From NCBI GenBank assembly GCA_902801625.1, contig CADCJI010000023.1, forward strand, positions 1 to 64,000: a stretch of DNA of 64,000 nucleotides, in the 5' to 3' direction. The stretch comes from an uncultured Bacteroidia bacterium. GTDB taxonomy: Bacteria; Bacteroidota; Bacteroidia; Bacteroidales; F082. This document shows, in pieces, positions 1 to 64,000 of this stretch; positions within the stretch are counted from its first letter, which is position 1, and the number at the start of each line of letters is the position of its first letter. A model generated the notes under the pieces. That model was given only the letters and a program-made list of their open reading frames with translations, made no database searches and was not told the DNA's origin. Position numbers and translations under genes: made by a program.

Positions 1-255
1 GAGGTCGAGGTTGTCGTAACCGGCGCCGGCACGGACGACGATCTTCAGGTTGTTGGCGTGGTCGATGACTTCCTTCGTCACCTTGTCGGAACGGACGATA
101 AGGGCATCGGCGTCGGCAACGGCCTTGTAGAGGTCATTGACATCGGTATATTTTTCCAAAAGAGCCAGTTCATAGCCGTTCTTCTCAACGACTTCGCGGA
201 TGCCGTCAACGGCGATCTTGGCAAAAGGCTTTTCAGTTGCAACCAGTATTTTCAT
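1..255 (-). CDS. serA: D-3-phosphoglycerate dehydrogenase, N-terminal 85 codons only
   Basis: This is the start of the enzyme that oxidises 3-phosphoglycerate in the first step of serine synthesis. The frame opens at ATG 255-253 and runs off the left edge of the window. The visible residues match the N-terminal substrate-binding half of the 2-hydroxyacid dehydrogenase family: an initial beta strand MKILVATEKPFAKIA, then LIVRSDKVTKEVID and the conserved VVRAGAGYDNLDL just before the nucleotide-binding domain. It lies downstream of serC on the same strand, the pathway partner, with one small unrelated gene between. The catalytic part is outside the window, so integrity cannot be judged. Confidence 0.9.
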   Translation of the reverse strand, partial: MKILVATEKPFAKIAVDGIREVVEKNGYELALLEKYTDVNDLYKAVADADALIVRSDKVTKEVIDHANNLKIVVRAGAGYDNLDL

Positions 256-282
256 TTGTTTAATTGTTGATTGTTTAAGTGT

Positions 283-696
283 TTAATTGTTGGTTTTGTT
301 GGATGAGGATTGTTGTTTGTTGGACTGTTCTGCACGTTGATATTGGATATTTTTCAATGCGTTGATTTTGTTGGATAGTTCGCTGATTTTCTCTTTGAGT
401 TCTTCCAATTGTTGTTCGTTGATGTATCCCAAGTCGTATGACAATAGGAATGCACAATAAACTTCGATGGTAGAACCGTAAGCGATTTCGGAGTAGTGGG
501 CTTGCTCTTTGTAAGAAGACCTAGAAGTCATTTCGGCAAGATTCAAGGCGATGGAAGTCGCCGCACGCCTGATTTGATCGACTAAATTGTACCTCTCACT
601 TGAAGGGAAGGTGTCAATTATTGTATAGGCTTGCTTAAAGAACTTTCTCGCCAGTTGCCAAACCTCTAATCTTTCGAAAGCAAACAAGTATCCCAT
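283..696 (-). CDS. four-helix-bundle protein (S23/IVS-encoded family)
   Basis: A 137-aa protein that fits the small four-helix-bundle family first known from intervening sequences in 23S rRNA genes and now seen widely as free genes in Bacteroidetes. Typical features seen: F-RLEVWQLARKFFKQAY near the start, SSERYNLVDQIRRAATSIALNLAE in the middle region, and EIAYGSTIEVYCAFLLS followed by a long helical C-terminus rich in Glu, Lys and Gln. The biochemical role of the family is not established. It sits between serC (58 bases upstream) and serA (27 bases downstream) on the same strand, so it is probably co-transcribed with them. The gaps on both sides are low-complexity strings of CAATTCAACAA type, which suggests the gene arrived as an insertion. 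Confidence 0.8.
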   Translation of the reverse strand: MGYLFAFERLEVWQLARKFFKQAYTIIDTFPSSERYNLVDQIRRAATSIALNLAEMTSRSSYKEQAHYSEIAYGSTIEVYCAFLLSYDLGYINEQQLEELKEKISELSNKINALKNIQYQRAEQSNKQQSSSNKTNN

Positions 697-752
697 TTTC
701 TTTCAGTTTCTCTCAACAACAATTCAACAATTCAACGAACAACAATTCAACA

Positions 753-1856
753 TTATTTGTTCGCTTTTTCGAAATCTTGCATGCACTGGACGAGGGCTTC
801 GACGGCCTCAATCGGGCAGGCGTTGTAGAGGCTGGCGCGGAAACCACCGACGCTGCGGTGACCCTTGATGCCGACCATGCCGCGCTCCTTGGCGAAGGCC
901 ATGAAGGCATCTTGCTTGTCTTCGTAACCGGGAGCCATGACCCAGCAGTGGTTCATGATGGAACGGTCTTCCTTCTCGGCGGTGCCGACGAACATGCTGT
1001 TGCGGTCGATCTCTTCGTAGAGCATTTGTGACTTCTTGGTGTTGATCTTGTTCATAGCCTCGACGCCACCGATGGTGTCCTTCAGCCACACGAGGGTCTC
1101 GTGCATCATGAAGATAGGCAGTACGGGCGGGGTGTTGAACATGCTGATGTTCTTGGCTTCTTCAGCAGCGTGGGTGCGGAAGTCGACCATCGTCGGCAGC
1201 GGGTTCATGTAGGCGCGGTCGCCAATGTTGCCGAGGATGTCCTTCTTCACGATGACGAAGGTCACGCCAGCAGGGCCGACGTTCTTCTGGGCGCCACCGT
1301 AGATGAGGCCGTATTTCTTCACGTCGACGGGACGGCTCATAATGTCGGAGCTCATGTCAGCGACGAGCATGATGGGGCAGTCCATGTCGTACTTGATCTC
1401 AGTACCGTAGATGGTGTTGTTGGTAGTGATGTGGAAGTAGTCGGCATCCAGCGGGATGGTGTATCCCTTCGGGATGTAGGTGTAGGTCTTCTCTTCGGAA
1501 GAGGCGACGATGTCGACCTTACCGAACAGCTTGGCTTCCTTGGCGGCCTTCTTGGCCCAGACACCGGTCTGGAGGTAGGCGGCCTTGGTCTTCATGAGGT
1601 TGGCGGGCACAGTGAAGAACTGTGTGCTGGCACCACCACCGAGGAAGAGAACTTCGTACTCCTCAGGAATGTTGAGGAGGTCGCGCCACAGTTGACGAGT
1701 CTCAGCCATGATGCGCTCCCAACCGGGGGTGCGGTGAGAAATCTCGGCGATACCGATACCGGTGTTGTCGAAATCATAGAGCGCCTTGACGGTGCTTTCG
1801 ATAGCCTGCTTGGGCAATACGCAGGGACCTGCGTTGAAATTAAAAGCCTGTTTCAT
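753..1856 (-). CDS. serC: phosphoserine aminotransferase
   Basis: 367-aa PLP-dependent class V aminotransferase that makes phosphoserine from phosphohydroxypyruvate and glutamate; the family also acts in pyridoxine synthesis. The start is placed at ATG 1856-1854 because the conserved N-terminus [13 protein letters not shown] begins there; the frame is open for 32 more codons upstream but those cover the promoter and have no family resemblance. Seen motifs: [18 protein letters not shown], the region around [14 protein letters not shown], and [14 protein letters not shown] holding the PLP lysine; the C-terminus has [14 protein letters not shown]. Length is normal for the family. Downstream are the four-helix-bundle gene and serA, giving a serine operon read leftward from one promoter. 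Confidence 0.95.
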
Positions 1857-1922
1857 TACAATTAATGCTTTAAATGTTTGATTTATAATTTGTTGATTAA
1901 GTTTAACTCGTTTATTTTGCTG

Positions 1923-1952
1923 CAAAGATAAGAAATAAAACCATGTGCCCAA
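1923..1952 (-). promoter_or_regulatory. serC operon promoter (Bacteroidetes type)
   Basis: On the minus strand TTG (1952-1950) is followed after 19 bases by TATCTTTG (1930-1923), matching the Bacteroidetes -33/-7 pattern. It lies about 70 bases upstream of the chosen serC start. Confidence 0.7.
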
Positions 1953-2012
1953 CCTTTTTTGAAATATTTAGGTTTTTCTATGCAATAACGCATGTTTTTC
2001 CCCGAAAAACGC

Positions 2013-2020
2013 TACCTTTG
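2013..2020 (+). promoter_or_regulatory. -7 box for the lipoprotein pair
   Basis: TACCTTTG fits TAnnTTTG and lies 30 bases before the ATG at 2050. No clear -33 TTG is seen at the right distance. Confidence 0.45.
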
Positions 2021-2049
2021 CAGCATGAAATCATCAAAAACTAAGTATT

Positions 2050-2730
2050 ATGCAAAAAATCATGAAGGCCATAGCAGCCATAATGCTAACGGTGGCGTTG
2101 ATTGGCTCTGTAGGATGTACGAAACCCGATGATCAGAATGATGTTGATGGCACTTACAACGGTCACGATTATGTTGATCTCGGTTTGCCAAGTGGCACAT
2201 TATGGGCAACTTGTAATGTGGGCTCAGATACACCTGAGAATTACTATGATTATTTTTCTTGGGGTGAGACAGAACCAAAAAAAATCTACAATTGGAATAC
2301 CTACAAATACTGTGAGGGAGAATATGATCAACTAACCAAGTACTGTAGCAAAGCTAACTTTGGGTACAATAATTTCGTTGACACTTTAACTATTTTGCAG
2401 ATTGGTGATGATGCTGCAACCGCCTGCTGGGGCAGTGGGTGGCGAACACCAACCAAAGAACAATGGCAAGAACTTATTGATTGCTCAACCTATGCTTGGG
2501 TGACACAGAAGGGTGTAAAAGGTATGCTTTTTACAGCGAACAACGGTCATAGTATCTTTTTACCAAGTTATGAAGGCTACGGAAAATATTGGTCGAAATC
2601 ACTTCTCATTGGTAACCCATTCCGTGCATGGGCTCTTACGTTTGGCCATAGGAGTGGTAGTGACTTCTGTTATATGTACGATGACAACCGTTATGATGGA
2701 CAAGCCGTGCGACCTGTCTGCAAGAACTAA
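2050..2730 (+). CDS. lipoprotein with the YVDLGLPSGTLWAT domain
   Basis: 226-aa predicted lipoprotein: basic start, hydrophobic stretch, and a probable lipobox ending in Cys23 (GSVGC), so it is likely anchored in an envelope membrane. The rest matches a domain common in Bacteroidales surface or secreted proteins, recognised by GHDYVDLGLPSGTLWATCNV, FSWGET, WNTYKYC and the closing AVRPVC. I know of no tested function for it. The next gene is a paralogue 37 bases downstream in the same direction, so this is a tandem duplication. Unlike its paralogue this copy is visibly A+T-rich in codon choice. The two codes for the same motif have therefore diverged or have different histories. Confidence 0.75.
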   Translation: MQKIMKAIAAIMLTVALIGSVGCTKPDDQNDVDGTYNGHDYVDLGLPSGTLWATCNVGSDTPENYYDYFSWGETEPKKIYNWNTYKYCEGEYDQLTKYCSKANFGYNNFVDTLTILQIGDDAATACWGSGWRTPTKEQWQELIDCSTYAWVTQKGVKGMLFTANNGHSIFLPSYEGYGKYWSKSLLIGNPFRAWALTFGHRSGSDFCYMYDDNRYDGQAVRPVCKN

Positions 2731-2767
2731 CTCTAGGCATCAAACGATTGAAAGGTGAATAAAAGTC

Positions 2768-3469
2768 ATGCAAAAAATCACAAAAACCATAGCTGTCATA
2801 ATACTAACAATAGCAATAGTCTGTGCCGAAGGATGCACAAAAGACAATGGAGGTAACGGCACCTACAAAGGCCACGATTATGTCGACCTCGGCTTGCCGA
2901 GCGGCACGATGTGGGCGACTTGCAATGTGGGTGCCGACAGCCCCGATCAATACGGCGATTACTTTGCTTGGGGCGAAACCACGCCGAAAGACACCTATAA
3001 TTGGAGCACCTATAAATACTGCAATGGCGACTATAACCTGCTCACAAAGTATTGTAGCCAATCGGATTTCGGCTTCAACGGCATCACTGATGACTTGAAA
3101 ACCCTTCAATCGAGCGATGATGCCGCCACCACCAACTGGGGTGAAGGCTGGAGCACTCCGACCTACAACCAATGGGTCGAGCTGTTGAGAAAATGCAGCC
3201 ATTCTTGGACGACCATCAACGGGGTGAAAGGCTGCTTGTTCACCGCGCGTAATGGCAATAGTATCTTCCTGCCCGCTGCAAGTAGCCGTCGGGACGATGA
3301 CTCTCGCATCGTTGGCGACGATGGCTGCTATTGGTCGAGTACACTTAACAAGACCTACCCTGACGGCGTGAAAGGCTTCAGGTTCACTCTCAGCATAGAT
3401 GACTACGACATTTACGACCTTAGTCGGGAAGCGGGTATGCCTGTCAGGGCAGTTTGTACTTCGCATTAG
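2768..3469 (+). CDS. lipoprotein, paralogue of the preceding gene
   Basis: 233-aa lipoprotein of the same family as its upstream neighbour. The N-terminus MQKI-KTIAVIILTIAI leads to a lipobox-like AEGC at residue 23. Shared landmarks are HDYVDLGLPSGTMWATCNVG, FAWGETTP, WSTYKYC, DDAATTNWGEGWSTPT and a final MPVRAVC. It carries a short extra loop with charged residues (SRRDDDSRIVGDD) before the YWSST segment that the upstream copy lacks. Codons are much richer in G and C than in the upstream copy. No own promoter is seen in the 37-base gap, so it is probably co-transcribed. Function unknown. Confidence 0.75.
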   Translation: MQKITKTIAVIILTIAIVCAEGCTKDNGGNGTYKGHDYVDLGLPSGTMWATCNVGADSPDQYGDYFAWGETTPKDTYNWSTYKYCNGDYNLLTKYCSQSDFGFNGITDDLKTLQSSDDAATTNWGEGWSTPTYNQWVELLRKCSHSWTTINGVKGCLFTARNGNSIFLPAASSRRDDDSRIVGDDGCYWSSTLNKTYPDGVKGFRFTLSIDDYDIYDLSREAGMPVRAVCTSH

Positions 3470-3493
3470 AATTATCCTTTGCTGGAAAGTTGC

Positions 3494-3501
3494 TAAATTT
3501 G
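3494..3501 (+). promoter_or_regulatory. -7 box before the glycosyltransferase gene
   Basis: TAAATTTG fits TAnnTTTG, 34 bases before ATG 3536. The -33 element is not clear. Confidence 0.4.
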
Positions 3502-3535
3502 CATCCCTAAAAAGAGCAACCCAAAGAATTTTATC

Positions 3536-4756
3536 ATGATGAACCAACCTCTAATTAGCGTCATTGTCCCGATTTACGGGATTGAAAGATATGTGGGGCA
3601 CTGCATCGAGAGCCTCATGCAACAGACTTATCAGAACCTCGAAATCATCTTGGTCGACGATGGCTCGCCTGACCGTTGCCCGCAGATTTGCGACCTTTAT
3701 GCCTCTAAAGACAAAAGAATCAAGGTGATACATAAGAAAAATGGAGGCATCGTTACGGCCAGGAAAGCGGGTGTAAAAATAGCCCAAGGCGAGTATATCG
3801 GCTTCGTGGACGGCGACGACTGGGTGGGCTCTGGCTACTTCCAGTCGATGTTCAACACTATCACGGCCTGTGATGCCGATATCGCTGTGGGCGGTTGCAC
3901 GCGTGACTTGTATCGTAAGTCGATGTACCTGCAAAATGCATTGTCACCTGGGGTTTACGAAGGCGAATCGATGGAATATCTTCGCAAAAACATGATGTCG
4001 TACGGTAGCTTCTTCCGTTTTGGCGTGACCACCTACCATTGGAACAAACTCTTCCGTCGTGAGGCAATCATTCCCTTCCAAATGGTTGTGGAGGACGGAT
4101 TCTCGGTGATGGAAGACGGAGCGGCGGTTTATCCTGCCATGCTTGCTGCCAAGAAGATTGTATTGACAGACAATTATGCCTATCACTACCGCCAACGCTC
4201 CGATTCGATGCTGAAGTCGATGACAAGCTTGTCTATCGAAGCGGAACGGCTTAAATCCGTTTACTATTATTTGCAAAATGCCGTCAAGGACTATCCTGCT
4301 GAATATCAGCTCAAAAAGCAAGTCGATGATGCGATGTTGGCGGTATATATCGTGCGTTGCGGAGGCATCACAAATATTGCCAATCACATGGTGTTGAACA
4401 GCATCTATAATAGGAATATCGAAGGGAAGAAGGTTGTCATCGGTGGTGCAGGCACTTTTGGACAGCAGATGTACCGTCGACTGGAGGCCACGGGCAAGGT
4501 GGAGATTACGGGTTGGATTGACCCATATTATTGGGAGTACCGTCGAGTAGGAATGAATGTCGATCCAGTGGAGTCCATCGTCGATGCTGACTTTGATTAC
4601 GTACTTATGGCAGGTTTGGACAGCAGTTTCAAGTCATTGGTGACGCGCACGCTTGCCGATTTTGGTGTCGATCCCGAAAAAGTGCTCGCCGTGGAGATGG
4701 ATTATGACACAAGACGGGAAATACTAATGAATTATTTGCAACCCAAGGAATCGTAA
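3536..4756 (+). CDS. family 2 glycosyltransferase with a C-terminal Rossmann-like domain
   Basis: 406-aa cytoplasmic glycosyltransferase probably acting on a surface glycan. Residues 1 to about 230 form a GT-A fold: ISVIVPIYG at the start, LVDDGSPD for nucleotide sugar, NGGIVTARKAG, and the FVDGDDW motif that ligates metal. From about residue 300 there is a second part, EGKKVVIGGAGTFGQQMYRR, with a glycine-rich turn like those of nucleotide or sugar-binding Rossmann folds, ending with a segment resembling DYVLMAGLDSS. Similar tails occur in glycosyltransferases and PglD-like proteins, but its ligand here is unknown. A second ATG directly follows the first (3539). No other glycan genes flank it, which makes the acceptor unguessable. 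Confidence 0.85.
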   Translation: MMNQPLISVIVPIYGIERYVGHCIESLMQQTYQNLEIILVDDGSPDRCPQICDLYASKDKRIKVIHKKNGGIVTARKAGVKIAQGEYIGFVDGDDWVGSGYFQSMFNTITACDADIAVGGCTRDLYRKSMYLQNALSPGVYEGESMEYLRKNMMSYGSFFRFGVTTYHWNKLFRREAIIPFQMVVEDGFSVMEDGAAVYPAMLAAKKIVLTDNYAYHYRQRSDSMLKSMTSLSIEAERLKSVYYYLQNAVKDYPAEYQLKKQVDDAMLAVYIVRCGGITNIANHMVLNSIYNRNIEGKKVVIGGAGTFGQQMYRRLEATGKVEITGWIDPYYWEYRRVGMNVDPVESIVDADFDYVLMAGLDSSFKSLVTRTLADFGVDPEKVLAVEMDYDTRREILMNYLQPKES

Positions 4757-4832
4757 AGGAAAGTAATGGGTGGTTTAAATTATTGAATTTCAATTTGTTA
4801 ATATGTTATGTAAAAATTTTTCTCCAAACCGA

Positions 4833-4862
4833 TTGCCATTCCAATAAAATGTTGTACTTTTG
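4833..4862 (+). promoter_or_regulatory. promoter of the L31 gene
   Basis: TTG (4833-4835), 19-base spacer, TACTTTTG (4855-4862): a full Bacteroidetes promoter match 29 bases before the ATG of the L31 reading frame. Confidence 0.65.
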
Positions 4863-4891
4863 CACACTCAAAATCAAAAGGAAAGAAAGCG

Positions 4892-5116
4892 ATGAAAAAA
4901 GACATTCACCCTAAGAATTACAGACTGGTCGACCATCAACACTAAGGAAACCATCAAGTGGGAAGACGGCAACGAATATCCTCTGGTGAAGCTCGAAATC
5001 TCCAGCGCATCACACCCCTTCTACACGGGTAAGATGAAGCTTGTCGACAGCGCCGGTCGTGTTGATAAGTTCAACAATAAGTACAAGAAGTTCTTCGAGA
5101 AGAAGGAAGCCAAGTA
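4892..5116 (+). pseudogene. rpmE2: 50S ribosomal protein L31 type B, broken by an internal deletion
   Basis: The frame from ATG 4892 gives [13 protein letters not shown], the standard L31 start, and then goes wrong within four codons to a TAA (4943-4945). In the next frame from about 4931 the protein resumes as [19 protein letters not shown] and continues through SHPFYTG and [10 protein letters not shown] to a stop at 5116. By comparison with the family the missing part is the VFKDMSNGD segment, about 14-15 residues. The junction reads CTGGTCGACC, and a 44-base loss between two GTCG copies would explain both the gap and the frame change (inferred; the original is not in the window). Promoter and terminator are intact. 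Either a recent pseudogene or a sequence or assembly error. Confidence 0.8.
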
Positions 5117-5140
5117 AGTTGGACCATATCAAAAAGAATG

Positions 5141-5171
5141 AAGCTCTTGCCAGTCGCGAGGGCTTTTTTTT
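5141..5171 (+). terminator. rho-independent terminator after rpmE2
   Basis: AGCTCTTGC, short loop, GCGAGGGCT stem with G-T pairs, followed by nine or more T. It ends 25 bases after the L31 stop. Confidence 0.75.
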
Positions 5172-5201
5172 TGCCTTGGCATTATTATTGTCGTATCTTT
5201 G
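5171..5201 (+). promoter_or_regulatory. probable lon promoter
   Basis: TTG (5171-5173), 20-base spacer, TATCTTTG (5194-5201). It lies about 265 bases before the lon start, so the transcript would carry a long leader that includes the inverted repeat at 5298-5426. Confidence 0.5.
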
Positions 5202-5297
5202 CGCCACATATATAATAAGGTGTGAAACGGCGGCAGACTGACATTTTGTCGCCCATATGAATCGATTTTAATGAGGAGATTAGTTACATTATGGACA

Positions 5298-5426
5298 CGA
5301 GACAATTTGGACTATGACTTGTGACAATGACTATGACAACTTTTACATAAGCTATGAATCATCAATCTTAGTGGAAGCTGTCATTGTCATAGTCGTTGGC
5401 CATTGTCAAAAAAGTCCAAAGTCTCG
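5298..5426. repeat. long imperfect inverted repeat in the lon leader
   Basis: The left arm (from 5298, CGAGACAATTTGGAC, then GACAATGACTATGACAAC) is roughly the reverse complement of the right arm (5376-5426, with GTCATTGTCATAGTCGTTGG and GTCCAAAGTCTCG). About 30 bases separate the arms. A related TCATAGTCATTGT sequence occurs after trxA near 63140-63215, so this is likely a member of a dispersed family. Confidence 0.6.
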
Positions 5427-5464
5427 CACCAAATTGTAGTAGTTTGATCTTGAATTTAAGCTAT

Positions 5465-7948
5465 ATGAGTATAAAGTTAGATACTGAATTGTTTTCAGAT
5501 ATGATGGATTCTGATGCTGAGTTCATTCCCGTGTTGACGATTGAAGGCCAACTCGGTCAAGATGAGGAGGTTCCGGAGGAGTTACCCATTTTGCCTTTGC
5601 GCAACTCGGTGCTCTATCCTGGCGTGGTGATTCCCATCACTGTGGGTCGCGACAAGTCCATTCAGTTGGTGAAAGAATACAACCGCAAGCGCAAGTCCAT
5701 CGGTGTCATTGCTCAGAAAGAGTCGAATGTGGAGGAACCGTTACTTGATGACTTGTATAAGGTGGGTACCTCGGCCCAAATCCTCAAGACCTTCGAGATG
5801 CCCGACGGCAACGTCACCGTCATCATCCAAGGCAAACGTCGTTTTGAGGTGGTTGAGGCAACGCAGACCGAGCCTTATCTCAAAGCTACAGTGATGCCCT
5901 ATGCAGCATCGGTAGACGTTCCCAATACCAAGAAATTCAATGCTTTGATTCAGTCGGTCAGGGAGTTGGCCATTCAGGTCATAGCCCGTTCGCGTAACCT
6001 GTCGCAGGAGGCTGGCTTTGCCATCAAGAACATTGATGACCCTGTGTTCCTCCTGAACTTCGTGGCCAGCAATGTGGAGACCGATATGCCCGTCAGACAA
6101 GGGCTCTTGGAGTCGCGCAACCTCAACCAGATGGCAACTGACCTCCTGGCTGTGCTGACCGATGAGCAGCAAATGATGGAGCTGAAGCAACAGATACAGA
6201 GCAAGGTGCGCGTCGATATGGACAAGCAGCAGCGCGAGTATTATCTTAACCAACAACTGCGTACCATTCAAGAGGAATTGGGCGGTACTCCCAACGAGCA
6301 GGATGTCAAGGAGTTGACGGAGAAGGCGGCGAAGAAGAAATGGTCGAAGGAAGTGGCAGAGGTCTTCGATAGGGAATTGAAGAAGTTGGAGCGCACGCAT
6401 CCGCAGGCGGCTGAATACGGCATCCAGCTGAACTATTTGCAATACCTCGTTGACCTGCCTTGGGAGGAATACACCAAGGACAACTTTGACCTGAAACGCG
6501 CCCAGCGCATTCTTGATGCCGACCACTATGGCTTGGACAAGGTGAAAGACCGTATCGTGGAGCATCTTGCTGTGCTGAAGTTGCGCAACGACATGAAATC
6601 ACCCATCTTGTGCCTTGTCGGACCTCCTGGTGTGGGTAAGACCTCATTGGGCAAATCCATCGCCCGCGCTTTGAACCGCAAATATGTCAGAATGTCATTG
6701 GGCGGCGTGCGTGATGAGTCAGAGTTGCGCGGCCATAGAAAGACATACATTGGCGCAATGCCAGGCCGAATCATCCAAAACCTGCGCAAGGTGAAGTCGG
6801 GCAACCCCGTCTTTGTCCTTGATGAAATTGACAAGGTGAGCGGCAACAACATCAATGGCGACCCTCAAGCTGCCTTACTCGAAATCCTTGACCCCGAGCA
6901 GAACAACACCTTCTACGACAACTTCATCGAGTTGGACTACGACCTCTCGAAGATTCTCTTCATCGCCACGGCCAACAACCTCGCGACCATTCATCCCGCC
7001 TTGCGCGACCGTATGGAAATCATCGATTTGAGCGGCTACCTGCGTGAGGAGAAATACGAGATTGCCAAGCGTCACCTCATCCCCAAGCAGATGAAGGAGC
7101 ACGGCCTTGACAGCAAGCAAATCACTTTCCCGAAGGACATTGTGATGCACATCATCGATGATTACACCCGTGAGGCAGGCGTGCGTAACCTGGAGCGCCG
7201 CATCGGCGATATGATGCGTTTTCGCGCCAAGCAGGTTGTCACCGAGGAGCAGTTCGACAAGAAAATCACGATAGATGACATACGGAAAGTGCTCGGCGTT
7301 CCGATGCATCACGACGAGGACGAGGTGAAGCACACCATGCCGGGTGTGGCCACGGGTTTGGCTTGGACGCAAGTGGGCGGCGAGATTCTGTCCATTGAGG
7401 TCAGTTTGAGCCGTGGCGGCGGACATCTCTCGCTGACGGGCAACCTCGGTGAGGTGATGAAGGAATCCGCAACCATCGCCTACGAGTTCATCAAGGCACA
7501 TGCCTCGCAGCTCAACATCAATCCCGATGTGTTTGAGGCATGGAATGTACACGTCCACATTCCAGAAGGCGCTACGCCAAAGGATGGCCCCTCGGCGGGT
7601 ATCACCATGCTCACCGCTTTGACTTCTGCCTTCACCCAACGCAAGGTGAAAGGTCAGCTGGCCATGACGGGTGAAATCACGTTGCGCGGTAGGGTTTTGC
7701 CTGTGGGCGGCGTGAAGGAGAAGATTCTTGCAGCCAAGCGTAACGGTGTGACCGACCTTATCCTTTCCATCGACAATGAGCATGATATCAAGGATATCAA
7801 GGAAGATTATATTGACGGCTTGAAATTCCACTATGTGGAGAACATGATGGAGGTGCTTGACCTTGCCTTGGAGAAGGAACAGGACAAGAACGACTTGGAT
7901 TACAACAAGTATCTGAACAACTTGCATCCTGAGGTAATCGGATTTTAG
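5465..7948 (+). CDS. lon: ATP-dependent Lon protease
   Basis: 827-aa cytosolic AAA+ serine protease of the LonA type that degrades misfolded and regulatory proteins. The start is set at ATG 5465 ([10 protein letters not shown]); an upstream in-frame ATG at 5396 lies within the inverted repeat and adds residues without family resemblance. Order of domains: N-terminal substrate domain ([20 protein letters not shown]), coiled central part, Walker [10 protein letters not shown] at residues 386-394, Walker B region FVLDEIDKV, and the protease domain with catalytic Ser710 in DGPSAGITM and Lys751 in PVGGVKEK. Length is normal. The next gene begins 6-12 bases after the stop, which suggests co-transcription with a peptide-binding lipoprotein. 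Confidence 0.97.
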
Positions 7949-7959
7949 GTGAAGTGAAA

Positions 7960-9666
7960 ATGAGAAGAAGGTTGTTGGGATTAGTTTTGTTGCTTGTGCT
8001 GACTGCAGGATGCGGTCGGCGACAAGGTGATGACGAAAACCTCGCCATCTTTAAGTACAATGAATCCGCCGGCATCCTTACCCTTGACCCGATTTATGCG
8101 AAGGATTTGCCGCATATTTGGGCTTGCAACCAAGTGTTCAATAGTCTTGTTGCATTTGACGACAAAATGAACCTGGTCCCGATGGTGGCCAAGTCGTGGG
8201 ACATTAGTGAGGATGGTTTGCGTTACACATTCCATTTGCGCGATGATGTGCTGTTTCATGACGACACTTGCTTTTATCAGTCGGCCCTTCGACGGGCTCA
8301 GGGACCTTCACAACACGAAGAAGCTAAGGTCGTTGAGCCTGTCGAAATCGAGATTCGACGTAGTCAAACGCCGACCCTTAAGTCTCGTTTGGTAACCGCT
8401 CAAGACTTTGTCTATTCCTTCAACCGCGTGGTCGACAAGAGCCTGAACTCACCCGGTCTGTGGATTTTCTCATCGGTCAAGCATGATGATGAGCAATATG
8501 CCTTCACCGCTTTGGATGACACCACTTTCCAAATCGAACTTTCCAAGCCGTTCCCGCCATTTTTGGGCATTTTGTCCATGACCTACGCTTCAGTGGTGCC
8601 GCATGAAGCCGTTGAGTATTATGGTGATGATTTCCGCAGCCATCCTGTCGGGACGGGGCCGTTCAAGTTTCAGTATTGGAAAGAGGGCGTGAAACTTGTT
8701 TTCCGCAAGAATCCCAACTATTTCGAGTGTGACGCAACAGGGGAGAGACTGCCATACATCGATGCTGTCTCCGTCAGCTTCCTCATCGACAAGCAGGTGG
8801 CCTTTCTGGAGTTTATCAAAGGCAAGTTCGACTTCATGTCGGGCATTGATGCACGCTATAAGGATGAATTGCTAACCTACGATGGCAACTTGCGCAAGAA
8901 ATATGAAGACAAGATAGAGCTGATCACTGAGCCTTATCTGAACACGGAGTATTTCTCGTTCTTCATCGATCCCAATGACCCGCTTGGTCCCGACCGTGCC
9001 CGTGCCTTGCGTCAGGCGGTCAGCCTTTGTATTGACCGCGAGAAGATGCTGCGTTACTTGCGCAATGGTATCGGAGAGCCTGGATCTGGCGGAATGATTC
9101 CTGTGGGTCTGCCTGGACACAGCAGTACAATCGGCTATAGTTACGATTTGAAGCAGGCTCAGCGCTTGGTGGCTGACAACCATCTGCAAGGCTATCTTTT
9201 GCAACTCACTACCGTGGCCGACTATGCCGACATCGGGAAGTTTGTGCAGAGTCAGGTGGAACAAATCGGTTTGCAGTGCAAGATGGAAGTGATGCCACCA
9301 GCTACGATGCGCAGTATGAGGTCCACTGGCAGCCTGCAATTCTTCCGTTCCTCATGGGTGGCCGACTATCCTGATGCGGAGAATTATCTTTCCTTGTTCA
9401 CGACCGGTAATTTTGCTCCATCGGGACCCAATTACACCCATTATTCCAATCCCAAGTACGACAAATTGTATGACAAAGCCTTGCTTTGCAACGACTTGGA
9501 ACAGCGAGCCCAATATTACACTGAGATGGACAGCCTGATGATGAGGGATGCCCCAGTTGTGGTGCTTTTCTACGATGAGGTGCTGCGTTTTGTGAACAAG
9601 CGCGTGAAAGACATGGGCAGTAATCCTACGAATCTATTGGATTTGCGACGGGTGAGGATGGAATGA
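7960..9666 (+). CDS. ABC-type peptide/solute-binding lipoprotein (SBP family 5)
   Basis: 568-aa extracytoplasmic solute-binding protein of the OppA/DppA type. ATG 7960 is used; GTG 7954 in frame is an alternative. A lipoprotein signal ends at LTAGC. Family features seen: ILTLDPIYAKDLPHIWACNQVFNSL region, MVAKSWDISEDGLRYTFHLR, and PVGTGPFKFQYW. Residues about 106-143 are foreign to the family: they split the usual F-HDDTCF ... VTAQDFVYSF join and are encoded by a palindromic repeat element (8284-8350). The frame is kept and the protein continues normally. No permease genes are nearby. Its closeness to lon suggests shared transcription, not necessarily shared function. Confidence 0.88.
   Translation: MRRRLLGLVLLLVLTAGCGRRQGDDENLAIFKYNESAGILTLDPIYAKDLPHIWACNQVFNSLVAFDDKMNLVPMVAKSWDISEDGLRYTFHLRDDVLFHDDTCFYQSALRRAQGPSQHEEAKVVEPVEIEIRRSQTPTLKSRLVTAQDFVYSFNRVVDKSLNSPGLWIFSSVKHDDEQYAFTALDDTTFQIELSKPFPPFLGILSMTYASVVPHEAVEYYGDDFRSHPVGTGPFKFQYWKEGVKLVFRKNPNYFECDATGERLPYIDAVSVSFLIDKQVAFLEFIKGKFDFMSGIDARYKDELLTYDGNLRKKYEDKIELITEPYLNTEYFSFFIDPNDPLGPDRARALRQAVSLCIDREKMLRYLRNGIGEPGSGGMIPVGLPGHSSTIGYSYDLKQAQRLVADNHLQGYLLQLTTVADYADIGKFVQSQVEQIGLQCKMEVMPPATMRSMRSTGSLQFFRSSWVADYPDAENYLSLFTTGNFAPSGPNYTHYSNPKYDKLYDKALLCNDLEQRAQYYTEMDSLMMRDAPVVVLFYDEVLRFVNKRVKDMGSNPTNLLDLRRVRME
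8284..8350. repeat. palindromic repeat element inside a reading frame
   Basis: Left arm GCCCTTCGACGGGCTCAGG (8284-8302) and right arm GGTCGTTGAGCCTGTCGAAA (8328-8347) are near reverse complements. This is the widespread CCCTTCGACAAGCTCAGGG type of dispersed palindrome. Here it adds about 38 in-frame codons to the solute-binding protein. Confidence 0.8.
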
Positions 9667-9676
9667 AAACAATAAA

Positions 9677-9702
9677 ACCGCCCCGATTGAGGCGGATTTT
9701 GT
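9677..9702. terminator. bidirectional terminator
   Basis: AAAACCGCC, loop CCGATTGA, GGCGGATTTT between two convergent genes; T-rich on both strands after the stem. Confidence 0.75.
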
Positions 9703-9720
9703 ATTTAAGTATAGGAACAA

Positions 9721-10536
9721 TTACTTTTTCTTGAAAGTCAGTTCGTATCGGTCGTTTTCAAAGCCTTCTTCATCGTGGATGGCTTGGATTTGGAACACGC
9801 CTATGGCATTGTTGCCTCTACCCACAAGAATGATGTCGCCAGTGCTAATGTTGCCAAGGGAACTGTACTTGTTGCCGGCCAGATAAGAGTCTTGCAGGTA
9901 TTTTATCGTAGCAGCAGGGAAGTTGAAGTCGTTGTATCTTACAAACTTGATTCCTGTGCGGCTCCTCCATTCGTGCGAAAGCACATCGGGAGCGGCATCC
10001 TCAGGGCGATAGTCATAGATGTCAATCTTGGTAGAATCTGCGGTCTGTGTGATGATGGGACTAACCCATTCAAGGGAAAGGCCATTGGGCTTTGTGGACT
10101 GTTCTCCAGAGTAAAGGATGATGTTCTCGTAGGGGACGAGAAGGACGTTGCCTTTTACGCGGTAGTGTATTACCTGCGTCAATTGGTCGCCGCCTGAGGT
10201 GTGGACAGTGAAACTCAACTTGACGTCCATATTCTCGCTGGTGGTATAATACTTTGTGTAGTGGGCGTAATCGTATTCAACATCCTTTGTGCCTGCGAAG
10301 AGAGTATCGAAAACCTGTTCGACGCCGTTTTCCGAGTCAAAGCTGGAACACTCCAATCGGGTAATCTGGTCATCGGCTGAGAAGGCATGGATGTGGAACA
10401 GGATATACATGCTGTGCGAAACCTCGTTGCCATAATCGTCGGCGCGGGTGATAAAAAGATTGACGGGAGAAGTCTTTTCCTTGCAAGCACTGAAAAGCAA
10501 AAGCAATCCGGTGATGAGAATGAGAGTTTTTTTCAT
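9721..10536 (-). CDS. lipoprotein of unknown function
   Basis: 271-aa predicted lipoprotein. Start ATG 10536 is chosen because MKKTLILITGLLLLFSAC is a textbook lipoprotein signal with Cys18; five upstream in-frame codons only overlap the terminator of the previous gene. The mature part looks beta-rich (SMYILFHIHAFSADDQITRLECSSFDSE and later GDIILVGRGNNAIGVF), resembling Ig-like or barrel-associated modules of Bacteroidetes envelope proteins, but I cannot place it in a named family. It follows two other envelope genes on the same strand but has a terminator between it and them. Confidence 0.7.
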   Translation of the reverse strand: MKKTLILITGLLLLFSACKEKTSPVNLFITRADDYGNEVSHSMYILFHIHAFSADDQITRLECSSFDSENGVEQVFDTLFAGTKDVEYDYAHYTKYYTTSENMDVKLSFTVHTSGGDQLTQVIHYRVKGNVLLVPYENIILYSGEQSTKPNGLSLEWVSPIITQTADSTKIDIYDYRPEDAAPDVLSHEWRSRTGIKFVRYNDFNFPAATIKYLQDSYLAGNKYSSLGNISTGDIILVGRGNNAIGVFQIQAIHDEEGFENDRYELTFKKK

Positions 10537-10540
10537 GGTA

Positions 10541-10580
10541 TAAAAAAGCAAGGATAATGCCTTCCGACACTATCCTTGCT
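10541..10580 (-). terminator. terminator of the two envelope genes
   Basis: On the minus strand AGCAAGGATA, 14-base loop, TATCCTTGCT, then TTTTT. Ten perfect stem pairs, 13 bases after the stop at 10594. Confidence 0.85.
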
Positions 10581-10593
10581 CAAAGGTTTTAGT

Positions 10594-11037
10594 TTATTTG
10601 TTTTTGTACTTATAGGCTTTAATGACCATGGTTTTGGTCGACAATTTGCCAAGGAATAAGTTGGTGACTTCGTCTTTGTAGGAAACAGGGACGAAATAGT
10701 CGGCTTCGGGATAGTCTTGGATGACTTTGCCTGCGGCAAGGGCGATGTCGCCGTGGAGCTTGATGTCAAGGTTGCCCATCAGGCTTGTAGTAGTGTTGTT
10801 GTGACGGTCGAAAACTTCACCATTGACCATGTCGATTTGTTTGATGCAGCCAAAGTAGGATCTTGTGCTGACACTGATGGTGCTTTCGCCCAAATACTCG
10901 ATGTCATCGAGGCTGATGTTCAGTCTTACTTCCGGAGTCATGGAGCCTGCTGGGGCTTTTTCCAAAGTCCTCATGCTGCTGCAGCTCACGAAAGCCATCA
11001 TGAACATGGGTAATAGGAACAATAATACTTTCTTCAT
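10594..11037 (-). CDS. small lipoprotein of unknown function
   Basis: 147-aa predicted lipoprotein. Start ATG 11037 gives MKKVLLFLLPMFMMAFVSC, a lipoprotein signal with Cys19; longer in-frame starts overlap the upstream gene and add no signal-like sequence. The mature part begins with SSMRTLEKAPAGSM and has an Asp/Ser-rich start before IEYLGESTISVSTRS and ends in KAYKYKNK. The pattern is like small Bacteroidetes lipoproteins related to the TRL family, but I cannot confirm that. It lies 13 bases after the outer-membrane barrel gene and is probably in one transcript with it. Confidence 0.65.
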   Translation of the reverse strand: MKKVLLFLLPMFMMAFVSCSSMRTLEKAPAGSMTPEVRLNISLDDIEYLGESTISVSTRSYFGCIKQIDMVNGEVFDRHNNTTTSLMGNLDIKLHGDIALAAGKVIQDYPEADYFVPVSYKDEVTNLFLGKLSTKTMVIKAYKYKNK

Positions 11038-11050
11038 GACAGGTCGGTTT

Positions 11051-11914
11051 TTATTTGTTGTTGAAGTAATAAGTGATGGTGAATCTGAGGTCGGTACCCA
11101 TGTATTTCGACTTGTTGGTGAGTTGGTCGAAATGCACGTAGTCACCGTCTCTGGTGTAGTAGGTCTGTGAGTTGCCCTCGCCGTCGGCTACTTCGTGATA
11201 CCACTTGTCGTTGGTTCTCAGCATGCCGGTCAAGCCATATTCAAAACCGAGTGACAGCGGAAGGTCGGCAACAAAAGCTTGAAGGCCGATGAAAGCACCG
11301 AGTCCAATGGTGAACGAATTGTAGTTGTAGTTGTCTTTCACATCGTACTTCTGCAGGCTGTGAGTGCCAGTGGCATCGTTGGTGACCACTTGATAGTTTT
11401 CGGTCTCATACACACTGTTCATGGCATCAACGCCCAACGGAATCGTGGCACCGACATAGACATCGAGGATGTTCTTGGGTGAGAAGTGATAGGCGATACC
11501 GGGGCTGACGCGGAACCTTCTGGTGTAGTATTTGTCCGTCAAAGGAATGTTGCGAGTGCCGAAGTCCTCTTCATAATAGTCGTAGATCTCGTCAAAATTC
11601 ACATTATAGTTACCGGAGGCATTGGTGGTGTGGCCGTTGTATTGGATGCCAAAACGCATCTCAGTGCGGTCGCTCAGGTAGTATTTCAGGTTGATGAGCG
11701 GCAGGCCAAAGGCTTTCTCGTCTTGAGAACCCCAGGTCTCAACGAGGTCGGCAATTTCAGAATAGCTTGGGCCAAAATAAAGACCCCAATCGCCAGCAAC
11801 AGGACGATTACCGGTAACGATTTTCGTTGAATAGGTTTGCCCTTGGCTTAACTGTGCTTGAGCCAAACCTACAAAGGCCAAGCACAATGCCATCGTAATG
11901 AATAATCTTTTCAT
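11051..11914 (-). CDS. outer-membrane beta-barrel protein
   Basis: 287-aa secreted protein with a clean type I signal peptide (MKRLFITMALCLAFVGLAQA, cleavage before Q). The mature part has alternating aromatic strands typical of small outer-membrane barrels: WGLYFGPSYSE, LKYYLSDRTEMRFGIQYNG, FRVSPGIAYHFSP, VYVGATIPLGV, FTIGLGAFIGLQAF and a last strand DLRFTITYYFNNK ending near the C-terminus as OMPs do. It is the first gene of a two-gene unit with the small lipoprotein downstream. A -7 box is present 46 bases upstream. Ligand or role unknown. Confidence 0.75.
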   Translation of the reverse strand: MKRLFITMALCLAFVGLAQAQLSQGQTYSTKIVTGNRPVAGDWGLYFGPSYSEIADLVETWGSQDEKAFGLPLINLKYYLSDRTEMRFGIQYNGHTTNASGNYNVNFDEIYDYYEEDFGTRNIPLTDKYYTRRFRVSPGIAYHFSPKNILDVYVGATIPLGVDAMNSVYETENYQVVTNDATGTHSLQKYDVKDNYNYNSFTIGLGAFIGLQAFVADLPLSLGFEYGLTGMLRTNDKWYHEVADGEGNSQTYYTRDGDYVHFDQLTNKSKYMGTDLRFTITYYFNNK

Positions 11915-11959
11915 AATGAATGGAAATTTGTTGTTAGTTTTAATTTGGTTTTAGTGCTG

Positions 11960-11967
11960 CAAAAATA
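11960..11967 (-). promoter_or_regulatory. -7 box of the barrel gene
   Basis: TATTTTTG on the minus strand, 46 bases before the start at 11914. The -33 element is not at the usual distance. Confidence 0.4.
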
Positions 11968-12043
11968 CGGATTTTGTCAATATCCAGTACGAAAAATGAG
12001 TGATTTCTTCTAGGTTATTCTAGGGATGAATCAAGAAAAACCG

Positions 12044-12051
12044 TACATTTG
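12044..12051 (+). promoter_or_regulatory. -7 box of the Tricorn-like protease gene
   Basis: TACATTTG fits TAnnTTTG, 68 bases before ATG 12119, and argues against the longer upstream start at 12026. Confidence 0.45.
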
Positions 12052-12118
12052 CAAGGCATTGGGGATCAAAATGGTTGTTCTTCCTAGAAATGGAAATAAC
12101 GTACTAAATCTAAATACT

Positions 12119-15100
12119 ATGAAAATCAAACATTTAGTTTTTTCAATCCTATTATTGGGCGCATTCAGCTTGACTGCCCAAGAGGAAGCCAAAATGTTGC
12201 GCTTTCCGACCATCCATGGCAACGATGTGGTGTTCAGTTATGGCGGAGACTTGTATTCCGTCGACATAAAAGGTGGCATTGCCCACAAAATCACCAATGA
12301 TGCCAACGGCTATGAGATGTTCGCTCGTTTCTCGCCCGATGGCAAACATTTGGCTTTCACAGGACAATACGATGGTAACACAGAAGTCTATGTCATGCCT
12401 TATCCCGAGTGTGGCACACCCATGCGCCTGACCTATACGCCTACCTTGGGTCGTGATGACATCAGCGACCGTATGGGCCCGAACAACATCGTCATGGCAT
12501 GGAAAGACAACGAGAACATCATCTTCCGCTCCCGCAAGGAAAGCTGGGATGACTTTGTAGGCCAACTTTTCCTTGCCAACATCAACGGCGGCTTGGCCGA
12601 GCAATTGCCGTTGCCTGAAGGCGGTTGGATTTCGTATTCGCCCGATGGAAAGCAGATTGCCTACAACCGCGTGATGCGTGAGTTCCGCACCTGGAAATAC
12701 TATCGCGGCGGTATGGCCGATGATGTGTGGATCTTCGATTTCAAGTCGAAGAAGATTGAGAACATCACCAACAACAACGCGCAGGACATCTTCCCGATGT
12801 GGGTCGGCAACAAGGTGTATTTTTGCTCCGACCGTGACCGCACGATGAACCTGTTCTGCTACGACCGCAGCACGAAACAGACCACCAAGGTGACGGACTA
12901 CACCTATTATGATATCAAGTGGCCTTCGCTGGGCGACAAGGACATTGTATATGAAAACGGCGGTCAACTCTTCCGCTACAATCTCGCTGACGGCAAGGTT
13001 TATCCCATTCCTGTGCAGATGGCCAACGACAACAAGTCAACGCGTACCAAGTATGTGGATGCCAGCAAGTTCATCAACACAAGCAGTATCGCGCCCGATG
13101 GAAAACGTGTGGCTTTCGGGGCCCGTGGCGATGTGTGGACAGTGCCGGTAAAGTCGGGCATCACAAGGAATCTGACCCAGAGCGACAACGCCCATGACCG
13201 CAATGTGGCTTGGTCGCCCGATGGCAAATACATCGCCTACATCAGTGACCGCACGGGTGAGGATGAAATTTATATTCAGGCTCAGGACGGCAAAGAAGAA
13301 GCCATCCAGTTGACCAAGGACTCCGACACCTATAAATATAGTCTCAAATGGTCGCCCGACAGCAAGAAGATTCTGTGGGACGACAAAATGAACCGCATCA
13401 ATATGGTTGATGTGGCTTCGAAGAAGGTCACTGTGGTGGCGAGCAGCAAAGCCGGTGAGATGAACGAGTATTGCTGGTCGCCCGACAGTCGTTGGATTGC
13501 CTATGCCATGCCGAGCACCTTCAGCGTCAGTCAGATTCATATCTACAATGTGGCTTCAGGCAAGGATGAAGTGGTCACCGATGGTTGGTACAATGCCTCT
13601 TCACCTGCGTTCGACAAGAACGGCAAGTACTTGTACTTTACCTCTGAACGCGACTTTCGCCCGACCTACGGCTGGCTGGAATGGAATCATGTCTACACCG
13701 ATATGTCTAAGGTCTATCTGCTGACTTTACAGAAAGATACGCCATCGCCATTCCTCACGGAAAACGATGAAGTGAAGATGGAGGGAGTGAAAGATGAGGC
13801 TAAGGACGGCCCTTCGACCCTTCGACAAGCTCAGGGCTCAGGGACCTCCGCTGGCAAAGGCAAGAAGGATGGAAAGAAAGGCCCTAAAGACGGTAAGTCA
13901 GAGGGAAAACTTGAAGGCAAGAAAGAAGTTAAGGAAGTGAAGATCGATTTCGAGGGTATCAGCAATAGGGTAGTGGTGCTTCCCGTCAATGCGGGACGCT
14001 ACTTTAACCTGACGGGCGTTGAGGATGGCCTGTACTTTGTGGCTTTCGGTCGCAATGGTGGTGGCCTCAACTACTTTGACGCCAAGGCGAAAAAGGTCAC
14101 TAACATCGGTGGCGGCATGGGCTACGAGCTTTCTGCCGACGGCACCAAGATGCTGATGCGCGAAGGTCGGGGCTATAAAGTTGTCAATGCGCCAAAAGGC
14201 CCGATGCCTGGCGGTGGCGGCGCACCTGGTGCTGGTTCAAAACCTGGCGAATCTGGAAAGAGCAGCGATGAAGGCATCGACCTCACCAACATGAAGAAAT
14301 GGGTCGACTTGCGCACTGAGTGGACACAAATCTACAACGAGGCTTGGCGTCAGATGCGCGACTTCTTCTATGCGCCCAATATGCATGGTGTGAATTGGCC
14401 TGCCATGAAGGAGAAATATGGTAAACTGTTACCCTATTGCGCCGACCGCAACGATGTCAACTACCTCATCGGTGAACTGATTGGCGAAATCAACATCGGC
14501 CACGCTTATGTGGGTGAAGGCGACCGCGTGAAGCCCGAGCGCATCCCTATGGGTATGCTGGGTTGCCGCATCCACCGCGACAAGTCGGGTTACTACCAGA
14601 TTGACAAGATCCTGAAAGGCGAGAACTGGAACGAGAAGACCCGCTCGCCGTTGACTGAGGTCGGAGTGAATGCCAAGGAAGGCGACTATATCATTGCCAT
14701 CGACGGACAAAGCACCAAAGGCATGAATGACATGTATGCCGCCCTCATTGGCAAAGCCGACAAGGCCGTGCTACTCACCTTAAATAATAAGGCCTCGGAG
14801 AGCGGCGCTCGCGATGTGGTGGTGAAACCTATTGCTGACGAAACGGGCTTGTACTATTACAATTGGGTGCAAGGCAACGTGGAGAAAGTGAGCAAGGCCA
14901 CCAATGGTCAGGTGGGTTACATCCACATTCCCGACATGGGCGTGGAAGGCTTGAATGAGTTCGCCAAGTACTTCTATCCCCAACTCGACAAGAAAGCCCT
15001 CATCATCGACGACCGTGGCAACGGTGGTGGCAATGTCAGCCCAATGATTGTGGAGCGTCTGCGTCGCGAACTTTCGATGTACGATGTGATGCGTAACGGC

Positions 15101-15508
15101 GAGCCTGAGACCAAGCCTACCAAGATGATGCTCGGCCCCAAGGTGCTGCTGTTCAACAAGTACTCTGCCTCCGACGGTGACCTGTTCCCGTATCAGTTCA
15201 AGAAGCATAAGATTGGCACGACCATCGGTATGCGTTCTTGGGGCGGCGTGGTCGGCATCCGTGGTAGTCTGCCTTTCATCGATGGCGGTTCACTGACTCG
15301 TCCCGAGTTCGCTCCTTTTGATGAGAAAGGCAACTGGGTCATCGAAGGCTACGGTGTTGATCCTGACATTGTCATCGACAACGACCCCGCCCGCGAGTTC
15401 GAGGGCGTCGACGACCAACTCAACAAGGCCATCGAAGTCATCCTTGAGCAGATGAAGAGTTATCCTGACATTCCAGAAATTCCTGCATGGCCGGATAAGT
15501 CGAAATAA
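12119..15508 (+). CDS. Tricorn-like S41 family protease
   Basis: 1129-aa exported protease related to archaeal Tricorn. Start ATG 12119 gives the signal peptide MKIKHLVFSILLLGAFSLTA. Domains: WD40-like beta-propeller repeats (FSPDGKHLAFTG, WSPDGKYIAYISDRTG, WSPDSKKILW) up to about residue 550; a low-complexity Lys/Gly-rich linker; a second six-bladed-like part; then the Tricorn C1 helix region, a PDZ domain (GDYIIAIDGQSTKG) and the S41 core. Probable catalytic residues are His795 in GHAYVGEGD and Ser1018 in YSASDGD. Residues 564-576 (PSTLRQAQGSG region) come from a dispersed palindrome inserted in the linker. Acts presumably in the periplasm on peptides. Single gene with its own terminator. 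Confidence 0.92.
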   Translation: MKIKHLVFSILLLGAFSLTAQEEAKMLRFPTIHGNDVVFSYGGDLYSVDIKGGIAHKITNDANGYEMFARFSPDGKHLAFTGQYDGNTEVYVMPYPECGTPMRLTYTPTLGRDDISDRMGPNNIVMAWKDNENIIFRSRKESWDDFVGQLFLANINGGLAEQLPLPEGGWISYSPDGKQIAYNRVMREFRTWKYYRGGMADDVWIFDFKSKKIENITNNNAQDIFPMWVGNKVYFCSDRDRTMNLFCYDRSTKQTTKVTDYTYYDIKWPSLGDKDIVYENGGQLFRYNLADGKVYPIPVQMANDNKSTRTKYVDASKFINTSSIAPDGKRVAFGARGDVWTVPVKSGITRNLTQSDNAHDRNVAWSPDGKYIAYISDRTGEDEIYIQAQDGKEEAIQLTKDSDTYKYSLKWSPDSKKILWDDKMNRINMVDVASKKVTVVASSKAGEMNEYCWSPDSRWIAYAMPSTFSVSQIHIYNVASGKDEVVTDGWYNASSPAFDKNGKYLYFTSERDFRPTYGWLEWNHVYTDMSKVYLLTLQKDTPSPFLTENDEVKMEGVKDEAKDGPSTLRQAQGSGTSAGKGKKDGKKGPKDGKSEGKLEGKKEVKEVKIDFEGISNRVVVLPVNAGRYFNLTGVEDGLYFVAFGRNGGGLNYFDAKAKKVTNIGGGMGYELSADGTKMLMREGRGYKVVNAPKGPMPGGGGAPGAGSKPGESGKSSDEGIDLTNMKKWVDLRTEWTQIYNEAWRQMRDFFYAPNMHGVNWPAMKEKYGKLLPYCADRNDVNYLIGELIGEINIGHAYVGEGDRVKPERIPMGMLGCRIHRDKSGYYQIDKILKGENWNEKTRSPLTEVGVNAKEGDYIIAIDGQSTKGMNDMYAALIGKADKAVLLTLNNKASESGARDVVVKPIADETGLYYYNWVQGNVEKVSKATNGQVGYIHIPDMGVEGLNEFAKYFYPQLDKKALIIDDRGNGGGNVSPMIVERLRRELSMYDVMRNGEPETKPTKMMLGPKVLLFNKYSASDGDLFPYQFKKHKIGTTIGMRSWGGVVGIRGSLPFIDGGSLTRPEFAPFDEKGNWVIEGYGVDPDIVIDNDPAREFEGVDDQLNKAIEVILEQMKSYPDIPEIPAWPDKSK
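13808..13846. repeat. CCCTTCGAC palindrome inside the Tricorn-like gene
   Basis: GGCCCTTCGACCCTTCGACA then AGCTCAGGGCTCAGGGACC: the same family as the element at 8284-8350, with both half-sites duplicated. It encodes GPSTLRQAQGSGT in a flexible linker. Confidence 0.75.
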
Positions 15509-15526
15509 AGAACAGTAAGAATTGAA

Positions 15527-15563
15527 ATAAGGCTGTTTCCAAAAGGAGACAGCCTTATTTTTG
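15527..15563 (+). terminator. terminator of the Tricorn-like gene
   Basis: ATAAGGCTGTTTCC, loop AAAA, GGAGACAGCCTTAT followed by TTTTT: a long, nearly perfect stem 18 bases after the stop. Confidence 0.9.
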
Positions 15564-15636
15564 CATTATAGGTGAATGAGTGAGGCGAAAAACGATGCTA
15601 TTCACATCAAATTTTGATTTGAATACAAGTTTTTCT

Positions 15637-15701
15637 CTCTAACCGAAAAGAACCGACCTTGTCAGAAAAAATCGGATTTTTTCGGGTCTTTTCGGTTAGA
15701 G
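15637..15701. repeat. nested inverted repeat between converging genes
   Basis: Outer arms CTCTAACCGAAAAGAACC (15637-15654) and GGGTCTTTTCGGTTAGAG (15684-15701) match at 17 of 18 positions. Inside them GAAAAAATC-G-GATTTTTTC forms a second palindrome. It sits between the terminator of the Tricorn-like gene and the end of pepD. Confidence 0.8.
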
Positions 15702-15765
15702 CTTTACAAAGAAAAAGCCCGTCAGATCACTCCAACGGACTCTTTCAAAGCAGGTCAAACCTCTA

Positions 15766-17511
15766 TTATTTGCCTTTCTTCATAGGGTTTCTCTTGGCTG
15801 CAGCCTGCTTGGCCGTGGCTTTGCTGACAGCGGCTTTCTGAACAGACGCGGTCTTCTTGCTGCCAACGGCTTTCTTGGCTTGAGACTTATGCTCTGGTGC
15901 TTTTGTGCGCGCCGCTTTCTCGTCATCAGCCTTTTCTTCGGTTGCTTTCTTGGCTGTTGCTTTCTTGGTCTCCTTCTTGGCTGCTTTTTGTGCTTTCTTG
16001 GCAGCAGCCTTATTTACGGTAGACATTTTCTTTGGCTTAGGCATTTCAGCAGTCGCAGGCACGTTCTTCAGGATGTCGCACATGAAGTCCCAGAACATCT
16101 GGACAGTGGCGATTTCGCAACGCTCGTCGGGTGAGTGCACGCCGCGCAGGGTGGGACCGAAACTGATCATGTCCATGCCCGGGATCTTGTCGCCGATGAG
16201 ACCGCATTCCAGTCCGGCGTGGATGGCTCTGACTTTAGGATCTTTCTTGAAACGTTTCTTGTAGCAGTTCACTGCGACATCCAAGATGGCACTGTTGGGG
16301 TTAGGTGCCCAGCCTGGATAGCCGTCGGTGTGCTCCACATCGGCATCTGCAAGGCTCCACACGGCTTCCACCATGTTTGCGATGTCTTGCTTCGACGACT
16401 CGATGGAGCTGCGCTGTGAGGTCTGGATGAAGAAATAGCCTTCCTTCTTCTTGCAGGAGGCGAGGTTGGTCGAGGTCTCCACGAAGTTCGGGATGGTCTG
16501 CGACATGGCGATGACACCGTGCGGGCAGGCATAGAGGCCGTTCAGCAGGTTGTACTGGGCCATCTCATCGATGACCACGTCGGGCTGCACCTCGGCGACT
16601 TCGGCCGTGACTTTCAGTCCAGGTTCGGTCACTTGGTACTCTTGCTTGAAGTGCTTCTCCATGTCCATCACATAGTGCTCGAAGTCTTTCAGGCAGTCGT
16701 TCGGGATGAAGGCCACCGCTGTTGCTTCGCGGGCGATGGCGTTGCGCAGGTTGCCGCCTTGGAAGTCGTAGAGTTGAAGGTCGAACCAGTTGGTGCCTTG
16801 CCACAGGATGCGGGTCAGCAGCTTGTTGGCGTTGGCTAGGTTCTTGTTGATGTCGTCGCCACTGTGGCCGCCTTTCAGGCCGCTCACGGTGATGCGGTAG
16901 GCGGTGCTGTCTTCCGGAGCGGGCTCCAGTTCGTACCACACCTTCACGATGGTGTCCATGCCACCGGCGCAGCCGATGAAGATTTCGCCTTCATCTTCTG
17001 AGTCGAGGTTGAGGAGGATACGGCCGGTGAAGTCTTCCGGATCGAGTTTCATGGCGCCAGTGAGGCCCGTCTCTTCATCGACGGTGAAGATGCACTCGAG
17101 CGGACCGTGTTCCACCTTCGGGTCAGCGATGACGGCCAGGGCCGCTGCCACGCCAATGCCGTCGTCAGCACCGAGGGTCGTTCCGTTGGCATGCAGCCAC
17201 TCGCCCTTGATGACAGGCTCGATGGGGTCTTTCTCGAAGTCGTGCTTCTTGTCGCTGTTCTTCTCGCAAACCATGTCCATGTGGGCTTGCAGGATGACGG
17301 TCTGGCGGTCTTCCATGCCCTTGGTGGCGGGCACGCTCATGATGATATTGCCACAGTCTTCCTTGACGTAGCTGATGTTATGGTCTTTCGCCCATTGTTC
17401 GAGGTAAGCCACCATTTTGGCTTCTTTCTTCGACGGACGCGGCACACCAAGGATGCCGTTGAACTCTTTCCAAATGCCTTCCGGCTTTAATTTCAGGATT
17501 TCGTTACTCAT
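15766..17511 (-). CDS. pepD: aminoacyl-histidine dipeptidase with a Lys/Ala-rich C-terminal tail
   Basis: 581-aa cytosolic M20 metallopeptidase that splits Xaa-His and other dipeptides. Start ATG 17511 (MSNEILKLKPEGIWKEF) fits the family; ten more codons upstream do not. Metal-site motifs seen: LQAHMDMVCE, LGADDGIGVAAALA, DEETGLTGA and a late GVHSPDER; the lid domain has VSGLKGGHSGDDI. The normal protein ends near residue 486 (MCDILKNVPA). A 95-residue extension follows made almost wholly of Lys, Ala, Thr, Ser and Glu (KKAQKAAKKETKKATAKK), like histone H1/Hc1 tails. An internal ATG opens the tail (MSTVNKAAAKKAQ), so separate translation is conceivable. The fusion is unusual. Confidence 0.92.
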   Translation of the reverse strand: MSNEILKLKPEGIWKEFNGILGVPRPSKKEAKMVAYLEQWAKDHNISYVKEDCGNIIMSVPATKGMEDRQTVILQAHMDMVCEKNSDKKHDFEKDPIEPVIKGEWLHANGTTLGADDGIGVAAALAVIADPKVEHGPLECIFTVDEETGLTGAMKLDPEDFTGRILLNLDSEDEGEIFIGCAGGMDTIVKVWYELEPAPEDSTAYRITVSGLKGGHSGDDINKNLANANKLLTRILWQGTNWFDLQLYDFQGGNLRNAIAREATAVAFIPNDCLKDFEHYVMDMEKHFKQEYQVTEPGLKVTAEVAEVQPDVVIDEMAQYNLLNGLYACPHGVIAMSQTIPNFVETSTNLASCKKKEGYFFIQTSQRSSIESSKQDIANMVEAVWSLADADVEHTDGYPGWAPNPNSAILDVAVNCYKKRFKKDPKVRAIHAGLECGLIGDKIPGMDMISFGPTLRGVHSPDERCEIATVQMFWDFMCDILKNVPATAEMPKPKKMSTVNKAAAKKAQKAAKKETKKATAKKATEEKADDEKAARTKAPEHKSQAKKAVGSKKTASVQKAAVSKATAKQAAAKRNPMKKGK

Positions 17512-17638
17512 AATTAGTTGATTTAGAGATTTAATATTCAAGATTTAAAGATTTCAATATCTATGGCTTTCAGCTATTAGCAATCAGCTTTCAGCTAACC
17601 AAAACTGAGCTGATAGCTGACTGCTGATGGCTGATAGC

Positions 17639-18286
17639 TTATCCAAATTTCAACTCCCTAATCGTTTCCATCGGGTTCTCCGACTTAAACACTGCGTTGC
17701 CCGCTACGAGCACGTCGACACCCGCCTCAAACAAAGCCTTGGCGTTTTTTGTGTTCACGCCGCCGTCCACTTCGATGAGGGTTGAAGCGTGTTGTTCGTT
17801 GATCATCAAACGCAACTTGCGGATTTTTTCGTATGTGCGCTCGATGAATTGTTGTCCGCCGAAGCCTGGGTTGACCGACATGAGGAGCACCACGTCCAAG
17901 TCGCCGAGGATGTCCTCAAGCACACTGACGGGTGTATGGGGGTTAAGCACCACACCGGCGTGGATGCCGAGGGCTTTGATCTGTTGCACAGCGCGGTGGA
18001 TATGGTTGCAGGCCTCGTAGTGGAAGGTGATGATGTCGGCGCCTGCCTTGGCGAAGGCCTCGAAATACTTCTCCGGCTCCACGATCATCAGGTGGACGTC
18101 GAGGGGCTTCTGGGCTTTCTTCTTGATGGCTTGCACCACGGGGATGCCAAAGGAGATGTTGGGCACGAAGCGGCCGTCCATCACGTCGCAGTGGAACCAG
18201 TCGGCCTCGCTGCGGTTGACCATCTCGATGTCGGCTTCCAGGTTAAGGAAGTCGGCGGAGAGTAGGGAAGGGGCTATCAAGTTCAT
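17639..18286 (-). CDS. rpe: ribulose-phosphate 3-epimerase
   Basis: 215-aa TIM-barrel enzyme of the pentose phosphate pathway that interconverts ribulose 5-phosphate and xylulose 5-phosphate. Diagnostic sequences seen: APSLLSADFLNLEADI at the start, WFHCDVMDGRFVPNISFG with metal-binding His and Asp, LDVHLMIVEPEKY, VLLMSVNPGFGGQQFI and EVDGGVNTKNA. Length is standard. It is 127 bases upstream of pepD in direction of reading; the gap holds repetitive AGCTGATAGCTGACTGCTGA strings. A worn copy of its codons 13-29 lies at 20371-20420. Confidence 0.96.
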   Translation of the reverse strand: MNLIAPSLLSADFLNLEADIEMVNRSEADWFHCDVMDGRFVPNISFGIPVVQAIKKKAQKPLDVHLMIVEPEKYFEAFAKAGADIITFHYEACNHIHRAVQQIKALGIHAGVVLNPHTPVSVLEDILGDLDVVLLMSVNPGFGGQQFIERTYEKIRKLRLMINEQHASTLIEVDGGVNTKNAKALFEAGVDVLVAGNAVFKSENPMETIRELKFG

Positions 18287-18413
18287 GGTTGTCAGTTGTT
18301 CAGTTGTTCAGTTGTAGGGCTGTCACATTGTGGCAGCCGTACACATTATTCATGTTGTAGGAGGCAAAAATATGAAAAAAGATGACATTCTTGTCCATGT
18401 TTTTTCTTTATTG

Positions 18414-18443
18414 TTGCAATATTTCCGAATTTGTGTATTTTTG
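18414..18443 (+). promoter_or_regulatory. promoter of the toxin-antitoxin pair
   Basis: TTG (18414-18416), 19-base spacer, TATTTTTG (18436-18443), 21 bases before the antitoxin ATG at 18465. Confidence 0.6.
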
Positions 18444-18464
18444 CAATCACAAAAAAAGAAAACA

Positions 18465-18770
18465 ATGTGCACCTATCCCATTTCGTTAGACGAGAATTTG
18501 GTTATGCAGGCTGAAAAGGTCTTGCAGATTGACGAGTCGTTTCAGACATGGCTTCAGCAACAGGTCGAGAAGTGGCTGTTGTCGCAGGTAAACGAAAAGA
18601 AACGGTTTCATTCTCACAGCAAACTTACCGATGAAATGTTGGCTGAAAGACTAAAAGATTATCCGCAGCTTGAGGAAAGCGACTTTCCAAGTTTGGCTGC
18701 CGAGGACTATAGCACATATCTAAAATCTCGCAGTGGTCAACTTCCCAAAGGAATAGAAAAATGGCTGTAA
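18465..18770 (+). CDS. probable antitoxin of a MazF/PemK-like pair
   Basis: 101-aa acidic-to-neutral helical protein. The start is set at ATG 18465 because a full promoter ends just before it; longer in-frame starts cross that promoter. MCTYPISLDENLVMQAEKVL looks like the ribbon-helix-helix opening of RelB/antitoxin-type proteins (short strand, then helix), followed by WLQQQVEKWLLSQ. The C-terminal half (YPQLEESDFPSLAAEDY) is acidic and probably disordered until bound to toxin. Its last ten bases overlap the start of the toxin gene (18761), typical of translational coupling in type II systems. Assignment rests mainly on this arrangement. Confidence 0.6.
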   Translation: MCTYPISLDENLVMQAEKVLQIDESFQTWLQQQVEKWLLSQVNEKKRFHSHSKLTDEMLAERLKDYPQLEESDFPSLAAEDYSTYLKSRSGQLPKGIEKWL

Positions 18771-19120
18771 GTAATGTCTATCAACGCGAAATAGTGGAAG
18801 TTCCTTTTGTGCTTCCCGATGGCAAGGTGCTACCTCATCCGGCATTGGTTATTTCATGCGATGATTTGCAAATAGTGGAGCCTGGCCTTTTTTATGCTGT
18901 GCTTGTTTCTTCAAAGAACATCATTCCTGAATTGACAATTCCCATCCAATCCGAATGGCTGTCATCTCCCATGCCCAAAGCATCTTATTTTGTCACCCAC
19001 ATTGTTAATTCGTTCAACGTCGCTGATGTGGTTTCAAGGCACAATTGTTTCTTGCGCAAACCCTATTTTGACCAAGTGATTGATAAAATCATTGCTAACA
19101 TTATTGATGGAGATTGGTGA
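18761..19120 (+). CDS. MazF/PemK-like toxin (predicted mRNA endonuclease)
   Basis: 119-aa protein with the size and strand pattern of the PemK/MazF fold: VPFVLPDGKVLPHPALVISCD near the N-terminus (the family has a P-R-P or H-P-A-L-V-I-S strand there), LFYAVLVSSKN in the middle and a conserved S-x-x-x-T/V strand ASYFVTHIVNSF. Members cut mRNA to stop growth. The usual RG of MazF is not obvious, so it belongs to a divergent branch. It overlaps the antitoxin gene by ten bases and shares its promoter. Confidence 0.6.
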   Translation: MAVSNVYQREIVEVPFVLPDGKVLPHPALVISCDDLQIVEPGLFYAVLVSSKNIIPELTIPIQSEWLSSPMPKASYFVTHIVNSFNVADVVSRHNCFLRKPYFDQVIDKIIANIIDGDW

Positions 19121-19168
19121 GATAAGCTATTTGTTGTAATGTGAATATAAACCTTTATGGCTTTGTAT

Positions 19169-20230
19169 TTATTGACAGTCGTTTTGCCCACTTTCGATTT
19201 CCTTGAAGTCAAGCGGTAAATAGTCGTTTTCTGCAAAGCGATCAAAGTCGGATTGGAATAGCCGGTCTTGTATGATTCGATATTTTTCAAATTCGGTTTC
19301 GGCGAATGCCTTTGCCTCTTCTGCTGTGACTACACCGGCATCGGTCAGGACAGCATCCCCACCTGCTTGAAGGATGATGTCTATGCGTTTGGCCCAGTCC
19401 TCCATTGTCATGGGAATGTGACGGTTGGCCATACGTTCGGCCATGTCCAAAGCGGCGTTTACCAGTCGCCCCATGTCTTCCAACTCCAACTCGTTCAAGT
19501 AGTTCTTCGCGATACTGACATCGGTTTTTACAATCTTTCCGTTTGGGGCATTCTCCCAAGTGTTCAATCCCATGTGTTCTTTCTCGGCATTGGCCCGACC
19601 AACGATAAGCTCGGCAGCTGTATGACCGTGGACAGCATAATGCATCTTGTTTTGCACCATTTTGAAAAATAGTCTCGTTGTCGGTGCGTCTTTGTTGTAA
19701 TCAATAGCAGTGGCGTAGATGTCAGTCAGTTTTTGGTAGAATCGACGTTCGCTGAGTCTTATCTCCCTGATTTCGGCCAACAGATGCTCGAAATAATCCT
19801 CGCCAATAAAACTTCCGTTTTCCATGCGCTTTTTGTCGATGACATAACCGCGTATGGTGAACTGGCGGAGTACATAGGTGCACCATTGTCTGAACTGTGT
19901 GGCTCGCAACGAATTAACCCGATAGCCAACGGAAATGATGGCATCGAGATTATATAGCTCTGTCATTCTTTTTACTTCTCGTTTGCCTTCAAGTTGAACT
20001 ATTTCCATTTTGGAAACAGTTGCTTCTCGCAAGATTTCCCCTTCAAGATAAAGGTTGTTTAGATGCTTGTTGATGGCAGGAACACCCACATCAAACAATG
20101 CTGCCATCGCTTTTTGTGTGCACCAAATGGTCTCGTCCTTGTAAACCACTTGGATGCCGTCTTCTTTTCCTTCCGCTTGGAAAATCAGGAACTCCGCAGT
20201 GCTGTTTCTTATTTCGAGTTGTTTACTCAT
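19169..20230 (-). CDS. RhuM family protein
   Basis: 353-aa protein of the virulence-associated RhuM family (first seen in a Salmonella pathogenicity island, function unknown). Start ATG 20230 (MSKQLEIRNSTAEFLIFQAEG); longer frames cross the promoter. The family pattern is clear: IWCTQKAMAALFDVGVPAINKHLNNLY (a helix-turn-helix-like part), ILREATVSKMEIVQLEGKREV, LYNLDAIISVGYRVNS, RATQFRQWCTYVLRQF, then KKRMENG and the C-terminal IVGRANAEKEHMGLNTW. Such genes travel with mobile or defence islands in Bacteroidetes. Here it faces the toxin-antitoxin pair. Confidence 0.85.
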   Translation of the reverse strand: MSKQLEIRNSTAEFLIFQAEGKEDGIQVVYKDETIWCTQKAMAALFDVGVPAINKHLNNLYLEGEILREATVSKMEIVQLEGKREVKRMTELYNLDAIISVGYRVNSLRATQFRQWCTYVLRQFTIRGYVIDKKRMENGSFIGEDYFEHLLAEIREIRLSERRFYQKLTDIYATAIDYNKDAPTTRLFFKMVQNKMHYAVHGHTAAELIVGRANAEKEHMGLNTWENAPNGKIVKTDVSIAKNYLNELELEDMGRLVNAALDMAERMANRHIPMTMEDWAKRIDIILQAGGDAVLTDAGVVTAEEAKAFAETEFEKYRIIQDRLFQSDFDRFAENDYLPLDFKEIESGQNDCQ

Positions 20231-20248
20231 TACAGGTTGTTTTCTTTG

Positions 20249-20256
20249 CAAAGATA
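20249..20256 (-). promoter_or_regulatory. -7 box of the RhuM-like gene
   Basis: TATCTTTG on the minus strand, 19 bases before the start at 20230. No good -33. Confidence 0.45.
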
Positions 20257-20279
20257 ATGTTTTTTTGCGAAGAAATAAA

Positions 20280-20328
20280 CGATAATAGTCGGAATCGCGA
20301 TTTTTTTCTGAGATTCCGACTACTATCG
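20280..20328. repeat. 17-base inverted repeat upstream of the RhuM-like gene
   Basis: CGATAATAGTCGGAATC (20280-20296) and GATTCCGACTACTATCG (20312-20328) match at 16 of 17 positions with a 15-base spacer. It lies about 50-100 bases upstream of the RhuM-like start. Confidence 0.8.
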
Positions 20329-20370
20329 ATGTTTGGATTGAAGAACGGTTAACCCTCTTTACCATAGCTT

Positions 20371-20420
20371 GTCGGCCTTGCTGCGGTTAACTATCTCGAT
20401 GTCGGCTTTTGGGTTGAAGA
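20371..20420 (-). pseudogene. decayed fragment of rpe
   Basis: On the minus strand this stretch reads NPKADIEIVNRSKADK before going off frame, closely matching EADIEMVNRSEADW of rpe (18200-18250), with about four fifths of bases identical over 45. It shows that a second partial copy of the rpe start lies 2 kb from the real gene, across the toxin-antitoxin/RhuM patch. Confidence 0.65.
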
Positions 20421-20436
20421 AAAAGATGACCAACTG

Positions 20437-21159
20437 TCATTTCAACCCGCCATAGCTTTTGGCTGCGTTTTGCAGGGCTTCTTCTGTGGTGAATTGCTCG
20501 TAGTAGGTGCAACGGGTGACGATGCCTTGCGACGAGTAGCGTTGTCCAATGACATGTACCAAAGCCCAACCTTTCATCTCGTCTGAAAATACATTGTCCA
20601 CCAGAGCCAGACAACCTTCCATCTCGGTAAACTCGTTGTACTTCACTTCGCGTACCTGAAAACCCACCACAGGGCAATCGTTATCAGCATAGAACTGTTG
20701 TTCGGCGGTATACAGCAAAAACCGCTCAAAAGGTCGTTGGTTGTTGGCTTTGAGGTTGGTGATGAGTGCTGGAGTACCATCCACTTCTCCTAATTGTTGT
20801 TGGATGGGCTGCAGTGTGCCACCGCTCACAGGGATGTTGGGCATCAGCAGCGTGGCGCCACTCAGAGGGCCACGTTTGGGAATGAACACCACGGGCAGCC
20901 GGTTGGCTAAGGAGATAAAGCCGAGGTAGTTCGTCTTTCCCTCAGTGAACATGGGTTGACAGTGCGCCAGTTCTTTCCACAACGCCATGGAGTGACGCAT
21001 GCGTTGTCGCTGGATGAACTGTTTGCGGGAGTTGCTGCGCCTGCCATCTGAATTGGACTTGCGCGTGACGACCGAGCCGTTTCTGATGTAATTGGTCACT
21101 CCAAGTGTAGGAATCTTGCCTATGATCTGCATGCCGGCTATGGGTTTCATTTTTACCAT
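20437..21159 (-). CDS. conserved Bacteroidales protein of unknown function
   Basis: 240-aa protein starting MVKMKPIAGMQIIGKIP. I recognise the overall pattern (NYIRNGSVVTRKSNSDGRRS, FIQRQRMRHSMALWKEL, MFTEGKTNYLGFISLANRLP, LGEVDGTPALIT and a final TYYEQFTTEEALQNAAKSYG) as a protein found repeatedly in Bacteroidales genomes, sometimes in several copies, but no function is known to me. It has no signal peptide or membrane segment; the basic N-terminal half suggests binding to nucleic acid or a structural role. It is the last gene on the minus strand before a 515-base non-coding stretch. Confidence 0.75.
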   Translation of the reverse strand: MVKMKPIAGMQIIGKIPTLGVTNYIRNGSVVTRKSNSDGRRSNSRKQFIQRQRMRHSMALWKELAHCQPMFTEGKTNYLGFISLANRLPVVFIPKRGPLSGATLLMPNIPVSGGTLQPIQQQLGEVDGTPALITNLKANNQRPFERFLLYTAEQQFYADNDCPVVGFQVREVKYNEFTEMEGCLALVDNVFSDEMKGWALVHVIGQRYSSQGIVTRCTYYEQFTTEEALQNAAKSYGGLK

Positions 21160-21674
21160 GGTTTCATTCTCATTTAAGTGTTTGCTATGAGTGTTTTGTC
21201 TCGTATTTGCTTCGTACCAAGCAGGTAACAGGCTCGGGAGATATTCGATAGTCTTTCGCTACATCCTTGTTATTTGTCCTATTTTCTATCGAATAAATAT
21301 CGAACAACTATCGGAGAACTATCGAACAACTAACGAAGAAATGTCGGACTTGCTCCCTGCCTGATAGGTGGCTGCTTCTTGCCAAAGGCGAGCCAACCGA
21401 TGTGCAAAAGTACATATTTTTATTGGAACTCAGCAGCCATGTCATGCCGACGTGGTTTTGTGCGATGGCGGGCATCTATGGCTGCGGCCTACGGGAATCC
21501 GCCCATCTCAATATGAAAACCCGACATTGCATATCGGGGTGTGTTAGGGTCGTCCCTTTGGGACTTTGGCTTGACGCATTGTCATCGTCTGCGTCTCGCA
21601 GACGGCGGTGGGTGGTGCGTGATAGGGATGCTGTTAAGCTCAAGACAAAGGCTTCGGTGGGGTGAGGAACGATT
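21160..21674. other. 515-base gap with direct repeats and three palindromes
   Basis: No gene is seen. 21243-21335 has repeated TATCGAACAACTA and ATTCGATAG/CTATCGAAT units. Three small palindromes follow in a row: CCCGACATTGCATATCGGG (21520-21538), GTCCCTTTGGGAC (21552-21564) and GTCTGCGTCTCGCAGAC (21587-21603). The region is the left border of the A+T-rich defence island. Confidence 0.6.
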
Positions 21675-24293
21675 CTAATACAATTTATCAGACAAATATT
21701 GAAGGAGCTGGCTGAAATATTTGTTTCTGTTGTCTTTATATGAAGTATAATTTCGGGATGTGATATAGAACCACATGTATAAATCAGAATCATCTTCTTT
21801 TTTTGGAGTGCGATTATTGCCCTCTACATACTTCTTGTAAAGGTTGCAATTGTGGAGAAAATTATATTCTGTCATGTTGTGAGGATAATGCACTAGTTCT
21901 TTTTCGAGGGCATCAATTTTGAGTATTTCTTCTGAAGTCAGTTCTGTTAGCTGGCTGGCTTTCTGATACCACCTATATAGATATCCTTCATATCCTTGAC
22001 TAGCAGCAGGGAATCTTTTATTCTTTAAAACAAAATCTTTGAATGATTTTAACCAATCGTCAAATGTCTGAGGCATTAATATGTAATCATCCTTATATTT
22101 TCTATTCGGACATCCAACATAGTCACCACAGAAGAGCAATAGTTCTCCCGTTGCTATCGTTTGCCAGATAATAGAAGAAACACTTTTCTCATTAGAATCT
22201 GGCCTACTTTCTAAAACTTGCTTTGTTATGTCTTGAATTTGGACGGGCTCTTCTGCTTTCTTGACAATTTCGACTGCGATTTCTCGAATGCTACCCACAA
22301 GTTCTCCCCATTCCTTCAACCCCCAAAAAGAAGATTTTCCAATAGAAATAATACGAGGGTCTTTTGTAAGAAAGGGGGTAATTTGGGATGAGTCATTGAA
22401 CTTGCAAGGTAATCCCATCTCAAAACAACTTGTCTGTAGTTGATAGAAGATCTCGTCACGATGCAATCTGACTCCTGCTGTTTTCATAATCTCGTATATT
22501 TTTCCACTATAATCAATCTTGTTGGCTTCTACCACAATAGTATCATTTTCAATTTGGACATCACAAAGTGTTTGAAAAAGCCAAATGAGTAGCCATAGGA
22601 CTTTCTCCTTTTCAATTCCAGTAGGTCTAATTCCATTCCAATAATTCTCATTATCAATAAAATAACTAACAATTGGTATGACAATACTTTCCGTTTTTTT
22701 TACTTTTTGCAGACGGAGGACTTCTTTAATAGCTCGATTGTAGTTGTATTTTTTCAATCGATTATCAACATAGAAATCTGGTGTTAAACAATCCGTTGTA
22801 AGATAATATGCAGACAATTCTTTCTTATTGTAATCTATCCAAAAAGCCTTAAAACCTTTCAAATGCAATACAAAAAAAAGATAATTCTTTGAAATGCATG
22901 GCACATCCTCTACAAATTGAAATAGCCCTTCCATATTCCGATGATTTTGGATATATTCTATAAGAAAATCTCGTTCCTCAATAATACAATCCATCTTCAA
23001 ATTACTTGTAAAAAAGAATGGATTATTATTGTCGGTTTCGTATGTTCCCCAATTTTCGAGTTGTAATAGGTGTATAATACCAGTACTCCCGTGTTTGATT
23101 CTTCTAATAGCTTTCTCATATATCTGACGCGTTCTCTCCCGTGTCAAATCAAACTCAGCAGCGATTTCGTCTATCGACATTGGCACAGTAGGTTCCACTG
23201 ACCATGCTTCAAACAATGGTAATCCATTGCCGTTAGGGTGAATACAAAAGTTCTTCATTCCCCATACCTTCATAACTACCTTTTGTTCTCGTTCTGTCAA
23301 ATTACTCAATGATTTATGCAACAGATAAATCATGGGGTGATGACTGTATTTTTCTTTGAAAGCAATTATATAGTCTAAATCAGCTCTTGAATAATTTCTG
23401 AGTACTGGAGTGTTAGAAATTAAAGACTCTAATGTTTGTTGTTTTATGGCCTTTTCTTTGTGATAGTTTTTCAAAACCATACCAAACCTAAGACCTTTTG
23501 AGATGACTACATCCTCTATTTCCTGAATGGATTTCCGTCCCAAATTACGAAATTTGAAAAGGTCTTCTTTTTCAAACGCTACCAAATCGCCCAAAGTCTT
23601 TATTCCAGCTGTTTCTAAGCAATTAAATGAGCGGACAGACAAGCCAAGGTCTTCAATTGGAACATTTAATACGGAAGTATCAACAATCTCATCTTGCTCA
23701 TCATCCTCGGTTGCATCTTTGAGAATTGTAGAATCTTCGTTTGGGACATCTTTTGGTTTTGTGTTTTTCCCCTGCAAAAACGTCTTTATATCAAATCCAA
23801 ACCAAAGTCCTTTAGAGATGACAGCTTCCTCTATTTCTTGAAGGGATTTCTTCCCCATATTGTGAAACTTGATAAGGTCAGCTTTATTGAGTACCACTAA
23901 CTCTCCCAAAACATCTATTCCAGCTGCTTTTAGGCAATTAAGTGGGCGAACAGAAAGGCCAAGGTCTTCAATTGGAATGTTTAATATGGAAGAAGGATCT
24001 TTTTGATAGCATAATATTAAACTTGATATTTTTTCAAGTTCTTTTATCGTTTTATTTCCACAATTCCGGAGATTGGCGAATTGGTGGTTTCCTGATGAAA
24101 TAAAAAGCAGGAAATCATCATAATCATAGAGCTCATTGTCTAATAAAATATTCTTTGCCCTTACGGACAGAGCATCACGAAGTCGTTCAAAGTATTTTTT
24201 CCCACTATTATTACTCTCATCCTCTAATGGAATTTCACTATGATGTATGGATTCCAGAAGATTATTTTGGTACTCTTGTATGTTATCCATCAT
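21675..24293 (-). CDS. large DNA-binding protein with alpha-CTD-like, sigma-4-like and winged-helix parts
   Basis: 872-aa protein, last gene of the leftward defence operon (its start overlaps the previous stop by 11 bases). Residues about 30-95, 105-165 and 215-270 are three helix-hairpin-helix units like the RNA polymerase alpha C-terminal domain (twice IEDLGLSVR-NCL-AGI ... GELV/GDLV ... GKKSLQEIE / GRKSIQEIE). About residues 335-405 resemble sigma region 4 (LTEREQKVVMKVWG, then IDEIAAEFDLTRERTRQIYEKA). The later half has HARE-like winged-helix segments (MKTAGVRLHRDEIFYQLQ; PVQIQDITKQVLESRP) and a helicase-associated-type end. No catalytic core is seen. It could recruit the operon's machinery to DNA or tune its transcription. 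Confidence 0.75.
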   Translation of the reverse strand: MMDNIQEYQNNLLESIHHSEIPLEDESNNSGKKYFERLRDALSVRAKNILLDNELYDYDDFLLFISSGNHQFANLRNCGNKTIKELEKISSLILCYQKDPSSILNIPIEDLGLSVRPLNCLKAAGIDVLGELVVLNKADLIKFHNMGKKSLQEIEEAVISKGLWFGFDIKTFLQGKNTKPKDVPNEDSTILKDATEDDEQDEIVDTSVLNVPIEDLGLSVRSFNCLETAGIKTLGDLVAFEKEDLFKFRNLGRKSIQEIEDVVISKGLRFGMVLKNYHKEKAIKQQTLESLISNTPVLRNYSRADLDYIIAFKEKYSHHPMIYLLHKSLSNLTEREQKVVMKVWGMKNFCIHPNGNGLPLFEAWSVEPTVPMSIDEIAAEFDLTRERTRQIYEKAIRRIKHGSTGIIHLLQLENWGTYETDNNNPFFFTSNLKMDCIIEERDFLIEYIQNHRNMEGLFQFVEDVPCISKNYLFFVLHLKGFKAFWIDYNKKELSAYYLTTDCLTPDFYVDNRLKKYNYNRAIKEVLRLQKVKKTESIVIPIVSYFIDNENYWNGIRPTGIEKEKVLWLLIWLFQTLCDVQIENDTIVVEANKIDYSGKIYEIMKTAGVRLHRDEIFYQLQTSCFEMGLPCKFNDSSQITPFLTKDPRIISIGKSSFWGLKEWGELVGSIREIAVEIVKKAEEPVQIQDITKQVLESRPDSNEKSVSSIIWQTIATGELLLFCGDYVGCPNRKYKDDYILMPQTFDDWLKSFKDFVLKNKRFPAASQGYEGYLYRWYQKASQLTELTSEEILKIDALEKELVHYPHNMTEYNFLHNCNLYKKYVEGNNRTPKKEDDSDLYMWFYITSRNYTSYKDNRNKYFSQLLQYLSDKLY

Positions 24294-26259
24294 TGTGCTC
24301 CTTTCTCCGCAACTTTTTTGTTGGGTGCTGGTCGTATTCCTTCTTTAACATATAAAGTTCGGTGCCTTCGGTAACAATGTCTTTTCGGTAGTTTACATAG
24401 CACTGCAATAATTCTCTCACTTCATTGTCGGAGAAATTATGAATGACATTGACATCAAATACGTTTGTATGTATTACCTCCTGAACTTTATTCCACTCCG
24501 ATTCGGTCATTTTTTCTTTGCAATGATGCCACAAACCCCGCCAGTGTTCTGTACCACGACCGTTCTTCTCATCAAGCCATTTGAAAAAGAATCGATAAAG
24601 TATGAATGTTTCTGGCATTTCGAGCAGCTCATAATATTCTTCCTCAGTATGGCCAAATGCTTCACCGAAAAACTCTACACCTTTTCCGACCTTACCTTTC
24701 GTACTATTTAGAATGGCCTGGATTGCCCGGATATATTTACGGTTCCAATGCACACCAATATAGTCCCTGTCGTGACTGTTCTCTCCGTGTAACGGGTGAT
24801 ACTTCATAGGGAATGAATATATGTTCACCCCTAACTCCTCGCAAAGTTCAACGTTAATCTTTAGCCTTCGGTAAAGGTCAACGGGCTCGTCCTTGAAGTT
24901 ATAAAGCAGATAGTTGGAAAAATCTTTGATTCCTGCCGCGACGCTCCATCGAACTGCCTTCTCATAAGCTGGTCGTGTTTTTATATCGTCGAAAGCGATT
25001 CGTAATGGACGTATGGCAATAGAGGCCAGCAGGCGAGCTTTCTCTGCTGTAAATAGACGCGCATCTACACCTTGATTGAAGTCTACATATCGCTGTTTCA
25101 ATCCTTTGTAGAAATGCTTGTCGTAATATGGCTTAATCTCGTCATAGGCGGCAAGCAGATTCTCTTTCTTAGAAGTTATCAACTTCTTGATATGGTATTT
25201 TTCGAGTATCTTATATACCTCAAATGATTCGTCTTTGTTACTTAGCGATTCGTAAAACTCGCTCATTAATGACTGTGTCTTCCGAATATATGCACGGTCG
25301 TTCCAGCCATCACGTAGATTTCTTACTGAGATTTCCAGCATATTAGGTTGTGCGAATTTGGCACCACGTTCAAACCCGCAAGCTTTAATCTCGTTGATAA
25401 TATCTTCGAACCGTTCAGATGCAAGGACGTTGTTGTCCATCAACAGGAGGTCTTTTTGGTCGCCATATCGTTCGCGAATACCGTTTATGCGGTCAGTCAG
25501 CGAAATATAAGGGGTGTAAACTGGCTCAAGTGTTGGGACAGCACAGAATGGACAATGACGAATGCACCCTCTAGACATATAGCCATAGAAAGCATTCGAC
25601 ATAGGATATTTATAATCTATCTCGTCGAGGATAGAGTAATCCAACGGCAACTCGTCAATAATCTGAGTATCTCCCTTGTCGAACACACCTGGCTTGTTTA
25701 GCACACCCACCGAGGGTTTTACACCCGTAGCTTCGTACAACTTGTCTGGCTGGATGGATGCTAGCACACCGCCTACATTTAGGTCTTTAGGCTTTTTGAC
25801 AAGCTGCTTCGCGAATAATATTGTCTCAACTGTAATGTCCCAATAAAATGTGAATAGTGTTGTAACGCAAATTCGATCCCATTCGGGATGCAACTTCCAA
25901 GTACCTTTCCAGTAGTAGTTCTTGTAGTCGTCAAGTTTCCCCCTAATCAATAATTCAAAGTTAGAGTCTTCTATGCCAATACTATCCAGAGCCTCGTGTT
26001 TGCGAGTCTTGATATAGTCAAATACTTTATCTTTTCTAATCCCCCAATCAATTGAGTTGTCAATCAACTCTAATTCGGCAATACATTTGTCTGCAATGCG
26101 TTCAATCACAAAGGTTGTCAAATCACCTTTGAAGAACACAACATCCCAATTGCCAAGATTCCTATAATAGGTTGATATTTTCATCAATCCTATTGGGGGG
26201 AATTTATTGGCGTAATTAGGCTCTATGAGCAGAACTTTCTTTCTTGCCTTCGGTCTCAT
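24283..26259 (-). CDS. radical SAM protein in the defence operon
   Basis: 658-aa protein with a 4Fe-4S radical SAM site C232-x3-C236-x2-C239 in YMSRGCIRHCPFC. The N-terminal 200 residues (KKVLLIEPNYANKFPPIGLMKI) look like the cobalamin-binding-type domain that precedes many radical SAM enzymes, though the DxHxxG cobalamin motif is not seen. After the barrel comes a long C-terminal part rich in aromatics with PLHGENSHDRDYIGVHW and FFGEAFGHTEEEYYELL. The substrate is unknown. It lies 4 bases after the HSP90-like gene and overlaps the next by 11 bases, so it belongs to the operon rather than being a bystander. Confidence 0.8.
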   Translation of the reverse strand: MRPKARKKVLLIEPNYANKFPPIGLMKISTYYRNLGNWDVVFFKGDLTTFVIERIADKCIAELELIDNSIDWGIRKDKVFDYIKTRKHEALDSIGIEDSNFELLIRGKLDDYKNYYWKGTWKLHPEWDRICVTTLFTFYWDITVETILFAKQLVKKPKDLNVGGVLASIQPDKLYEATGVKPSVGVLNKPGVFDKGDTQIIDELPLDYSILDEIDYKYPMSNAFYGYMSRGCIRHCPFCAVPTLEPVYTPYISLTDRINGIRERYGDQKDLLLMDNNVLASERFEDIINEIKACGFERGAKFAQPNMLEISVRNLRDGWNDRAYIRKTQSLMSEFYESLSNKDESFEVYKILEKYHIKKLITSKKENLLAAYDEIKPYYDKHFYKGLKQRYVDFNQGVDARLFTAEKARLLASIAIRPLRIAFDDIKTRPAYEKAVRWSVAAGIKDFSNYLLYNFKDEPVDLYRRLKINVELCEELGVNIYSFPMKYHPLHGENSHDRDYIGVHWNRKYIRAIQAILNSTKGKVGKGVEFFGEAFGHTEEEYYELLEMPETFILYRFFFKWLDEKNGRGTEHWRGLWHHCKEKMTESEWNKVQEVIHTNVFDVNVIHNFSDNEVRELLQCYVNYRKDIVTEGTELYMLKKEYDQHPTKKLRRKEHNDG

Positions 26260-26263
26260 CGTA

Positions 26264-28012
26264 TTATTTGAGGCTATTCACAGCGATTTCCATTAGCTGG
26301 ACAACACTCTTTTTATTGGAAGAAGGACAGACAACAAGCATTGTACTAAATACTCGCTTCAACAAATCAACCTGTTCAGGGCTATAGTTTTTGCCTTCAA
26401 GTGAAGCCAGTATTGCATCCACTTGTGATTTCGGTTGAACATGAGCCTTCGTTTTTTGCGGAGTAATAGCAGGTGTACTGGGTGCAATTGTTGGTTGCTG
26501 TGTTGAAGGTGATGAGGTCGGTTTGGTCTCAGGCGTTATTACTGAAGTGGTTGAACTATGGGAACTCGCATGAGAAGTTGTGTTAGTTGGTTCATCCGTT
26601 GTTGTTCCAGTTACCATCTCAAGTATATCAGGTTCTTGCTTTTGCGGTTTTTGTTGTGGAGCAAGATGCTTCTCAACTTCGTCTTTTAACCCGGTGTTAT
26701 ACTTGCTTTGATAGATGGCTATGACGTCAATTATTTCGTCTTTACCATCAGGAGCAGCAGCCTTTTTGAATTCGTTAACATGCTCCTGTAGCTTGTTTTT
26801 TAATGGTGCCGCAGCATTGGAAAATTCAGGATTGTTGAGTTTTCCAACAACTTCACTAATTTTATTCAATGCTGTTTTTAGTTTATTAGCCCGATAATAA
26901 ACTTGGCGTAAGGTATCTGAGAAATACTTCTTGATTTCTACAATTAGTGCGTCAGCTTCTTCTCCAGCAGCCAGCCCTTGTCTTCCACTATCTGGGACAA
27001 TATTATCGTTGGTGATGAATATTTCTCCGTAGAAATATTTGTTGCCCCTACTTTCTTTGAAGCAGGTGTTGAGTATGTTCTTGTCAAGTGAAATATTGTG
27101 TTTGCGCAATCTTATTCCTGCGCAACCATCTTTGTCCTCATTGATTTGTACAGAGAACTCCGTCACGGCATACCAGCCCCATCCAAGTGAGCCAAATTTC
27201 GGGTGTTTGGGTAGTTCAAAGTATCGAATCCTCTCAATAGGATCGCCAGTGCCAACGATTGTCACGCCATATCCCTTTTCAATATCTGAGAGGTCGTTGA
27301 GAGATACCCGAATCTTATCAATTTGTTTGTGCTTCTTGACAAATTCAGTTTGAGGGCAGCTATTGATTAGGGAGTTGAACGGAACGGAATAGTCGATTGG
27401 GGCATATTCCGTTATGTAGTTCTTAATCTCATCAATATCAAGCAGTATTTCACGGGAATAGATGACATTTTTAAGGCGAACGGTGAACTTATGTTCTTCT
27501 GCTTTTGCTGGGGAAGTATGCGTTGTGCAAATTTCGCGCATTGCATCTTCGGCTGAAATGTCAGTTTCTTTTTTCTCAACCATTTTCCTCAACTTCCGTG
27601 TATCAAGTGAGACAATGGTGGAAACATCTTCACCCTTATAGGTGGTCTCAAATTCGAGTATTTCACAATATCCGCCCCCAGAAAGGCGACCAACGCCAAA
27701 CTGACCAGCAGTATCAACACCATTTTTTACACTATTAGCAATGTCGGTGAGTATTTTCACTGCTTTATCACTACGAATGCCTGTACCGTTATCCTCGATA
27801 CTAATATCGTTATTAGTGATAATGATTGACACTCGGCCATCCTTCTCTTGAGAAAGAATGCCTAACTTTACTGCCTCGTTGATGGAGTCAAGTGCATTCT
27901 GAATATATTCTCGGTAAATGCAGCGAGGATTACTGTATAGCTGTAACATCAGCATCTTTAACAAATCAATGCCGATGACTGGATTATCAATGTTTTGCAT
28001 ACTATTAGCCAT
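26264..28012 (-). CDS. HSP90-like (GHKL) ATPase
   Basis: 582-aa protein whose first 200 residues form a GHKL ATP-binding fold: N-box YREYIQNALDSINEA (Glu35, Asn39), G1 box ISIEDNGTGIRSD and G2 box AGQFGVGRLSGGG. The middle part (residues about 200-360) matches the HSP90/MutL-like second domain. A long Pro/Thr/Ser-rich linker (TSHASSHSSTTSVITPETKP) leads to a small helical C-terminal domain. The architecture suggests an ATP-driven clamp that works on protein or DNA-bound partners. It overlaps the HerA-like gene by 8 bases. HSP90-type ATPases are found in several phage-defence loci, which fits the company here. Confidence 0.8.
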   Translation of the reverse strand: MANSMQNIDNPVIGIDLLKMLMLQLYSNPRCIYREYIQNALDSINEAVKLGILSQEKDGRVSIIITNNDISIEDNGTGIRSDKAVKILTDIANSVKNGVDTAGQFGVGRLSGGGYCEILEFETTYKGEDVSTIVSLDTRKLRKMVEKKETDISAEDAMREICTTHTSPAKAEEHKFTVRLKNVIYSREILLDIDEIKNYITEYAPIDYSVPFNSLINSCPQTEFVKKHKQIDKIRVSLNDLSDIEKGYGVTIVGTGDPIERIRYFELPKHPKFGSLGWGWYAVTEFSVQINEDKDGCAGIRLRKHNISLDKNILNTCFKESRGNKYFYGEIFITNDNIVPDSGRQGLAAGEEADALIVEIKKYFSDTLRQVYYRANKLKTALNKISEVVGKLNNPEFSNAAAPLKNKLQEHVNEFKKAAAPDGKDEIIDVIAIYQSKYNTGLKDEVEKHLAPQQKPQKQEPDILEMVTGTTTDEPTNTTSHASSHSSTTSVITPETKPTSSPSTQQPTIAPSTPAITPQKTKAHVQPKSQVDAILASLEGKNYSPEQVDLLKRVFSTMLVVCPSSNKKSVVQLMEIAVNSLK

Positions 28013-29672
28013 TTGGATATTGTTTATATGCTGGACGAGGGAATCTGATATTAACGAGAGACCGTAGCGCTGGGTTCGAAATAATGTACTCTCCCGGGCT
28101 CAATCGGGTCATCATGCTCTGATACACTTTTGGAATATATCGGTAGTCGGACTTTGACACTTCGATAGCATTGGTGCGACCATAAGCTTGGGTGGCGCAG
28201 TTGCCTTTTACTCTGTCGTGGATAGCACTTCTGAATTGCTCAACAGAGAATAAGATAATGCCCAATGAACGACCACGTTCAGCAATGTCAAGCAGTTGCT
28301 GAAGGATGGGTGAACTCTTGGGAACATCATTTGAAGCGTACTTATTCAACTCATCAACGAATAGAATAACTTTGTCAGGAATATTGTCACGCTCTGCTCC
28401 TAATTTCATGTCGTAAATTGCTCTCGCGACACTTCCAAAAACGAAACTTTGAGCATTATCATCAAGGCGGGCGATATCAATAACCATGACCTGCCCGTTG
28501 GTAAGGTTGTTGGATATTTCGTCAGTCAGGTCGATTTCTCCATTTTCTTCGTTTAAATTTGAAATGAAGATGTTGCTTTGGATAGCTTTCTTTACACACC
28601 TTTTGAACTTACGCCAACTGGTCACCATTATTTCGTTCTTTTTCCCACCATTCGCTTCGGTCTTTGTGCATTCGTCAATTTTTTCAAGTAGAGTGGGCCA
28701 ACTATCAACGGCATTAAAAGGTTCTTGCCGGTTGATGATATAATTGACGCAGCTTTCAAGTGTCCCACTGGAGTCATCTTCGTTTGCCAATAGAAGGTCT
28801 ATCTTCTCAATACATTTTTCATACGTAAATTTGTACTTCTTGGCCTTGCCTGCCTTTATCTGCGTTTTGACATCATCGGGGTGAGCATAGCTTTGGACAT
28901 TAGCTGTAATCTTGTCCTTACTGTATGGATAGTAGTATCTGACGTTTTCAAATGGTTGAGCGGAAAGACCCAAATCAGAGTATATATTTTGGTCTTTGCC
29001 AGACAGCTCGGTGTTGGGTTCGTCTATTGCCATCAAATCTCGGCCTTTGACGTTGAAGAAAACAAACGCCACTGTTTCATTATTCTCGGTACGGAATTTT
29101 TCTTGAATTGCTTTCAATAGGAACATCGAGAATGATGTCTTAGCTGCAAGACCTGAAATACCTGATACATTGATATGTGCTCCGTCAGGTCCCAGTAAGA
29201 AATGTGAATTTAGGACAACTGGTACTTTAATTGAAGCATCGCCTTGATACATCTGCAAGTAACCACACACCAATGGGTTTTGTACATCTTTTTCGCTTAA
29301 TCCCAATGCAACCTTGATGTCGTTCTCATCGCAAAGAGAGACACGACGGTCGTTCAACACGGGGGTGTAAATGTTCTGTGTATTGCATGAAACACGGACT
29401 TTCACATAGTTCATCCCAAGTCTGTTCATGTTCCCGACATTGTCATCTATGGCACCAAAATCACTTGAGATATAACTTGTGAAGTGACTAGGGGAATCCG
29501 TCACATGGTTTATCTCTTCAATTACACCATAGGTGGTTGAGTTGCATTCGTGCTCAACCTTTACGATGTCGAATGGACTTAGTATTTGACGTTTGTCTGT
29601 CCAAAAGAAAAACTCGTCAATGGTTGATGGTGAACTTTCTGTTGCGGATACTTTACCGATAATCTTAGTCAT
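28005..29672 (-). CDS. HerA-like DNA-translocating ATPase
   Basis: 555-aa protein of the HerA/FtsK superfamily. The N-terminal part resembles the HAS barrel (ILSPFDIVKVEHECNSTTYG). A degenerate Walker A lies at residues 171-180 (GISGLAAKTS), with Walker B KVILFVDELNKYA and the arginine-rich part QQLLDIAERGRSLGIILFSVEQ, then SGEY-like LSPGEYII near the end. HerA rings push DNA into the NurA nuclease during end resection or anti-phage action. The gene starts 1 base after the NurA-like stop and overlaps the next gene by 8 bases, the classic HerA-NurA pairing. Confidence 0.85.
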   Translation of the reverse strand: MTKIIGKVSATESSPSTIDEFFFWTDKRQILSPFDIVKVEHECNSTTYGVIEEINHVTDSPSHFTSYISSDFGAIDDNVGNMNRLGMNYVKVRVSCNTQNIYTPVLNDRRVSLCDENDIKVALGLSEKDVQNPLVCGYLQMYQGDASIKVPVVLNSHFLLGPDGAHINVSGISGLAAKTSFSMFLLKAIQEKFRTENNETVAFVFFNVKGRDLMAIDEPNTELSGKDQNIYSDLGLSAQPFENVRYYYPYSKDKITANVQSYAHPDDVKTQIKAGKAKKYKFTYEKCIEKIDLLLANEDDSSGTLESCVNYIINRQEPFNAVDSWPTLLEKIDECTKTEANGGKKNEIMVTSWRKFKRCVKKAIQSNIFISNLNEENGEIDLTDEISNNLTNGQVMVIDIARLDDNAQSFVFGSVARAIYDMKLGAERDNIPDKVILFVDELNKYASNDVPKSSPILQQLLDIAERGRSLGIILFSVEQFRSAIHDRVKGNCATQAYGRTNAIEVSKSDYRYIPKVYQSMMTRLSPGEYIISNPALRSLVNIRFPRPAYKQYPNG

Positions 29673-29673
29673 A

Positions 29674-30849
29674 TCAAAAGAGATTTAGGATAATGTTCTG
29701 ATTTATATAATTTGACTTGCAAAAGCTTTCTGTGAGAAATACTGGATAAAGGTGGTTTGCCCATCTGTTGTCTTTACCGTAACAAGTGGGATATGCTTCT
29801 CGAATAAGATTGGCACTAATTATGTCGACAAGTTCAGTGTTGAGAACACCGCCCTTTTCTTCTAAAACCATTTCGCATTTTATGATATCTGAGAAGTTTG
29901 TCTCTCTAAAATTACTATTACGAAGCCTCAGATACCACATGGCAAACTCAGATTGACTTCCAGATGCTGGATAGCGATATACCTTAGTTCGTTCATAAGG
30001 TTTCAAATTTGCAATGGTTTTTGAAAGACGATGTCCTTTGAAGTCTCTTAACAAGTCTGGATTAAACAGTTTAGACACACCAACAACATGCTTGTAGTTG
30101 GATCGAAGTTGGTTCCATTCAGTAGTTGAAAGATTTGAATAGCTGGAGTTGTATTCAATAGAGCCATCTTTGATTAGAAAATGGTCGTTATCTAGGCAGT
30201 TATCTTTGCACAGTTGGGCTACCATCAACTGTTCCTCATCGGTCATCTCATTTTGTATCTTTGCTGTGCCGCTGTTTTTATAACCATTTTTGTCGGCAGT
30301 GATATCTTTTGAGCCATCCGTAGGATAGAGAAGTATCTTGTCAATTTTGATACCATGTTCCTGTACAAAAACGTTTTTTTCCAACTCTTCGTTTATCTTC
30401 TCGCAATACATGCGACAGAAGTTTGCTTCTTTGTCATCGTCATAATTGAAGTTGCGAGGTAAAGAGAGCAACACCTTGCGTGTAACGGAATGGCATTTGA
30501 AAGTATCTCTATCCTTTCTCTCACAGCAACCTACAACTATTTGACCAGCGAGGAATGGGAAGATGCGATTCCCAATAGCTATGTCATCTACCTTGTACAC
30601 ATGTCGGGAACCATCAAGAAAGAATGAAAACAATGGAATGCTTGCCAACTTCATCATATGAGCATTGATTAAGACGGTCTCTTTTCGAGACATGTCCGAC
30701 TCTGCAATTTGGGCACTGTTCAGTTGAAGGGCGGGTTTGTCGTCGTAATCGAGAGTATCTTGGTCGTTTTGATCAAGAATTAGCTTTTTTGTTTTATAGC
30801 AAGAATACTTCCCTTCGCCATCTTTTTCTATAAAGTCCAGTATTTTCAT
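29674..30849 (-). CDS. NurA-like nuclease
   Basis: 391-aa protein, first gene of the leftward operon. The nuclease assignment rests on the NurA-type motifs: SFFLDGSRHVYKVDD (catalytic Asp79 in the DGS strand), a second acidic strand near DKILLYPTDGSKD, and FLIKDGSIEYNSS, plus a neighbouring HerA-like ATPase. NurA is an RNase H-fold 5'-3' exonuclease and endonuclease that is driven by HerA. Two in-frame clusters of Asp and the spacing between them fit the family. Start ATG 30849 follows a non-coding 758-base intergenic stretch. Overall identity to known NurA proteins must be low, so the call needs a profile search. Confidence 0.7.
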   Translation of the reverse strand: MKILDFIEKDGEGKYSCYKTKKLILDQNDQDTLDYDDKPALQLNSAQIAESDMSRKETVLINAHMMKLASIPLFSFFLDGSRHVYKVDDIAIGNRIFPFLAGQIVVGCCERKDRDTFKCHSVTRKVLLSLPRNFNYDDDKEANFCRMYCEKINEELEKNVFVQEHGIKIDKILLYPTDGSKDITADKNGYKNSGTAKIQNEMTDEEQLMVAQLCKDNCLDNDHFLIKDGSIEYNSSYSNLSTTEWNQLRSNYKHVVGVSKLFNPDLLRDFKGHRLSKTIANLKPYERTKVYRYPASGSQSEFAMWYLRLRNSNFRETNFSDIIKCEMVLEEKGGVLNTELVDIISANLIREAYPTCYGKDNRWANHLYPVFLTESFCKSNYINQNIILNLF

Positions 30850-30948
30850 TTTATCTTTTTTCTGGACTCCCTTAGGAGTAATGGTTCGACTCCCTCAACC
30901 ATAAAAATCAGGAAAAAAAGACGTGGAGCCAGTTCTGATGCCCGTTCC

Positions 30949-31104
30949 ACTCGTTGAGGCCTTCGCATTGCCCGGTCAGTCGAAACGAGCAACGCTGAAA
31001 ACCCCACGCCAAATGATATATACGGAAATGTATAATCATTACATGGGGCGTCCCCGCTGCTTTGCCTTTGACTGACCGTTTGAGTTTGCGAAGTTCCAAC
31101 GAGT
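30949..31104. repeat. large imperfect inverted repeat
   Basis: Left arm 30949-30981 (ACTCGTTGAGG, CTTCGCA, CGGTCAGTC) pairs with right arm 31070-31104 (GACTGACCG, TGCGAAG, CCAACGAGT), arms about 33 bases with interruptions, spacer 88 bases. The spacer itself has TATATAC/GTATAAT and CCCCA/TGGGG complementarity. Confidence 0.65.
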
Positions 31105-31288
31105 CAAAACCAAAGCGTTCAGAAAACGCCTTTGTCAATAAGTTTGTCTTGCGCTTTGCGTTTGCGCAAAGACAAGGCAAAAATAAAGAAAATATGAATA
31201 AGAAAGAAAAAGGATAGAAAATTCCCTTTTCTATGGGAGCATGGGATGAAAATATAAGAATGAATACAACAAGTACAAAAAAAAACAT

Positions 31289-31296
31289 TATTTTTG
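31289..31296 (+). promoter_or_regulatory. -7 box of the retron/Gabija-like operon
   Basis: TATTTTTG, about 310 bases before the first ATG of the operon (31608). It is the best TAnnTTTG match upstream on this strand; no clear -33. Confidence 0.4.
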
Positions 31297-31607
31297 CAAA
31301 ACCAAGGCTCTGTCAAGATTGGAGGATTGGTCTTTAAGATGTTTATATACAATTCCTTGGCAATAGTTATTGGGGCTTAGGAGGCGAAGTTGTAGAAGGG
31401 TTGAGATATGCTTAGATAAATGCTCGGTTGGGTCAAGGCCGACAGGAATCAGTGGAATGCTGGAATTTTGAAGGCTGGGAGGATTGAACTTTTTGATAAT
31501 TATGTTGGTTTTTACAGAGGGATATAATCACGTTTATCAATATGCATAAATCGAATTGAGTATTAAGAAATAGAGACTTGGAGTGGGGATGATTATAATA
31601 AGAAAGA

Positions 31608-32915
31608 ATGAGAATACCTTCAGAAGATTTACAGAAACGGATAGTTGATACCATTAGATACAGATTCTACGACAGATTGGATCTGTATGATGTGTATCGC
31701 TGGCTCGATAATTTTAAAGATGACGAGCAGGAACTGGCCGTGTCTGTATTTGAAAAACTGGAGTATTATAGAGAGGAGGACTTGCTCAACATATTGTGCA
31801 AGGGCCTGTATCACATCATACATGATTATTGGGATGAGAAAGGCAAGGCTGCACATATCAGGTTTATGCCTTTGGGAAGGCCAGGTAAAAGCGGACATGT
31901 GATGCAGTATCTGGTGAAGAACCTGCTAAAAACGAATACTCCAGCACACACAAAGGACGTATCTTTTTTCAACCATCCCAAGGAGATTGATGTACAGACA
32001 CTGACGGACGAGGATGTTGTGGTATTTTTGGATGACATCATTGGCTCTGGTGATACCTTCATTTCAGATACGAAGCTTATCACCGAAAGAAGGAAAAACA
32101 ACGGTGAGATAGAAGTGAAGCCGAATGAATGGACTATCGGGAATTTGGTCAAAGCAGATGTTCCATATAAGATTGTCTTGCTGAGTTGTATTTTGATGGA
32201 TAAAGGCAAAAAACGGTTGGAAGAACAGTTCCCTTATGTGAAGTTGTATGGCGAAGAGCGCATCCATGCTTTCTGCAAGAATAAGTCTCCATTCGGAGGC
32301 TACTTGAAGATGAAGCAGGTAAGAGAGTTCTGTTTTAAATATGGCTCAGAATTATGTCCTCAAAGGGAACTGGGCTATTCCAATTCACAGGCTCTTGTCT
32401 TATTTGCCCATGCAGTACCCAATAACACATTGCCAATTGTTTGGGTAGATGAGTATGAAGAGGATGGGATAAGGAAATCTTGGCAACCGCTGATACCAAG
32501 GAATCAGATGAAGAAACAGAACATAGCCTTCATTCAAAGAATAGATAACAACAGATGGGTGTTCAAACTGTCTCAATATTTCGGAGTGGATTTGGAAGAT
32601 CCAGAATGGAAGGGCGTGATACAGGACAAGAATGTAAAACTGACATATTTGTTAAGATGCCTAGAAAAGAATATTCCTGAGGTTGTCATTGCAAATGATA
32701 TGGGTCTGACACATGAGGACATGACAGTTCTGTTTGATGAGGGTGAAAAACTGGGCATGTGGGACAATGACCACCACGTAACACATGATGCTCAAAAGGC
32801 TCTTGCAGAGGCTGCTAAGGTTTTCAAAATACAGGAGAAAGAAGAAAAGGGAGTCAAAATGGTTGATGACCGAAACTATATGTACGTACCAGAGACTTTC
32901 AGGGGGAAGTCATAG
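31608..32915 (+). CDS. phosphoribosyltransferase-like protein of a retron/defence operon
   Basis: 435-aa protein. The core is a type I phosphoribosyltransferase-like fold with a clear PRPP-loop sequence VVVFLDDIIGSGDTFISD (residues 137-154), preceded by LLKTNTPAHTKDVSFF. Upstream is an all-helical part (DLYDVYRWLDNF, EKLEYYREEDLLNILCKG). The C-terminal third (residues about 330-420) looks like a winged helix: VKLTYLLRCLEKNIPEVVIANDMGLTHEDM. PRTase-like proteins of this kind are known as accessory or effector genes of some retrons. It starts the rightward operon and is followed 135 bases later by a retron reverse transcriptase. Its substrate is not predictable. Confidence 0.75.
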   Translation: MRIPSEDLQKRIVDTIRYRFYDRLDLYDVYRWLDNFKDDEQELAVSVFEKLEYYREEDLLNILCKGLYHIIHDYWDEKGKAAHIRFMPLGRPGKSGHVMQYLVKNLLKTNTPAHTKDVSFFNHPKEIDVQTLTDEDVVVFLDDIIGSGDTFISDTKLITERRKNNGEIEVKPNEWTIGNLVKADVPYKIVLLSCILMDKGKKRLEEQFPYVKLYGEERIHAFCKNKSPFGGYLKMKQVREFCFKYGSELCPQRELGYSNSQALVLFAHAVPNNTLPIVWVDEYEEDGIRKSWQPLIPRNQMKKQNIAFIQRIDNNRWVFKLSQYFGVDLEDPEWKGVIQDKNVKLTYLLRCLEKNIPEVVIANDMGLTHEDMTVLFDEGEKLGMWDNDHHVTHDAQKALAEAAKVFKIQEKEEKGVKMVDDRNYMYVPETFRGKS

Positions 32916-33062
32916 AATTCTAGCTTTAAGTGAAGATGAAACACTCTTTTGCCGGTATGTCCCGTGGGCATACTGAAATTAAAACACCATTATACTGATA
33001 ATGCTGAACAAGGATTGTCCAGCATTGTCACTGACGTGACAAGAACGTAGATGACTATGACT
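32908..33062 (+). ncRNA. candidate retron msr-msd RNA
   Basis: The gap between the PRTase-like gene and the reverse transcriptase can fold into consecutive hairpins: GTATG-t-CCC/GGGCATAC (32955-32973), AATGCTG-a-ACAA/TTGT-c-CAGCATT (33000-33026) and GTCAC/GTGAC (33027-33040). A TAGC (32921-32924) could hold the priming G. AGTCATAG (32908-32915) is complementary to CTATGACT (33055-33062), which would act as a1/a2. Position directly before the RT is typical. The 8-base a1/a2 match is short, and a2 would overlap the RT start, so this is a hypothesis. Confidence 0.4.
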
Positions 33063-34100
33063 GAAACCTGGGAGTCTCTTTTCAAGGAAAGGGCATTGGA
33101 GGAAGGACGCTCTGAAGAGTTTATCTCCCAATGCATCGAATATGCGGGAAAATTGCATGAGAAAAATCTTCCCGTAATCTTTGATTTTGTGCATTTGGCA
33201 TACTACCTTGGATTCTACTCTGAGAAACTGCAAGGAATTGTGGCCAATGTTGAGGGACATTACCGAACCTACCATATAAGGAAAAAATCGGGCGGTACTA
33301 GAATGATTGAGGCTCCTGATGCGATGTTGAAAGATGTGCAACATTGGATATATGGTAATATACTTTGCAGGGACAAGTCTATAAAGGATTGTGTGCATGG
33401 GTTTGTGCCTGCTTTGACAGAAAAGGATAAGGTTCGTGGAATACTGTCGAATGCTGTACCTCATTCGGGACACGACTGGCTGATAAACCTGGATTTGAAG
33501 GACTTTTTCCATACGGTCAAGTTAGATATGGTAAAAGCTTATTTTGATTCATTGGGTTATGAGGAGGAAGTGTCGAAAACGCTTACTGCCCTCTGCACAA
33601 TGAAATCAAGACTTCCGCAAGGTGCACCCACGAGTCCAATGCTATCGAATCTGATAGCAACCAAGATGGACGAGGAGATGATGGCATATTGTGGGGAACG
33701 TGGAATTACCTACACAAGGTATGCTGATGATTTGACTTTCTCTGCCAACTATGATGTGGAGATGCCTCTTGTCAAAGAGCTGTATGCCATCATTTTCAGG
33801 AACGGGTTCATTGTGAACCGAAAGAAAACAAAGATTCGTTATCCTGGATATAAGAAGGAAGTGACTGGACTGACCGTGACCAATGGCGTTCATGTCCCCA
33901 AGAAATACAGGAAAGAAGTTTGGCGAGAGTTGTATTTCTGCAAGAAGTTCGGGGTTTATGAACACTACCACCAGATGGATACGGACAAGGGCTTGTATCA
34001 AGCTTGGCTAAGGGGGAGAATCATGTTCATCAGGCAGATAGACCCTGCGTGCGGGAATAAGATGCTTAAGCAGTTTAACGAATTGAACTGGCTGGTATAA
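33051..34100 (+). CDS. retron-type reverse transcriptase
   Basis: 349-aa reverse transcriptase. Hallmarks seen: KKSGGTRMIEAP in the finger region, the retron-specific NAxxH motif (NAVPH, residues 134-138), LDLKDFF (147-153), RLPQGAPTSPMLSN (188-200), the catalytic YADD (224-227) and the VTG signature VTGLTV (271-276) that reads the msr stem. There is no maturase or integrase part, so it is neither a group II intron nor a DGR enzyme by its own sequence. Retron RTs make multicopy single-stranded DNA that guards the cell against phage with an effector. ATG 33051 is used; ATG 33057 is also possible. OLD and UvrD-like genes follow at once. Confidence 0.9.
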   Translation: MTMTETWESLFKERALEEGRSEEFISQCIEYAGKLHEKNLPVIFDFVHLAYYLGFYSEKLQGIVANVEGHYRTYHIRKKSGGTRMIEAPDAMLKDVQHWIYGNILCRDKSIKDCVHGFVPALTEKDKVRGILSNAVPHSGHDWLINLDLKDFFHTVKLDMVKAYFDSLGYEEEVSKTLTALCTMKSRLPQGAPTSPMLSNLIATKMDEEMMAYCGERGITYTRYADDLTFSANYDVEMPLVKELYAIIFRNGFIVNRKKTKIRYPGYKKEVTGLTVTNGVHVPKKYRKEVWRELYFCKKFGVYEHYHQMDTDKGLYQAWLRGRIMFIRQIDPACGNKMLKQFNELNWLV

Positions 34101-34132
34101 GATTGATTATTAACTAAGAAAAGACGCGAACT

Positions 34133-35701
34133 ATGTATATTCAAAAGATAAAACTCCACAATTACAGGCGCTTCAAAGACCTTGAAATACCTTTCAAGGA
34201 AGGACGGAACATTCTTGTGGGAGATAATGAGTCAGGAAAGTCTTCTATTCTAGAGGCGATAGATTTAACCGCAAGGGGTAGCCGTCACAGAGTAGAGGAC
34301 ATTGGTCTTGAAACGTTGTTCAATGTGCAAGTGATAAGGGAGTTTATAGAAGGAGACAGACAATTGGCGAATCTTCCTGTGCTTTTTGTAGAGTTGTATC
34401 TTGGTGGTATTGTGGAAGAAGGGCTGGACGGAAATGAGAATAGCGAAGGTCGCCTGGCTTATGGTTTAAGGATGCTGTTTGAGCCCGATCCATTATTAAG
34501 CCGTCAGACTTTAGCAGTTTTACAAGCAGAAAATGCTTATTTCCCGTTTGAGTTCTATACAATATCGTTCACGACCTTTAGTGGAGAATCGTATAATGGT
34601 TATACTAAAAAGGTAAAGACCGTTTTTCTTGATAACAGCACTATTGGGAATGAGCATGCCCTGAATGAATTCATTTCCACCATTTATGGAGTGGCTTTAA
34701 ATCAGGTTGAACAACTGGCGACAAAACATAGTTATGGCAATTCAAAGGCAGGTTTCAAAAACACAGTGTTGACTCCATTCAACAACAAGCTACCAGACGG
34801 ATATGCCTTTGCGGTGAAAAATACAGGAAAGAATTGCTTGGAAAACGATTTGACCATTGAGCTTGGTGGTGTTCCAATCTCTGAAAAAGGTACAGGTATT
34901 CAGTGTATGTTGAAAACACAACTTGCATTGAAACGTTCGCCAGATATTCCTGTCATCATGATTGAAGAGCCGGAGAATCATTTAAGCCATTTGAATATGC
35001 GGAAGATGATTGAAGGTATTGAGGCAAACAATGAGGCGCAACTCTTTATTTCAACGCATAATGACCTTATCTGTACCCGATTAGATTTGAGAAATTGCAT
35101 ACTGATGAATAGTGCAACGCCTGAAAGGGCGATTTCCATGGATTTCATTGATGATGCCACGGCAAAGTTCTTTATGAAGGCTCCTGACAACAATATGCTT
35201 CAATTTGTTTTGGCGAAGAAAGTCATACTTGTGGAAGGTGATGCGGAATTTATTCTTATGGATGTGTTCTGCCAAAGAGTATTTGGCCATCCTCTGAATG
35301 AACTTGGCATAGATGTGATTGCTGTGGATGGAAAGTGTTTCAAGCGTTATCTTGAAATAGCAAAGGTGCTTAATAACCGTGTGGCTGTGATAACAGATAA
35401 TGATGGCAATTATGCGGAGAATATCATGTCCGCATATCAAGGCTATATGAATAATGAGTATGACAACATCAGGGTTTATGCTGATACAAATAATCAAAGA
35501 TTCACATTTGAGGTGGCTGTATATGCCGATAACCAAGCTGATTGTGATGTCATGTTTGCAGGAGGACGTAGGACGTTGACTGTACAACAATACATGTTGG
35601 CAAATAAGGCTGAGGCCGCATACAAGCTGCTTTCAGAGAAAAGAGAAACGATTGAAACTCCGCAATATATTAGAGAAGCGTTGGAATGGGTAAATGCTTG
35701 A
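34133..35701 (+). CDS. OLD-family ATPase/TOPRIM nuclease (GajA-like)
   Basis: 522-aa protein with an ABC-type ATPase split around a coiled region and a C-terminal TOPRIM nuclease. Walker A is GDNESGKSS (residues 30-38), a signature-like EKGTGIQ at 251-257, Walker B VIMIEEPENHLS near 274-285, and the H-loop FISTHND. TOPRIM residues are Glu368 in VILVEGD and Asp422/Asp424 in VITDNDGN. The layout equals GajA of Gabija and the OLD effector of some retrons. It begins 32 bases after the RT stop and its stop overlaps the helicase gene, so it is one transcript with both. Confidence 0.88.
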   Translation: MYIQKIKLHNYRRFKDLEIPFKEGRNILVGDNESGKSSILEAIDLTARGSRHRVEDIGLETLFNVQVIREFIEGDRQLANLPVLFVELYLGGIVEEGLDGNENSEGRLAYGLRMLFEPDPLLSRQTLAVLQAENAYFPFEFYTISFTTFSGESYNGYTKKVKTVFLDNSTIGNEHALNEFISTIYGVALNQVEQLATKHSYGNSKAGFKNTVLTPFNNKLPDGYAFAVKNTGKNCLENDLTIELGGVPISEKGTGIQCMLKTQLALKRSPDIPVIMIEEPENHLSHLNMRKMIEGIEANNEAQLFISTHNDLICTRLDLRNCILMNSATPERAISMDFIDDATAKFFMKAPDNNMLQFVLAKKVILVEGDAEFILMDVFCQRVFGHPLNELGIDVIAVDGKCFKRYLEIAKVLNNRVAVITDNDGNYAENIMSAYQGYMNNEYDNIRVYADTNNQRFTFEVAVYADNQADCDVMFAGGRRTLTVQQYMLANKAEAAYKLLSEKRETIETPQYIREALEWVNA

Positions 35702-36711
35702 TGCTAGCCGTTGCTGGTTCAGGAAAGACCACGCAGCTGATTAACAAGTTGAATTTGGAACAGAAGTTCTTGATTGTTACCTACACAAGAAACAACTATG
35801 AACATTTGCGACGCTCTGTTCTGAAAAGGTTCGAATTCTTCCCTGAAAATATAAAGATTCTCAAGTATTTTCAGTTTCTTTACTCATTTTGCTACAAGCC
35901 ATTCTGCGGATTAGACAAGAAAGCGAGAGGCATCTGTTTTAATATGCCGCCGGAGCAATCACGATTTCAAAGAGGTCAGGAGACTTTTTACAAGACAGAG
36001 GCAGGACGGCTCTATTCAAACCGTATGGCTCATTTTTGCAAAGAACATTGTACTGACGGTATCAAGGAGAGACTGGATAAGTATTATGACCACTTCTTTA
36101 TTGATGAGGTACAGGACGTCGCAGGACACGACTTTAATTTATTGCTATCCATTATCCCAGATAGGTGTGATACGCTTTTTGTTGGGGATTTCTTCCAGCA
36201 TACTTACGACACAAGCAAAGATGGGAACGTGAACATCAATCTCTATCATGACTACATGAAGTTTATGAATAAATGGAAAGTAGCTGGTGTTTCTGTAGAT
36301 ACTGATACTTTGGCACGTACACATAGGTGTAATGAAGAGATTTGCTCTTTTGTGAGAACTTTGGGAATTGCGATAGAATCAACAGGGGAAGCTCAAGGTC
36401 ATGTTTATGTGTTGGAAAATCAGGAAGATGTTGATATAGTGGTAAGCAATGACAGAATTCCGAAGTTGTTTATTGAGAATAGTTCGCGATATAGGTGTGC
36501 ATCAATGAATTGGGGCGCTTCTAAAGGTATAGACAATTTCGTTGATGTATGTGTGGTGCTGAATCAAAAGAGCCAAGGCTTTTTTGAGAAGGGGAAGCTT
36601 GCTGATTTGCCCCCTATGTCTAAGAATAAGCTATATGTGGCATGTACACGTGCTCATAGGCACCTGTATGTTACAAGCTACAGTTTTCTTGAAAAATACA
36701 AGATTGTCTAG
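35686..36711 (+). CDS. short UvrD-like superfamily 1 helicase (GajB-like)
   Basis: 341-aa protein with SF1 helicase motifs: Walker A AVAGSGKTTQ at residues 8-17, motif II FFIDEVQDVAG, motif III FVGDFFQHTYD, a THRCNEEIC segment, and motif VI YVACTRAHRHLYV near the end. It is clearly shorter than usual UvrD or GajB proteins, lacking room for full 1B/2B subdomains. It may sense nucleic acid rather than unwind long duplexes. The start at 35686 overlaps the OLD gene by 16 bases; ATG 35701, which overlaps the OLD stop codon by one base, is equally possible. It closes the operon. Confidence 0.85.
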   Translation: MGKCLMLAVAGSGKTTQLINKLNLEQKFLIVTYTRNNYEHLRRSVLKRFEFFPENIKILKYFQFLYSFCYKPFCGLDKKARGICFNMPPEQSRFQRGQETFYKTEAGRLYSNRMAHFCKEHCTDGIKERLDKYYDHFFIDEVQDVAGHDFNLLLSIIPDRCDTLFVGDFFQHTYDTSKDGNVNINLYHDYMKFMNKWKVAGVSVDTDTLARTHRCNEEICSFVRTLGIAIESTGEAQGHVYVLENQEDVDIVVSNDRIPKLFIENSSRYRCASMNWGASKGIDNFVDVCVVLNQKSQGFFEKGKLADLPPMSKNKLYVACTRAHRHLYVTSYSFLEKYKIV

Positions 36712-36907
36712 TTTGGAGAATAGGCCAATAGAGATGTGCAACCAAGGAGTTGGTCTCTGTGCAGAGCTGAAGAGAAAATCTTAATTATAGAGAAACAATA
36801 CGAGAATTTCAATCAAGAAATATCAATACAAAGAAGCGTTACACCTTACCTAAAACAACTGGTAAATACAATATCAAAGACACATAATACAAACGTGCAC
36901 AAGTTTA

Positions 36908-36938
36908 AGGAGATTCCCGCAGGGTCTCCTTTTTTTGT
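36908..36938 (+). terminator. terminator of the rightward defence operon
   Basis: AGGAGA, TTCCCGCAGGG containing CCC/GGG pairing, TCTCCT, then seven T. It lies about 200 bases after the helicase stop. Confidence 0.8.
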
Positions 36939-37001
36939 GTCCTTATGAAAGAGTTGTATAATCTTTATTCGAGCCGCGAAGACCTCTTGCGTTTGTATCC
37001 T

Positions 37002-37343
37002 CTAATTAGAACCATACGCCTCTTCAAGCACCTTCTTCAAGTAGGGTTTGTGTTCAGTCGGTGTGCGCTTGCTGCAATACATGGAGTAGACCAGATAAAG
37101 ATACTCTGCTCTATCCAAATGGCATTTGACTTCCAAATCGTCAAACTGTTGCTGCAAGTTCTAGTCGTCGCCGCGCAGAAAACCATAGTCGAACTGCATG
37201 ACTGTGCGGAAAGGAAAGCGACCGCCCGCTGGAATGTCGCCAATCTCTACATTGGGTTCAAACACATACGACACCTTACGCCGCCGTTTACGCGGGAGGA
37301 ATATGGGGAAGCATAGGATGTTCTTAGCTGGATATGAGGGCAT
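37002..37343 (-). pseudogene. small conserved gene interrupted by an amber codon
   Basis: A 113-codon frame from ATG 37343 reads PRKRRRKVSYVFEPNVEIGD and then FPFRTVMQFDYGFLRGDD, hits TAG at 37163-37161, and continues in the same frame as NLQQQFDDLEVKCHLDRAEY to a stop at 37002. The two halves look like one protein. The product is unknown to me. The neighbouring fragments point to a worn-out mobile or defence patch. Confidence 0.55.
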
Positions 37344-37579
37344 GGCATAAAAAAGTAGCAAGTTCAAAAACTGAAATTCAACAACGAAAAAGACGAATTT
37401 TTGTCGTTTATGGTTGTTTGCCTGGTTTTTATTCATACTTTTGCAGTTGATATGACCTCCCTCGCTTCCCATTAGTTCAGCGCACCAGGGGGGGGCTTCG
37501 ATTTTTATTGAGGATCCCAACTTTTGATATAAACGAGACCCTATACGTTTTTTGTCTTTTTTCTTCGCACCACAATTAA

Positions 37580-37822
37580 AAGCTACAAGACCATTCTGAT
37601 AAACCGATCATAAAACTCAAAAATCGAAATCGAAATGAAGAAAATCGGCGACAAATCATTGATTTTATCGCCGATAACGGGTTTTCAGACGCAAAACCCA
37701 TTTCGAAAGCCAACGGACTCAAGCCCTCAAGAACCCGCGACTACCTCAAACAACTCGTGGATGAAGGCATCCTTGAGGTGGAGGGGGAGTATAAAAGTAG
37801 GAAGTATAGGATTAAGAAGTAA
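37580..37822 (+). pseudogene. C-terminal fragment of a putative DNA-binding (AlbA-type) regulator
   Basis: This frame has no start codon and opens right after a stop. It encodes RRQIIDFIADNGFSDAKP then LKPSRTRDYLKQLVDEGILE and ends KYRIKK: the winged-helix tail found at the end of AlbA_2/Schlafen-type DNA-binding proteins. A competing ATG frame (37635-37988) has no family resemblance. The 5' part of the gene is missing. Confidence 0.6.
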
Positions 37823-38017
37823 AAAGGTATCGTCGGCCAACAAGTACCTGAAGGCTGGAAGGCTGTCTATCTGGGATTTGGCAACCATCTTGTCGTCAAA
37901 ACAGATTATTATGAACAGTTTGAAAAAGAGGCCAGTAACAGACACATTGAGGAAGCAGTCGAATTGTACCAACAATGGTATGGAATAGTGATGAACCTAT
38001 GTAAAACAAAGCATTAA
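37823..38017 (+). pseudogene. protein fragment GWKAVYLGFGNHLVVK, truncated
   Basis: In the same frame as the fragment before it but after the TAA, it reads IVGQQVPEGWKAVYLGFGNH then YYEQFEKEASNRHIEEAVEL to a stop at 38017. It has no start codon. It looks like the end of a real protein rather than chance, but I cannot name the family. Confidence 0.4.
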
Positions 38018-38142
38018 CAATCCCATTGATATTGAACGAGCCTCAAAGACGTTTCATATTAGGGTAGGGGAATGGTGAAAATGGGAATGGCTCTCTATCA
38101 TAGTCTGGATGATTTGTGATTTCAAATTTTTCATATTTGGAA

Positions 38143-38172
38143 TTGCTGTTCAAATAAACTTTACTATTTTTG
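38143..38172 (+). promoter_or_regulatory. promoter of the AAA/DUF4143 gene
   Basis: TTG (38143-38145), 19-base spacer, TATTTTTG (38165-38172), 60 bases before ATG 38233. Confidence 0.6.
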
Positions 38173-38232
38173 CAGTATCGTTGCGGATTTTTTAAGAATA
38201 TCCGCAATCATGTTGCGGAAATTATATCAATT

Positions 38233-39372
38233 ATGTACCATAGGATATTTGACATAGAGAATCGGCTGGATGAGGCAATGTTCTTGTTCGGAGGCCGTCA
38301 AGTGGGCAAGTCCACCCTGTTGAAAGAACGCTTTCCAAAGGCCGTTTACATAGACCTTTTGAATTCCGAATTGAGAAATCGTTATCGTCAGCATCCAGAA
38401 GAGTTTCGCGAGAGTTTGCTTCGCCATGCTCCAGAGACCTTGGTCATCGTAGACGAAATCCAGAAAGTGCCCGACCTATTGGACGAAGTCCACTGGCTGA
38501 TGGTGAACAAAGGCCTTTTCTTCATCCTCAGCGGTTCCAGCGCTCGCAAGTTGAAAAAGAGCGGCGCCAACAACCTTGGAGGAAGAGCCATTCCCGAGAC
38601 GCTGTTCCCTTTAGTTAGTGCAGAGATTCCGGATTTTGATTTGGACCGAGCCATACAAAACGGCATGATTCCGAGACATTACATGGTCGCGAATGCACGC
38701 AACCGTCTTAAATCCTATATCGAACTCTATCTGAAGGAAGAAATCATAGAGGAAGCGGCAGTGCAAAAAGTGGACGATTTTATCCGTTTCCTGGAAGTGG
38801 CTGCCATCTCGAACGGTGAAATGCTCAATTATGAAAACGTTGCTACCGATTGTGGCGTATCGGCCAACACGGTCAAGGCCTATTACCAGATACTATGTGA
38901 CACATTACTCGGCTTTGAAGTGCCCGCTTATAGGAAAGTCATCAAACGCAAACTCACCAAGTCATCAAGATTTTACTTCTTTGACGTGGGCATTGCCAAC
39001 TATTTGACCGGGCGTCACCATCTTGCACCCAAGACACCCGAATATGGACATGCTTTTGAGCATCTTGTAATGCAGGAGATTGTGGCTTATCTTGGCTATA
39101 AAGGCATCGAAGAAAAGCTGACGTATTGGCACACGTACGATGACATAGAGGTGGATGCCGTCATCGGTGATGCTCGAGTGGCTATCGAAATCAAATCGGC
39201 CGACTCGATTCAAACTAATCATAAGAAAGGTCTTGTCGAATTTGCCAAGGAACATCCTAATGTGAAGCAGATACTTGTGTCACGCGACAGAATCAGCCGT
39301 CGGAGTGGAGATATCGATTTGTATTACGTAACCGACTTCTTCAAGGCACTGTGGAATGACGAGATTGTCTAA
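38233..39372 (+). CDS. AAA ATPase with DUF4143 domain
   Basis: 379-aa protein of the AAA_14/DUF4143 family, common in Bacteroidetes and archaea with unknown cellular role. Start ATG 38233 (MYHRIFDIENRLDEAMFLFG) because longer starts cross the promoter. Seen: Walker A GGRQVGKST, DLLNSELRNRY, Walker B TLVIVDEIQKVP, sensor FILSGSSARKLK, and the DUF4143 part with a winged-helix (YENVATDCGVSANTVKAYYQIL) and a restriction-like core TYDDIEVDAVIGDARVAIEIKS, where E/D and E-x-K are visible. It is a single gene between its own promoter and a strong terminator. Confidence 0.88.
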   Translation: MYHRIFDIENRLDEAMFLFGGRQVGKSTLLKERFPKAVYIDLLNSELRNRYRQHPEEFRESLLRHAPETLVIVDEIQKVPDLLDEVHWLMVNKGLFFILSGSSARKLKKSGANNLGGRAIPETLFPLVSAEIPDFDLDRAIQNGMIPRHYMVANARNRLKSYIELYLKEEIIEEAAVQKVDDFIRFLEVAAISNGEMLNYENVATDCGVSANTVKAYYQILCDTLLGFEVPAYRKVIKRKLTKSSRFYFFDVGIANYLTGRHHLAPKTPEYGHAFEHLVMQEIVAYLGYKGIEEKLTYWHTYDDIEVDAVIGDARVAIEIKSADSIQTNHKKGLVEFAKEHPNVKQILVSRDRISRRSGDIDLYYVTDFFKALWNDEIV

Positions 39373-39374
39373 TC

Positions 39375-39408
39375 AAAAAAGCCCCTCAAATTTTTGAGGG
39401 GCTTTTTT
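39375..39408. terminator. bidirectional terminator
   Basis: AAAAAAGCCCCTCAAA, loop TT, TTTGAGGGGCTTTTTT: a perfect 16-pair stem between convergent genes, serving the ATPase gene and rpoD. Confidence 0.92.
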
Positions 39409-39413
39409 GGTCC

Positions 39414-40277
39414 TTAACCGAGATAACTCTTCAGGATCTTGCTGCGGCTGGTGTGTTTCAACCGGCGTATGGCCTTTTCCTTGATCTGGCGCACGCGCTC
39501 GCGCGTCAGGTCGAATTTCTCACCGATCTCCTCGAGGGTCATCGGGTGGCTGCCGTTCAGCCCGAAATACAGGCGGACGACATCCTGCTCCCTTTGCGTC
39601 AGGGTGGAGATGGCTCGGTCAATTTCTTTGCGTAACGACTCATACAGAAGCTCGGTCTCAGGCGTCGGGGCCTCCTCGCTCTTCAGCACGTCGTACATGG
39701 TGTTGTCTTCATCCTGCACGAGCGGTGCGTCCATCGAGATGTGACGTCCGGCATTTTTCATCGACTCTTTCACCTCGGCTTCCGTGATTTCCAGCACCTC
39801 GGCAATCTCCTCTGCATTGGGTTCACGCTCAAACTCTTGCTCTAACTTAGCATAAGTTTTGTTGATTTTGTTGATGGAACCGATCTTGTTCAAGGGGAGA
39901 CGGACAATACGCGATTGCTCGGCCAAAGCCTGTAGGATGGATTGACGAATCCACCACACGGCGTAGGAGATGAACTTGAAACCTCTGGTTTCGTCGAAAC
40001 GTTGTGCGGCTTTGATCAGTCCCAAGTTGCCTTCGTTGATTAAGTCGGGAAGACTGAGGCCTTGGTTCTGATACTGTTTTGCTACGGAGACTACAAAACG
40101 CAAGTTGGCCTTGGTGAGTTTTTCCAATGCGATCTTGTCGCCTTGCTTGATACGCTGGGCCAATTCAACCTCTTCTTCAGCCGAAATCAGCTCAACCTTA
40201 CCAATCTCTTGCAGGTACTTGTCGAGAGACGCGGTCTCACGGTTCGTCACCTGCTTCGTAATCTTTAACTGCCTCAT
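39414..40277 (-). CDS. rpoD: primary sigma factor of RNA polymerase
   Basis: 287-aa housekeeping sigma factor of the short Bacteroidetes type, which lacks region 1.1 and the non-conserved insert. Seen: region 1.2 [16 protein letters not shown], region 2 ([31 protein letters not shown] and [17 protein letters not shown]), region 3 ([16 protein letters not shown]) and region 4 with the helix-turn-helix [20 protein letters not shown]. Such sigma factors read the TAnnTTTG promoters found across this window. Four small palindromes lie just upstream of its start. Confidence 0.96.
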
Positions 40278-40320
40278 TTAAGTTTATTTAGTTCTTTGAA
40301 AATAAGTTTGCTTTGTCGTT

Positions 40321-40443
40321 CGAGCGGATTGCAAATCCGCTCGCGGTGAAGTGGGGATTGCAAATCCCCTTCTCGTTGCTGACGGATTACAAATCCGTCA
40401 GAACTGTTTCCACGTCGAGGCTGGCGGATTACAAATCCGCCAG
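40321..40443. repeat. four tandem short palindromes between rpoD and pnp
   Basis: CGAGCGGATT-GCA-AATCCGCTCG (40321-40343), GGGGATT-GCA-AATCCCC (40353-40369), TGACGGATT-ACA-AATCCGTCA (40380-40400) and CTGGCGGATT-ACA-AATCCGCCAG (40421-40443). All share GGATTnCAAATCC with outer bases that vary together, the mark of selection for pairing. They resemble REP elements tied to the transposase at 54455-55495. Confidence 0.85.
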
Positions 40444-40459
40444 AACCTCTAGTGGGTTT

Positions 40460-42711
40460 TTACTTTCTGTGGGGACCGCCGTTGCCGCCATTGCCATGGC
40501 CACCACCGTTGCGGTTGCCACCACCATGGTTGCCATTACCATGACCACCATTGCCGTGGTTGCCACCACCAGGACGCGGACCACCGGGACGTGGGCCGTT
40601 GCCGCCCTTCTTCTCCTCATAGCCTTCCGGCTTTGGGAGCAGGACACGGTGCGACAGACGGAGCTTGCCGGTCTTCTCATCGATTTCGACCAGCTTCACA
40701 TCGATCTCGTCACCTTCCTTCAAGCCCGTCTCTTCCATGGTATCATAACGCTTCCAATCGATTTCGGAGATGTGGAGCAAACCGTCCTTGTTGGGGATGA
40801 TTTCCACGAAGGCGCCAAAGGCCATGATGGAAACAATCTTGCCGTGGTAGACTTCGCCAACCTCGGGCACTTGCACGATGGCCTTGATCTTGGCCTTGCA
40901 GGCTTCGATGTCTTCCTTGTTCTGTGAAGCGATTTCCACGATACCCTTCTGCTCGTCCTCGGTGATGACGATGACGGTGTTGGTCTGCTTTTGCATCTCT
41001 TGGATGACCTTGCCACCAGGGCCGATGACGGCACCGATCATATCCTTCGGGATGTACATGGTCTCGATGCGAGGCACAAACTCCTTATAGTCGGCACGAG
41101 GTTCGGTGATGGTCTTGGCCATCTCATCGAGGATGTGGAGACGGCCCTGACGGGCTTGCTCCAAAGCTTCGGTTAGCACCTCGTAGCTGAGGCCGTCGAC
41201 CTTGATGTCCATCTGGCAGGCGGTGATACCGTCGCGGGTACCGGTGACCTTGAAGTCCATGTCGCCGAGGTGGTCTTCATCGCCGAGGATGTCGGTGAGG
41301 ATGGCATACTTGCCAGTTTCGCTATCCGAGATCATACCCATGGCCACGCCAGCGACGGGCTTGCGCATCGGCACGCCAGCGTCCATCAGGGCGAGGCAGC
41401 CACCGCACACGGAGGCCATCGAAGAGGAACCGTTGGATTCGAGGATGTCGCTCACAATACGGATGGTGTAAGGCATGGTTTCGTCGTGAGGCACCATCGT
41501 CTTAAGGGCGCGCTCGGCGAGGTTGCCGTGACCGATCTCGCGGCGGCTGGTGCTGCGCTGTGCCTTGGCCTCGCCAGTGGCAAAGCCGGGGAAGTTGTAG
41601 TGCAGCGTGAAGTTCTTGGTGCCTTCCACCACGGCGCCGTCGAGGGTTTGCTCGTCGAGCTTGGTGCCGAGGGTGACGGTGACCAGAGCCTGGGTCTCAC
41701 CACGGGTGAACACGGCTGAGCCGTGGGCCTTGGGCAGCACGTCGACTTCAGTCCAGATGGGACGCACCTCGTTGGTCTTACGGCCGTCGAGGCGGATGCG
41801 CTCGTTGAGGACAGCGTTACGCACGGCCGAGCGTTCCACATCGTGGAAATAGCGCTTGGCGAGCGGGGTGATGGTTTCCAGCTCTTCTTCGGTATATTTT
41901 TCGAGATATTTGTCAAGGATGCCGCTGAAGGTCTCTTCGCGGAGGTGCTTGTCGGCGCAACCCGTGAGGGCGAAGTCGTAGCAAGGCTGGTAGCAGTTGG
42001 CTTCGATTTCGGCACGGAGGTTCTCGTCGTTCACCTCGTGGCAGTACTCCCGCTTGGCCTTGTTGACCTGTTCCATGAGCTCGATCTGAGCCTGGCATTG
42101 GATCTTGATGGCTTCGTGGGCAGCTTTCAAGGCGCCGAGCATTTCTTGTTCGCTCACTTCCTTGCATTCGCCTTCCACCATGCAGATGTCTTTCATGGAG
42201 GCGGCCACCATCAGTTCGAGGCGGGCTTCCTCCATTTGGGCGAAGGTCGGGTTGATGACGTATTCGTCACCGATGAGGGCCACGCGCACTTCCGAAATCG
42301 GTCCATGGAAGGGGATGTCGGACACGCAGATGGCGGCAGAGGCTGCCAAAGCAGCAAGTGCATCGGGGGTCTGGTCCTTGTCGTTCGACAGGAGGTTGAC
42401 CTGCACGATGGTCTCGGCATGATAGTCATCGGGGAACAGCGGGCGCAGGGCGCGGTCGATGAGGCGTGAAATCAGCACTTCGTAGTCGGAGGGCTTGGCC
42501 TCACGTTTAAAGAATCCGCCAGGGAACTTGCCCGTGGCGTAGTATTTTTCCCTATAGTCGACAGACAGGGGGAAGAAATCGGTTTCGGGAGCCACTTCCC
42601 GCAACGCAGCACCACCGAACCATCGGCCTGTTTGGCGTAACGGCCAGTGTTGAGCGTAATCTCTTGGCCGTTAGGCATGTGGATGGTTTGTGTAAATCCA
42701 ATAGGACCCAT
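40460..42711 (-). CDS. pnp: polyribonucleotide nucleotidyltransferase, frameshifted near codon 36
   Basis: PNPase, the 3'-5' phosphorolytic RNA exonuclease. The N-terminus from ATG 42711 reads [34 protein letters not shown], then leaves the family; from about 42604 a different frame carries on with [21 protein letters not shown] and is open to 40460 (713 codons). The family expects about 13 more residues at this join (the GnTmLLATV strand), so roughly 40 bases are missing with a frame change. The rest is complete: two RNase PH cores (second with [15 protein letters not shown]), KH domain [17 protein letters not shown]1 domain [17 protein letters not shown], and a Gly/Asn/His-rich tail. As written no full PNPase can be made. 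Confidence 0.9.
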
Positions 42712-42780
42712 AATGATTAGAATTTTTTACTGTTTTCTCTTAGCTTCTATTGCGTATGGAATCGGGTGTAATAAATAGCA

Positions 42781-42809
42781 AAAAAAAGGCAATGTGTATT
42801 GCCTTTTTC
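42781..42809 (-). terminator. terminator of rpsO
   Basis: GGCAAT, loop GTGT, ATTGCC with A-run before and T-run after, 29 bases beyond the rpsO stop. The same hairpin works on either strand. Confidence 0.8.
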
Positions 42810-42837
42810 TTGCGTTCCGCTCAGGCGGGCGAAAGTC

Positions 42838-43107
42838 TTACTTTCTGATGCCCAATTCCTTAATGATGTTACGGTATCTTTCGATGTCGGTTCTCTTCAA
42901 ATAATCGAGAAGTTTTCTTCTCTTACCTACCAAGCCAACCAACGCACGTTTGGCCGCCACATCCTTGTGGTGAACTTTTGTCTGTTCAGTCAAATGCTTA
43001 ATTCTGTAGGTGAACAAAGCGATTTGGCCTTCTGCTGAACCAGTATCGGCAGCGTTCTTGCCGTATTGGCTGAAAATCTCTGATTTCTTTTCTGCAGTTA
43101 AGTACAT
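42838..43107 (-). CDS. rpsO: 30S ribosomal protein S15
   Basis: 89-aa S15, which binds the central domain of 16S rRNA. Seen: EKKSEIFSQYGKNAADTGSAEGQIALFTYRI, the LTEQTKVHHKDVAAKRALVGLVGKRRKLLDYL core and a final RNIIKELGIRK. Length is exact for the family. It lies just upstream of pnp on the same strand, the usual order in many bacteria, but a terminator separates them here. Confidence 0.97.
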   Translation of the reverse strand: MYLTAEKKSEIFSQYGKNAADTGSAEGQIALFTYRIKHLTEQTKVHHKDVAAKRALVGLVGKRRKLLDYLKRTDIERYRNIIKELGIRK

Positions 43108-43151
43108 AATTTTCTTCTTTTTACACTAAATTTGTTGTTCTAAACGGGCTG

Positions 43152-43159
43152 CAAAGATA
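43152..43159 (-). promoter_or_regulatory. -7 box of rpsO
   Basis: TATCTTTG on the minus strand, 45 bases before the rpsO start; -33 only weakly matched. Confidence 0.5.
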
Positions 43160-43266
43160 CGACTTTTTTGGAAACTGGAAGGGGTTTTGAGTGAATTTTT
43201 TTTGGAATGATAGTTCAGTGGCAATCCGAGTCTTGGCCATGGTCAATCCCAATGTCAATTTTAGGC

Positions 43267-43824
43267 TTAGAAAGTGTCCATGCCGTCCCATATCACCAGG
43301 TCGTGGCGCACATAGCCTTCGGTGCCTCTAATCCTGATTTTGTACCAACCTTGGGTCTTTCCAAGGCAAGTGTAAGTTGTGGGCATTTCTCCAGCTTTAG
43401 TCGTGATCTGGCAAATGATGGATGATTTCAGGTCTGGTTGAGTGCGGACATTGACATTCGTTCTAAGGGTGTAGATGATGCCTTGTCCGTTTCTTGCACT
43501 GTATTCCACGATTTTATGCCCAAGTTTTGGGACTTCTACATCGTCTTGTACGGAAACAGTATATGAGGTTTGGTTGGTGCGAACATATCTTCCAACGACG
43601 TTTCCACGACTGTCGATGACCATTTTCATGTGGTCAACTGAAGCGGCCTTGATGTTGGGATCGCCATCGTCTACCTCTTCAACGGTAGTGGCTTCTGTTT
43701 CGGCGTTTTTATCCGTCAGTTCTGTCTCGGCTGGGGTAGAGGTCTCGCTTTCTTTACTTCCACATGAATAGCACATTATTCCTAAGGCAATTGCAAGTGC
43801 TGCGGCATACCAAATTCTTTTCAT
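43267..43824 (-). CDS. SH3-domain lipoprotein
   Basis: 185-aa predicted lipoprotein. The signal MKRIWYAAALAIALGIMCYSC puts the lipid Cys at residue 21. After a Thr/Glu-rich linker there is a middle segment (VIDSRGNVVGRYVRTNQTSYTVS) and then an SH3b-like domain: NVNVRTQPDLKSSIIC, TYTCLGKTQGWYKIRIRGTEGYV. SH3b domains often bind peptidoglycan, so it may be a cell-wall-linked envelope protein. Monocistronic, with a complete promoter. Confidence 0.75.
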   Translation of the reverse strand: MKRIWYAAALAIALGIMCYSCGSKESETSTPAETELTDKNAETEATTVEEVDDGDPNIKAASVDHMKMVIDSRGNVVGRYVRTNQTSYTVSVQDDVEVPKLGHKIVEYSARNGQGIIYTLRTNVNVRTQPDLKSSIICQITTKAGEMPTTYTCLGKTQGWYKIRIRGTEGYVRHDLVIWDGMDTF

Positions 43825-43854
43825 ATACTGTATGTTTTATGACAAAATGACCGA

Positions 43855-43884
43855 CAAAAGTACGAAGAAAATGGCATTCGGCAA
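43855..43884 (-). promoter_or_regulatory. promoter of the SH3 lipoprotein gene
   Basis: On the minus strand TTG (43884-43882), 19-base spacer, TACTTTTG (43862-43855). Confidence 0.65.
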
Positions 43885-43913
43885 GAAAAAAGACGTTTTT
43901 GTCCCTATAAACG

Positions 43914-43940
43914 AAAAAAGCAAGACCTAAGCCTTGCTTC
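43914..43940 (-). terminator. terminator after tRNA-Met
   Basis: On the minus strand AAGCAAG, 8-base loop, CTTGCTT followed by TTTT, directly after the tRNA 3' end. Confidence 0.7.
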
Positions 43941-43944
43941 TATG

Positions 43945-44018
43945 TAGCGGGATCGAGAATTGAACTCGAGACCTCCGGGTTATGAATCCGACGCTCTAAC
44001 CTGCTGAGCTATCCCGCC
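43945..44018 (-). tRNA. tRNA-Met (anticodon CAU)
   Basis: 74-base cloverleaf on the minus strand: acceptor GGCGGGA with TCCCGCT and discriminator A, D-arm GCTCAGCAGGTTAGAGC, anticodon loop TTCATAA, variable loop, and T-arm CTCGAGTTCAATTCTCGA with 5-bp stem. The last pair of the acceptor is G-U. CCA is not encoded. The body resembles the elongator Met tRNA of Bacteroidetes rather than the initiator; lysidine-type Ile2 cannot be fully excluded from sequence alone. Confidence 0.93.
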
Positions 44019-44107
44019 TCGTTTCGGGGTGCAAAAGTAGACATTTTTTCAATACGGTCAACAAAAAAGAGGAAAAATATTTTTATCTCCTAATTGTTGT
44101 CGCTTTG

Positions 44108-44181
44108 CGTCATTGCGAGCGAAGCGAAGCAATCCAGAGTAAGTGCTTGTAATCTGGACTGCTTCGTTCCTCGCAGTGACG
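44108..44181. repeat. CGTCATTGCGAG-type palindromic repeat
   Basis: Left arm CGTCATTGCGAGCGAAGCGA.. to CAATCCAGA and right arm TCTGGACTGC..CGCAGTGACG are reverse complements with few mismatches around a 14-base loop. This dispersed repeat is known from many unrelated bacteria. It lies between the phosphosugar mutase stop and tRNA-Met. Confidence 0.85.
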
Positions 44182-44193
44182 TACTATACGGTG

Positions 44194-45843
44194 TTATTCA
44201 GTCAGTTCTTTCGCGGCTTGCTCAAGCTTGGTGTCGAGCGTCTTGATGGCTGCTTCGAGACCGTTCGAAGCGTCACCCTTCATGCTGAAGTAGAATTTGA
44301 TCTTCGGCTCGGTGCCCGAAGGACGGATAGTGATCTTCGATCCGCTCTCGGTGAAGAACTGCAACACATCGCTCTTGGGTAGGGTGATGGGCGTGACCTT
44401 TCCAGTAACCAGGTCTTTGGCTTCCTGAAGCTTGTAGTCGCGGGTTTCGATGACCTTCTCGCCAGCGATGACGGTGGGCGGGGTAGTGCGGAACTTGGCC
44501 ATCAAGGCCTTGATTTCCTCGGTGCCGCTGATGCCCTTCTTGGTCAGGGAGACGAGTTTCTCTTTGTAGAGGCCGAACTCCTTGTAGATGTCCATGAGCA
44601 GCTGGTAAAGTGTCTTACCTTGCTCGGCAGCCCAGGCAGCAGCCTCGGCAATCATGCTTGTAGCGATGACGGCATCCTTGTCGCGGACGAAGTCGCCAGC
44701 CAGATAGCCGTAGCTCTCTTCGCCGCCACCGATGAACTGCTTCTTGCCTTCGAGTTCAAGGATCTTGTCTGCAATATACTTGAAACCAGTCAACACGTCG
44801 TAACGGTCCACGTTGTATTTCTTGGCCATCTCGAAGATCAGTTCGGTGGTGACGATGGTCTTCACGATGAATTCATTTCCTGTGAGTTTGCCCAGCTCGT
44901 TCCAGCGAGTCAGCAGGTAGTAGACGAAGAGGCTGCCAGTTTGGTTGCCGTTGAGTAGGATGAACTCGCCCTTGTCGTCTTTTATGGCAATGCCCACGCG
45001 GTCGGCGTCGGGGTCGGTAGCCATGACGAGGTCGGCATTCACCTCCTGTGCCTTCTTCACAGCCAAAGCCATAGCGGCAGGCTCCTCTGGGTTGGGTGAT
45101 TTCACGGTCGGGAAGTTGCCGTCGACGACCATCTGCTCCTCAACGCAATAGACGTTCTCGAAGCCCTTGCGCTTCAGGATTTCGGGCACCAAGCGGCGAC
45201 CCGTGCCGTGGATGGGCGTGTAGACGATGCGCATGTCCTTGTGCTTCTTGATGAGGTCGAGCGAGAGGGAGAGGCCGTACACCTTATTTAAATAGATGTC
45301 GTCGAACTTCTCGTCCAAGACGGTAATGAGGTCTGGGTTGCGCTTGAAGTTGACCATCGAGGGGTCGGTGATCTTCTCCACCTCGGCGATGACGTTCTTG
45401 TCGTGTGGGCTGACCAGCTGTCCGCCATCGTTCCAATAGGCCTTGTAGCCATTGTATTCCTTAGGGTTGTGTGAGGCAGTGACCATCACGCCGGCGTCGC
45501 ATTTCATCTCGCGCACTGCGAAAGAAAGCTCGGGGGTGGGACGGAGGCAGTCGAAGATGTAGACCTTGATGCCGTTGGCCGACATCACGTCAGCGGTGAC
45601 ATTGGCGAAGGCGGGGCTGTTGTTGCGGCCGTCATAGGAGATGGCGACGCTGAGGTCTTTCTTGTCGGGGTGCATCATCTTGATGTAGTTGGCGAAGCCT
45701 TGGGTGGCCATGGCCACGGTGTAGATGTTCATGCGGTTGGTGCCGGCACCCATGATGCCGCGCAGTCCGCCAGTGCCGAACTCGAGGTTGCGGTAGAAGC
45801 TCTCGGTGAGTTCGTTAGGGTCGTTGTCGAGCATGTTTTGCAC
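44194..45843 (-). CDS. phosphoglucomutase/phosphomannomutase, 5' end uncertain
   Basis: Alpha-D-phosphohexomutase, 549 codons from GTG 45843. Seen: FGTGGLRGIMGAGTNRMN, active-site Ser124 in VTASHNPKEYNGYK, metal loop ATDPDADRVG, sugar-binding GGGEESYGY and phosphate loop TIRPSGTEPKIKFY. The family needs about 25 more N-terminal residues, and they are present in frame upstream (ISDPKIIERAKSWLTEQYDE back to about 45915), but no ATG, GTG or TTG precedes them before an in-frame TGA at 45942-45940. The original start codon seems lost or replaced. It supplies glucose 1-phosphate or mannose 1-phosphate for surface sugars such as those made with rfbD. Confidence 0.88.
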   Translation of the reverse strand: MQNMLDNDPNELTESFYRNLEFGTGGLRGIMGAGTNRMNIYTVAMATQGFANYIKMMHPDKKDLSVAISYDGRNNSPAFANVTADVMSANGIKVYIFDCLRPTPELSFAVREMKCDAGVMVTASHNPKEYNGYKAYWNDGGQLVSPHDKNVIAEVEKITDPSMVNFKRNPDLITVLDEKFDDIYLNKVYGLSLSLDLIKKHKDMRIVYTPIHGTGRRLVPEILKRKGFENVYCVEEQMVVDGNFPTVKSPNPEEPAAMALAVKKAQEVNADLVMATDPDADRVGIAIKDDKGEFILLNGNQTGSLFVYYLLTRWNELGKLTGNEFIVKTIVTTELIFEMAKKYNVDRYDVLTGFKYIADKILELEGKKQFIGGGEESYGYLAGDFVRDKDAVIATSMIAEAAAWAAEQGKTLYQLLMDIYKEFGLYKEKLVSLTKKGISGTEEIKALMAKFRTTPPTVIAGEKVIETRDYKLQEAKDLVTGKVTPITLPKSDVLQFFTESGSKITIRPSGTEPKIKFYFSMKGDASNGLEAAIKTLDTKLEQAAKELTE

Positions 45844-45968
45844 GCTCTTTCTCGTTTCTTCATCGTATTGCTCAGTGAGCCACGATTTTGCTCTTTCGAT
45901 GATTTTAGGGTCGCTGATGCCGCGTGGCAGGGACTCACGTCACCTGCTTACTATTTCTTCCTTTCATG

Positions 45969-45986
45969 CGGGGATTGAAATCCCCG
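45969..45986. repeat. CGGGGATT palindrome
   Basis: CGGGGATT-GA-AATCCCCG, of the same general type as the four palindromes at 40321-40443, followed by GCCCTTTCAGGGC (46000-46012). Confidence 0.7.
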
Positions 45987-46062
45987 TTGTGCTCTTGTCG
46001 CCCTTTCAGGGCTTGGCTCCCGCGTCGCTTTGCGTCTCCCCCTTTTAAGGGGGCAGGGGGGA

Positions 46063-46929
46063 TTAAACAATTTCCTTCCGTTTTAGTTCTTCAATACATC
46101 TCACCAAGCTCTCCCTCCACTCCGGTATCTCAATTCCCGCATATTCCTTAATCTTGCTCAAGTCCAACACACTATATGCCGGTCGCTTGGCCTTGGTGGG
46201 ATATTGGTCGGTCGTTATCGGGTTCACTTTACAGGTCTTCCCGCCGATTTCCATGATGGCGGTGGCGAAGTCATGCCAAGTGATTTGTCCTTCGTTGGTG
46301 AAGTGGAAGGTCTCGTGGACTTCGTTCTTGCCATTTTTGTTGAGCAGTGCTACAAGAGCAACAGCCAAGTCGTGTGCCCAAGTGGGACAGCCTTTTTGGT
46401 CGGCCACCACGTTGATTTCCTCTTTCGTGTCGCCCAACATAAGCATGGTTTTCACAAAGTTCTTGCCAACGGAGGAGTAGAGCCATGCTGTGCGCACAAT
46501 CATATAGTTGCATCCACTCTCACGGATAAGCCGCTCGCCATCTGCTTTGGTGCTGCCATAGACCGACTGCGGGTTGATGGGGTCGTCTACCTTGTATGGC
46601 GTGTTGGCATCACCACCGAAGACGTAGTCGGTGGAGATGTGGAGGAGCAAGGCATTGTGTCTTAAACAGGTGTCTGCCAAAACTTTGGGTGCAAAGGAAT
46701 TAATCAAAGTGGCCAGCTCAGGCTCATCCTCAGCCTTGTCGACGGCGGTATAGGCTGCGCAGTTGATGCAGGCATCAATTTGGTTGGCAACAAAACATTG
46801 CTCCACGGCTTCTTTGTTGCAGATATCCAAAGTATCTACATCGGTGAAAAACCATTGGTGTTTGGCACTGGCTATTTTCTGTAGTTCTGTTCCCAATTGG
46901 CCATTGCAGCCTGTGACTAATATATTCAT
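46063..46929 (-). CDS. rfbD: dTDP-4-dehydrorhamnose reductase
   Basis: 288-aa short-chain reductase that makes dTDP-L-rhamnose, the last step of rhamnose donor synthesis for surface glycans. Start ATG 46929 (MNILVTGCNGQLGTELQ); the TTG two codons earlier is less likely. Seen: GCNGQLG for NADPH, NCAAYTAVDKAEDEP, STDYVFGG, and the catalytic YGSTKADGE. Length is normal. No other rml genes are in the window. It lies 11 bases after the DUF3078 stop, so the two may share a transcript. Confidence 0.94.
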   Translation of the reverse strand: MNILVTGCNGQLGTELQKIASAKHQWFFTDVDTLDICNKEAVEQCFVANQIDACINCAAYTAVDKAEDEPELATLINSFAPKVLADTCLRHNALLLHISTDYVFGGDANTPYKVDDPINPQSVYGSTKADGERLIRESGCNYMIVRTAWLYSSVGKNFVKTMLMLGDTKEEINVVADQKGCPTWAHDLAVALVALLNKNGKNEVHETFHFTNEGQITWHDFATAIMEIGGKTCKVNPITTDQYPTKAKRPAYSVLDLSKIKEYAGIEIPEWRESLVRCIEELKRKEIV

Positions 46930-46940
46930 TTTCAATTGGT

Positions 46941-48173
46941 TTAAAAGGTGTGTACGAAAGCGATGCCCACCGACTCCTTGAGTTGAAGCTTGGGCACATT
47001 GTCGACCACGGTCTCCACACCCTCAATAGTTTCATAGACGGGGAAGGTGGTGTTGTGGTCATATTTCAAGTGGAAAAACAATATCGTTCGGATGTATTTG
47101 GTGATGACAAAGTCGAAGGTGTTTTCCCAGTTGACATCGAGGCGAAGTCGGTCGTCATCGCGGCGCTCTATATAATTATAAAAGGTGTTGAGCATCGTGG
47201 TGTAGGTGATGCTTTTGCCGATGGGCCGCTTGTAGTTGATAATAGCATTCACGCCGATGGCGGGGGCAATGTTCTCTCCAGGAATCCAGATGCTGTCTTG
47301 GTCATAATAGCCTTTCTTGACGCCGAAGCTACCTTTGTCGGCCAGTTCTTGGTTCATCACGAAGGTGACTTTACCGGCCAAAGGGCTCATGTATATCTGG
47401 AAACACCCGTCTTTGGTTTTGTAGGAATAACCAGCCGAAACGGTATAATAGGCAGGAGCGAGAAAGCTGGAAATCACGGTGGAGTCGTTGGGGTACTTGT
47501 AGCCATTGGCAAACTGCGTGTTGAAAGTGGAGACCATGGTGATGTTCCATTGTGACTTGCTGTTGAGAGAAAGCGAATAGGTGAGGTCGATTTTGTCATC
47601 TTGCTTCTCTAGGCGCTTATCGGCGAAGCGTGAGATTCCAAAAGCGAAGGTTCCCGTGAGCTTCTGCTCGAAGGCTTTCTTGTGATCGAGAAGGGTGAAG
47701 TTGGCGAAGGCCTTTCCCGCCCAAGTGTTTTCACCGCCAGCCGCCCAGTTGGATAGTGCCAACTGATTGATGTTCAATCCGTAGCTGCCATGGAACGAGA
47801 GCCGTTCATAGAGAATGTCGATGATGTTCTCTTTGGGTCGTGGTCCATCGGGGCGCTTGGGTGTGAGTGAGTCGATGTGGCGGTTGATGGCCGCCAGCTC
47901 ATTGTCGATGGCAACACGCTCGTTCATGGCTTCTTCCAGGTGCCGGTTCATTATGTTAATGGTGTGCTGGATTTGCTCCATGTCGTTGTCGACGGCGTAT
48001 TGCTGGAGAACCAGCGACTGCTTGATTCTGACCAAGTCAAGGGTGTATTGGCAGATGGAGTCGATTTGGGGCGTGACAAAAGAATATCGTTCTTGTCCAA
48101 AAAGTGAACAAGAGAACGATATTGATATGAAAATCATGAAGATACGGTATAGTGGCCTAAACTGTAATCTCAT
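46941..48173 (-). CDS. DUF3078 outer-membrane protein
   Basis: 410-aa exported protein. Start ATG 48173 gives a signal peptide ending SFSCSLFGQ; a longer frame adds 23 unconvincing residues. Residues about 45-105 are a coiled coil (EQIQHTINIMNRHLEEAMNE) before NQLALSNWAAGGENTWAG, the W-x-x-GG-N signature of DUF3078 proteins in Bacteroidetes. The rest is a set of amphipathic beta strands ending in VGIAFVHTF with terminal Phe, as for barrels. Function unknown. Confidence 0.8.
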   Translation of the reverse strand: MRLQFRPLYRIFMIFISISFSCSLFGQERYSFVTPQIDSICQYTLDLVRIKQSLVLQQYAVDNDMEQIQHTINIMNRHLEEAMNERVAIDNELAAINRHIDSLTPKRPDGPRPKENIIDILYERLSFHGSYGLNINQLALSNWAAGGENTWAGKAFANFTLLDHKKAFEQKLTGTFAFGISRFADKRLEKQDDKIDLTYSLSLNSKSQWNITMVSTFNTQFANGYKYPNDSTVISSFLAPAYYTVSAGYSYKTKDGCFQIYMSPLAGKVTFVMNQELADKGSFGVKKGYYDQDSIWIPGENIAPAIGVNAIINYKRPIGKSITYTTMLNTFYNYIERRDDDRLRLDVNWENTFDFVITKYIRTILFFHLKYDHNTTFPVYETIEGVETVVDNVPKLQLKESVGIAFVHTF

Positions 48174-48247
48174 CTGGACACGACTCGTTGTTTCCAATCG
48201 CAAAATTATGCGATTTTTATGAGAAAACGCAAATTTAGGCAAATTTA

Positions 48248-48970
48248 TTACGCTTCGTCCAACGGAATTTTATGGTTGGTCTGGTATAGGTGCTTCTTGA
48301 CATTTTCGTACTGATACGAAATCTTGGTCCACATCTCCACGGTTTTCTTGAGTCCCAAGATACGACGCTGGGCGATGCGCATCTCTTCGCCGAGGCTGTG
48401 ATAGATGGAACCGGAAATACCCACATAGAATGGACGTGAACACTCCGAGGCGATGCGTATGGCCTTGTAAACACAGCTGCCAAACCATGTGATGTGTTCG
48501 TAGCTGTTGTCTGACAGGTTCTTGGTGCCCATAATGTGACCATGGTCGAGTCCCATAGCAAATTCCAAACCTTGAATGGCTGAGAACGCTTGTTTGAAGT
48601 CTTCACTCAGGGCATGTGCAATTCTCAATGCACCCTTGACTGCGACTTCCATTGACTCGTCGCGTCCCGGATAGATGACAAGAAATGCATTGGGAGAGAA
48701 ACAGTTGACGAAAGCCTCGTCCTCTTCAGTTACAGCGGTGAGCACTTCCTTGAACATGGTGTAAGTTTGGGCCGTTTTGCGTCTACCGTTTTCTTTAAGG
48801 ATATAGGGAAGATTCTTAATCTCAAAATAGATTATAGTGCCTTCCATATAAATGCCGGTACATCCGAGGTCGATCTTTGAAACGTTTTTTATGTCTTTCG
48901 TCTCGATGTAGTCAAACTCCGAATCAGCATAAGCCATGAGCTTAGTGCTCAATTCTTCTTTCCAACTCAT
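48248..48970 (-). CDS. class III nucleotide cyclase-fold protein
   Basis: 240-aa cytoplasmic protein. The pattern of a cyclase homology domain is visible: GCTGIYMEGTIIYFEIKNLP (first strand, with G-x-Y-x-E in place of the usual metal Asp region), the NCFSPNAFLVIYPGRDES hairpin, GLDHGHIMGTKN matching the G-I-x-x-G strand, and HITWFGSCVYKAIRIASEC matching the G-x-x-V-N-x-A-R-x helix. Key Asp and Arg residues are not all in place, so activity is doubtful. It is the only gene of its type here and no cyclic-nucleotide effector is next to it. Similar stand-alone genes occur in Bacteroidales; role unknown. Confidence 0.55.
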   Translation of the reverse strand: MSWKEELSTKLMAYADSEFDYIETKDIKNVSKIDLGCTGIYMEGTIIYFEIKNLPYILKENGRRKTAQTYTMFKEVLTAVTEEDEAFVNCFSPNAFLVIYPGRDESMEVAVKGALRIAHALSEDFKQAFSAIQGLEFAMGLDHGHIMGTKNLSDNSYEHITWFGSCVYKAIRIASECSRPFYVGISGSIYHSLGEEMRIAQRRILGLKKTVEMWTKISYQYENVKKHLYQTNHKIPLDEA

Positions 48971-49006
48971 TCTTTTTGGGGGTTAATGTGAGACTTTTTG
49001 ATGGGT

Positions 49007-49735
49007 TTATTCCATGTTTGTGTAGACAGCCTGGATGTCTTCGTCCTCGTCGAGTTTGTCGAGGAACTTCTCGATTTCAACCATCTGTTCATCGGTGAAG
49101 TTGACGGTCTGGTTGGGGAAACGCTGCAGGTTGGCCTTCACGATGTTGATCTTGCGCTCTTCGAGGGCATCATGCATGGTGCCATAGTCAGTCCAAGCGG
49201 TGTAGACGGTGGTCGTGGTGGTGCCTTCCTCTTCGTCGGTCTCGGTGACGATTTCGTCCAGACCGTAGTCGATGAGCTCAAGCTCCAGTTCGTCCTTGTC
49301 CATGCCGGCAGGCATCTCGATTTCGAAGACGGCTTTGCGGGTGAACATGAATTCCAACGAGCCGATGGGCAGGAACGAGCCGCCGCACTTGTTGAAGTAC
49401 GACTTCACGTTGGCCACAGTGCGTGTGGTGTTGTCAGTGGCGCATTCCACCATGCATTGGATGCCGAAGGGGCCTTTGCCTTCGTAGGTGATTTCCACGA
49501 GGTTGGCTGCATCCTTATCGGTGGCGCGCTTGATGGCGGCATCGATGTTGTCCTTAGGCATGTTCTCAGCCTTGGCGTTTTGGATGGCCTGACGGAGTTT
49601 GGGGTTCATGTCCGGGTCAGGACCGCCTTCCTTGGCAGCAATGGTAATCAGTTTTCCGAGTTTGGGGAATACTCTTGACATGTGTCCCCATCTTTTCATC
49701 TTGGCCGCTTTGCGGTATTCAAATGCTCTTCCCAT
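49007..49735 (-). CDS. YebC/PmpR family protein
   Basis: 242-aa protein of the YebC family, reported both as DNA-binding regulators and as helpers of translation at difficult proline runs. Seen: MGRAFEYRKAAKMKRWGHMS at the start, ITIAAKEGGPDPDMNPKLR, AENMPKDNIDAAIKRA, YEGKGPFGIQCMVEC and NVKSYFNKCGGSF. Length is standard. It is a single gene with a -7 box TATTTTTG about 40 bases upstream (49772-49779). Confidence 0.93.
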   Translation of the reverse strand: MGRAFEYRKAAKMKRWGHMSRVFPKLGKLITIAAKEGGPDPDMNPKLRQAIQNAKAENMPKDNIDAAIKRATDKDAANLVEITYEGKGPFGIQCMVECATDNTTRTVANVKSYFNKCGGSFLPIGSLEFMFTRKAVFEIEMPAGMDKDELELELIDYGLDEIVTETDEEEGTTTTTVYTAWTDYGTMHDALEERKINIVKANLQRFPNQTVNFTDEQMVEIEKFLDKLDEDEDIQAVYTNME

Positions 49736-49771
49736 TTATGTAGATTTTTAGATTTTTTTACTTTTAGTTTG

Positions 49772-49779
49772 CAAAAATA
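49772..49779 (-). promoter_or_regulatory. -7 box of the yebC gene
   Basis: TATTTTTG on the minus strand, 37 bases before the start at 49735; no good -33. Confidence 0.4.
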
Positions 49780-49840
49780 GTAAATCGCTTTGAATTGGCG
49801 ATTTTTATTGTCAAAAAACTTCACTTTTGCCGTTTTCTCG

Positions 49841-49848
49841 TATTTTTG
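49841..49848 (+). promoter_or_regulatory. -7 box of the small phosphatase-like gene
   Basis: TATTTTTG, 20 bases before GTG 49868; it rules out the longer frame start at 49790. Confidence 0.5.
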
Positions 49849-49867
49849 CGGTGTAATAATTAAAGGT

Positions 49868-50200
49868 GTGAAGATTCTTGTATTGACCGAAACCGATGCT
49901 TGCTGTGGCCCTATGACAGCGGCCTTCCTGCGCGACTATTCACCTGCATTAGAAGTGGTATCGGCAGGAAAAAATCCATTGGAATCAATTGATTCAATGG
50001 TGGTTACGGCAATGAAAGAATGTTTGATAGATTTGTCAGGCTATGTGCCGAAAGCAGTCACGGAGTTAGACATGACCGCTTTCGACCAGGTGTATGAATG
50101 TCCTGATTTGCCTTGTCCCGCAACGATGGAAGAATGCCGTGTTTTGAGAGATTACATCAAGAACGAAACATATCTATTCTTCAAACAACTCCGACTTTAG
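49868..50200 (+). CDS. small protein related to low-molecular-weight phosphatases
   Basis: 110-aa protein with GTG start chosen because the -7 box ends 19 bases earlier. KILVLTETDACCGPMTAAFL lines up with the first strand and P-loop of low-molecular-weight tyrosine phosphatases and arsenate reductases (C-x5-R-S), followed by VVSAGKNP and ALID-like DLSGYVPKAV. The catalytic Arg is missing, so the fold is probable but the enzyme activity is not. The end has CPDLPCPATMEEC, three Cys in a short stretch, which may bind metal. Role unknown. Confidence 0.6.
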   Translation: MKILVLTETDACCGPMTAAFLRDYSPALEVVSAGKNPLESIDSMVVTAMKECLIDLSGYVPKAVTELDMTAFDQVYECPDLPCPATMEECRVLRDYIKNETYLFFKQLRL

Positions 50201-50293
50201 ACTTTCAACTCTAAACTTCCAACCGACTCTCAACTCTCAACTTTAAACTTTTAACCCTCAACTGACTCTAAACTCTAAACTCTCAACTCTAAA
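50201..50293. repeat. low-complexity CTAAACTCTCAACT tract
   Basis: Runs of AACTCTAAACTTTCAACTCTCAAC type between the phosphatase-like gene and the LuxR-type gene. The same kind of tract precedes dnaE (57335-57368). No function is evident. Confidence 0.6.
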
Positions 50294-50887
50294 CTATTTA
50301 TACACCTCATTCTCATCAATCAAATTATTCAACAACGCATACACCGTGAGACCAGAAACAGATTTAATGCCAGTCTTGCGCGTGATGTTCTTGCGGTGCG
50401 AGATGACGGTGTGGATGGAGATGTTCATTTGGTCGGCAATCTCCTTGTTCATCATGCCTTTGGCCACAGCCACCAGCACGTCGATTTCGCGCTTCGAGAG
50501 TTCCACATCGTCGTTGGTTTCCTTCTTGTCATTGCTTTTTACGATTTGCCCTATCTTGTTGATGATTTTCGGTTTCGAGTCATTGATTTCGATGACGGCA
50601 TCGTAAGACTTCAGTAACGAAGGATCAATGTAGGTGGTGACTATAGCGATGATGCTGAGCTGCGGGTGTTCTTTGACAAGTTGTGAAGGCAAGTTGCGCT
50701 CTGAATGACCCAGAAGTATCGGGTTGATGATGAGCATGTTGGCATCGCAGGCAAGAATCTTTTCGCCGAGTTGTTCGGGGTTGTCCAAACGCGCCACGAC
50801 ATCGCATCCCGCCATGCCTTGGAGTATCTCGTAAAGTCCAGTGGTGATGATCTCCGATGCCTCGCAGATGATGATTCGGTTACTCAT
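50294..50887 (-). CDS. LuxR-type response regulator with a degenerate receiver
   Basis: 197-aa protein. The C-terminal part (residues about 130-190) is a LuxR-type helix-turn-helix: LSKREIDVLVAVAKGMMNKEIADQMNISIHTVISHRKNITRKTGI. The N-terminal 120 residues have the receiver layout (RIIICEASEIITTGLYEILQ), but the acidic pair and the phosphate-accepting Asp are replaced (CEAS and LIINP), so phosphorylation is unlikely. It overlaps the hemerythrin gene by four bases (ATGA), implying co-translation. It may respond to a signal reported by the hemerythrin partner. Confidence 0.85.
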   Translation of the reverse strand: MSNRIIICEASEIITTGLYEILQGMAGCDVVARLDNPEQLGEKILACDANMLIINPILLGHSERNLPSQLVKEHPQLSIIAIVTTYIDPSLLKSYDAVIEINDSKPKIINKIGQIVKSNDKKETNDDVELSKREIDVLVAVAKGMMNKEIADQMNISIHTVISHRKNITRKTGIKSVSGLTVYALLNNLIDENEVYK

Positions 50888-51576
50888 GGCTTGGCATTTT
50901 CAAGGGATTCGACAAAGGGGATGAGGATGTGCTCTTCGATGCGCGAGTGGGTGGTGAGGTCGGATGAGAGTTCCATGATGTCGGTGGCGATGCAGATGCG
51001 CTCTGAAGGAAGGATGTCGCCCGGCAAATACTTGATGAGGATGTTGGTCATGTCTTCAAGGGCATCCTCGATGTTGCTGTGGTTGTGGCGGAACTGGTCG
51101 ATGCGGTAGTCTGTCTTTTCGCCCTTGCGCAGTGATGTGATATAGGGGAACACCACTTCTTCCTCGTATTTGAAATGCTTCACCATCTCTCGCTTATATT
51201 CGTTGTAGAAATGGTCGAGCATGTTGCCGTATTTGGCTCCAGCGGCTTCGATGATGCGGTTGAGGTGCATCTCGATATGCGGGAAATGCTCGTCTAAATA
51301 GGCGCGGTGCGAGGCATTGAGGTAGGAGAGGAGCGAGGTGAGGTCAGCATCGTCAGGATGTGACATGCGAGTGGGTGTGTCCGGGTCGAAGTGTAATGCG
51401 CATACTTGCATGAAGAGTCGGGTGCTGACATGGTTCTGTCGGCACACCTCATCCACGCTGCGATCACCGAATCCGAGTTGGATGCCGAAGCGGGGTAGGA
51501 GGGGCAACAACTTTGGGTTGGTTGCAATCAGTTCATATAGTTTTGTTTTCTCTGAATAGGTAAGAAAGGTGTTCAT
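50884..51576 (-). CDS. hemerythrin-domain protein of the Ric/ScdA type
   Basis: 230-aa protein. The N-terminal 60 residues match the DUF542 domain (LLPLLPRFGIQLGFGDRSVDEVCRQNHV) and the rest a di-iron hemerythrin bundle with His and Glu ligands visible in SHRAYLDEHFPHIE, HFKYEEEVVFP, RHNHSNIED and HSRIEEHILIP. Relatives repair iron-sulphur clusters after nitric oxide or oxidative damage. The following LuxR-type gene overlaps it by four bases. The start is at ATG 51576 with a -7 box 22 bases upstream. Confidence 0.9.
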   Translation of the reverse strand: MNTFLTYSEKTKLYELIATNPKLLPLLPRFGIQLGFGDRSVDEVCRQNHVSTRLFMQVCALHFDPDTPTRMSHPDDADLTSLLSYLNASHRAYLDEHFPHIEMHLNRIIEAAGAKYGNMLDHFYNEYKREMVKHFKYEEEVVFPYITSLRKGEKTDYRIDQFRHNHSNIEDALEDMTNILIKYLPGDILPSERICIATDIMELSSDLTTHSRIEEHILIPFVESLENAKP

Positions 51577-51598
51577 ATTTCAATTGTTTTTCAATCGG

Positions 51599-51606
51599 CA
51601 AAAATA
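51599..51606 (-). promoter_or_regulatory. -7 box of the hemerythrin/LuxR operon
   Basis: TATTTTTG on the minus strand, 22 bases before ATG 51576; it overlaps the T-run of the rpsP terminator. Confidence 0.45.
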
Positions 51607-51636
51607 AAAAAAACCGCCCGAAATGGAGCGGTTTTT
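51606..51636 (-). terminator. terminator of rpsP
   Basis: On the minus strand ACCGC, 10-base loop, GCGGT, then a run of eight T, 23 bases after the rpsP stop. Confidence 0.8.
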
Positions 51637-51658
51637 CTTGTTTTCTGAAATATTCCGA

Positions 51659-52219
51659 TTAGGCTTCGGCAGGAGCTTCAGCTTCGGCGGCCGGGGCTTC
51701 CTCAGCGGGAGCTTCCTCGGCAGCGGCTTCGGCTTCAGCAGCCTTCTTGGCTTCCATTTCAGCGAGTCTCTTCTTAGCGAGCTCGGCGGCGCGGGCCTCG
51801 TTGACTTGCTTCTCGGCTTCCAGACGGGTCTTCTTCTCGCCACGGGCCTTCTCTTCGTCAGCCTTCACGATGTTGGCGTTGCGGGCTTCCTTCTCCTTCA
51901 TCCAGTTCTGGAACTTGATTTCAGCTTGCTCTTCAGTCATAGCGCCTTTCTGGACACCACGCATCAGATGATACTTCATCATGACGCCGGTCTTGCTGAG
52001 CAGCGAACGAGCAGTGTCGGTGGGCTGAGCGCCAACGCTGTACCAATACAGGGCTCTGTCAAACTTGATGTTGATCTGAGCGGGGTTGGTGAGCGGGTTG
52101 TAGGTGCCTAATTTCTCAATGAATTTACCATCACGTGGCGAGCGAGAGTCGGCAACTACGATGTGATAGAAGGGTTGACCCTTCTTGCCATGTCTTTGCA
52201 ATCTAATTTTTGCAGGCAT
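51659..52219 (-). CDS. rpsP: 30S ribosomal protein S16 with an extended acidic/Ala-rich tail
   Basis: 186-aa S16. The core (residues 1-90) is typical: [41 protein letters not shown] and [21 protein letters not shown]. From about residue 90 a long helix rich in Lys and Glu ([20 protein letters not shown]) leads to a tail of Ala/Glu/Pro ([19 protein letters not shown]). Such tails are common in Bacteroidetes S16 and are normal. A full promoter lies upstream and a terminator downstream, so the gene is transcribed alone. Confidence 0.96.
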
Positions 52220-52280
52220 AATTTAATGTTTTAAGTTGATTTTTAATGAATTAACTAAAACCTACCCGAGGTTTCGGCTG

Positions 52281-52310
52281 CAAAAGTACAACTTTTTATC
52301 GGACTGGCAA
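52281..52310 (-). promoter_or_regulatory. promoter of rpsP
   Basis: On the minus strand TTG (52310-52308), 19-base spacer, TACTTTTG (52288-52281). Confidence 0.7.
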
Positions 52311-52357
52311 TCAGGTCGGAACAAATTTTTCTTTTTCCCCGGTTTACAAAGAATACA

Positions 52358-53242
52358 ATGCAAAACAAGAATACACTTCGTTGGGGTTATATAGCGGGCA
52401 TCGTCTCGGGCATCACCTACGGCATGAACCCGCTCTTCGGCGTGCCCGTCATCAACAAGGGATTGGATGTCAACTCGTTGCTGTTTTATCGCTATGGTGT
52501 GGCCACCTTGTTGATGCTGGCCTATATGCTCGTCGCAAAACGACAAATTCGTATCACTTGGAAGCAGTTTGGACTGATGGCTATTTTGGGTGTGTTGTTC
52601 ACTGGATGTAGCATCACTTTGTTTGAAGCCTACAAATACATCCCTTCGGGCATCGCCACAAGCATACTCTATGTCTATCCCATTATGGTCGCGCTGATCA
52701 TGATGTTTTTCGGTCAGTACCCGAGTTGGAAGACTTGGATTTCCATCTTCGCGGGCGTGGCGGGCGCCATTTTGCTCTCGCTCAAAGGTGGTGGTGGCTT
52801 CATCGACTGGCGTGGCATTGCATTAGTAGTGGCCTCGGGACTGTGCTATACCTTATTTATTGTCATTGTCAACTTGAGCAAGCAAGTCAAAGCGATTCCA
52901 AACCTCACTTTGACTTTCTATTGCTTCTTGATAGGCTCGGTGATGTTGTTTGCTATGTCGGGGTTCGGCTTGCATCTCAATGCCGTTCCCGATGCGGTCA
53001 GTTGGCTGAATGTGCTGGGCTTGGCGATCTTGCCTACAGCTATTGCGACTATCACCTTGGCGGCTTCGAGCAAAGCAGTGGGCGCCACCAAGACCTCCAT
53101 CCTCGGCATCCTCGAGCCTTTGACGGCCATTGTCATTGGCACGCTGGTCTTCCATGAAGCATTCACGCTCAATGTCGCCTTCGGTGTCGCGCTGATTCTG
53201 TTTGCGATCCTGTTTATGATTCTAACTGAAAAGAAGGCCTGA
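52358..53242 (+). CDS. EamA/DMT-family transporter
   Basis: 294-aa inner-membrane protein with ten hydrophobic segments in two EamA repeats: WGYIAGIVSGITYGMNPLFG at the start, FEAYKYIPSGIATSILYVYP at the end of the first, and ASSKAVGATKTSILGILEP then AIVIGTLVFHEAFT in the second. These carriers export or import small metabolites; the substrate is unknown. The gene stands alone and points away from rpsP. Its C-terminal segment ends two bases before the stop of the convergent sorting-tail gene. Confidence 0.88.
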   Translation: MQNKNTLRWGYIAGIVSGITYGMNPLFGVPVINKGLDVNSLLFYRYGVATLLMLAYMLVAKRQIRITWKQFGLMAILGVLFTGCSITLFEAYKYIPSGIATSILYVYPIMVALIMMFFGQYPSWKTWISIFAGVAGAILLSLKGGGGFIDWRGIALVVASGLCYTLFIVIVNLSKQVKAIPNLTLTFYCFLIGSVMLFAMSGFGLHLNAVPDAVSWLNVLGLAILPTAIATITLAASSKAVGATKTSILGILEPLTAIVIGTLVFHEAFTLNVAFGVALILFAILFMILTEKKA

Positions 53243-53244
53243 CC

Positions 53245-54375
53245 TTATTGGACTTGCACCTTGCTGATGTTCCAGCTTTGTCCGTTGTAGGCTTTCACCA
53301 GATAAAGGCCTGAAGCCAAGGTGGACACGTCGATGGTATGCTGTTTCCCGTTGGCTTGACCTTGCATGACGGTTTTGCCGTTCATATCGATGATTTCATA
53401 GCGGTGCAGGCCTTCGAGGCTGAGGGTCAGTTCGCCTTGGGTAGGGTTGGGATAGACAACCATCATGTCTGCGATGGGTGCTTCATGTTGAGTAACACCC
53501 TCGAAGTCGCCATATTCAAAGATGTAGTCACAGACATAGACAAGTTGCCCGCCGTCGTTGGCAGCCTCCCAGGCATAACCAAGGGGACGGTTGGCGAATT
53601 GATCCCAAGTGTAGTTAGGCTCTGGATGATAGGGCATGAGGACATGGTCGATGGTGCAGTCTTCGTCGTAAACATAGCTCTTGCGATCTACTATCAGTCC
53701 GTTGGTGTGTTTCTCGCGCTGTATGCAGTTGCCGCTGGCATCGAATAGCCTGTCGATGCTGGAATCTGGAACCCAACCGTTTTGCCAATATGAGTAGGTC
53801 TCGTTGGTGCAATTGCCGGCTTCATCGTAGGTGTAGGTAGTGAGGGCAGAGTTGCTCCATCCCGTGCCACCCCAGGCGTCGTTGTATTCTTCAAGGAGTT
53901 GTATGCAGTGGCCGTTGTCGTAGGAATATGTGCCACGCATGAGCAAAGTGCCGCCAAGGGTCATCTCGTAGCCGGTGAGTAGGTCGCCATCATAAGTATA
54001 GGTGTAGATGCCTTGCAGCTCGAATCCGCTGCCCCAGTCGTTGTAGTTGGTACGGGTGAGGCGGTGGTTGTTGTCGTCGTAGGTGTAGGTGATGTAGCTC
54101 GGAAAAATCCACTCGTTGTTGTAATATTGGAAGAAGTCGATGCGGGTTACATTGCCGCGCTCGTCGTAATAAAGAGAGTCGATGAGGTCATCAATCTCGC
54201 CGCCCGAATTGGATACGGAATGGTAGGATTCCAGCAGGTTGTCGGCGTTGTAGTAGAACTGTATCTGGTCGACACCGTCATCGGAATAGAAGCGGTCGAG
54301 GAAATAATCCTGCGCCATGGCTGCGTGGCATGAGAGGAAGGCGATGAGAATGAGGAAGAATCTTAGTTTTTGCAT
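53245..54375 (-). CDS. secreted protein with type IX secretion (Por) sorting tail
   Basis: 376-aa exported protein. Signal peptide MQKLRFFLILIAFLSCHAAMA. The middle has repeated YD-rich units of the YYDERGNVTRI / YTYDDNNHRLTR / YTYDGDLLTGYE type, resembling RHS/YD repeat proteins and predicted to be beta-rich. The last 80 residues form the T9SS type A tail (VVYPNPTQGELTLSLEGLHR, DMNGKTVMQGQANGKQHTID, LASGLYLVKAYNGQ), which routes it to the cell surface. The ligand is unknown. It has its own promoter. Confidence 0.88.
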   Translation of the reverse strand: MQKLRFFLILIAFLSCHAAMAQDYFLDRFYSDDGVDQIQFYYNADNLLESYHSVSNSGGEIDDLIDSLYYDERGNVTRIDFFQYYNNEWIFPSYITYTYDDNNHRLTRTNYNDWGSGFELQGIYTYTYDGDLLTGYEMTLGGTLLMRGTYSYDNGHCIQLLEEYNDAWGGTGWSNSALTTYTYDEAGNCTNETYSYWQNGWVPDSSIDRLFDASGNCIQREKHTNGLIVDRKSYVYDEDCTIDHVLMPYHPEPNYTWDQFANRPLGYAWEAANDGGQLVYVCDYIFEYGDFEGVTQHEAPIADMMVVYPNPTQGELTLSLEGLHRYEIIDMNGKTVMQGQANGKQHTIDVSTLASGLYLVKAYNGQSWNISKVQVQ

Positions 54376-54404
54376 GATGTAATTGCATTAAGGTTTTGAT
54401 GAAG

Positions 54405-54434
54405 CAAAAATACATATAATTGTTGACAGCGCAA
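54405..54434 (-). promoter_or_regulatory. promoter of the sorting-tail protein
   Basis: On the minus strand TTG (54434-54432), 19-base spacer, TATTTTTG (54412-54405). Confidence 0.65.
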
Positions 54435-54454
54435 GTGTTTAGCTGTCCTGTCCC

Positions 54455-55495
54455 TTAAAGGCGGATTCCATCCGCCCCTTGCCCGCTCACAAGCAATCTC
54501 CCCATCTCATTAAGCGCAACAAAACGATACCGCAATGAATCGGTTTCAACAGGCGTGTATTCGAAATGCTTGGCCTTGGCCTTACGGCGAAGCGTTTCTT
54601 CAACGGCTTGACGGATAAATGGGCTGGCAAAAGTCTGCTCGGTTGGCTCCAAAAGCAAAAGCTTTCCTTGGGAACACGCCTCAAAATAGACGCCACCCGG
54701 CTTGTAATACCGTTCGTGCGGCGAACCTTCCTCGGGGAAGCCTTCATTGAGAAGGACGACTAAAGGGAAGCCTTGCGTCCGAAGTGTCCGTGCGATGAGT
54801 TGTTCACCTTTGCTAATGGAAGCCGTATAGGTTACCGCTCCATTTTGCGCCGACCGCAACACTGCTTTCAGTCTATCTTGGACTTGCTCGTTCGTGGCAT
54901 TGCGTGACAATTCTACCAATTGACGGTCGGGCCAGTCGAGAATGAAATGATTGCCCATAGAAGTGAAAAGCATGCCGTAAGCCTCTGTTTTGCGATGCAT
55001 TCGGAACAAGTCGGGATTTTGTTTACGTTGCCATGACCGTTCTGGGTTAGCGTAAACATAGTTTATCATCGCCTGAAGTTGTCCTTTATGGGTAAGCACA
55101 CGGTAATATGGCGGCGAGTCATACAGGTTACCTTCAAAGCCAAGTTTTCTGGCTTCAGCCTTGCAGCCCTGCATATAGCCCCGCACCACCTCTTTGATGC
55201 TGCGCTGCATAGTGCGCCTAACCTGCAAAACGATATGGTGATGGTCGGGCATGACCTTGTCTGCAAGGATTTTAACCTCAGGGCAAAGTTCAAGCATCCG
55301 TTGCTGTTGGTTGATTAATGCCCAGCCTATGGCTGTCTTTTCCACCTCGGCATGAATGCCATTGTGGGTGAGTTTACCGAAAATGGGCTCTCGTCCTTTG
55401 GCCACCATGGTCACATGCACGATGCACGGTTTGCGCCAGGTGCCTGGCTCCTGCCAAGTGGAGGTTTCGTTCGGTATGTTGGTGTTGGTGGGCAT
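54455..55495 (-). CDS. REP-associated IS200-like transposase (RAYT)
   Basis: 346-aa Y1 (HUH) transposase-type protein. Start ATG 55495 (MPTNTNIPNE). Seen: KPCIVHVTMVAKGREPIF, the metal-binding histidines in KVMPDHHHIVLQV (85-87) and the catalytic Tyr107 in VVRGYMQGCKAEA. It has a long C-terminal part unlike IS200 transposase itself, as in RAYTs, which spread small palindromes without transposing themselves. The last codons overlap a palindrome (54460-54476) and another lies just upstream (55516-55534), so the gene is bracketed by REP-like sites. No classical inverted terminal repeats. Confidence 0.85.
   Translation of the reverse strand: MPTNTNIPNETSTWQEPGTWRKPCIVHVTMVAKGREPIFGKLTHNGIHAEVEKTAIGWALINQQQRMLELCPEVKILADKVMPDHHHIVLQVRRTMQRSIKEVVRGYMQGCKAEARKLGFEGNLYDSPPYYRVLTHKGQLQAMINYVYANPERSWQRKQNPDLFRMHRKTEAYGMLFTSMGNHFILDWPDRQLVELSRNATNEQVQDRLKAVLRSAQNGAVTYTASISKGEQLIARTLRTQGFPLVVLLNEGFPEEGSPHERYYKPGGVYFEACSQGKLLLLEPTEQTFASPFIRQAVEETLRRKAKAKHFEYTPVETDSLRYRFVALNEMGRLLVSGQGADGIRL
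54460..54476. repeat. REP-like palindrome at the 3' end of the RAYT gene
   Basis: GGCGGAT-TCC-ATCCGCC, overlapping the last codons of the transposase gene. Confidence 0.8.
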
Positions 55496-55515
55496 TTTTA
55501 TTTGGGACTTTTGCG

Positions 55516-55534
55516 GCGGGAATGGAATTCCCGC
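55516..55534. repeat. REP-like palindrome at the 5' side of the RAYT gene
   Basis: GCGGGAAT-GGA-ATTCCCGC, 20 bases upstream of the transposase start; loop complementary in type to the one at 54460-54476. Confidence 0.8.
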
Positions 55535-55682
55535 TGAAGGGACGGAACCCTGGCGCAAAAGTATGATTTATTTCGACACAAAAGGTTTGTCGTTTATTTT
55601 CGGAAAAACTTTTTGCCTGTGCAGCAATTTGGCACAGGCTTTCGTTTTCTTTGCAGCGTAGAAACAATAAAACCCAAATGCA

Positions 55683-56216
55683 ATGAATGATTATTATGGA
55701 AGCGTCCCTTTAGAGGAATACGAACAAATCTTGGCCAACCGAGAGTATTGGGACAACATTTCAGGTGAATGGGAAATGTGTTCAAAAATGGAAGACAAAC
55801 TTGTGCGATTAGGGATATTCGTGCAAAGAGGCGGCGACCTAAACCGTGTGGTTGCCCTTTATGCAGAAGGGCGGGAATACACCTACCGTGTAACAATACA
55901 ACATTGTATAGAGCGGTATCTTGAGGCACTAACCAAGAAGCACATTCAGAATCTGACACTTCGCTTGTATAAACTCGAAAAAGAAGAAGCGGTAAAACTG
56001 CTTTCCGAGATGCTAAAAGTGAGCATTGGCGTTGATTTTAGGTATGATAAATACACCTCAAGGCAGGTTTCTTTTGGTGTGCTCGACACAAGGAAGCTGG
56101 ATGCCGAGGAAATACTCACTGCCATAGAACAGGAGCATCGCCAGGCACATCCCGATGAAAGCATTGTGGAGGTCAGGAAAAGAGTACAGACATGGATATG
56201 GAATAGTTGGTGGTAA
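55683..56216 (+). CDS. protein of unknown function
   Basis: 177-aa soluble protein of unknown family. It starts MNDYYGSVPLEEYEQILANR and has a helical first half (ENISGEWEMCSKMEDKLVR), a central FVQRGGDLNRVVALYAEGREY and a charged, helical second half ending WIWNSWW. The final W-x-W-x-x-WW is unusual. No signal or membrane segment. It lies 40 bases before the GIY-YIG gene in the same direction, which suggests an accessory pair next to the RAYT. Confidence 0.55.
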   Translation: MNDYYGSVPLEEYEQILANREYWDNISGEWEMCSKMEDKLVRLGIFVQRGGDLNRVVALYAEGREYTYRVTIQHCIERYLEALTKKHIQNLTLRLYKLEKEEAVKLLSEMLKVSIGVDFRYDKYTSRQVSFGVLDTRKLDAEEILTAIEQEHRQAHPDESIVEVRKRVQTWIWNSWW

Positions 56217-56224
56217 AAATAATG

Positions 56225-56232
56225 TATATTTG
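56225..56232 (+). promoter_or_regulatory. -7 box of the GIY-YIG gene
   Basis: TATATTTG, 24 bases before ATG 56257; -33 not at the usual distance. Confidence 0.4.
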
Positions 56233-56256
56233 CAAAAACTTTAATCAATCAGTAAT

Positions 56257-57147
56257 ATGGACAACAATATCATCATTACTATCCAAGAACTTCTGTCTGG
56301 AAGAAACGCTGAGTTTGACAAATCTGAAAAAGTCAAGTTTGTCAGGCACAAGAATGATATTGAGGAGCATCATTATCAAGACAAAACATACGTTGGTTCC
56401 TTAATTCAAATGTATCGATATGATTATCAAGAATTTATTGATTATCAAAACGAACAAGATTTGAAAAACTTCAAAAATGTCGAGTACATTGTTTCATTCA
56501 TCGGAGAAGAAGGTTCTGAAGCAAGGTTTATTGGAGTATTTAAAAGTTGCGAAAAACCAATTGAAAAAGCTAAAGGTTTAGCTATTTTTAATTTTCAAGA
56601 AGTCAATGGTTTCCAAGCTTTAAAAGACAAAGTCATAATAAATTGGGGAGACCGTTCCTGGCATTTGTGGAAAAAGGATGACAAAGGAAATGAAGTAATA
56701 CGCATTGATAAAGGTTTCAAAAGCAATAATTTACCAATATTCTCCCGCTACGAAGATATAATATTGAATTATGATGAGTTAAAAAGCATCATTGAATCAA
56801 ATAATTATGAATGGAAGTCCAAGCTTGAAGCTTGTAATTGCGTATATCTCATTTTGGATAAAAGCAATGGGAAACAATATGTAGGAGTCACATACAAAGA
56901 TACTTCTAAAGGTATGAAAAGTGGGATTTGGAACAGATGGTCTGAATACGCTAAAACTGGACATGGTAATGATGAAAAACTAGTAGAGTTATGTGCAAAT
57001 AAACCCAATTATGCCAAAAGAAATTTTCAATGGAGCATCCTTGAAACACTTCCATTGAATGTAATTCCCAAAGTAGCAATTGAACGAGAATCCATTTACA
57101 AAGAAAAACTTGGAACCAGAAAAAACAACAATTACAACATGAATTAA
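56257..57147 (+). CDS. GIY-YIG nuclease-domain protein
   Basis: 296-aa protein. The C-terminal third holds the GIY-YIG fold: NCVYLILDKSNGKQYVGVTY (residues about 189-208, VYL and YVG in the signature positions) and the following GIWNRWSEYAKTGHGND, with Arg and Glu (AIERESIYKEKLG) in place for catalysis. The first 190 residues are unlike known folds to me (YVGSLIQMYRYDYQEFIDYQ); this N-terminal part may choose the target. The gene is strongly A+T-rich compared with the core genes around it, a sign of recent transfer. The gap to dnaE has no further gene. Confidence 0.8.
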   Translation: MDNNIIITIQELLSGRNAEFDKSEKVKFVRHKNDIEEHHYQDKTYVGSLIQMYRYDYQEFIDYQNEQDLKNFKNVEYIVSFIGEEGSEARFIGVFKSCEKPIEKAKGLAIFNFQEVNGFQALKDKVIINWGDRSWHLWKKDDKGNEVIRIDKGFKSNNLPIFSRYEDIILNYDELKSIIESNNYEWKSKLEACNCVYLILDKSNGKQYVGVTYKDTSKGMKSGIWNRWSEYAKTGHGNDEKLVELCANKPNYAKRNFQWSILETLPLNVIPKVAIERESIYKEKLGTRKNNNYNMN

Positions 57148-57298
57148 GTTGTATCTCAAAAACCAAATCAACAAATACGTCTAGCTCGTAGAGACGCTAT
57201 ATCACGCTGAGGAAGGAGATTGCGGATATGGTGAATTGAATGTGGGACAATTACTCAAAGAAATAGTCCAATCTTATTACACCGTACTCAAATTTTTG

Positions 57299-57306
57299 TA
57301 TCTTTG
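57299..57306 (+). promoter_or_regulatory. -7 box of dnaE
   Basis: TATCTTTG, 66 bases before ATG 57373; no clear -33. It is followed by the CTAAACTCTAAAC tract. Confidence 0.45.
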
Positions 57307-57372
57307 AAGGCTGAAAACTAGAGCAGATTCCTCTCGGACTCTAAACTCTAAACCCTAAACTCTCAACTGATT

Positions 57373-60300
57373 ATGTTTTTAGTCTTCGATACAGAGACCA
57401 CTGGTCTTCCCAAAATTGAAAATGCCCCGCTGACCGACTTTGACAATTGGCCACGCATGGTGCAACTAGCTTGGCAGATCCATGACGAGAAAGGCCGCTT
57501 TGTGGAGAACCACAACTATCTTGTTCAGCCCGACGGCTTTGTCATCCCCATCGATGCAAAGATGGTGCACGGCATCTCCACCGAACACGCCATGAAATAT
57601 GGCAAGCCGCTCAACGAGGTGCTCGACTTGTTTATGATCTCCGCCGCCAAAGCCAAATACTTGGTCGGCCACAATATCAACTTCGACCTCAATGTGTTGG
57701 GCTGCGAGTTCCTGCGCTGCGGTCGCGAGAATCCTTTGCGCCGTTGGCAAATCATCGACACCTGTACGGAGAAGACGGCTGAGTTCTGCCAGTTCCCTGG
57801 TGGCAAGGGAGGTAAGTTCAAACTACCGCGTCTGGGTGAGTTCCATCACCTGTTGTTTGGCGAGTACTTCGACTCAGCCCACAACGCCTGTGCCGACGTG
57901 GAGGCCACGGCCCGCGTCTTCCTCGAACTGATCCGTCGCGGCGTTCTGGATGAGACCGACCTGCACGTCGATGCCCAGTTCATCGATGACTTCAAGGCCG
58001 CCAATCCTGATGTGATTCAGCCTGCTGGCATCAAGGTGGAAGCGAACTTTGACGAGGAGGAAAAAGGGGAGGAAGAGCCCGAATTCGGCAATTATATTCC
58101 GCAGCACTTCACCCACTTGCATGTTCACTCGCACTATTCCATGCTTGATGGCATGTCGAAGGTGCCCGATTTGGTGAGCAAATGCAAGAAAAACGGCATG
58201 TATAGCCTCGCCCTCACCGACCATGGCAATATGTTCGGCATCAAGGATTTTGCCGACACGGTGAACAAGGAAAACGGCAAGGTGAAGGATGCCATCAAGG
58301 AGCAACAAGCTATTATCGGGAAGCCTGAGTCTACTGATGAGGAGAAGATTGCCGCCCAAGAGCAAATCGAAAAGCTGAATAAACAGTTCTTCAAGCCGAT
58401 TTTTGGTATTGAGACTTACTGCGCTCCTATTAGTATCGACAAACGTGACGGTCGCCAAGACCGAGGTTGGCACCTTATTTTATTAGCTAAGAACAAGACG
58501 GGCTACCACAGCCTTTGCAAGCTGAGCTCCATTGCTTATACTGATGGTTTCTATTACAATCCTCGTATCGACCATAGTCTGCTTGAGAAATACCACGAAG
58601 GTCTGATTTGCAGCTCCGCCTGTCTCGCAGGTGAGGTGCCGCAAAAGATTATGAACGGTGACATGGCGGGTGCCGAAGCTTCCATCCAATGGTTCAAGAA
58701 CCTCTTTGGTGAGGACTATTATCTTGAAGTCCAGCGGCATAAGACGGATAAACCTGGTGGCGATACCGAGGTGTACGAACGCCAAAAGGAGGTGAACAAA
58801 ATCATCTTCGACTTGGCGAAGAAATATAATGTGAAGGTCATTGCCACCAATGACGTCCACTTTGTGGAAGAGGAGCATGGCGAGGCGCACGACCGTCTCA
58901 TCTGCCTCAGCACGGGCAAGGATCTCGACGACCCAACGCGAATGCACTACACCAAACAGGAATGGCTGAAGACGCCCGAAGAGATGGGTCGCATCTTCTC
59001 CGACCATCCTGAGGTGCTGGAAAACACGCAGGAGATTGTCGACAAGGTGGAGACCTACAGCATCGACTCCGACCCCATCATGCCGATTTTCCCCATTCCT
59101 GAGGACTTTGGCACGGAAGAACAATACCGACAAAAATACACTGAGGAAGACTTGTTCAATGAGTTTACCCGCGATGAGCATGGTAATGTGGTGCTGTCGC
59201 AGGAGGAAGCCGAGAAGAAGGTCAAGAAACTGGGTGGCTATAACCGTCTGTACCGTATCAAACTCGAGGCGGACTACCTCGCCAAACTGACTTGGGAAGG
59301 TGCAAAAGAGCGCTATGGCGAGAATCTCACCGAAGACCAAATTGAGCGCATTAAGTTTGAGTTGCATGTGATGAAGACCATGGGTTTCCCTGGTTACTTC
59401 CTCATCGTGAGCGACTATATCCGTGCAGCGCGTGAGGAGTTGGGCGTTTCTGTAGGCCCGGGCCGTGGTTCTGCGGCTGGTTCAGTGGTAGCTTACTGCT
59501 TGAAAATTACCGACTTGGATCCTCTGAAATACGACTTGCTGTTTGAGCGTTTCCTTAATCCTGACCGTATCTCCCTGCCCGATATCGATGTGGACTTCGA
59601 CGATGACGGTCGTGGCCGTGTATTGGATTGGATTACAAAGAAATACGGTAAAGAGAAGGTGGCACACATCATCACCTATGGCACGATGGCAGCCAAATCA
59701 GCCATCGCTGATGTGGGGCGAGTGCAGAAAGTGCCACTGCCCGAGGTCAACAAAATCAAGAGCTTTATCCCTGACCGCAACTTCGACGAGGCGGCGGTGA
59801 AAGCCGTGGAAGGTGAGGTGCCCAAGAAGATGCCTAAGGTCAACTTGAAGAACTGCTACAAATATGTCCCCGAGCTGAAACAGCTGGTTGAAGGCGATGA
59901 CAAGAACATTTCTTCCATGCTGACCTACGCCGAGGAGCTGGAGGACACCAACCGCCAAATCGGCATCCATGCCTGCGGTGTCATTATTGGCGCCGACGAC
60001 TTGACTAATGTAGCTCCGGTTTGTACCGTCAAGGATAAAGATACCAAGGAGGATGTCGTTGTGACCCAATATGATGGCCATGTCATCGAGACGGTTGGTC
60101 TTATCAAGATGGACTTCTTGGGCTTAAAAACGCTGACCTTGATTAAGGATGCCCTGAAGAACATCAAGAAGACGCATGGCATCGACATCGACATCGACCA
60201 CATCCCGATTGATGATGAAGAGACCTACAAGTTGTATTCGGCGGGCAACACCATTGGTACGTTCCAGTTTGAATCGCCAGGAATGCAGAAGTATCTCCGT

Positions 60301-61989
60301 GAGTTGCAGCCTTCCGTCATCGGCGACATCATCGCTATGAACGCCCTATACCGTCCTGGTCCGATGGACAACATCCCCGACTTCATCGCCCGCAAGCAGG
60401 GTAGGCAGGAAATCAAGTATGACTTCAATTGCATGGAGAAGTACCTGAAGGACACCTATGGAATCTGCGTGTATCAAGAGCAGGTGATGTTGCTCTCGCG
60501 TGAGTTGGCCGACTTCACGAGAGGTGAGTCCGATACCTTGCGTAAGGCCATGGGTAAGAAGCAGTTGGCTAAGATGGAGGAACTCTATGGCAAGTTTATG
60601 AAACAAGGTGTGGCCAAGTTGACCAAGACAGAAAACTTGCCCGAAGAGGAGGTGAAAAAACGTTTGGAGAAGATTTGGGAAGAATGGAAGAAGTTCGCTT
60701 CCTACGCCTTCAACAAGTCGCATGCCGCTTGCTATAGTTGGGTGTCGTACCAGACGGCTTACCTTAAGGCACACTATCCCGCTGAGTTTATGGCTGCAGT
60801 GCTTAATAATGAGTTAGGCGATATCAAGCAGGTGAACTTCATGACGGAGGAATGCAAGCGCATGAAGATTGAGGTGCTAGGTCCCGATGTGAATGAGTCG
60901 GAGTATGAGTTTTCGGTCAACGAGAAAGGCGAGATTCGCTATGGCATGGGCGGCATCAAGAATGTAGGCGAGGCGGCTGTGGCGGGCATCGTGGCCGAGC
61001 GTGAAGCCAACGGCAAGTTCAAGGACTTTGGCGACTTTGTGATGCGTGTGGCCGACAAGGGCCTCAACGTCAGGGCTTTGGAGAGCATGGGCATGGCAGG
61101 CTGCTTCGACAGTTTCAAGGGTTTCCACCGTGCTATGTTGTTCAACATCGCTCCCAACGACTCGGTGCCTTTCTCTGAACGCGCCATGCGCATGGTGGCC
61201 TCGTTCAACGAGCGGAAGAACTCGGCGCAGATGGACCTTTTCGGTTTCGGTAGCGATGAGGGGACGGAGGAGACTTTCAATATCCCGTTACCAGAGTGCG
61301 AACCGTGGTCGAAGATGAAGGAATTGGAGATGGAGAAAGAGGCTTTGGGCTTCTATATCTCCTCGCATCCCATGCAGGTCTATCACCTGCCCATCAAGTA
61401 CTTCTGCAACTGCGATGTGGAGGGTTTGAAGAATGCCTTGAATGATGTGGAGAAAAACCTCAAGCGTCCGGTGCGCCTTGGCGGACAAATCACACGTGCC
61501 GAAGAGTTTACGGCGAAAAACGGCAATCCTTACGGTCGTTTCACCATTGAAGACCAAAGCGGTGCGTTGCAGTTTGCCTTGTTCAAGGAGAACTATTTGA
61601 ATTGCAGGAATTTGTTGACGGTCAATTCCTTCGTTATGCTTTCTGGTATTATGGATCGACCTTTTCCAAGGGCGGGGCAAGACCCGAATGTGGTGTTGCA
61701 GACGCTTGAAGTAAGGTTTACGGAAGCGCGTTTACTTGACTCGCTTTTAGAATCCACCTCTAAGACGGTTTACATCAAGTTGAATGTGGCAGAAATGAAT
61801 AAGGAAAGCATGGAGGAGTTTATCAAGGTGTTGAAGGATAATCCTGGCAAACAGCATTATAAATTGCATCTTTTCGACCCGCTAGGCAAAAAGTCCTGCA
61901 ACCTGACACCTGTGAAAGGCTCAATCAATGCTCAGGAGGTATTGCCGTTGCTTGAAAAAATGCCTTTTGTGGAATTTGACTTGCGATAA
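57373..61989 (+). CDS. dnaE: DNA polymerase III alpha subunit fused to a 3'-5' proofreading exonuclease
   Basis: 1538-aa replicative polymerase. Residues 1-190 are a DnaQ-type exonuclease with Exo I FDTETTGLP (Asp6, Glu8), Exo II VGHNINFDLNVLGCE and Exo III SAHNACADVEATARVF. From about residue 245 the PHP domain starts (HVHSHYSMLDG). Polymerase core: GPGRGSAAGSVVAYCLKITD and catalytic carboxylates at 737/739/741 in LPDIDVDFDDDGR, then YGTMAAKSAIADVGRV. The tandem helix-hairpin-helix region and an OB domain (LGGQITRAEEFTAKNGNPYG) complete it. Ordinary DnaE is about 1100-1260 aa, so this single chain carries both synthesis and proofreading. Monocistronic. Confidence 0.95.
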   Translation: MFLVFDTETTGLPKIENAPLTDFDNWPRMVQLAWQIHDEKGRFVENHNYLVQPDGFVIPIDAKMVHGISTEHAMKYGKPLNEVLDLFMISAAKAKYLVGHNINFDLNVLGCEFLRCGRENPLRRWQIIDTCTEKTAEFCQFPGGKGGKFKLPRLGEFHHLLFGEYFDSAHNACADVEATARVFLELIRRGVLDETDLHVDAQFIDDFKAANPDVIQPAGIKVEANFDEEEKGEEEPEFGNYIPQHFTHLHVHSHYSMLDGMSKVPDLVSKCKKNGMYSLALTDHGNMFGIKDFADTVNKENGKVKDAIKEQQAIIGKPESTDEEKIAAQEQIEKLNKQFFKPIFGIETYCAPISIDKRDGRQDRGWHLILLAKNKTGYHSLCKLSSIAYTDGFYYNPRIDHSLLEKYHEGLICSSACLAGEVPQKIMNGDMAGAEASIQWFKNLFGEDYYLEVQRHKTDKPGGDTEVYERQKEVNKIIFDLAKKYNVKVIATNDVHFVEEEHGEAHDRLICLSTGKDLDDPTRMHYTKQEWLKTPEEMGRIFSDHPEVLENTQEIVDKVETYSIDSDPIMPIFPIPEDFGTEEQYRQKYTEEDLFNEFTRDEHGNVVLSQEEAEKKVKKLGGYNRLYRIKLEADYLAKLTWEGAKERYGENLTEDQIERIKFELHVMKTMGFPGYFLIVSDYIRAAREELGVSVGPGRGSAAGSVVAYCLKITDLDPLKYDLLFERFLNPDRISLPDIDVDFDDDGRGRVLDWITKKYGKEKVAHIITYGTMAAKSAIADVGRVQKVPLPEVNKIKSFIPDRNFDEAAVKAVEGEVPKKMPKVNLKNCYKYVPELKQLVEGDDKNISSMLTYAEELEDTNRQIGIHACGVIIGADDLTNVAPVCTVKDKDTKEDVVVTQYDGHVIETVGLIKMDFLGLKTLTLIKDALKNIKKTHGIDIDIDHIPIDDEETYKLYSAGNTIGTFQFESPGMQKYLRELQPSVIGDIIAMNALYRPGPMDNIPDFIARKQGRQEIKYDFNCMEKYLKDTYGICVYQEQVMLLSRELADFTRGESDTLRKAMGKKQLAKMEELYGKFMKQGVAKLTKTENLPEEEVKKRLEKIWEEWKKFASYAFNKSHAACYSWVSYQTAYLKAHYPAEFMAAVLNNELGDIKQVNFMTEECKRMKIEVLGPDVNESEYEFSVNEKGEIRYGMGGIKNVGEAAVAGIVAEREANGKFKDFGDFVMRVADKGLNVRALESMGMAGCFDSFKGFHRAMLFNIAPNDSVPFSERAMRMVASFNERKNSAQMDLFGFGSDEGTEETFNIPLPECEPWSKMKELEMEKEALGFYISSHPMQVYHLPIKYFCNCDVEGLKNALNDVEKNLKRPVRLGGQITRAEEFTAKNGNPYGRFTIEDQSGALQFALFKENYLNCRNLLTVNSFVMLSGIMDRPFPRAGQDPNVVLQTLEVRFTEARLLDSLLESTSKTVYIKLNVAEMNKESMEEFIKVLKDNPGKQHYKLHLFDPLGKKSCNLTPVKGSINAQEVLPLLEKMPFVEFDLR

Positions 61990-62010
61990 AAAAGAAAATT
62001 TGTATCTTTG
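61981..62010 (+). promoter_or_regulatory. promoter of the MNT/HEPN pair
   Basis: TTG (61981-61983), 19-base spacer, TATCTTTG (62003-62010), 23 bases before ATG 62033. The TTG overlaps the end of dnaE. Confidence 0.65.
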
Positions 62011-62032
62011 CAAAACTGAAATACCATGTTAT

Positions 62033-62347
62033 ATGGATAGACGTCAGATATTAGAGAGAATCAAGCAGTTGGCCATTGCCGTGTTGCCTCAAGGCAGCTC
62101 GCTTTGGTTGTATGGCTCCCGAGCTCGTGGCGATGAAAGCCAAAGTAGCGATTGGGATTTGCTCATTTTGCTTGACAAGTCAAAAATCACTTCAGAGGAT
62201 TATGATTTGGCTTATTTTTTCCGCGAATTAGGCTGGGATTTGAACGCAACAATCAGTCCTCATGTTTATTCAAAAAAGCAATGGGAAGGCTGGTCGTTTT
62301 TGCCGTTCTATAAAAATGTCGAACAGGATAAAATTGTTTTGGTATGA
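62033..62347 (+). CDS. minimal nucleotidyltransferase (MNT) antitoxin
   Basis: 104-aa protein. Start ATG 62033 fits the promoter. The nucleotidyltransferase motif is plain: LWLYGSRARGDESQSSDWDLLILLD (G-S ... D-x-D). MNT proteins of HEPN/MNT type VII systems attach AMP to the HEPN toxin and keep it inactive. The gene overlaps the HEPN gene by four bases. The pair is complete. Confidence 0.85.
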   Translation: MDRRQILERIKQLAIAVLPQGSSLWLYGSRARGDESQSSDWDLLILLDKSKITSEDYDLAYFFRELGWDLNATISPHVYSKKQWEGWSFLPFYKNVEQDKIVLV

Positions 62348-62742
62348 GTTTGAGCGATGAGGAACGCAGAATTATGGTGCAATTAGAAATGGAACGTGCC
62401 AAAAAGACTTTCAATGAAGTGGATATTTTGAAAGCGGCAGAACTTTGGAACGGTGTTTCTAATCGTCTGTACTATGCTGTTTATCATGCAGTTTCAGCCT
62501 TGTTGATTCACGATGGTCATCAGGTTAATACCCATCATGGATCTCACGCTATGTTTGGACAGCAATATGTGAAGACAGGCATTTTGCCAGCCGATTATGG
62601 TCGATTGTACAATCAATTGCAAACGATGCGCGAACAGAGTGATTATAATTGCGCTTTCGATGCCGATCCAGACGAACTTAAAAACCGTATTGAACCAGCC
62701 CGTCAAATGATTGAGACCATTGAAAATATGGTTAGTGATTAG
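62344..62742 (+). CDS. HEPN-domain toxin
   Basis: 132-aa all-helical HEPN protein and partner of the MNT protein. Seen: KTFNEVDILKAAELWNGVSNRLYYAVYHAVSALL, where the long helices and Asn-Arg-x-Tyr-Tyr are typical of the family, then ALLIHDGHQVNTHHGSHAMFG and ADYGRLYNQLQTMREQSDY, the last holding the R-x4-6-H-like region in related toxins. HEPN toxins are RNases. The four-base overlap with the upstream gene indicates coupled translation. Confidence 0.85.
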   Translation: MSLSDEERRIMVQLEMERAKKTFNEVDILKAAELWNGVSNRLYYAVYHAVSALLIHDGHQVNTHHGSHAMFGQQYVKTGILPADYGRLYNQLQTMREQSDYNCAFDADPDELKNRIEPARQMIETIENMVSD

Positions 62743-62761
62743 TTGTTTCAACTTTTTTTGT

Positions 62762-62769
62762 TATTTTTG
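62762..62769 (+). promoter_or_regulatory. -7 box of trxA
   Basis: TATTTTTG, 51 bases before ATG 62821; the nearest TTG is only 16 bases upstream. Confidence 0.4.
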
Positions 62770-62820
62770 CATTTCAATTTTTGGAAATAGAATCAATATA
62801 AATCAAACGAATTAAAAACT

Positions 62821-63141
62821 ATGGCAGTAATTCAAATGACTGACGACCGTTTTGAAGAAGTCGTCCTGAAATCGGAACTCCCTGTGATGGTGGACTTTGG
62901 CGCCACATGGTGTGGCCCCTGCAAAAAAGTAGAGCCCATCGTCGATGAACTTTCAGAAGAATATGCAGGCAAGATGATTGCCGTGAAATGCGACGTTGAG
63001 GAATGCCCCGGCACTGCTGGAAAATATGGCATTATGAACATTCCTACCGTTCTCTATTTCAAGGGTGGCGAGCCCGTCGACAAGAATGTGGGTGCCGCTC
63101 CCAAGAAGGTGTTTGTGGAGAAACTGGAGAAGCTGTTCTGA
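62821..63141 (+). CDS. trxA: thioredoxin
   Basis: 106-aa thioredoxin, the cytosolic disulphide reductant. Active site WCGPCK is intact in VDFGATWCGPCKKVEPIVDE, and the cis-Pro loop is NIPTVLYFKGG. The length is exact. The stop codon forms the left end of an inverted repeat (63140-63193). Confidence 0.96.
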   Translation: MAVIQMTDDRFEEVVLKSELPVMVDFGATWCGPCKKVEPIVDELSEEYAGKMIAVKCDVEECPGTAGKYGIMNIPTVLYFKGGEPVDKNVGAAPKKVFVEKLEKLF

Positions 63142-63193
63142 CTATGACCAGTGACTTTGACCGCTTTTACTCAAAGTTGAAGCGGTCATAGTC
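63140..63193. repeat. inverted repeat after trxA
   Basis: GACTATGACC (63140-63149) and GGTCATAGTC (63184-63193) are perfect reverse complements. Within them CCGCTT/AAGCGG and ACTTTGA/TCAAAGT add further pairing. The TCATAGTCATTGT motif recurs near lon (5298-5426). Confidence 0.75.
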
Positions 63194-63250
63194 ATTGTAA
63201 TAAGTCATTGTCAACAATTAAACAATTCAACAATCAACAGTTCAAACACC

Positions 63251-64000
63251 TTGGACTTTTCAATCGATAGGAACCGGCTGACGCAATTCGGCAGCTTGGA
63301 GTTCTTGGCACGTCAAATCGTGGAGGGATTCATCACGGGTTTACACAAGAGTCCTTTCCACGGTTTTTCTGTTGAGTTCGCCGAACATCGCCTTTACAAC
63401 ACAGGCGAGCCCATCCGCCATATCGACTGGAAACTCTATGGCCGCACGGAGAAGCTCTTCGTGAAGCGCTACGAGGAGGAGACTAACCTACGCTGCCAAC
63501 TGGTCATCGACCAAAGCTCGAGCATGTGTTTCCCCGTGAGGCAGAAGGTCGACTTCGAGCATCCCAACAAACTCTTTTTCTCCATCTATGCCGCTGCCTC
63601 GCTCATGGAGCTGATGCGCCGCCAGCGCGATGCCGTTGGCTTGGACTTGTTTGATGAGACGATTGCGTTTCATGAGCCAGCCAAGTCATCCAATGTGCAC
63701 AATAAGTTGATCTATACAGAGCTGGAGAAACTGATTGACACCTACGACAAAAACAACCGCAAGACGACCTCGACACCACAGTGCCTGCACCAAATTGCAG
63801 AGATGACGCACCGTCGCAGCTTGGTGGTCATCTTCACCGACATGCTTGACGGCCTCGACGACTACAAACCGATGTTTGAGGCATTGGAACACCTTAAATA
63901 TAATAAGCACGAGGTCATCCTGTTCCATGTTTTCGACAGCAACTTGGAGCAGAATCTGGACTTCGAGAACCGCCCGTACCGTTTCGTCGATTTGGAGTCG
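63251..64000 (+). CDS. DUF58 domain protein, N-terminal part
   Basis: Continues beyond the right edge; 250 codons are visible from a TTG start at 63251, chosen because the family normally starts within a few residues of FSIDRNRLTQFGSLEFLARQ and no ATG is near. Seen: GFSVEFAEHRLYNTGEPIRH, IDWKLYGRTEKLFVKRYEEE and a VWA-like core QLVIDQSSSMCF and LVVIFTDMLDGLDDY. Relatives in Bacteroidetes belong to the MoxR-linked cluster with BatA-like proteins of unknown detailed role. The leader lacks an ATG, so TTG is inferred. Confidence 0.85.
   Translation, partial: MDFSIDRNRLTQFGSLEFLARQIVEGFITGLHKSPFHGFSVEFAEHRLYNTGEPIRHIDWKLYGRTEKLFVKRYEEETNLRCQLVIDQSSSMCFPVRQKVDFEHPNKLFFSIYAAASLMELMRRQRDAVGLDLFDETIAFHEPAKSSNVHNKLIYTELEKLIDTYDKNNRKTTSTPQCLHQIAEMTHRRSLVVIFTDMLDGLDDYKPMFEALEHLKYNKHEVILFHVFDSNLEQNLDFENRPYRFVDLES

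Follow-up and report, generated by a model that had tools for sequence, protein, structure and literature searches.

A conserved four-gene set of NurA, HerA, a GHKL ATPase and a radical SAM enzyme as a candidate mobile defence system, mainly in Bacteroidota

The operon and its setting

The window, that is, the whole stretch of 64,000 nucleotides from an uncultured Bacteroidia bacterium that was analysed here, contains an operon of five open reading frames whose predicted products are the following.

29674-30849, minus strand: NurA-family nuclease (391 aa), RNase H-like fold, motifs FLDGSR (D79) and LIKDGS (D228)
28005-29672, minus strand: HerA-type translocase (555 aa), unusual P-loop GISGLAxKT, Walker B DE (440-441)
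26264-28012, minus strand: HSP90-like GHKL ATPase (582 aa), variable stretch at about residues 360-520
24283-26259, minus strand: radical SAM enzyme (658 aa), N-terminal Rossmann-like domain, class B/cobalamin-type layout
21675-24293, minus strand: fifth protein (872 aa), multi-domain and of DNA-binding type, with alpha-CTD units, sigma region 4 and HARE-HTH-related winged helices

The original prediction had described these genes as a tightly joined, A+T-rich operon next to a retron/Gabija-like one, and all of this was reproduced. ORF calling returned the same coordinates and the same joints (in order, a 1-base gap, an 8-base overlap, a 4-base gap and an 11-base overlap), and the operon has a G+C content of about 0.36-0.41, most of the window lying at about 0.45-0.57. 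The low G+C runs on to about 38 kb through the adjoining operon, which encodes a retron type III-A PRTase and RT together with GajA/GajB-like genes; a second low-GC stretch of the window lies at 55-58 kb.

The four core genes and their distribution

At the protein level, the predicted NurA, HerA, HSP90-type ATPase and radical SAM identities are upheld by profile, fold and motif evidence. NurA has no match in Pfam, PADLOC or NCBIfam at E<=1, and its assignment comes instead from its modelled structure, for which Foldseek retrieved D. radiodurans NurA (7f6d_G, 3.9e-10), the NurA protein TM1739 (1zup, 3.9e-8) and chain G of TdpAB (8wfd_G, 1.3e-5). D79, R82 and D228 are kept in 28/28 sequences and K86 in 27/28, so that both the RNase H-like fold and the conserved acidic residues D79 and D228 of the family are present. 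A HerA profile built from 21 relatives recovers D. radiodurans HerA (7f6d_B) at an E-value of 1.4e-45, and among PADLOC models HerA is matched at 1.3e-5 and mad8 at 1.6e-7; Pfam DUF87 scores under its cut-off. The Walker A and B motifs of a HerA/FtsK-type ATPase are in place, with a non-canonical P-loop, and G171, G174, K178, T179, D440 and E441 are invariant in 27/27 sequences. Sequence and predicted structure make NurA and HerA a pair of nuclease and translocase. By its sequence, the third protein is a GHKL/HSP90-like ATPase: PF13589 matches its N-domain over the cut-off (8.5e-10), and its profile matches HtpG at 6.1e-14, covering profile positions 11-136 only. E35, N39, D74, G78, G103, G106 and G108 are kept in 25/25 sequences, and G76 is replaced by alanine in 13 of them. 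The middle and C-terminal domains of a full-length HSP90 were not recognised, the NCBIfam HtpG model reaching 28.8 bits against a cut-off of 371 and only over residues 16-95.

The fourth protein is assigned to the radical SAM superfamily by its cluster motif C232xxxC236xxC239, whose three cysteines are kept in 23/23 sequences, and by its modelled fold, for which Foldseek returned TsrM (2.5e-7), MgmA (4.4e-6) and AprD4 (8.3e-5). The Pfam Radical_SAM model stays under its cut-off (16.8 vs 29.5 bits), and an alignment against PDB sequences gave no relevant match. The resemblance to class B enzymes is a modest match of layout (TM-score 0.31-0.36 by query length, 0.39-0.54 by target), which makes the protein a putative cobalamin binder. 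A RimO/MiaB-type sulphur insertion was dropped, because its sole support was an NCBIfam RimO match at 0.042 and the fold search favoured TsrM, MgmA and AprD4. No DNA-recognition domain was recognised in this protein with Pfam, PADLOC or NCBIfam, and the viral fold library gave one match at E<=0.001, to an uncultured phage protein named 'Radical SAM'.

Conservation was followed by searching with HerA alone. The four genes are complete and in order in 23 of the 28 loci recovered (counting L024, where NurA is truncated at the contig start, and L034, where the HerA frame is interrupted), and the remaining five are interrupted by contig ends; this order rules out a chance neighbourhood. Catalytic motifs are preserved across the core genes, and the pairwise divergence of these genes co-varies (Spearman 0.78-0.92, compared with only 0.44-0.58 against the fifth protein). 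The carriers are mainly Bacteroidota; Anaerovibrio and a small number of MAGs with a loose taxonomic assignment also have the set. The radical SAM family was found in 6/395 Bacteroidota genomes, counting the genome of the window itself and one fragment, and the four other loci, once extended, all contain the four genes; one of these four, L052, is probably L021 again, and L146 is probably L018. GHKL was matched at E<=0.001 in 5/60 relatives, strongly in three with the own genome counted. All four genes are also carried by two contigs of the viral collection (L045 and L046). On plasmids, the HerA search found six records at 24-30% identity, and the one inspected (L038) has adjoining SbcD and SMC genes. 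The conserved unit is therefore the four core genes, which are inherited together, and the predicted five-gene unit is rejected because, of the 21 complete loci with sequence beyond the radical SAM gene, 12 gave no tblastn match to the fifth gene (L016 and L024 stop too soon to be judged). The expectation of a conserved gene order outside this genome thus held for four genes (23/28 loci), the fifth being detected in 9/21. The four-gene set moves between distant bacteria and looks like a defence against foreign DNA, one that may label DNA by means of an enzyme type for which no such role is known.

Other DNA-targeting architectures, too, combine radical SAM and GHKL genes of these families. The radical SAM family accompanies GHKL and a DpdB-like DGQHR protein in L035, and GHKL and a DndB-family DGQHR protein in L037, with L056 and L058 being similar; it stands with a DndB/DpdB-like protein in L049 and with a PD-lambda-5_A ParB-like protein in L047 and L048. 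In L050 it lies with DrmA, DrmB, a NERD helicase, GHKL and Mrr, a cassette without any methyltransferase family match, and in Marinitoga camini virus 1 (L036) with NurA-HerA and without GHKL. At least four kinds of system can be told apart in this way: NurA-HerA, DrmA-DrmB, DpdB/DndB-like with PIN or helicase genes, and PD-lambda-5_A-like, the last without GHKL. GHKL directly adjoins radical SAM in 14 of the 25 viral-collection contigs whose gene matches the family profile at E<1e-50 (L056-L080, out of 62 loci scored), and no adjacent GHKL was seen in the other 11, among which L068 is cut by a contig end. Beyond the scoring of all 62, closer inspection covered 29 loci (L056-L084), and the 37 outside the count are either weaker relatives or lie outside that inspection; several of the 62 contigs repeat L045-L051, and L078 and L079 may be one gene. 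Twelve plasmid records contain a relative of the radical SAM gene, and two were inspected. The radical SAM-GHKL pair therefore appears common to several putative defence architectures.

The fifth protein

The fifth gene, which was seen in some of the Bacteroidales loci and in no others, encodes a protein with the following features.

22734-24293, minus strand: hypervariable N-terminal part (residues 1-520), 26% identical to L007 in pairwise alignment
23823-23996, minus strand: alpha-CTD unit 1 (PF03118, 79.4 bits), 57% identical to the host RpoA-like protein
23508-23684, minus strand: alpha-CTD unit 2 (PF03118, 86.5 bits), 57% identical to the host RpoA-like protein
23091-23309, minus strand: sigma-70 region 4 unit (residues 329-401), PF04545, 4.2e-8, 30.4 bits
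22086-22550, minus strand: HARE-HTH-related winged-helix region (residues 582-736), phmmer match to L141, domain 1.5e-16

The whole protein matches PF03118 at 9e-47. Three alpha-CTD units and one sigma-4 unit had been proposed; the sigma-4 unit is confirmed, two alpha-CTDs score like the host RpoA-like protein itself (79.6 bits), and the third is weak, with 33% identity to that protein. Among operon members, the Pfam cut-off is passed by sigma-4 in 4/11 and by alpha-CTD in 9/11, the exceptions for the latter being L008 and L013. The HARE-HTH relationship comes from the orphan homologue L141, in which PF05066 is matched over the cut-off (5.6e-7) inside the part aligning to residues 582-736; on the fifth protein itself this region gives only DUF7669, under its cut-off (0.014). 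PMC10853773 describes HARE-HTH as a domain for the recognition of modified bases.

The variability of this protein is concentrated at one end. The four core genes of the window and of L007 agree in 95.5% of their DNA over 6.9 kb, and pairwise alignment of the fifth proteins gives 26% identity over residues 1-520 and 80% over 641-872; for L018 the values are 68% for the N-terminal and 99% for the C-terminal part, and in L015 identity is low at the C-terminus as well (29%). A first impression from a ten-sequence alignment, that the N-terminus is unrelated to that of L007, was discarded given the 26% pairwise identity. Of nine pairwise comparisons, seven give 23-41% identity between the N-terminal parts, which are thus still homologues, and that one has been exchanged for a diverged version is an interpretation of the sequences. 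When the C-terminus was compared with 100 near relatives, 11 genomes matched. The operon is carried by the own genome, by G024 (probably the L018 contig) and by G474; five orphans (L140-L144) show no NurA, HerA, GHKL or radical SAM of these families in the piece inspected, G012 showed a 119-aa piece, and G019 and G482 were left out of the orphan comparison.

It was originally proposed that this protein resembles a transcription factor. Its alpha-CTD and sigma-4 units are indeed RNA polymerase modules, and its gene stands last and is missed in more than half of the informative loci (12/21), all of which would suit a mere transcription regulator of the operon, outside the machine. This possibility is unlikely, since a dedicated regulator of one conserved operon would hardly be expected to vary more than every other protein in it, the pairing of a hypervariable N-terminal with a conserved C-terminal part is reminiscent of specificity subunits, and related modules occur in MzaA and PglW of other defence systems (matches of 2.3e-6 and 1.3e-8, far under the cut-offs, 26.8 vs 800 and 33 vs 990). 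The arrangement of the two ends is as expected of a replaceable recognition subunit, and target recognition fits the protein at least as well as transcription control does.

Candidate mechanism and relation to known systems

A defence role of the operon is probable, and the conserved, mobile and defence-like character of the set is supported by the comparisons above. The reading that we prefer, with chances somewhat below even, is that of a mobile restriction-like system excluding foreign DNA, in which radical SAM and GHKL would give a self/non-self mark and the fifth protein would select targets. HerA hexamers would thread DNA into NurA, which would degrade it. Discrimination would be the task of the radical SAM enzyme, which the ATP-gated GHKL protein would assist by loading or proofreading; most likely the enzyme would put a chemical mark on host DNA, the job of the methyltransferase in classical systems. 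A clamp action of the HSP90-like protein and nucleotide modification by the radical SAM enzyme, both raised in the original model, are putative roles. In the branch of the window, the alpha-CTD/sigma4/HARE protein would bind DNA through its replaceable N-terminal array, the replacement of which would therefore change the target, and would dock on the machine via its better conserved C-terminus; four-gene versions must discriminate without it. Restriction has a precedent for NurA-HerA in the Foldseek match to TdpAB, which pairs HerA/NurA-like restriction with phosphorothioate marking by TdpC. Evidence from defence islands beyond this window is modest: of nine large flanking proteins (hand-picked from seven other loci, a sample too small and non-random), one matched PADLOC, as type I R-M.

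The radical SAM enzyme could instead act on one of its partners in the complex, HerA, NurA or GHKL, and this modification would license or silence the nuclease within a system that is still defensive. The enzymes matched by its fold act on peptides, proteins or small molecules and are not known to act on DNA, which counts against a DNA mark; TsrM methylates a tryptophan-type substrate and MgmA, according to its PDB title, a protein glutamine, and in many NurA-HerA loci GHKL lies directly upstream of radical SAM. This alternative is nonetheless improbable, given that no GHKL was seen near the radical SAM gene in L047, L048, L049 and L051 and no NurA-HerA in L035, L037 and L050, and therefore there is no constant protein partner to serve as substrate. 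It is also conceivable, and quite improbable, that the alpha-CTD and sigma-4 units are decoys copied from the host RNA polymerase and that phage proteins seizing them, as T4 Alt/ModA and AsiA do, trigger NurA-HerA. The two strong alpha-CTDs share 57% identity with the host RpoA-like protein and less, 43-50%, with an approximate E. coli segment, and the part bearing the units changes fastest in the system; however, similarity to the host phylum is expected from descent alone, alpha-CTD in L008 and L013 and sigma-4 in 7/11 members fall under the Pfam cut-off, which is odd for a mimic, and L141-type orphans have the same architecture without the operon. An island-borne stress operon for DNA repair by end resection is quite unlikely, for although the best match of the HerA profile, D. 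radiodurans HerA, belongs to a HerA-NurA complex described as one of end resection in PMC9960219, which counts against defence, the set is rare and patchy (radical SAM in 6/395 genomes, GHKL in 5/60 relatives and strong in 3), sits in a low-GC island beside the retron/Gabija-like operon, occurs on viral-collection contigs (L045, L046) and has a hypervariable fifth gene.

Returning to the preferred DNA-marking reading, it is possible, and put forward tentatively, that the radical SAM enzyme and the HSP90-like ATPase are a DNA-marking module of their own, which replaces the methyltransferase or phosphorothioation enzyme in at least four kinds of system, those told apart above, yields a DNA modification not yet known and is aimed, in the branch of the window, by the replaceable alpha-CTD/sigma4/HARE subunit. 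If so, bacteria would have radical chemistry as a further means of self-DNA labelling, besides methylation, phosphorothioation and deazaguanine exchange, and an HSP90-family ATPase would be part of a labelling machine. Even on the weaker claim there is a conserved, mobile four-gene system that is apparently undescribed, and the radical SAM-GHKL pair offers a handle for finding further putative defence architectures. That the set was unrecognised and a candidate new defence system agrees with the family libraries and the open-licence literature searched, in which no description was found (preprints and subscription journals being outside that scope), with the correction that the unit is of four genes and not five.

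Membership in MADS, DISARM, Dnd/Dpd or restriction-modification is rejected, as the required gene sets are missing among the five proteins. Apart from the weak mad8 match to HerA (1.6e-7), no model of the MADS mad1-8 set matches them at E<=1 in PADLOC. DISARM consists of DrmA, DrmB and a methyltransferase; PADLOC gives no Drm match among the five proteins, and members of both the radical SAM and the GHKL family of this operon are found in the DrmA-DrmB cassette of L050. DpdA/DpdB and DndA-E have no match at the thresholds used in Pfam, PADLOC and NCBIfam, and DpdB/DndB-like proteins are encoded beside members of this radical SAM family, both on plasmids and on contigs of the viral collection. 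The same three libraries give no methyltransferase match. The name Nsn we take to be the Menshen naming. MzaA (sigma-like) of MZA and PglW of BREX are defence-associated proteins that share sigma-4 and alpha-CTD modules with the fifth protein, and nothing else in them matches it. Sir2-HerA and HerA-DUF4297 likewise join a HerA-type ATPase to an effector, whereas here the partner of HerA is NurA and two further enzymes are added. TdpAB resembles this system in the fold of its NurA-like chain (8wfd_G, 1.3e-5), and in place of a phosphorothioation enzyme, which was not recognised among the five proteins with Pfam, PADLOC and NCBIfam (libraries without a TdpC profile), there is a radical SAM enzyme. 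With the D. radiodurans and archaeal NurA-HerA end-resection complex the operon shares the nuclease and translocase families, adjacent genes and catalytic motifs; unlike known NurA proteins, the NurA of this operon escapes the profile libraries, and unlike that complex, the operon adds a GHKL ATPase and a radical SAM enzyme and is rare and mobile.

Operon layout and surroundings in the window

The five genes predicted at 21675-30849 were recovered on the minus strand at these coordinates, in the order NurA, HerA, HSP90-like GHKL ATPase (HSP90), radical SAM and fifth gene, and their tight junctions (1-base gap, 8-base overlap, 4-base gap, 11-base overlap) were all reproduced. They sit within a low-GC stretch, as expected from the A+T-richness first described. 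The neighbouring operon, originally called retron/Gabija-like, fits that name and is encoded divergently, with about 0.8 kb in between.

Genes surrounding the operon in the window
31608-36711, plus strand: retron type III-A PRTase and RT, then GajA-like and GajB-like genes (E 2.2e-110, 1.4e-109, 1.9e-106 and 5.7e-50)
19169-20365, minus strand: RhuM-family protein, PADLOC candidate PDC-S05, bordering the low-GC island
38170-39372, plus strand: AAA_14/DUF4143 ATPase, candidate PDC-S01, bordering the low-GC island

Upstream of NurA, a leader of about 540 bp (30854-31394) is found in L018 (77%) and partly in L007 (78%), two other five-gene loci, and is conserved less than the core genes behind it. 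Downstream of the operon, at 21418-21680, one stretch matches the sequence directly after the L007 fifth gene (92%), and a stretch overlapping it has a second match in L007, some 2.3 kb beyond the first (90%); this is a repeat at what may be the boundary of a cassette.

The conserved four-gene core

Co-occurrence outside the genome of origin, which the original prediction named as a check on the whole set, was found for four of the genes. A HerA-only scan of part of the genomes, with one genome per species, yielded 28 loci; NurA, HerA, HSP90 and radical SAM follow each other in the same order and strand in 23 of them, and the other five (L010, L019, L022, L027, L033) run off contig ends. Going by record titles, the carriers comprise Bacteroidales (many from rumen or gut), Prevotella, Dysgonomonas, Roseivirga, Chryseobacterium and other Flavobacteriia, Cytophagales, Chitinophagaceae and Anaerovibrio, together with MAGs labelled Patescibacteria and UASB270, for which mis-binning is possible. 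The radical SAM profile matched in 6/395 Bacteroidota genomes, including the window's own; one match is a fragment and the remaining four genomes all carry the four genes, one of these loci probably being L021 again. Pairwise divergence is correlated at 0.78-0.92 among the four core proteins and at 0.44-0.58 with the fifth.

The second protein is securely assigned to HerA by profile comparison, a profile built from 21 relatives matching D. radiodurans HerA (E 1.4e-45). In locus L034 (9998-11653) the HerA frame is interrupted, leaving ORFs of 412 and 137 aa, which may reflect a damaged gene or a sequencing error. NurA has no match in Pfam, PADLOC or NCBIfam; its AlphaFold2 model (mean pLDDT 77) matches D. 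radiodurans NurA (3.9e-10), T. maritima TM1739 (3.9e-8) and a TdpAB chain (1.3e-5), with D79 and D228 kept in 28/28 sequences and K86 in 27/28. The naming of the third protein as an HSP90-type ATPase holds for its GHKL ATP-binding domain, which is nearest to HSP90/HtpG, but the likeness found is limited to that domain. Apart from G76 (A in 13 sequences), its tested ATP-motif residues are kept in 25/25 sequences, and it has a variable stretch of its own at about residues 360-520. The fourth protein is a radical SAM enzyme as predicted, with CxxxCxxC in 23/23 and radical SAM fold matches by its structure model (pLDDT 85). The model resembles TsrM, MgmA and AprD4, and OxsB more weakly, which suggests a layout like that of class B enzymes, with a Rossmann-type domain at the N-terminus; TM-scores are modest, and cobalamin binding is putative.

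Several branches elaborate on this core. Loci L020, L023, L031 and L054 hold a second GHKL gene and a gene for a 319-374-aa protein inside the operon, and L026 has an extra 479-aa protein without Pfam or PADLOC match. NsnB-like ATPase genes are inserted in three loci, with an NsnC-like partner gene in L021, the one locus tested for it. In L017, L029, L030 and L034 the four genes stand alone, followed by opposite-strand genes.

NsnB-like ATPase genes inside the NurA-HerA-HSP90-radical SAM operon
L021 13202-15405
L022 9017-9777
L024 2029-3393

A variable fifth protein

The fifth gene is detected in the window, in 9/21 complete loci reaching past radical SAM, and in the near-relative genome G474. 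Of the three alpha-CTD and one sigma-4 units originally proposed for its product, two strong alpha-CTD units and the sigma-4 unit stood, and the third alpha-CTD is degenerate. Alpha-CTD scores above the Pfam cut-off in 9/11 operon members (not L008 or L013) and sigma-4 in 4/11 (window, L009, L014, L139). The C-terminal third is homologous to the winged helices of the orphan protein L141, which score as HARE-HTH above the Pfam cut-off. Orphans such as this (L140-L144; 508-684 aa) are related to protein five through their C-termini, and several contain sigma-4 or alpha-CTD units; in the 14-16 kb read around them, none of the operon's NurA, HerA, GHKL and radical SAM families was found.

Averaged over ten five-gene loci, identity comes to 0.37 for the fifth protein, 0.69 for HSP90, 0.84 for radical SAM, 0.85 for NurA and 0.90 for HerA. 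The core of the window and L007 shares 95.5% DNA identity across 6.9 kb, as far as the start of gene five; the fifth proteins then align pairwise at 26% (residues 1-520), 44% (521-640) and 80% (641-872). The corresponding values for L018 are 68%, 89% and 99%, and in L015 the C-terminus too reaches only 29%. Because identity falls so steeply beside near-identical genes, the N-terminal part may have been swapped for a diverged homologous segment.

Proposed function and related cassettes

The operon probably defends against foreign DNA, and it may be a restriction-like system in which the radical SAM enzyme would provide self-marking, a combined reading that we prefer to its rivals and to which we give slightly less than an even chance. 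It is favoured by the restriction precedent of the nuclease-motor pair. That the enzyme acts on DNA is itself somewhat less likely than not, and modification of a protein is the rival. In two other rivals the units of the fifth protein are RNA-polymerase decoys, or its gene is merely regulatory. The hypervariability of this accessory protein, its several DNA-binding-type domains and its modification-reader-type winged helices favour the restriction-like, self-marking reading. Plain DNA repair is the rival to defence. Defence-island support outside the window is thin (1/9 flanking proteins with a PADLOC match).

The restriction-like reading is further favoured by the recurrence of the radical SAM gene in otherwise unlike DNA-targeting cassettes.

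Cassettes with the radical SAM family
L035 8890-16699 and L037 3979-11978 (plasmids): DGQHR-radical SAM-GHKL and PIN_8-like-GHKL genes
L036 6933-10759 (Marinitoga camini virus 1): NurA, HerA and, on the other strand, a 360-aa radical SAM relative
L047 8251-11620 and L048 8361-11614 (viral-collection contigs): PD-lambda-5_A-like ParB protein directly before the radical SAM
L050 2-14726 (viral-collection contig): UvrD-type helicase, DrmA, DrmB, NERD helicase, radical SAM, GHKL and Mrr

Both plasmids are conjugative and alphaproteobacterial, with the order DGQHR protein, radical SAM and GHKL ATPase. PADLOC marks the DGQHR protein of L035 as DpdB-like, and Pfam puts that of L037 in the DndB family. 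The GHKL ATPases match the HSP90 profile (E 1.4e-80 and 9.7e-86), and a PIN_8-type protein and a second HSP90-profile GHKL (~1e-69) lie alongside; this is possibly a second system using the same module. The radical SAM gene also comes after a DndB/DpdB-like protein in the viral-collection contig L049, and GHKL directly adjoins it in 14/25 such contigs with the family. The 17.6 kb read of L036 contain no GHKL gene, and its set is a possible minimal version.

The L050 cassette is DISARM-like in its DrmA and DrmB and carries a radical SAM/GHKL pair; no methyltransferase match was found in the six other ORFs scanned, the contig stopping 4.7 kb past the radical SAM start. PD-lambda-5 is described as a compact system that combines R-M with Abi and has a methyltransferase match (PMC9519451). 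In L047 and L048 the radical SAM gene may occupy the place of that methyltransferase. Self-marking by the radical SAM enzyme is favoured by its apparent position, in DISARM-, Dpd- and PD-lambda-5-like sets, at the place of the marking enzyme.
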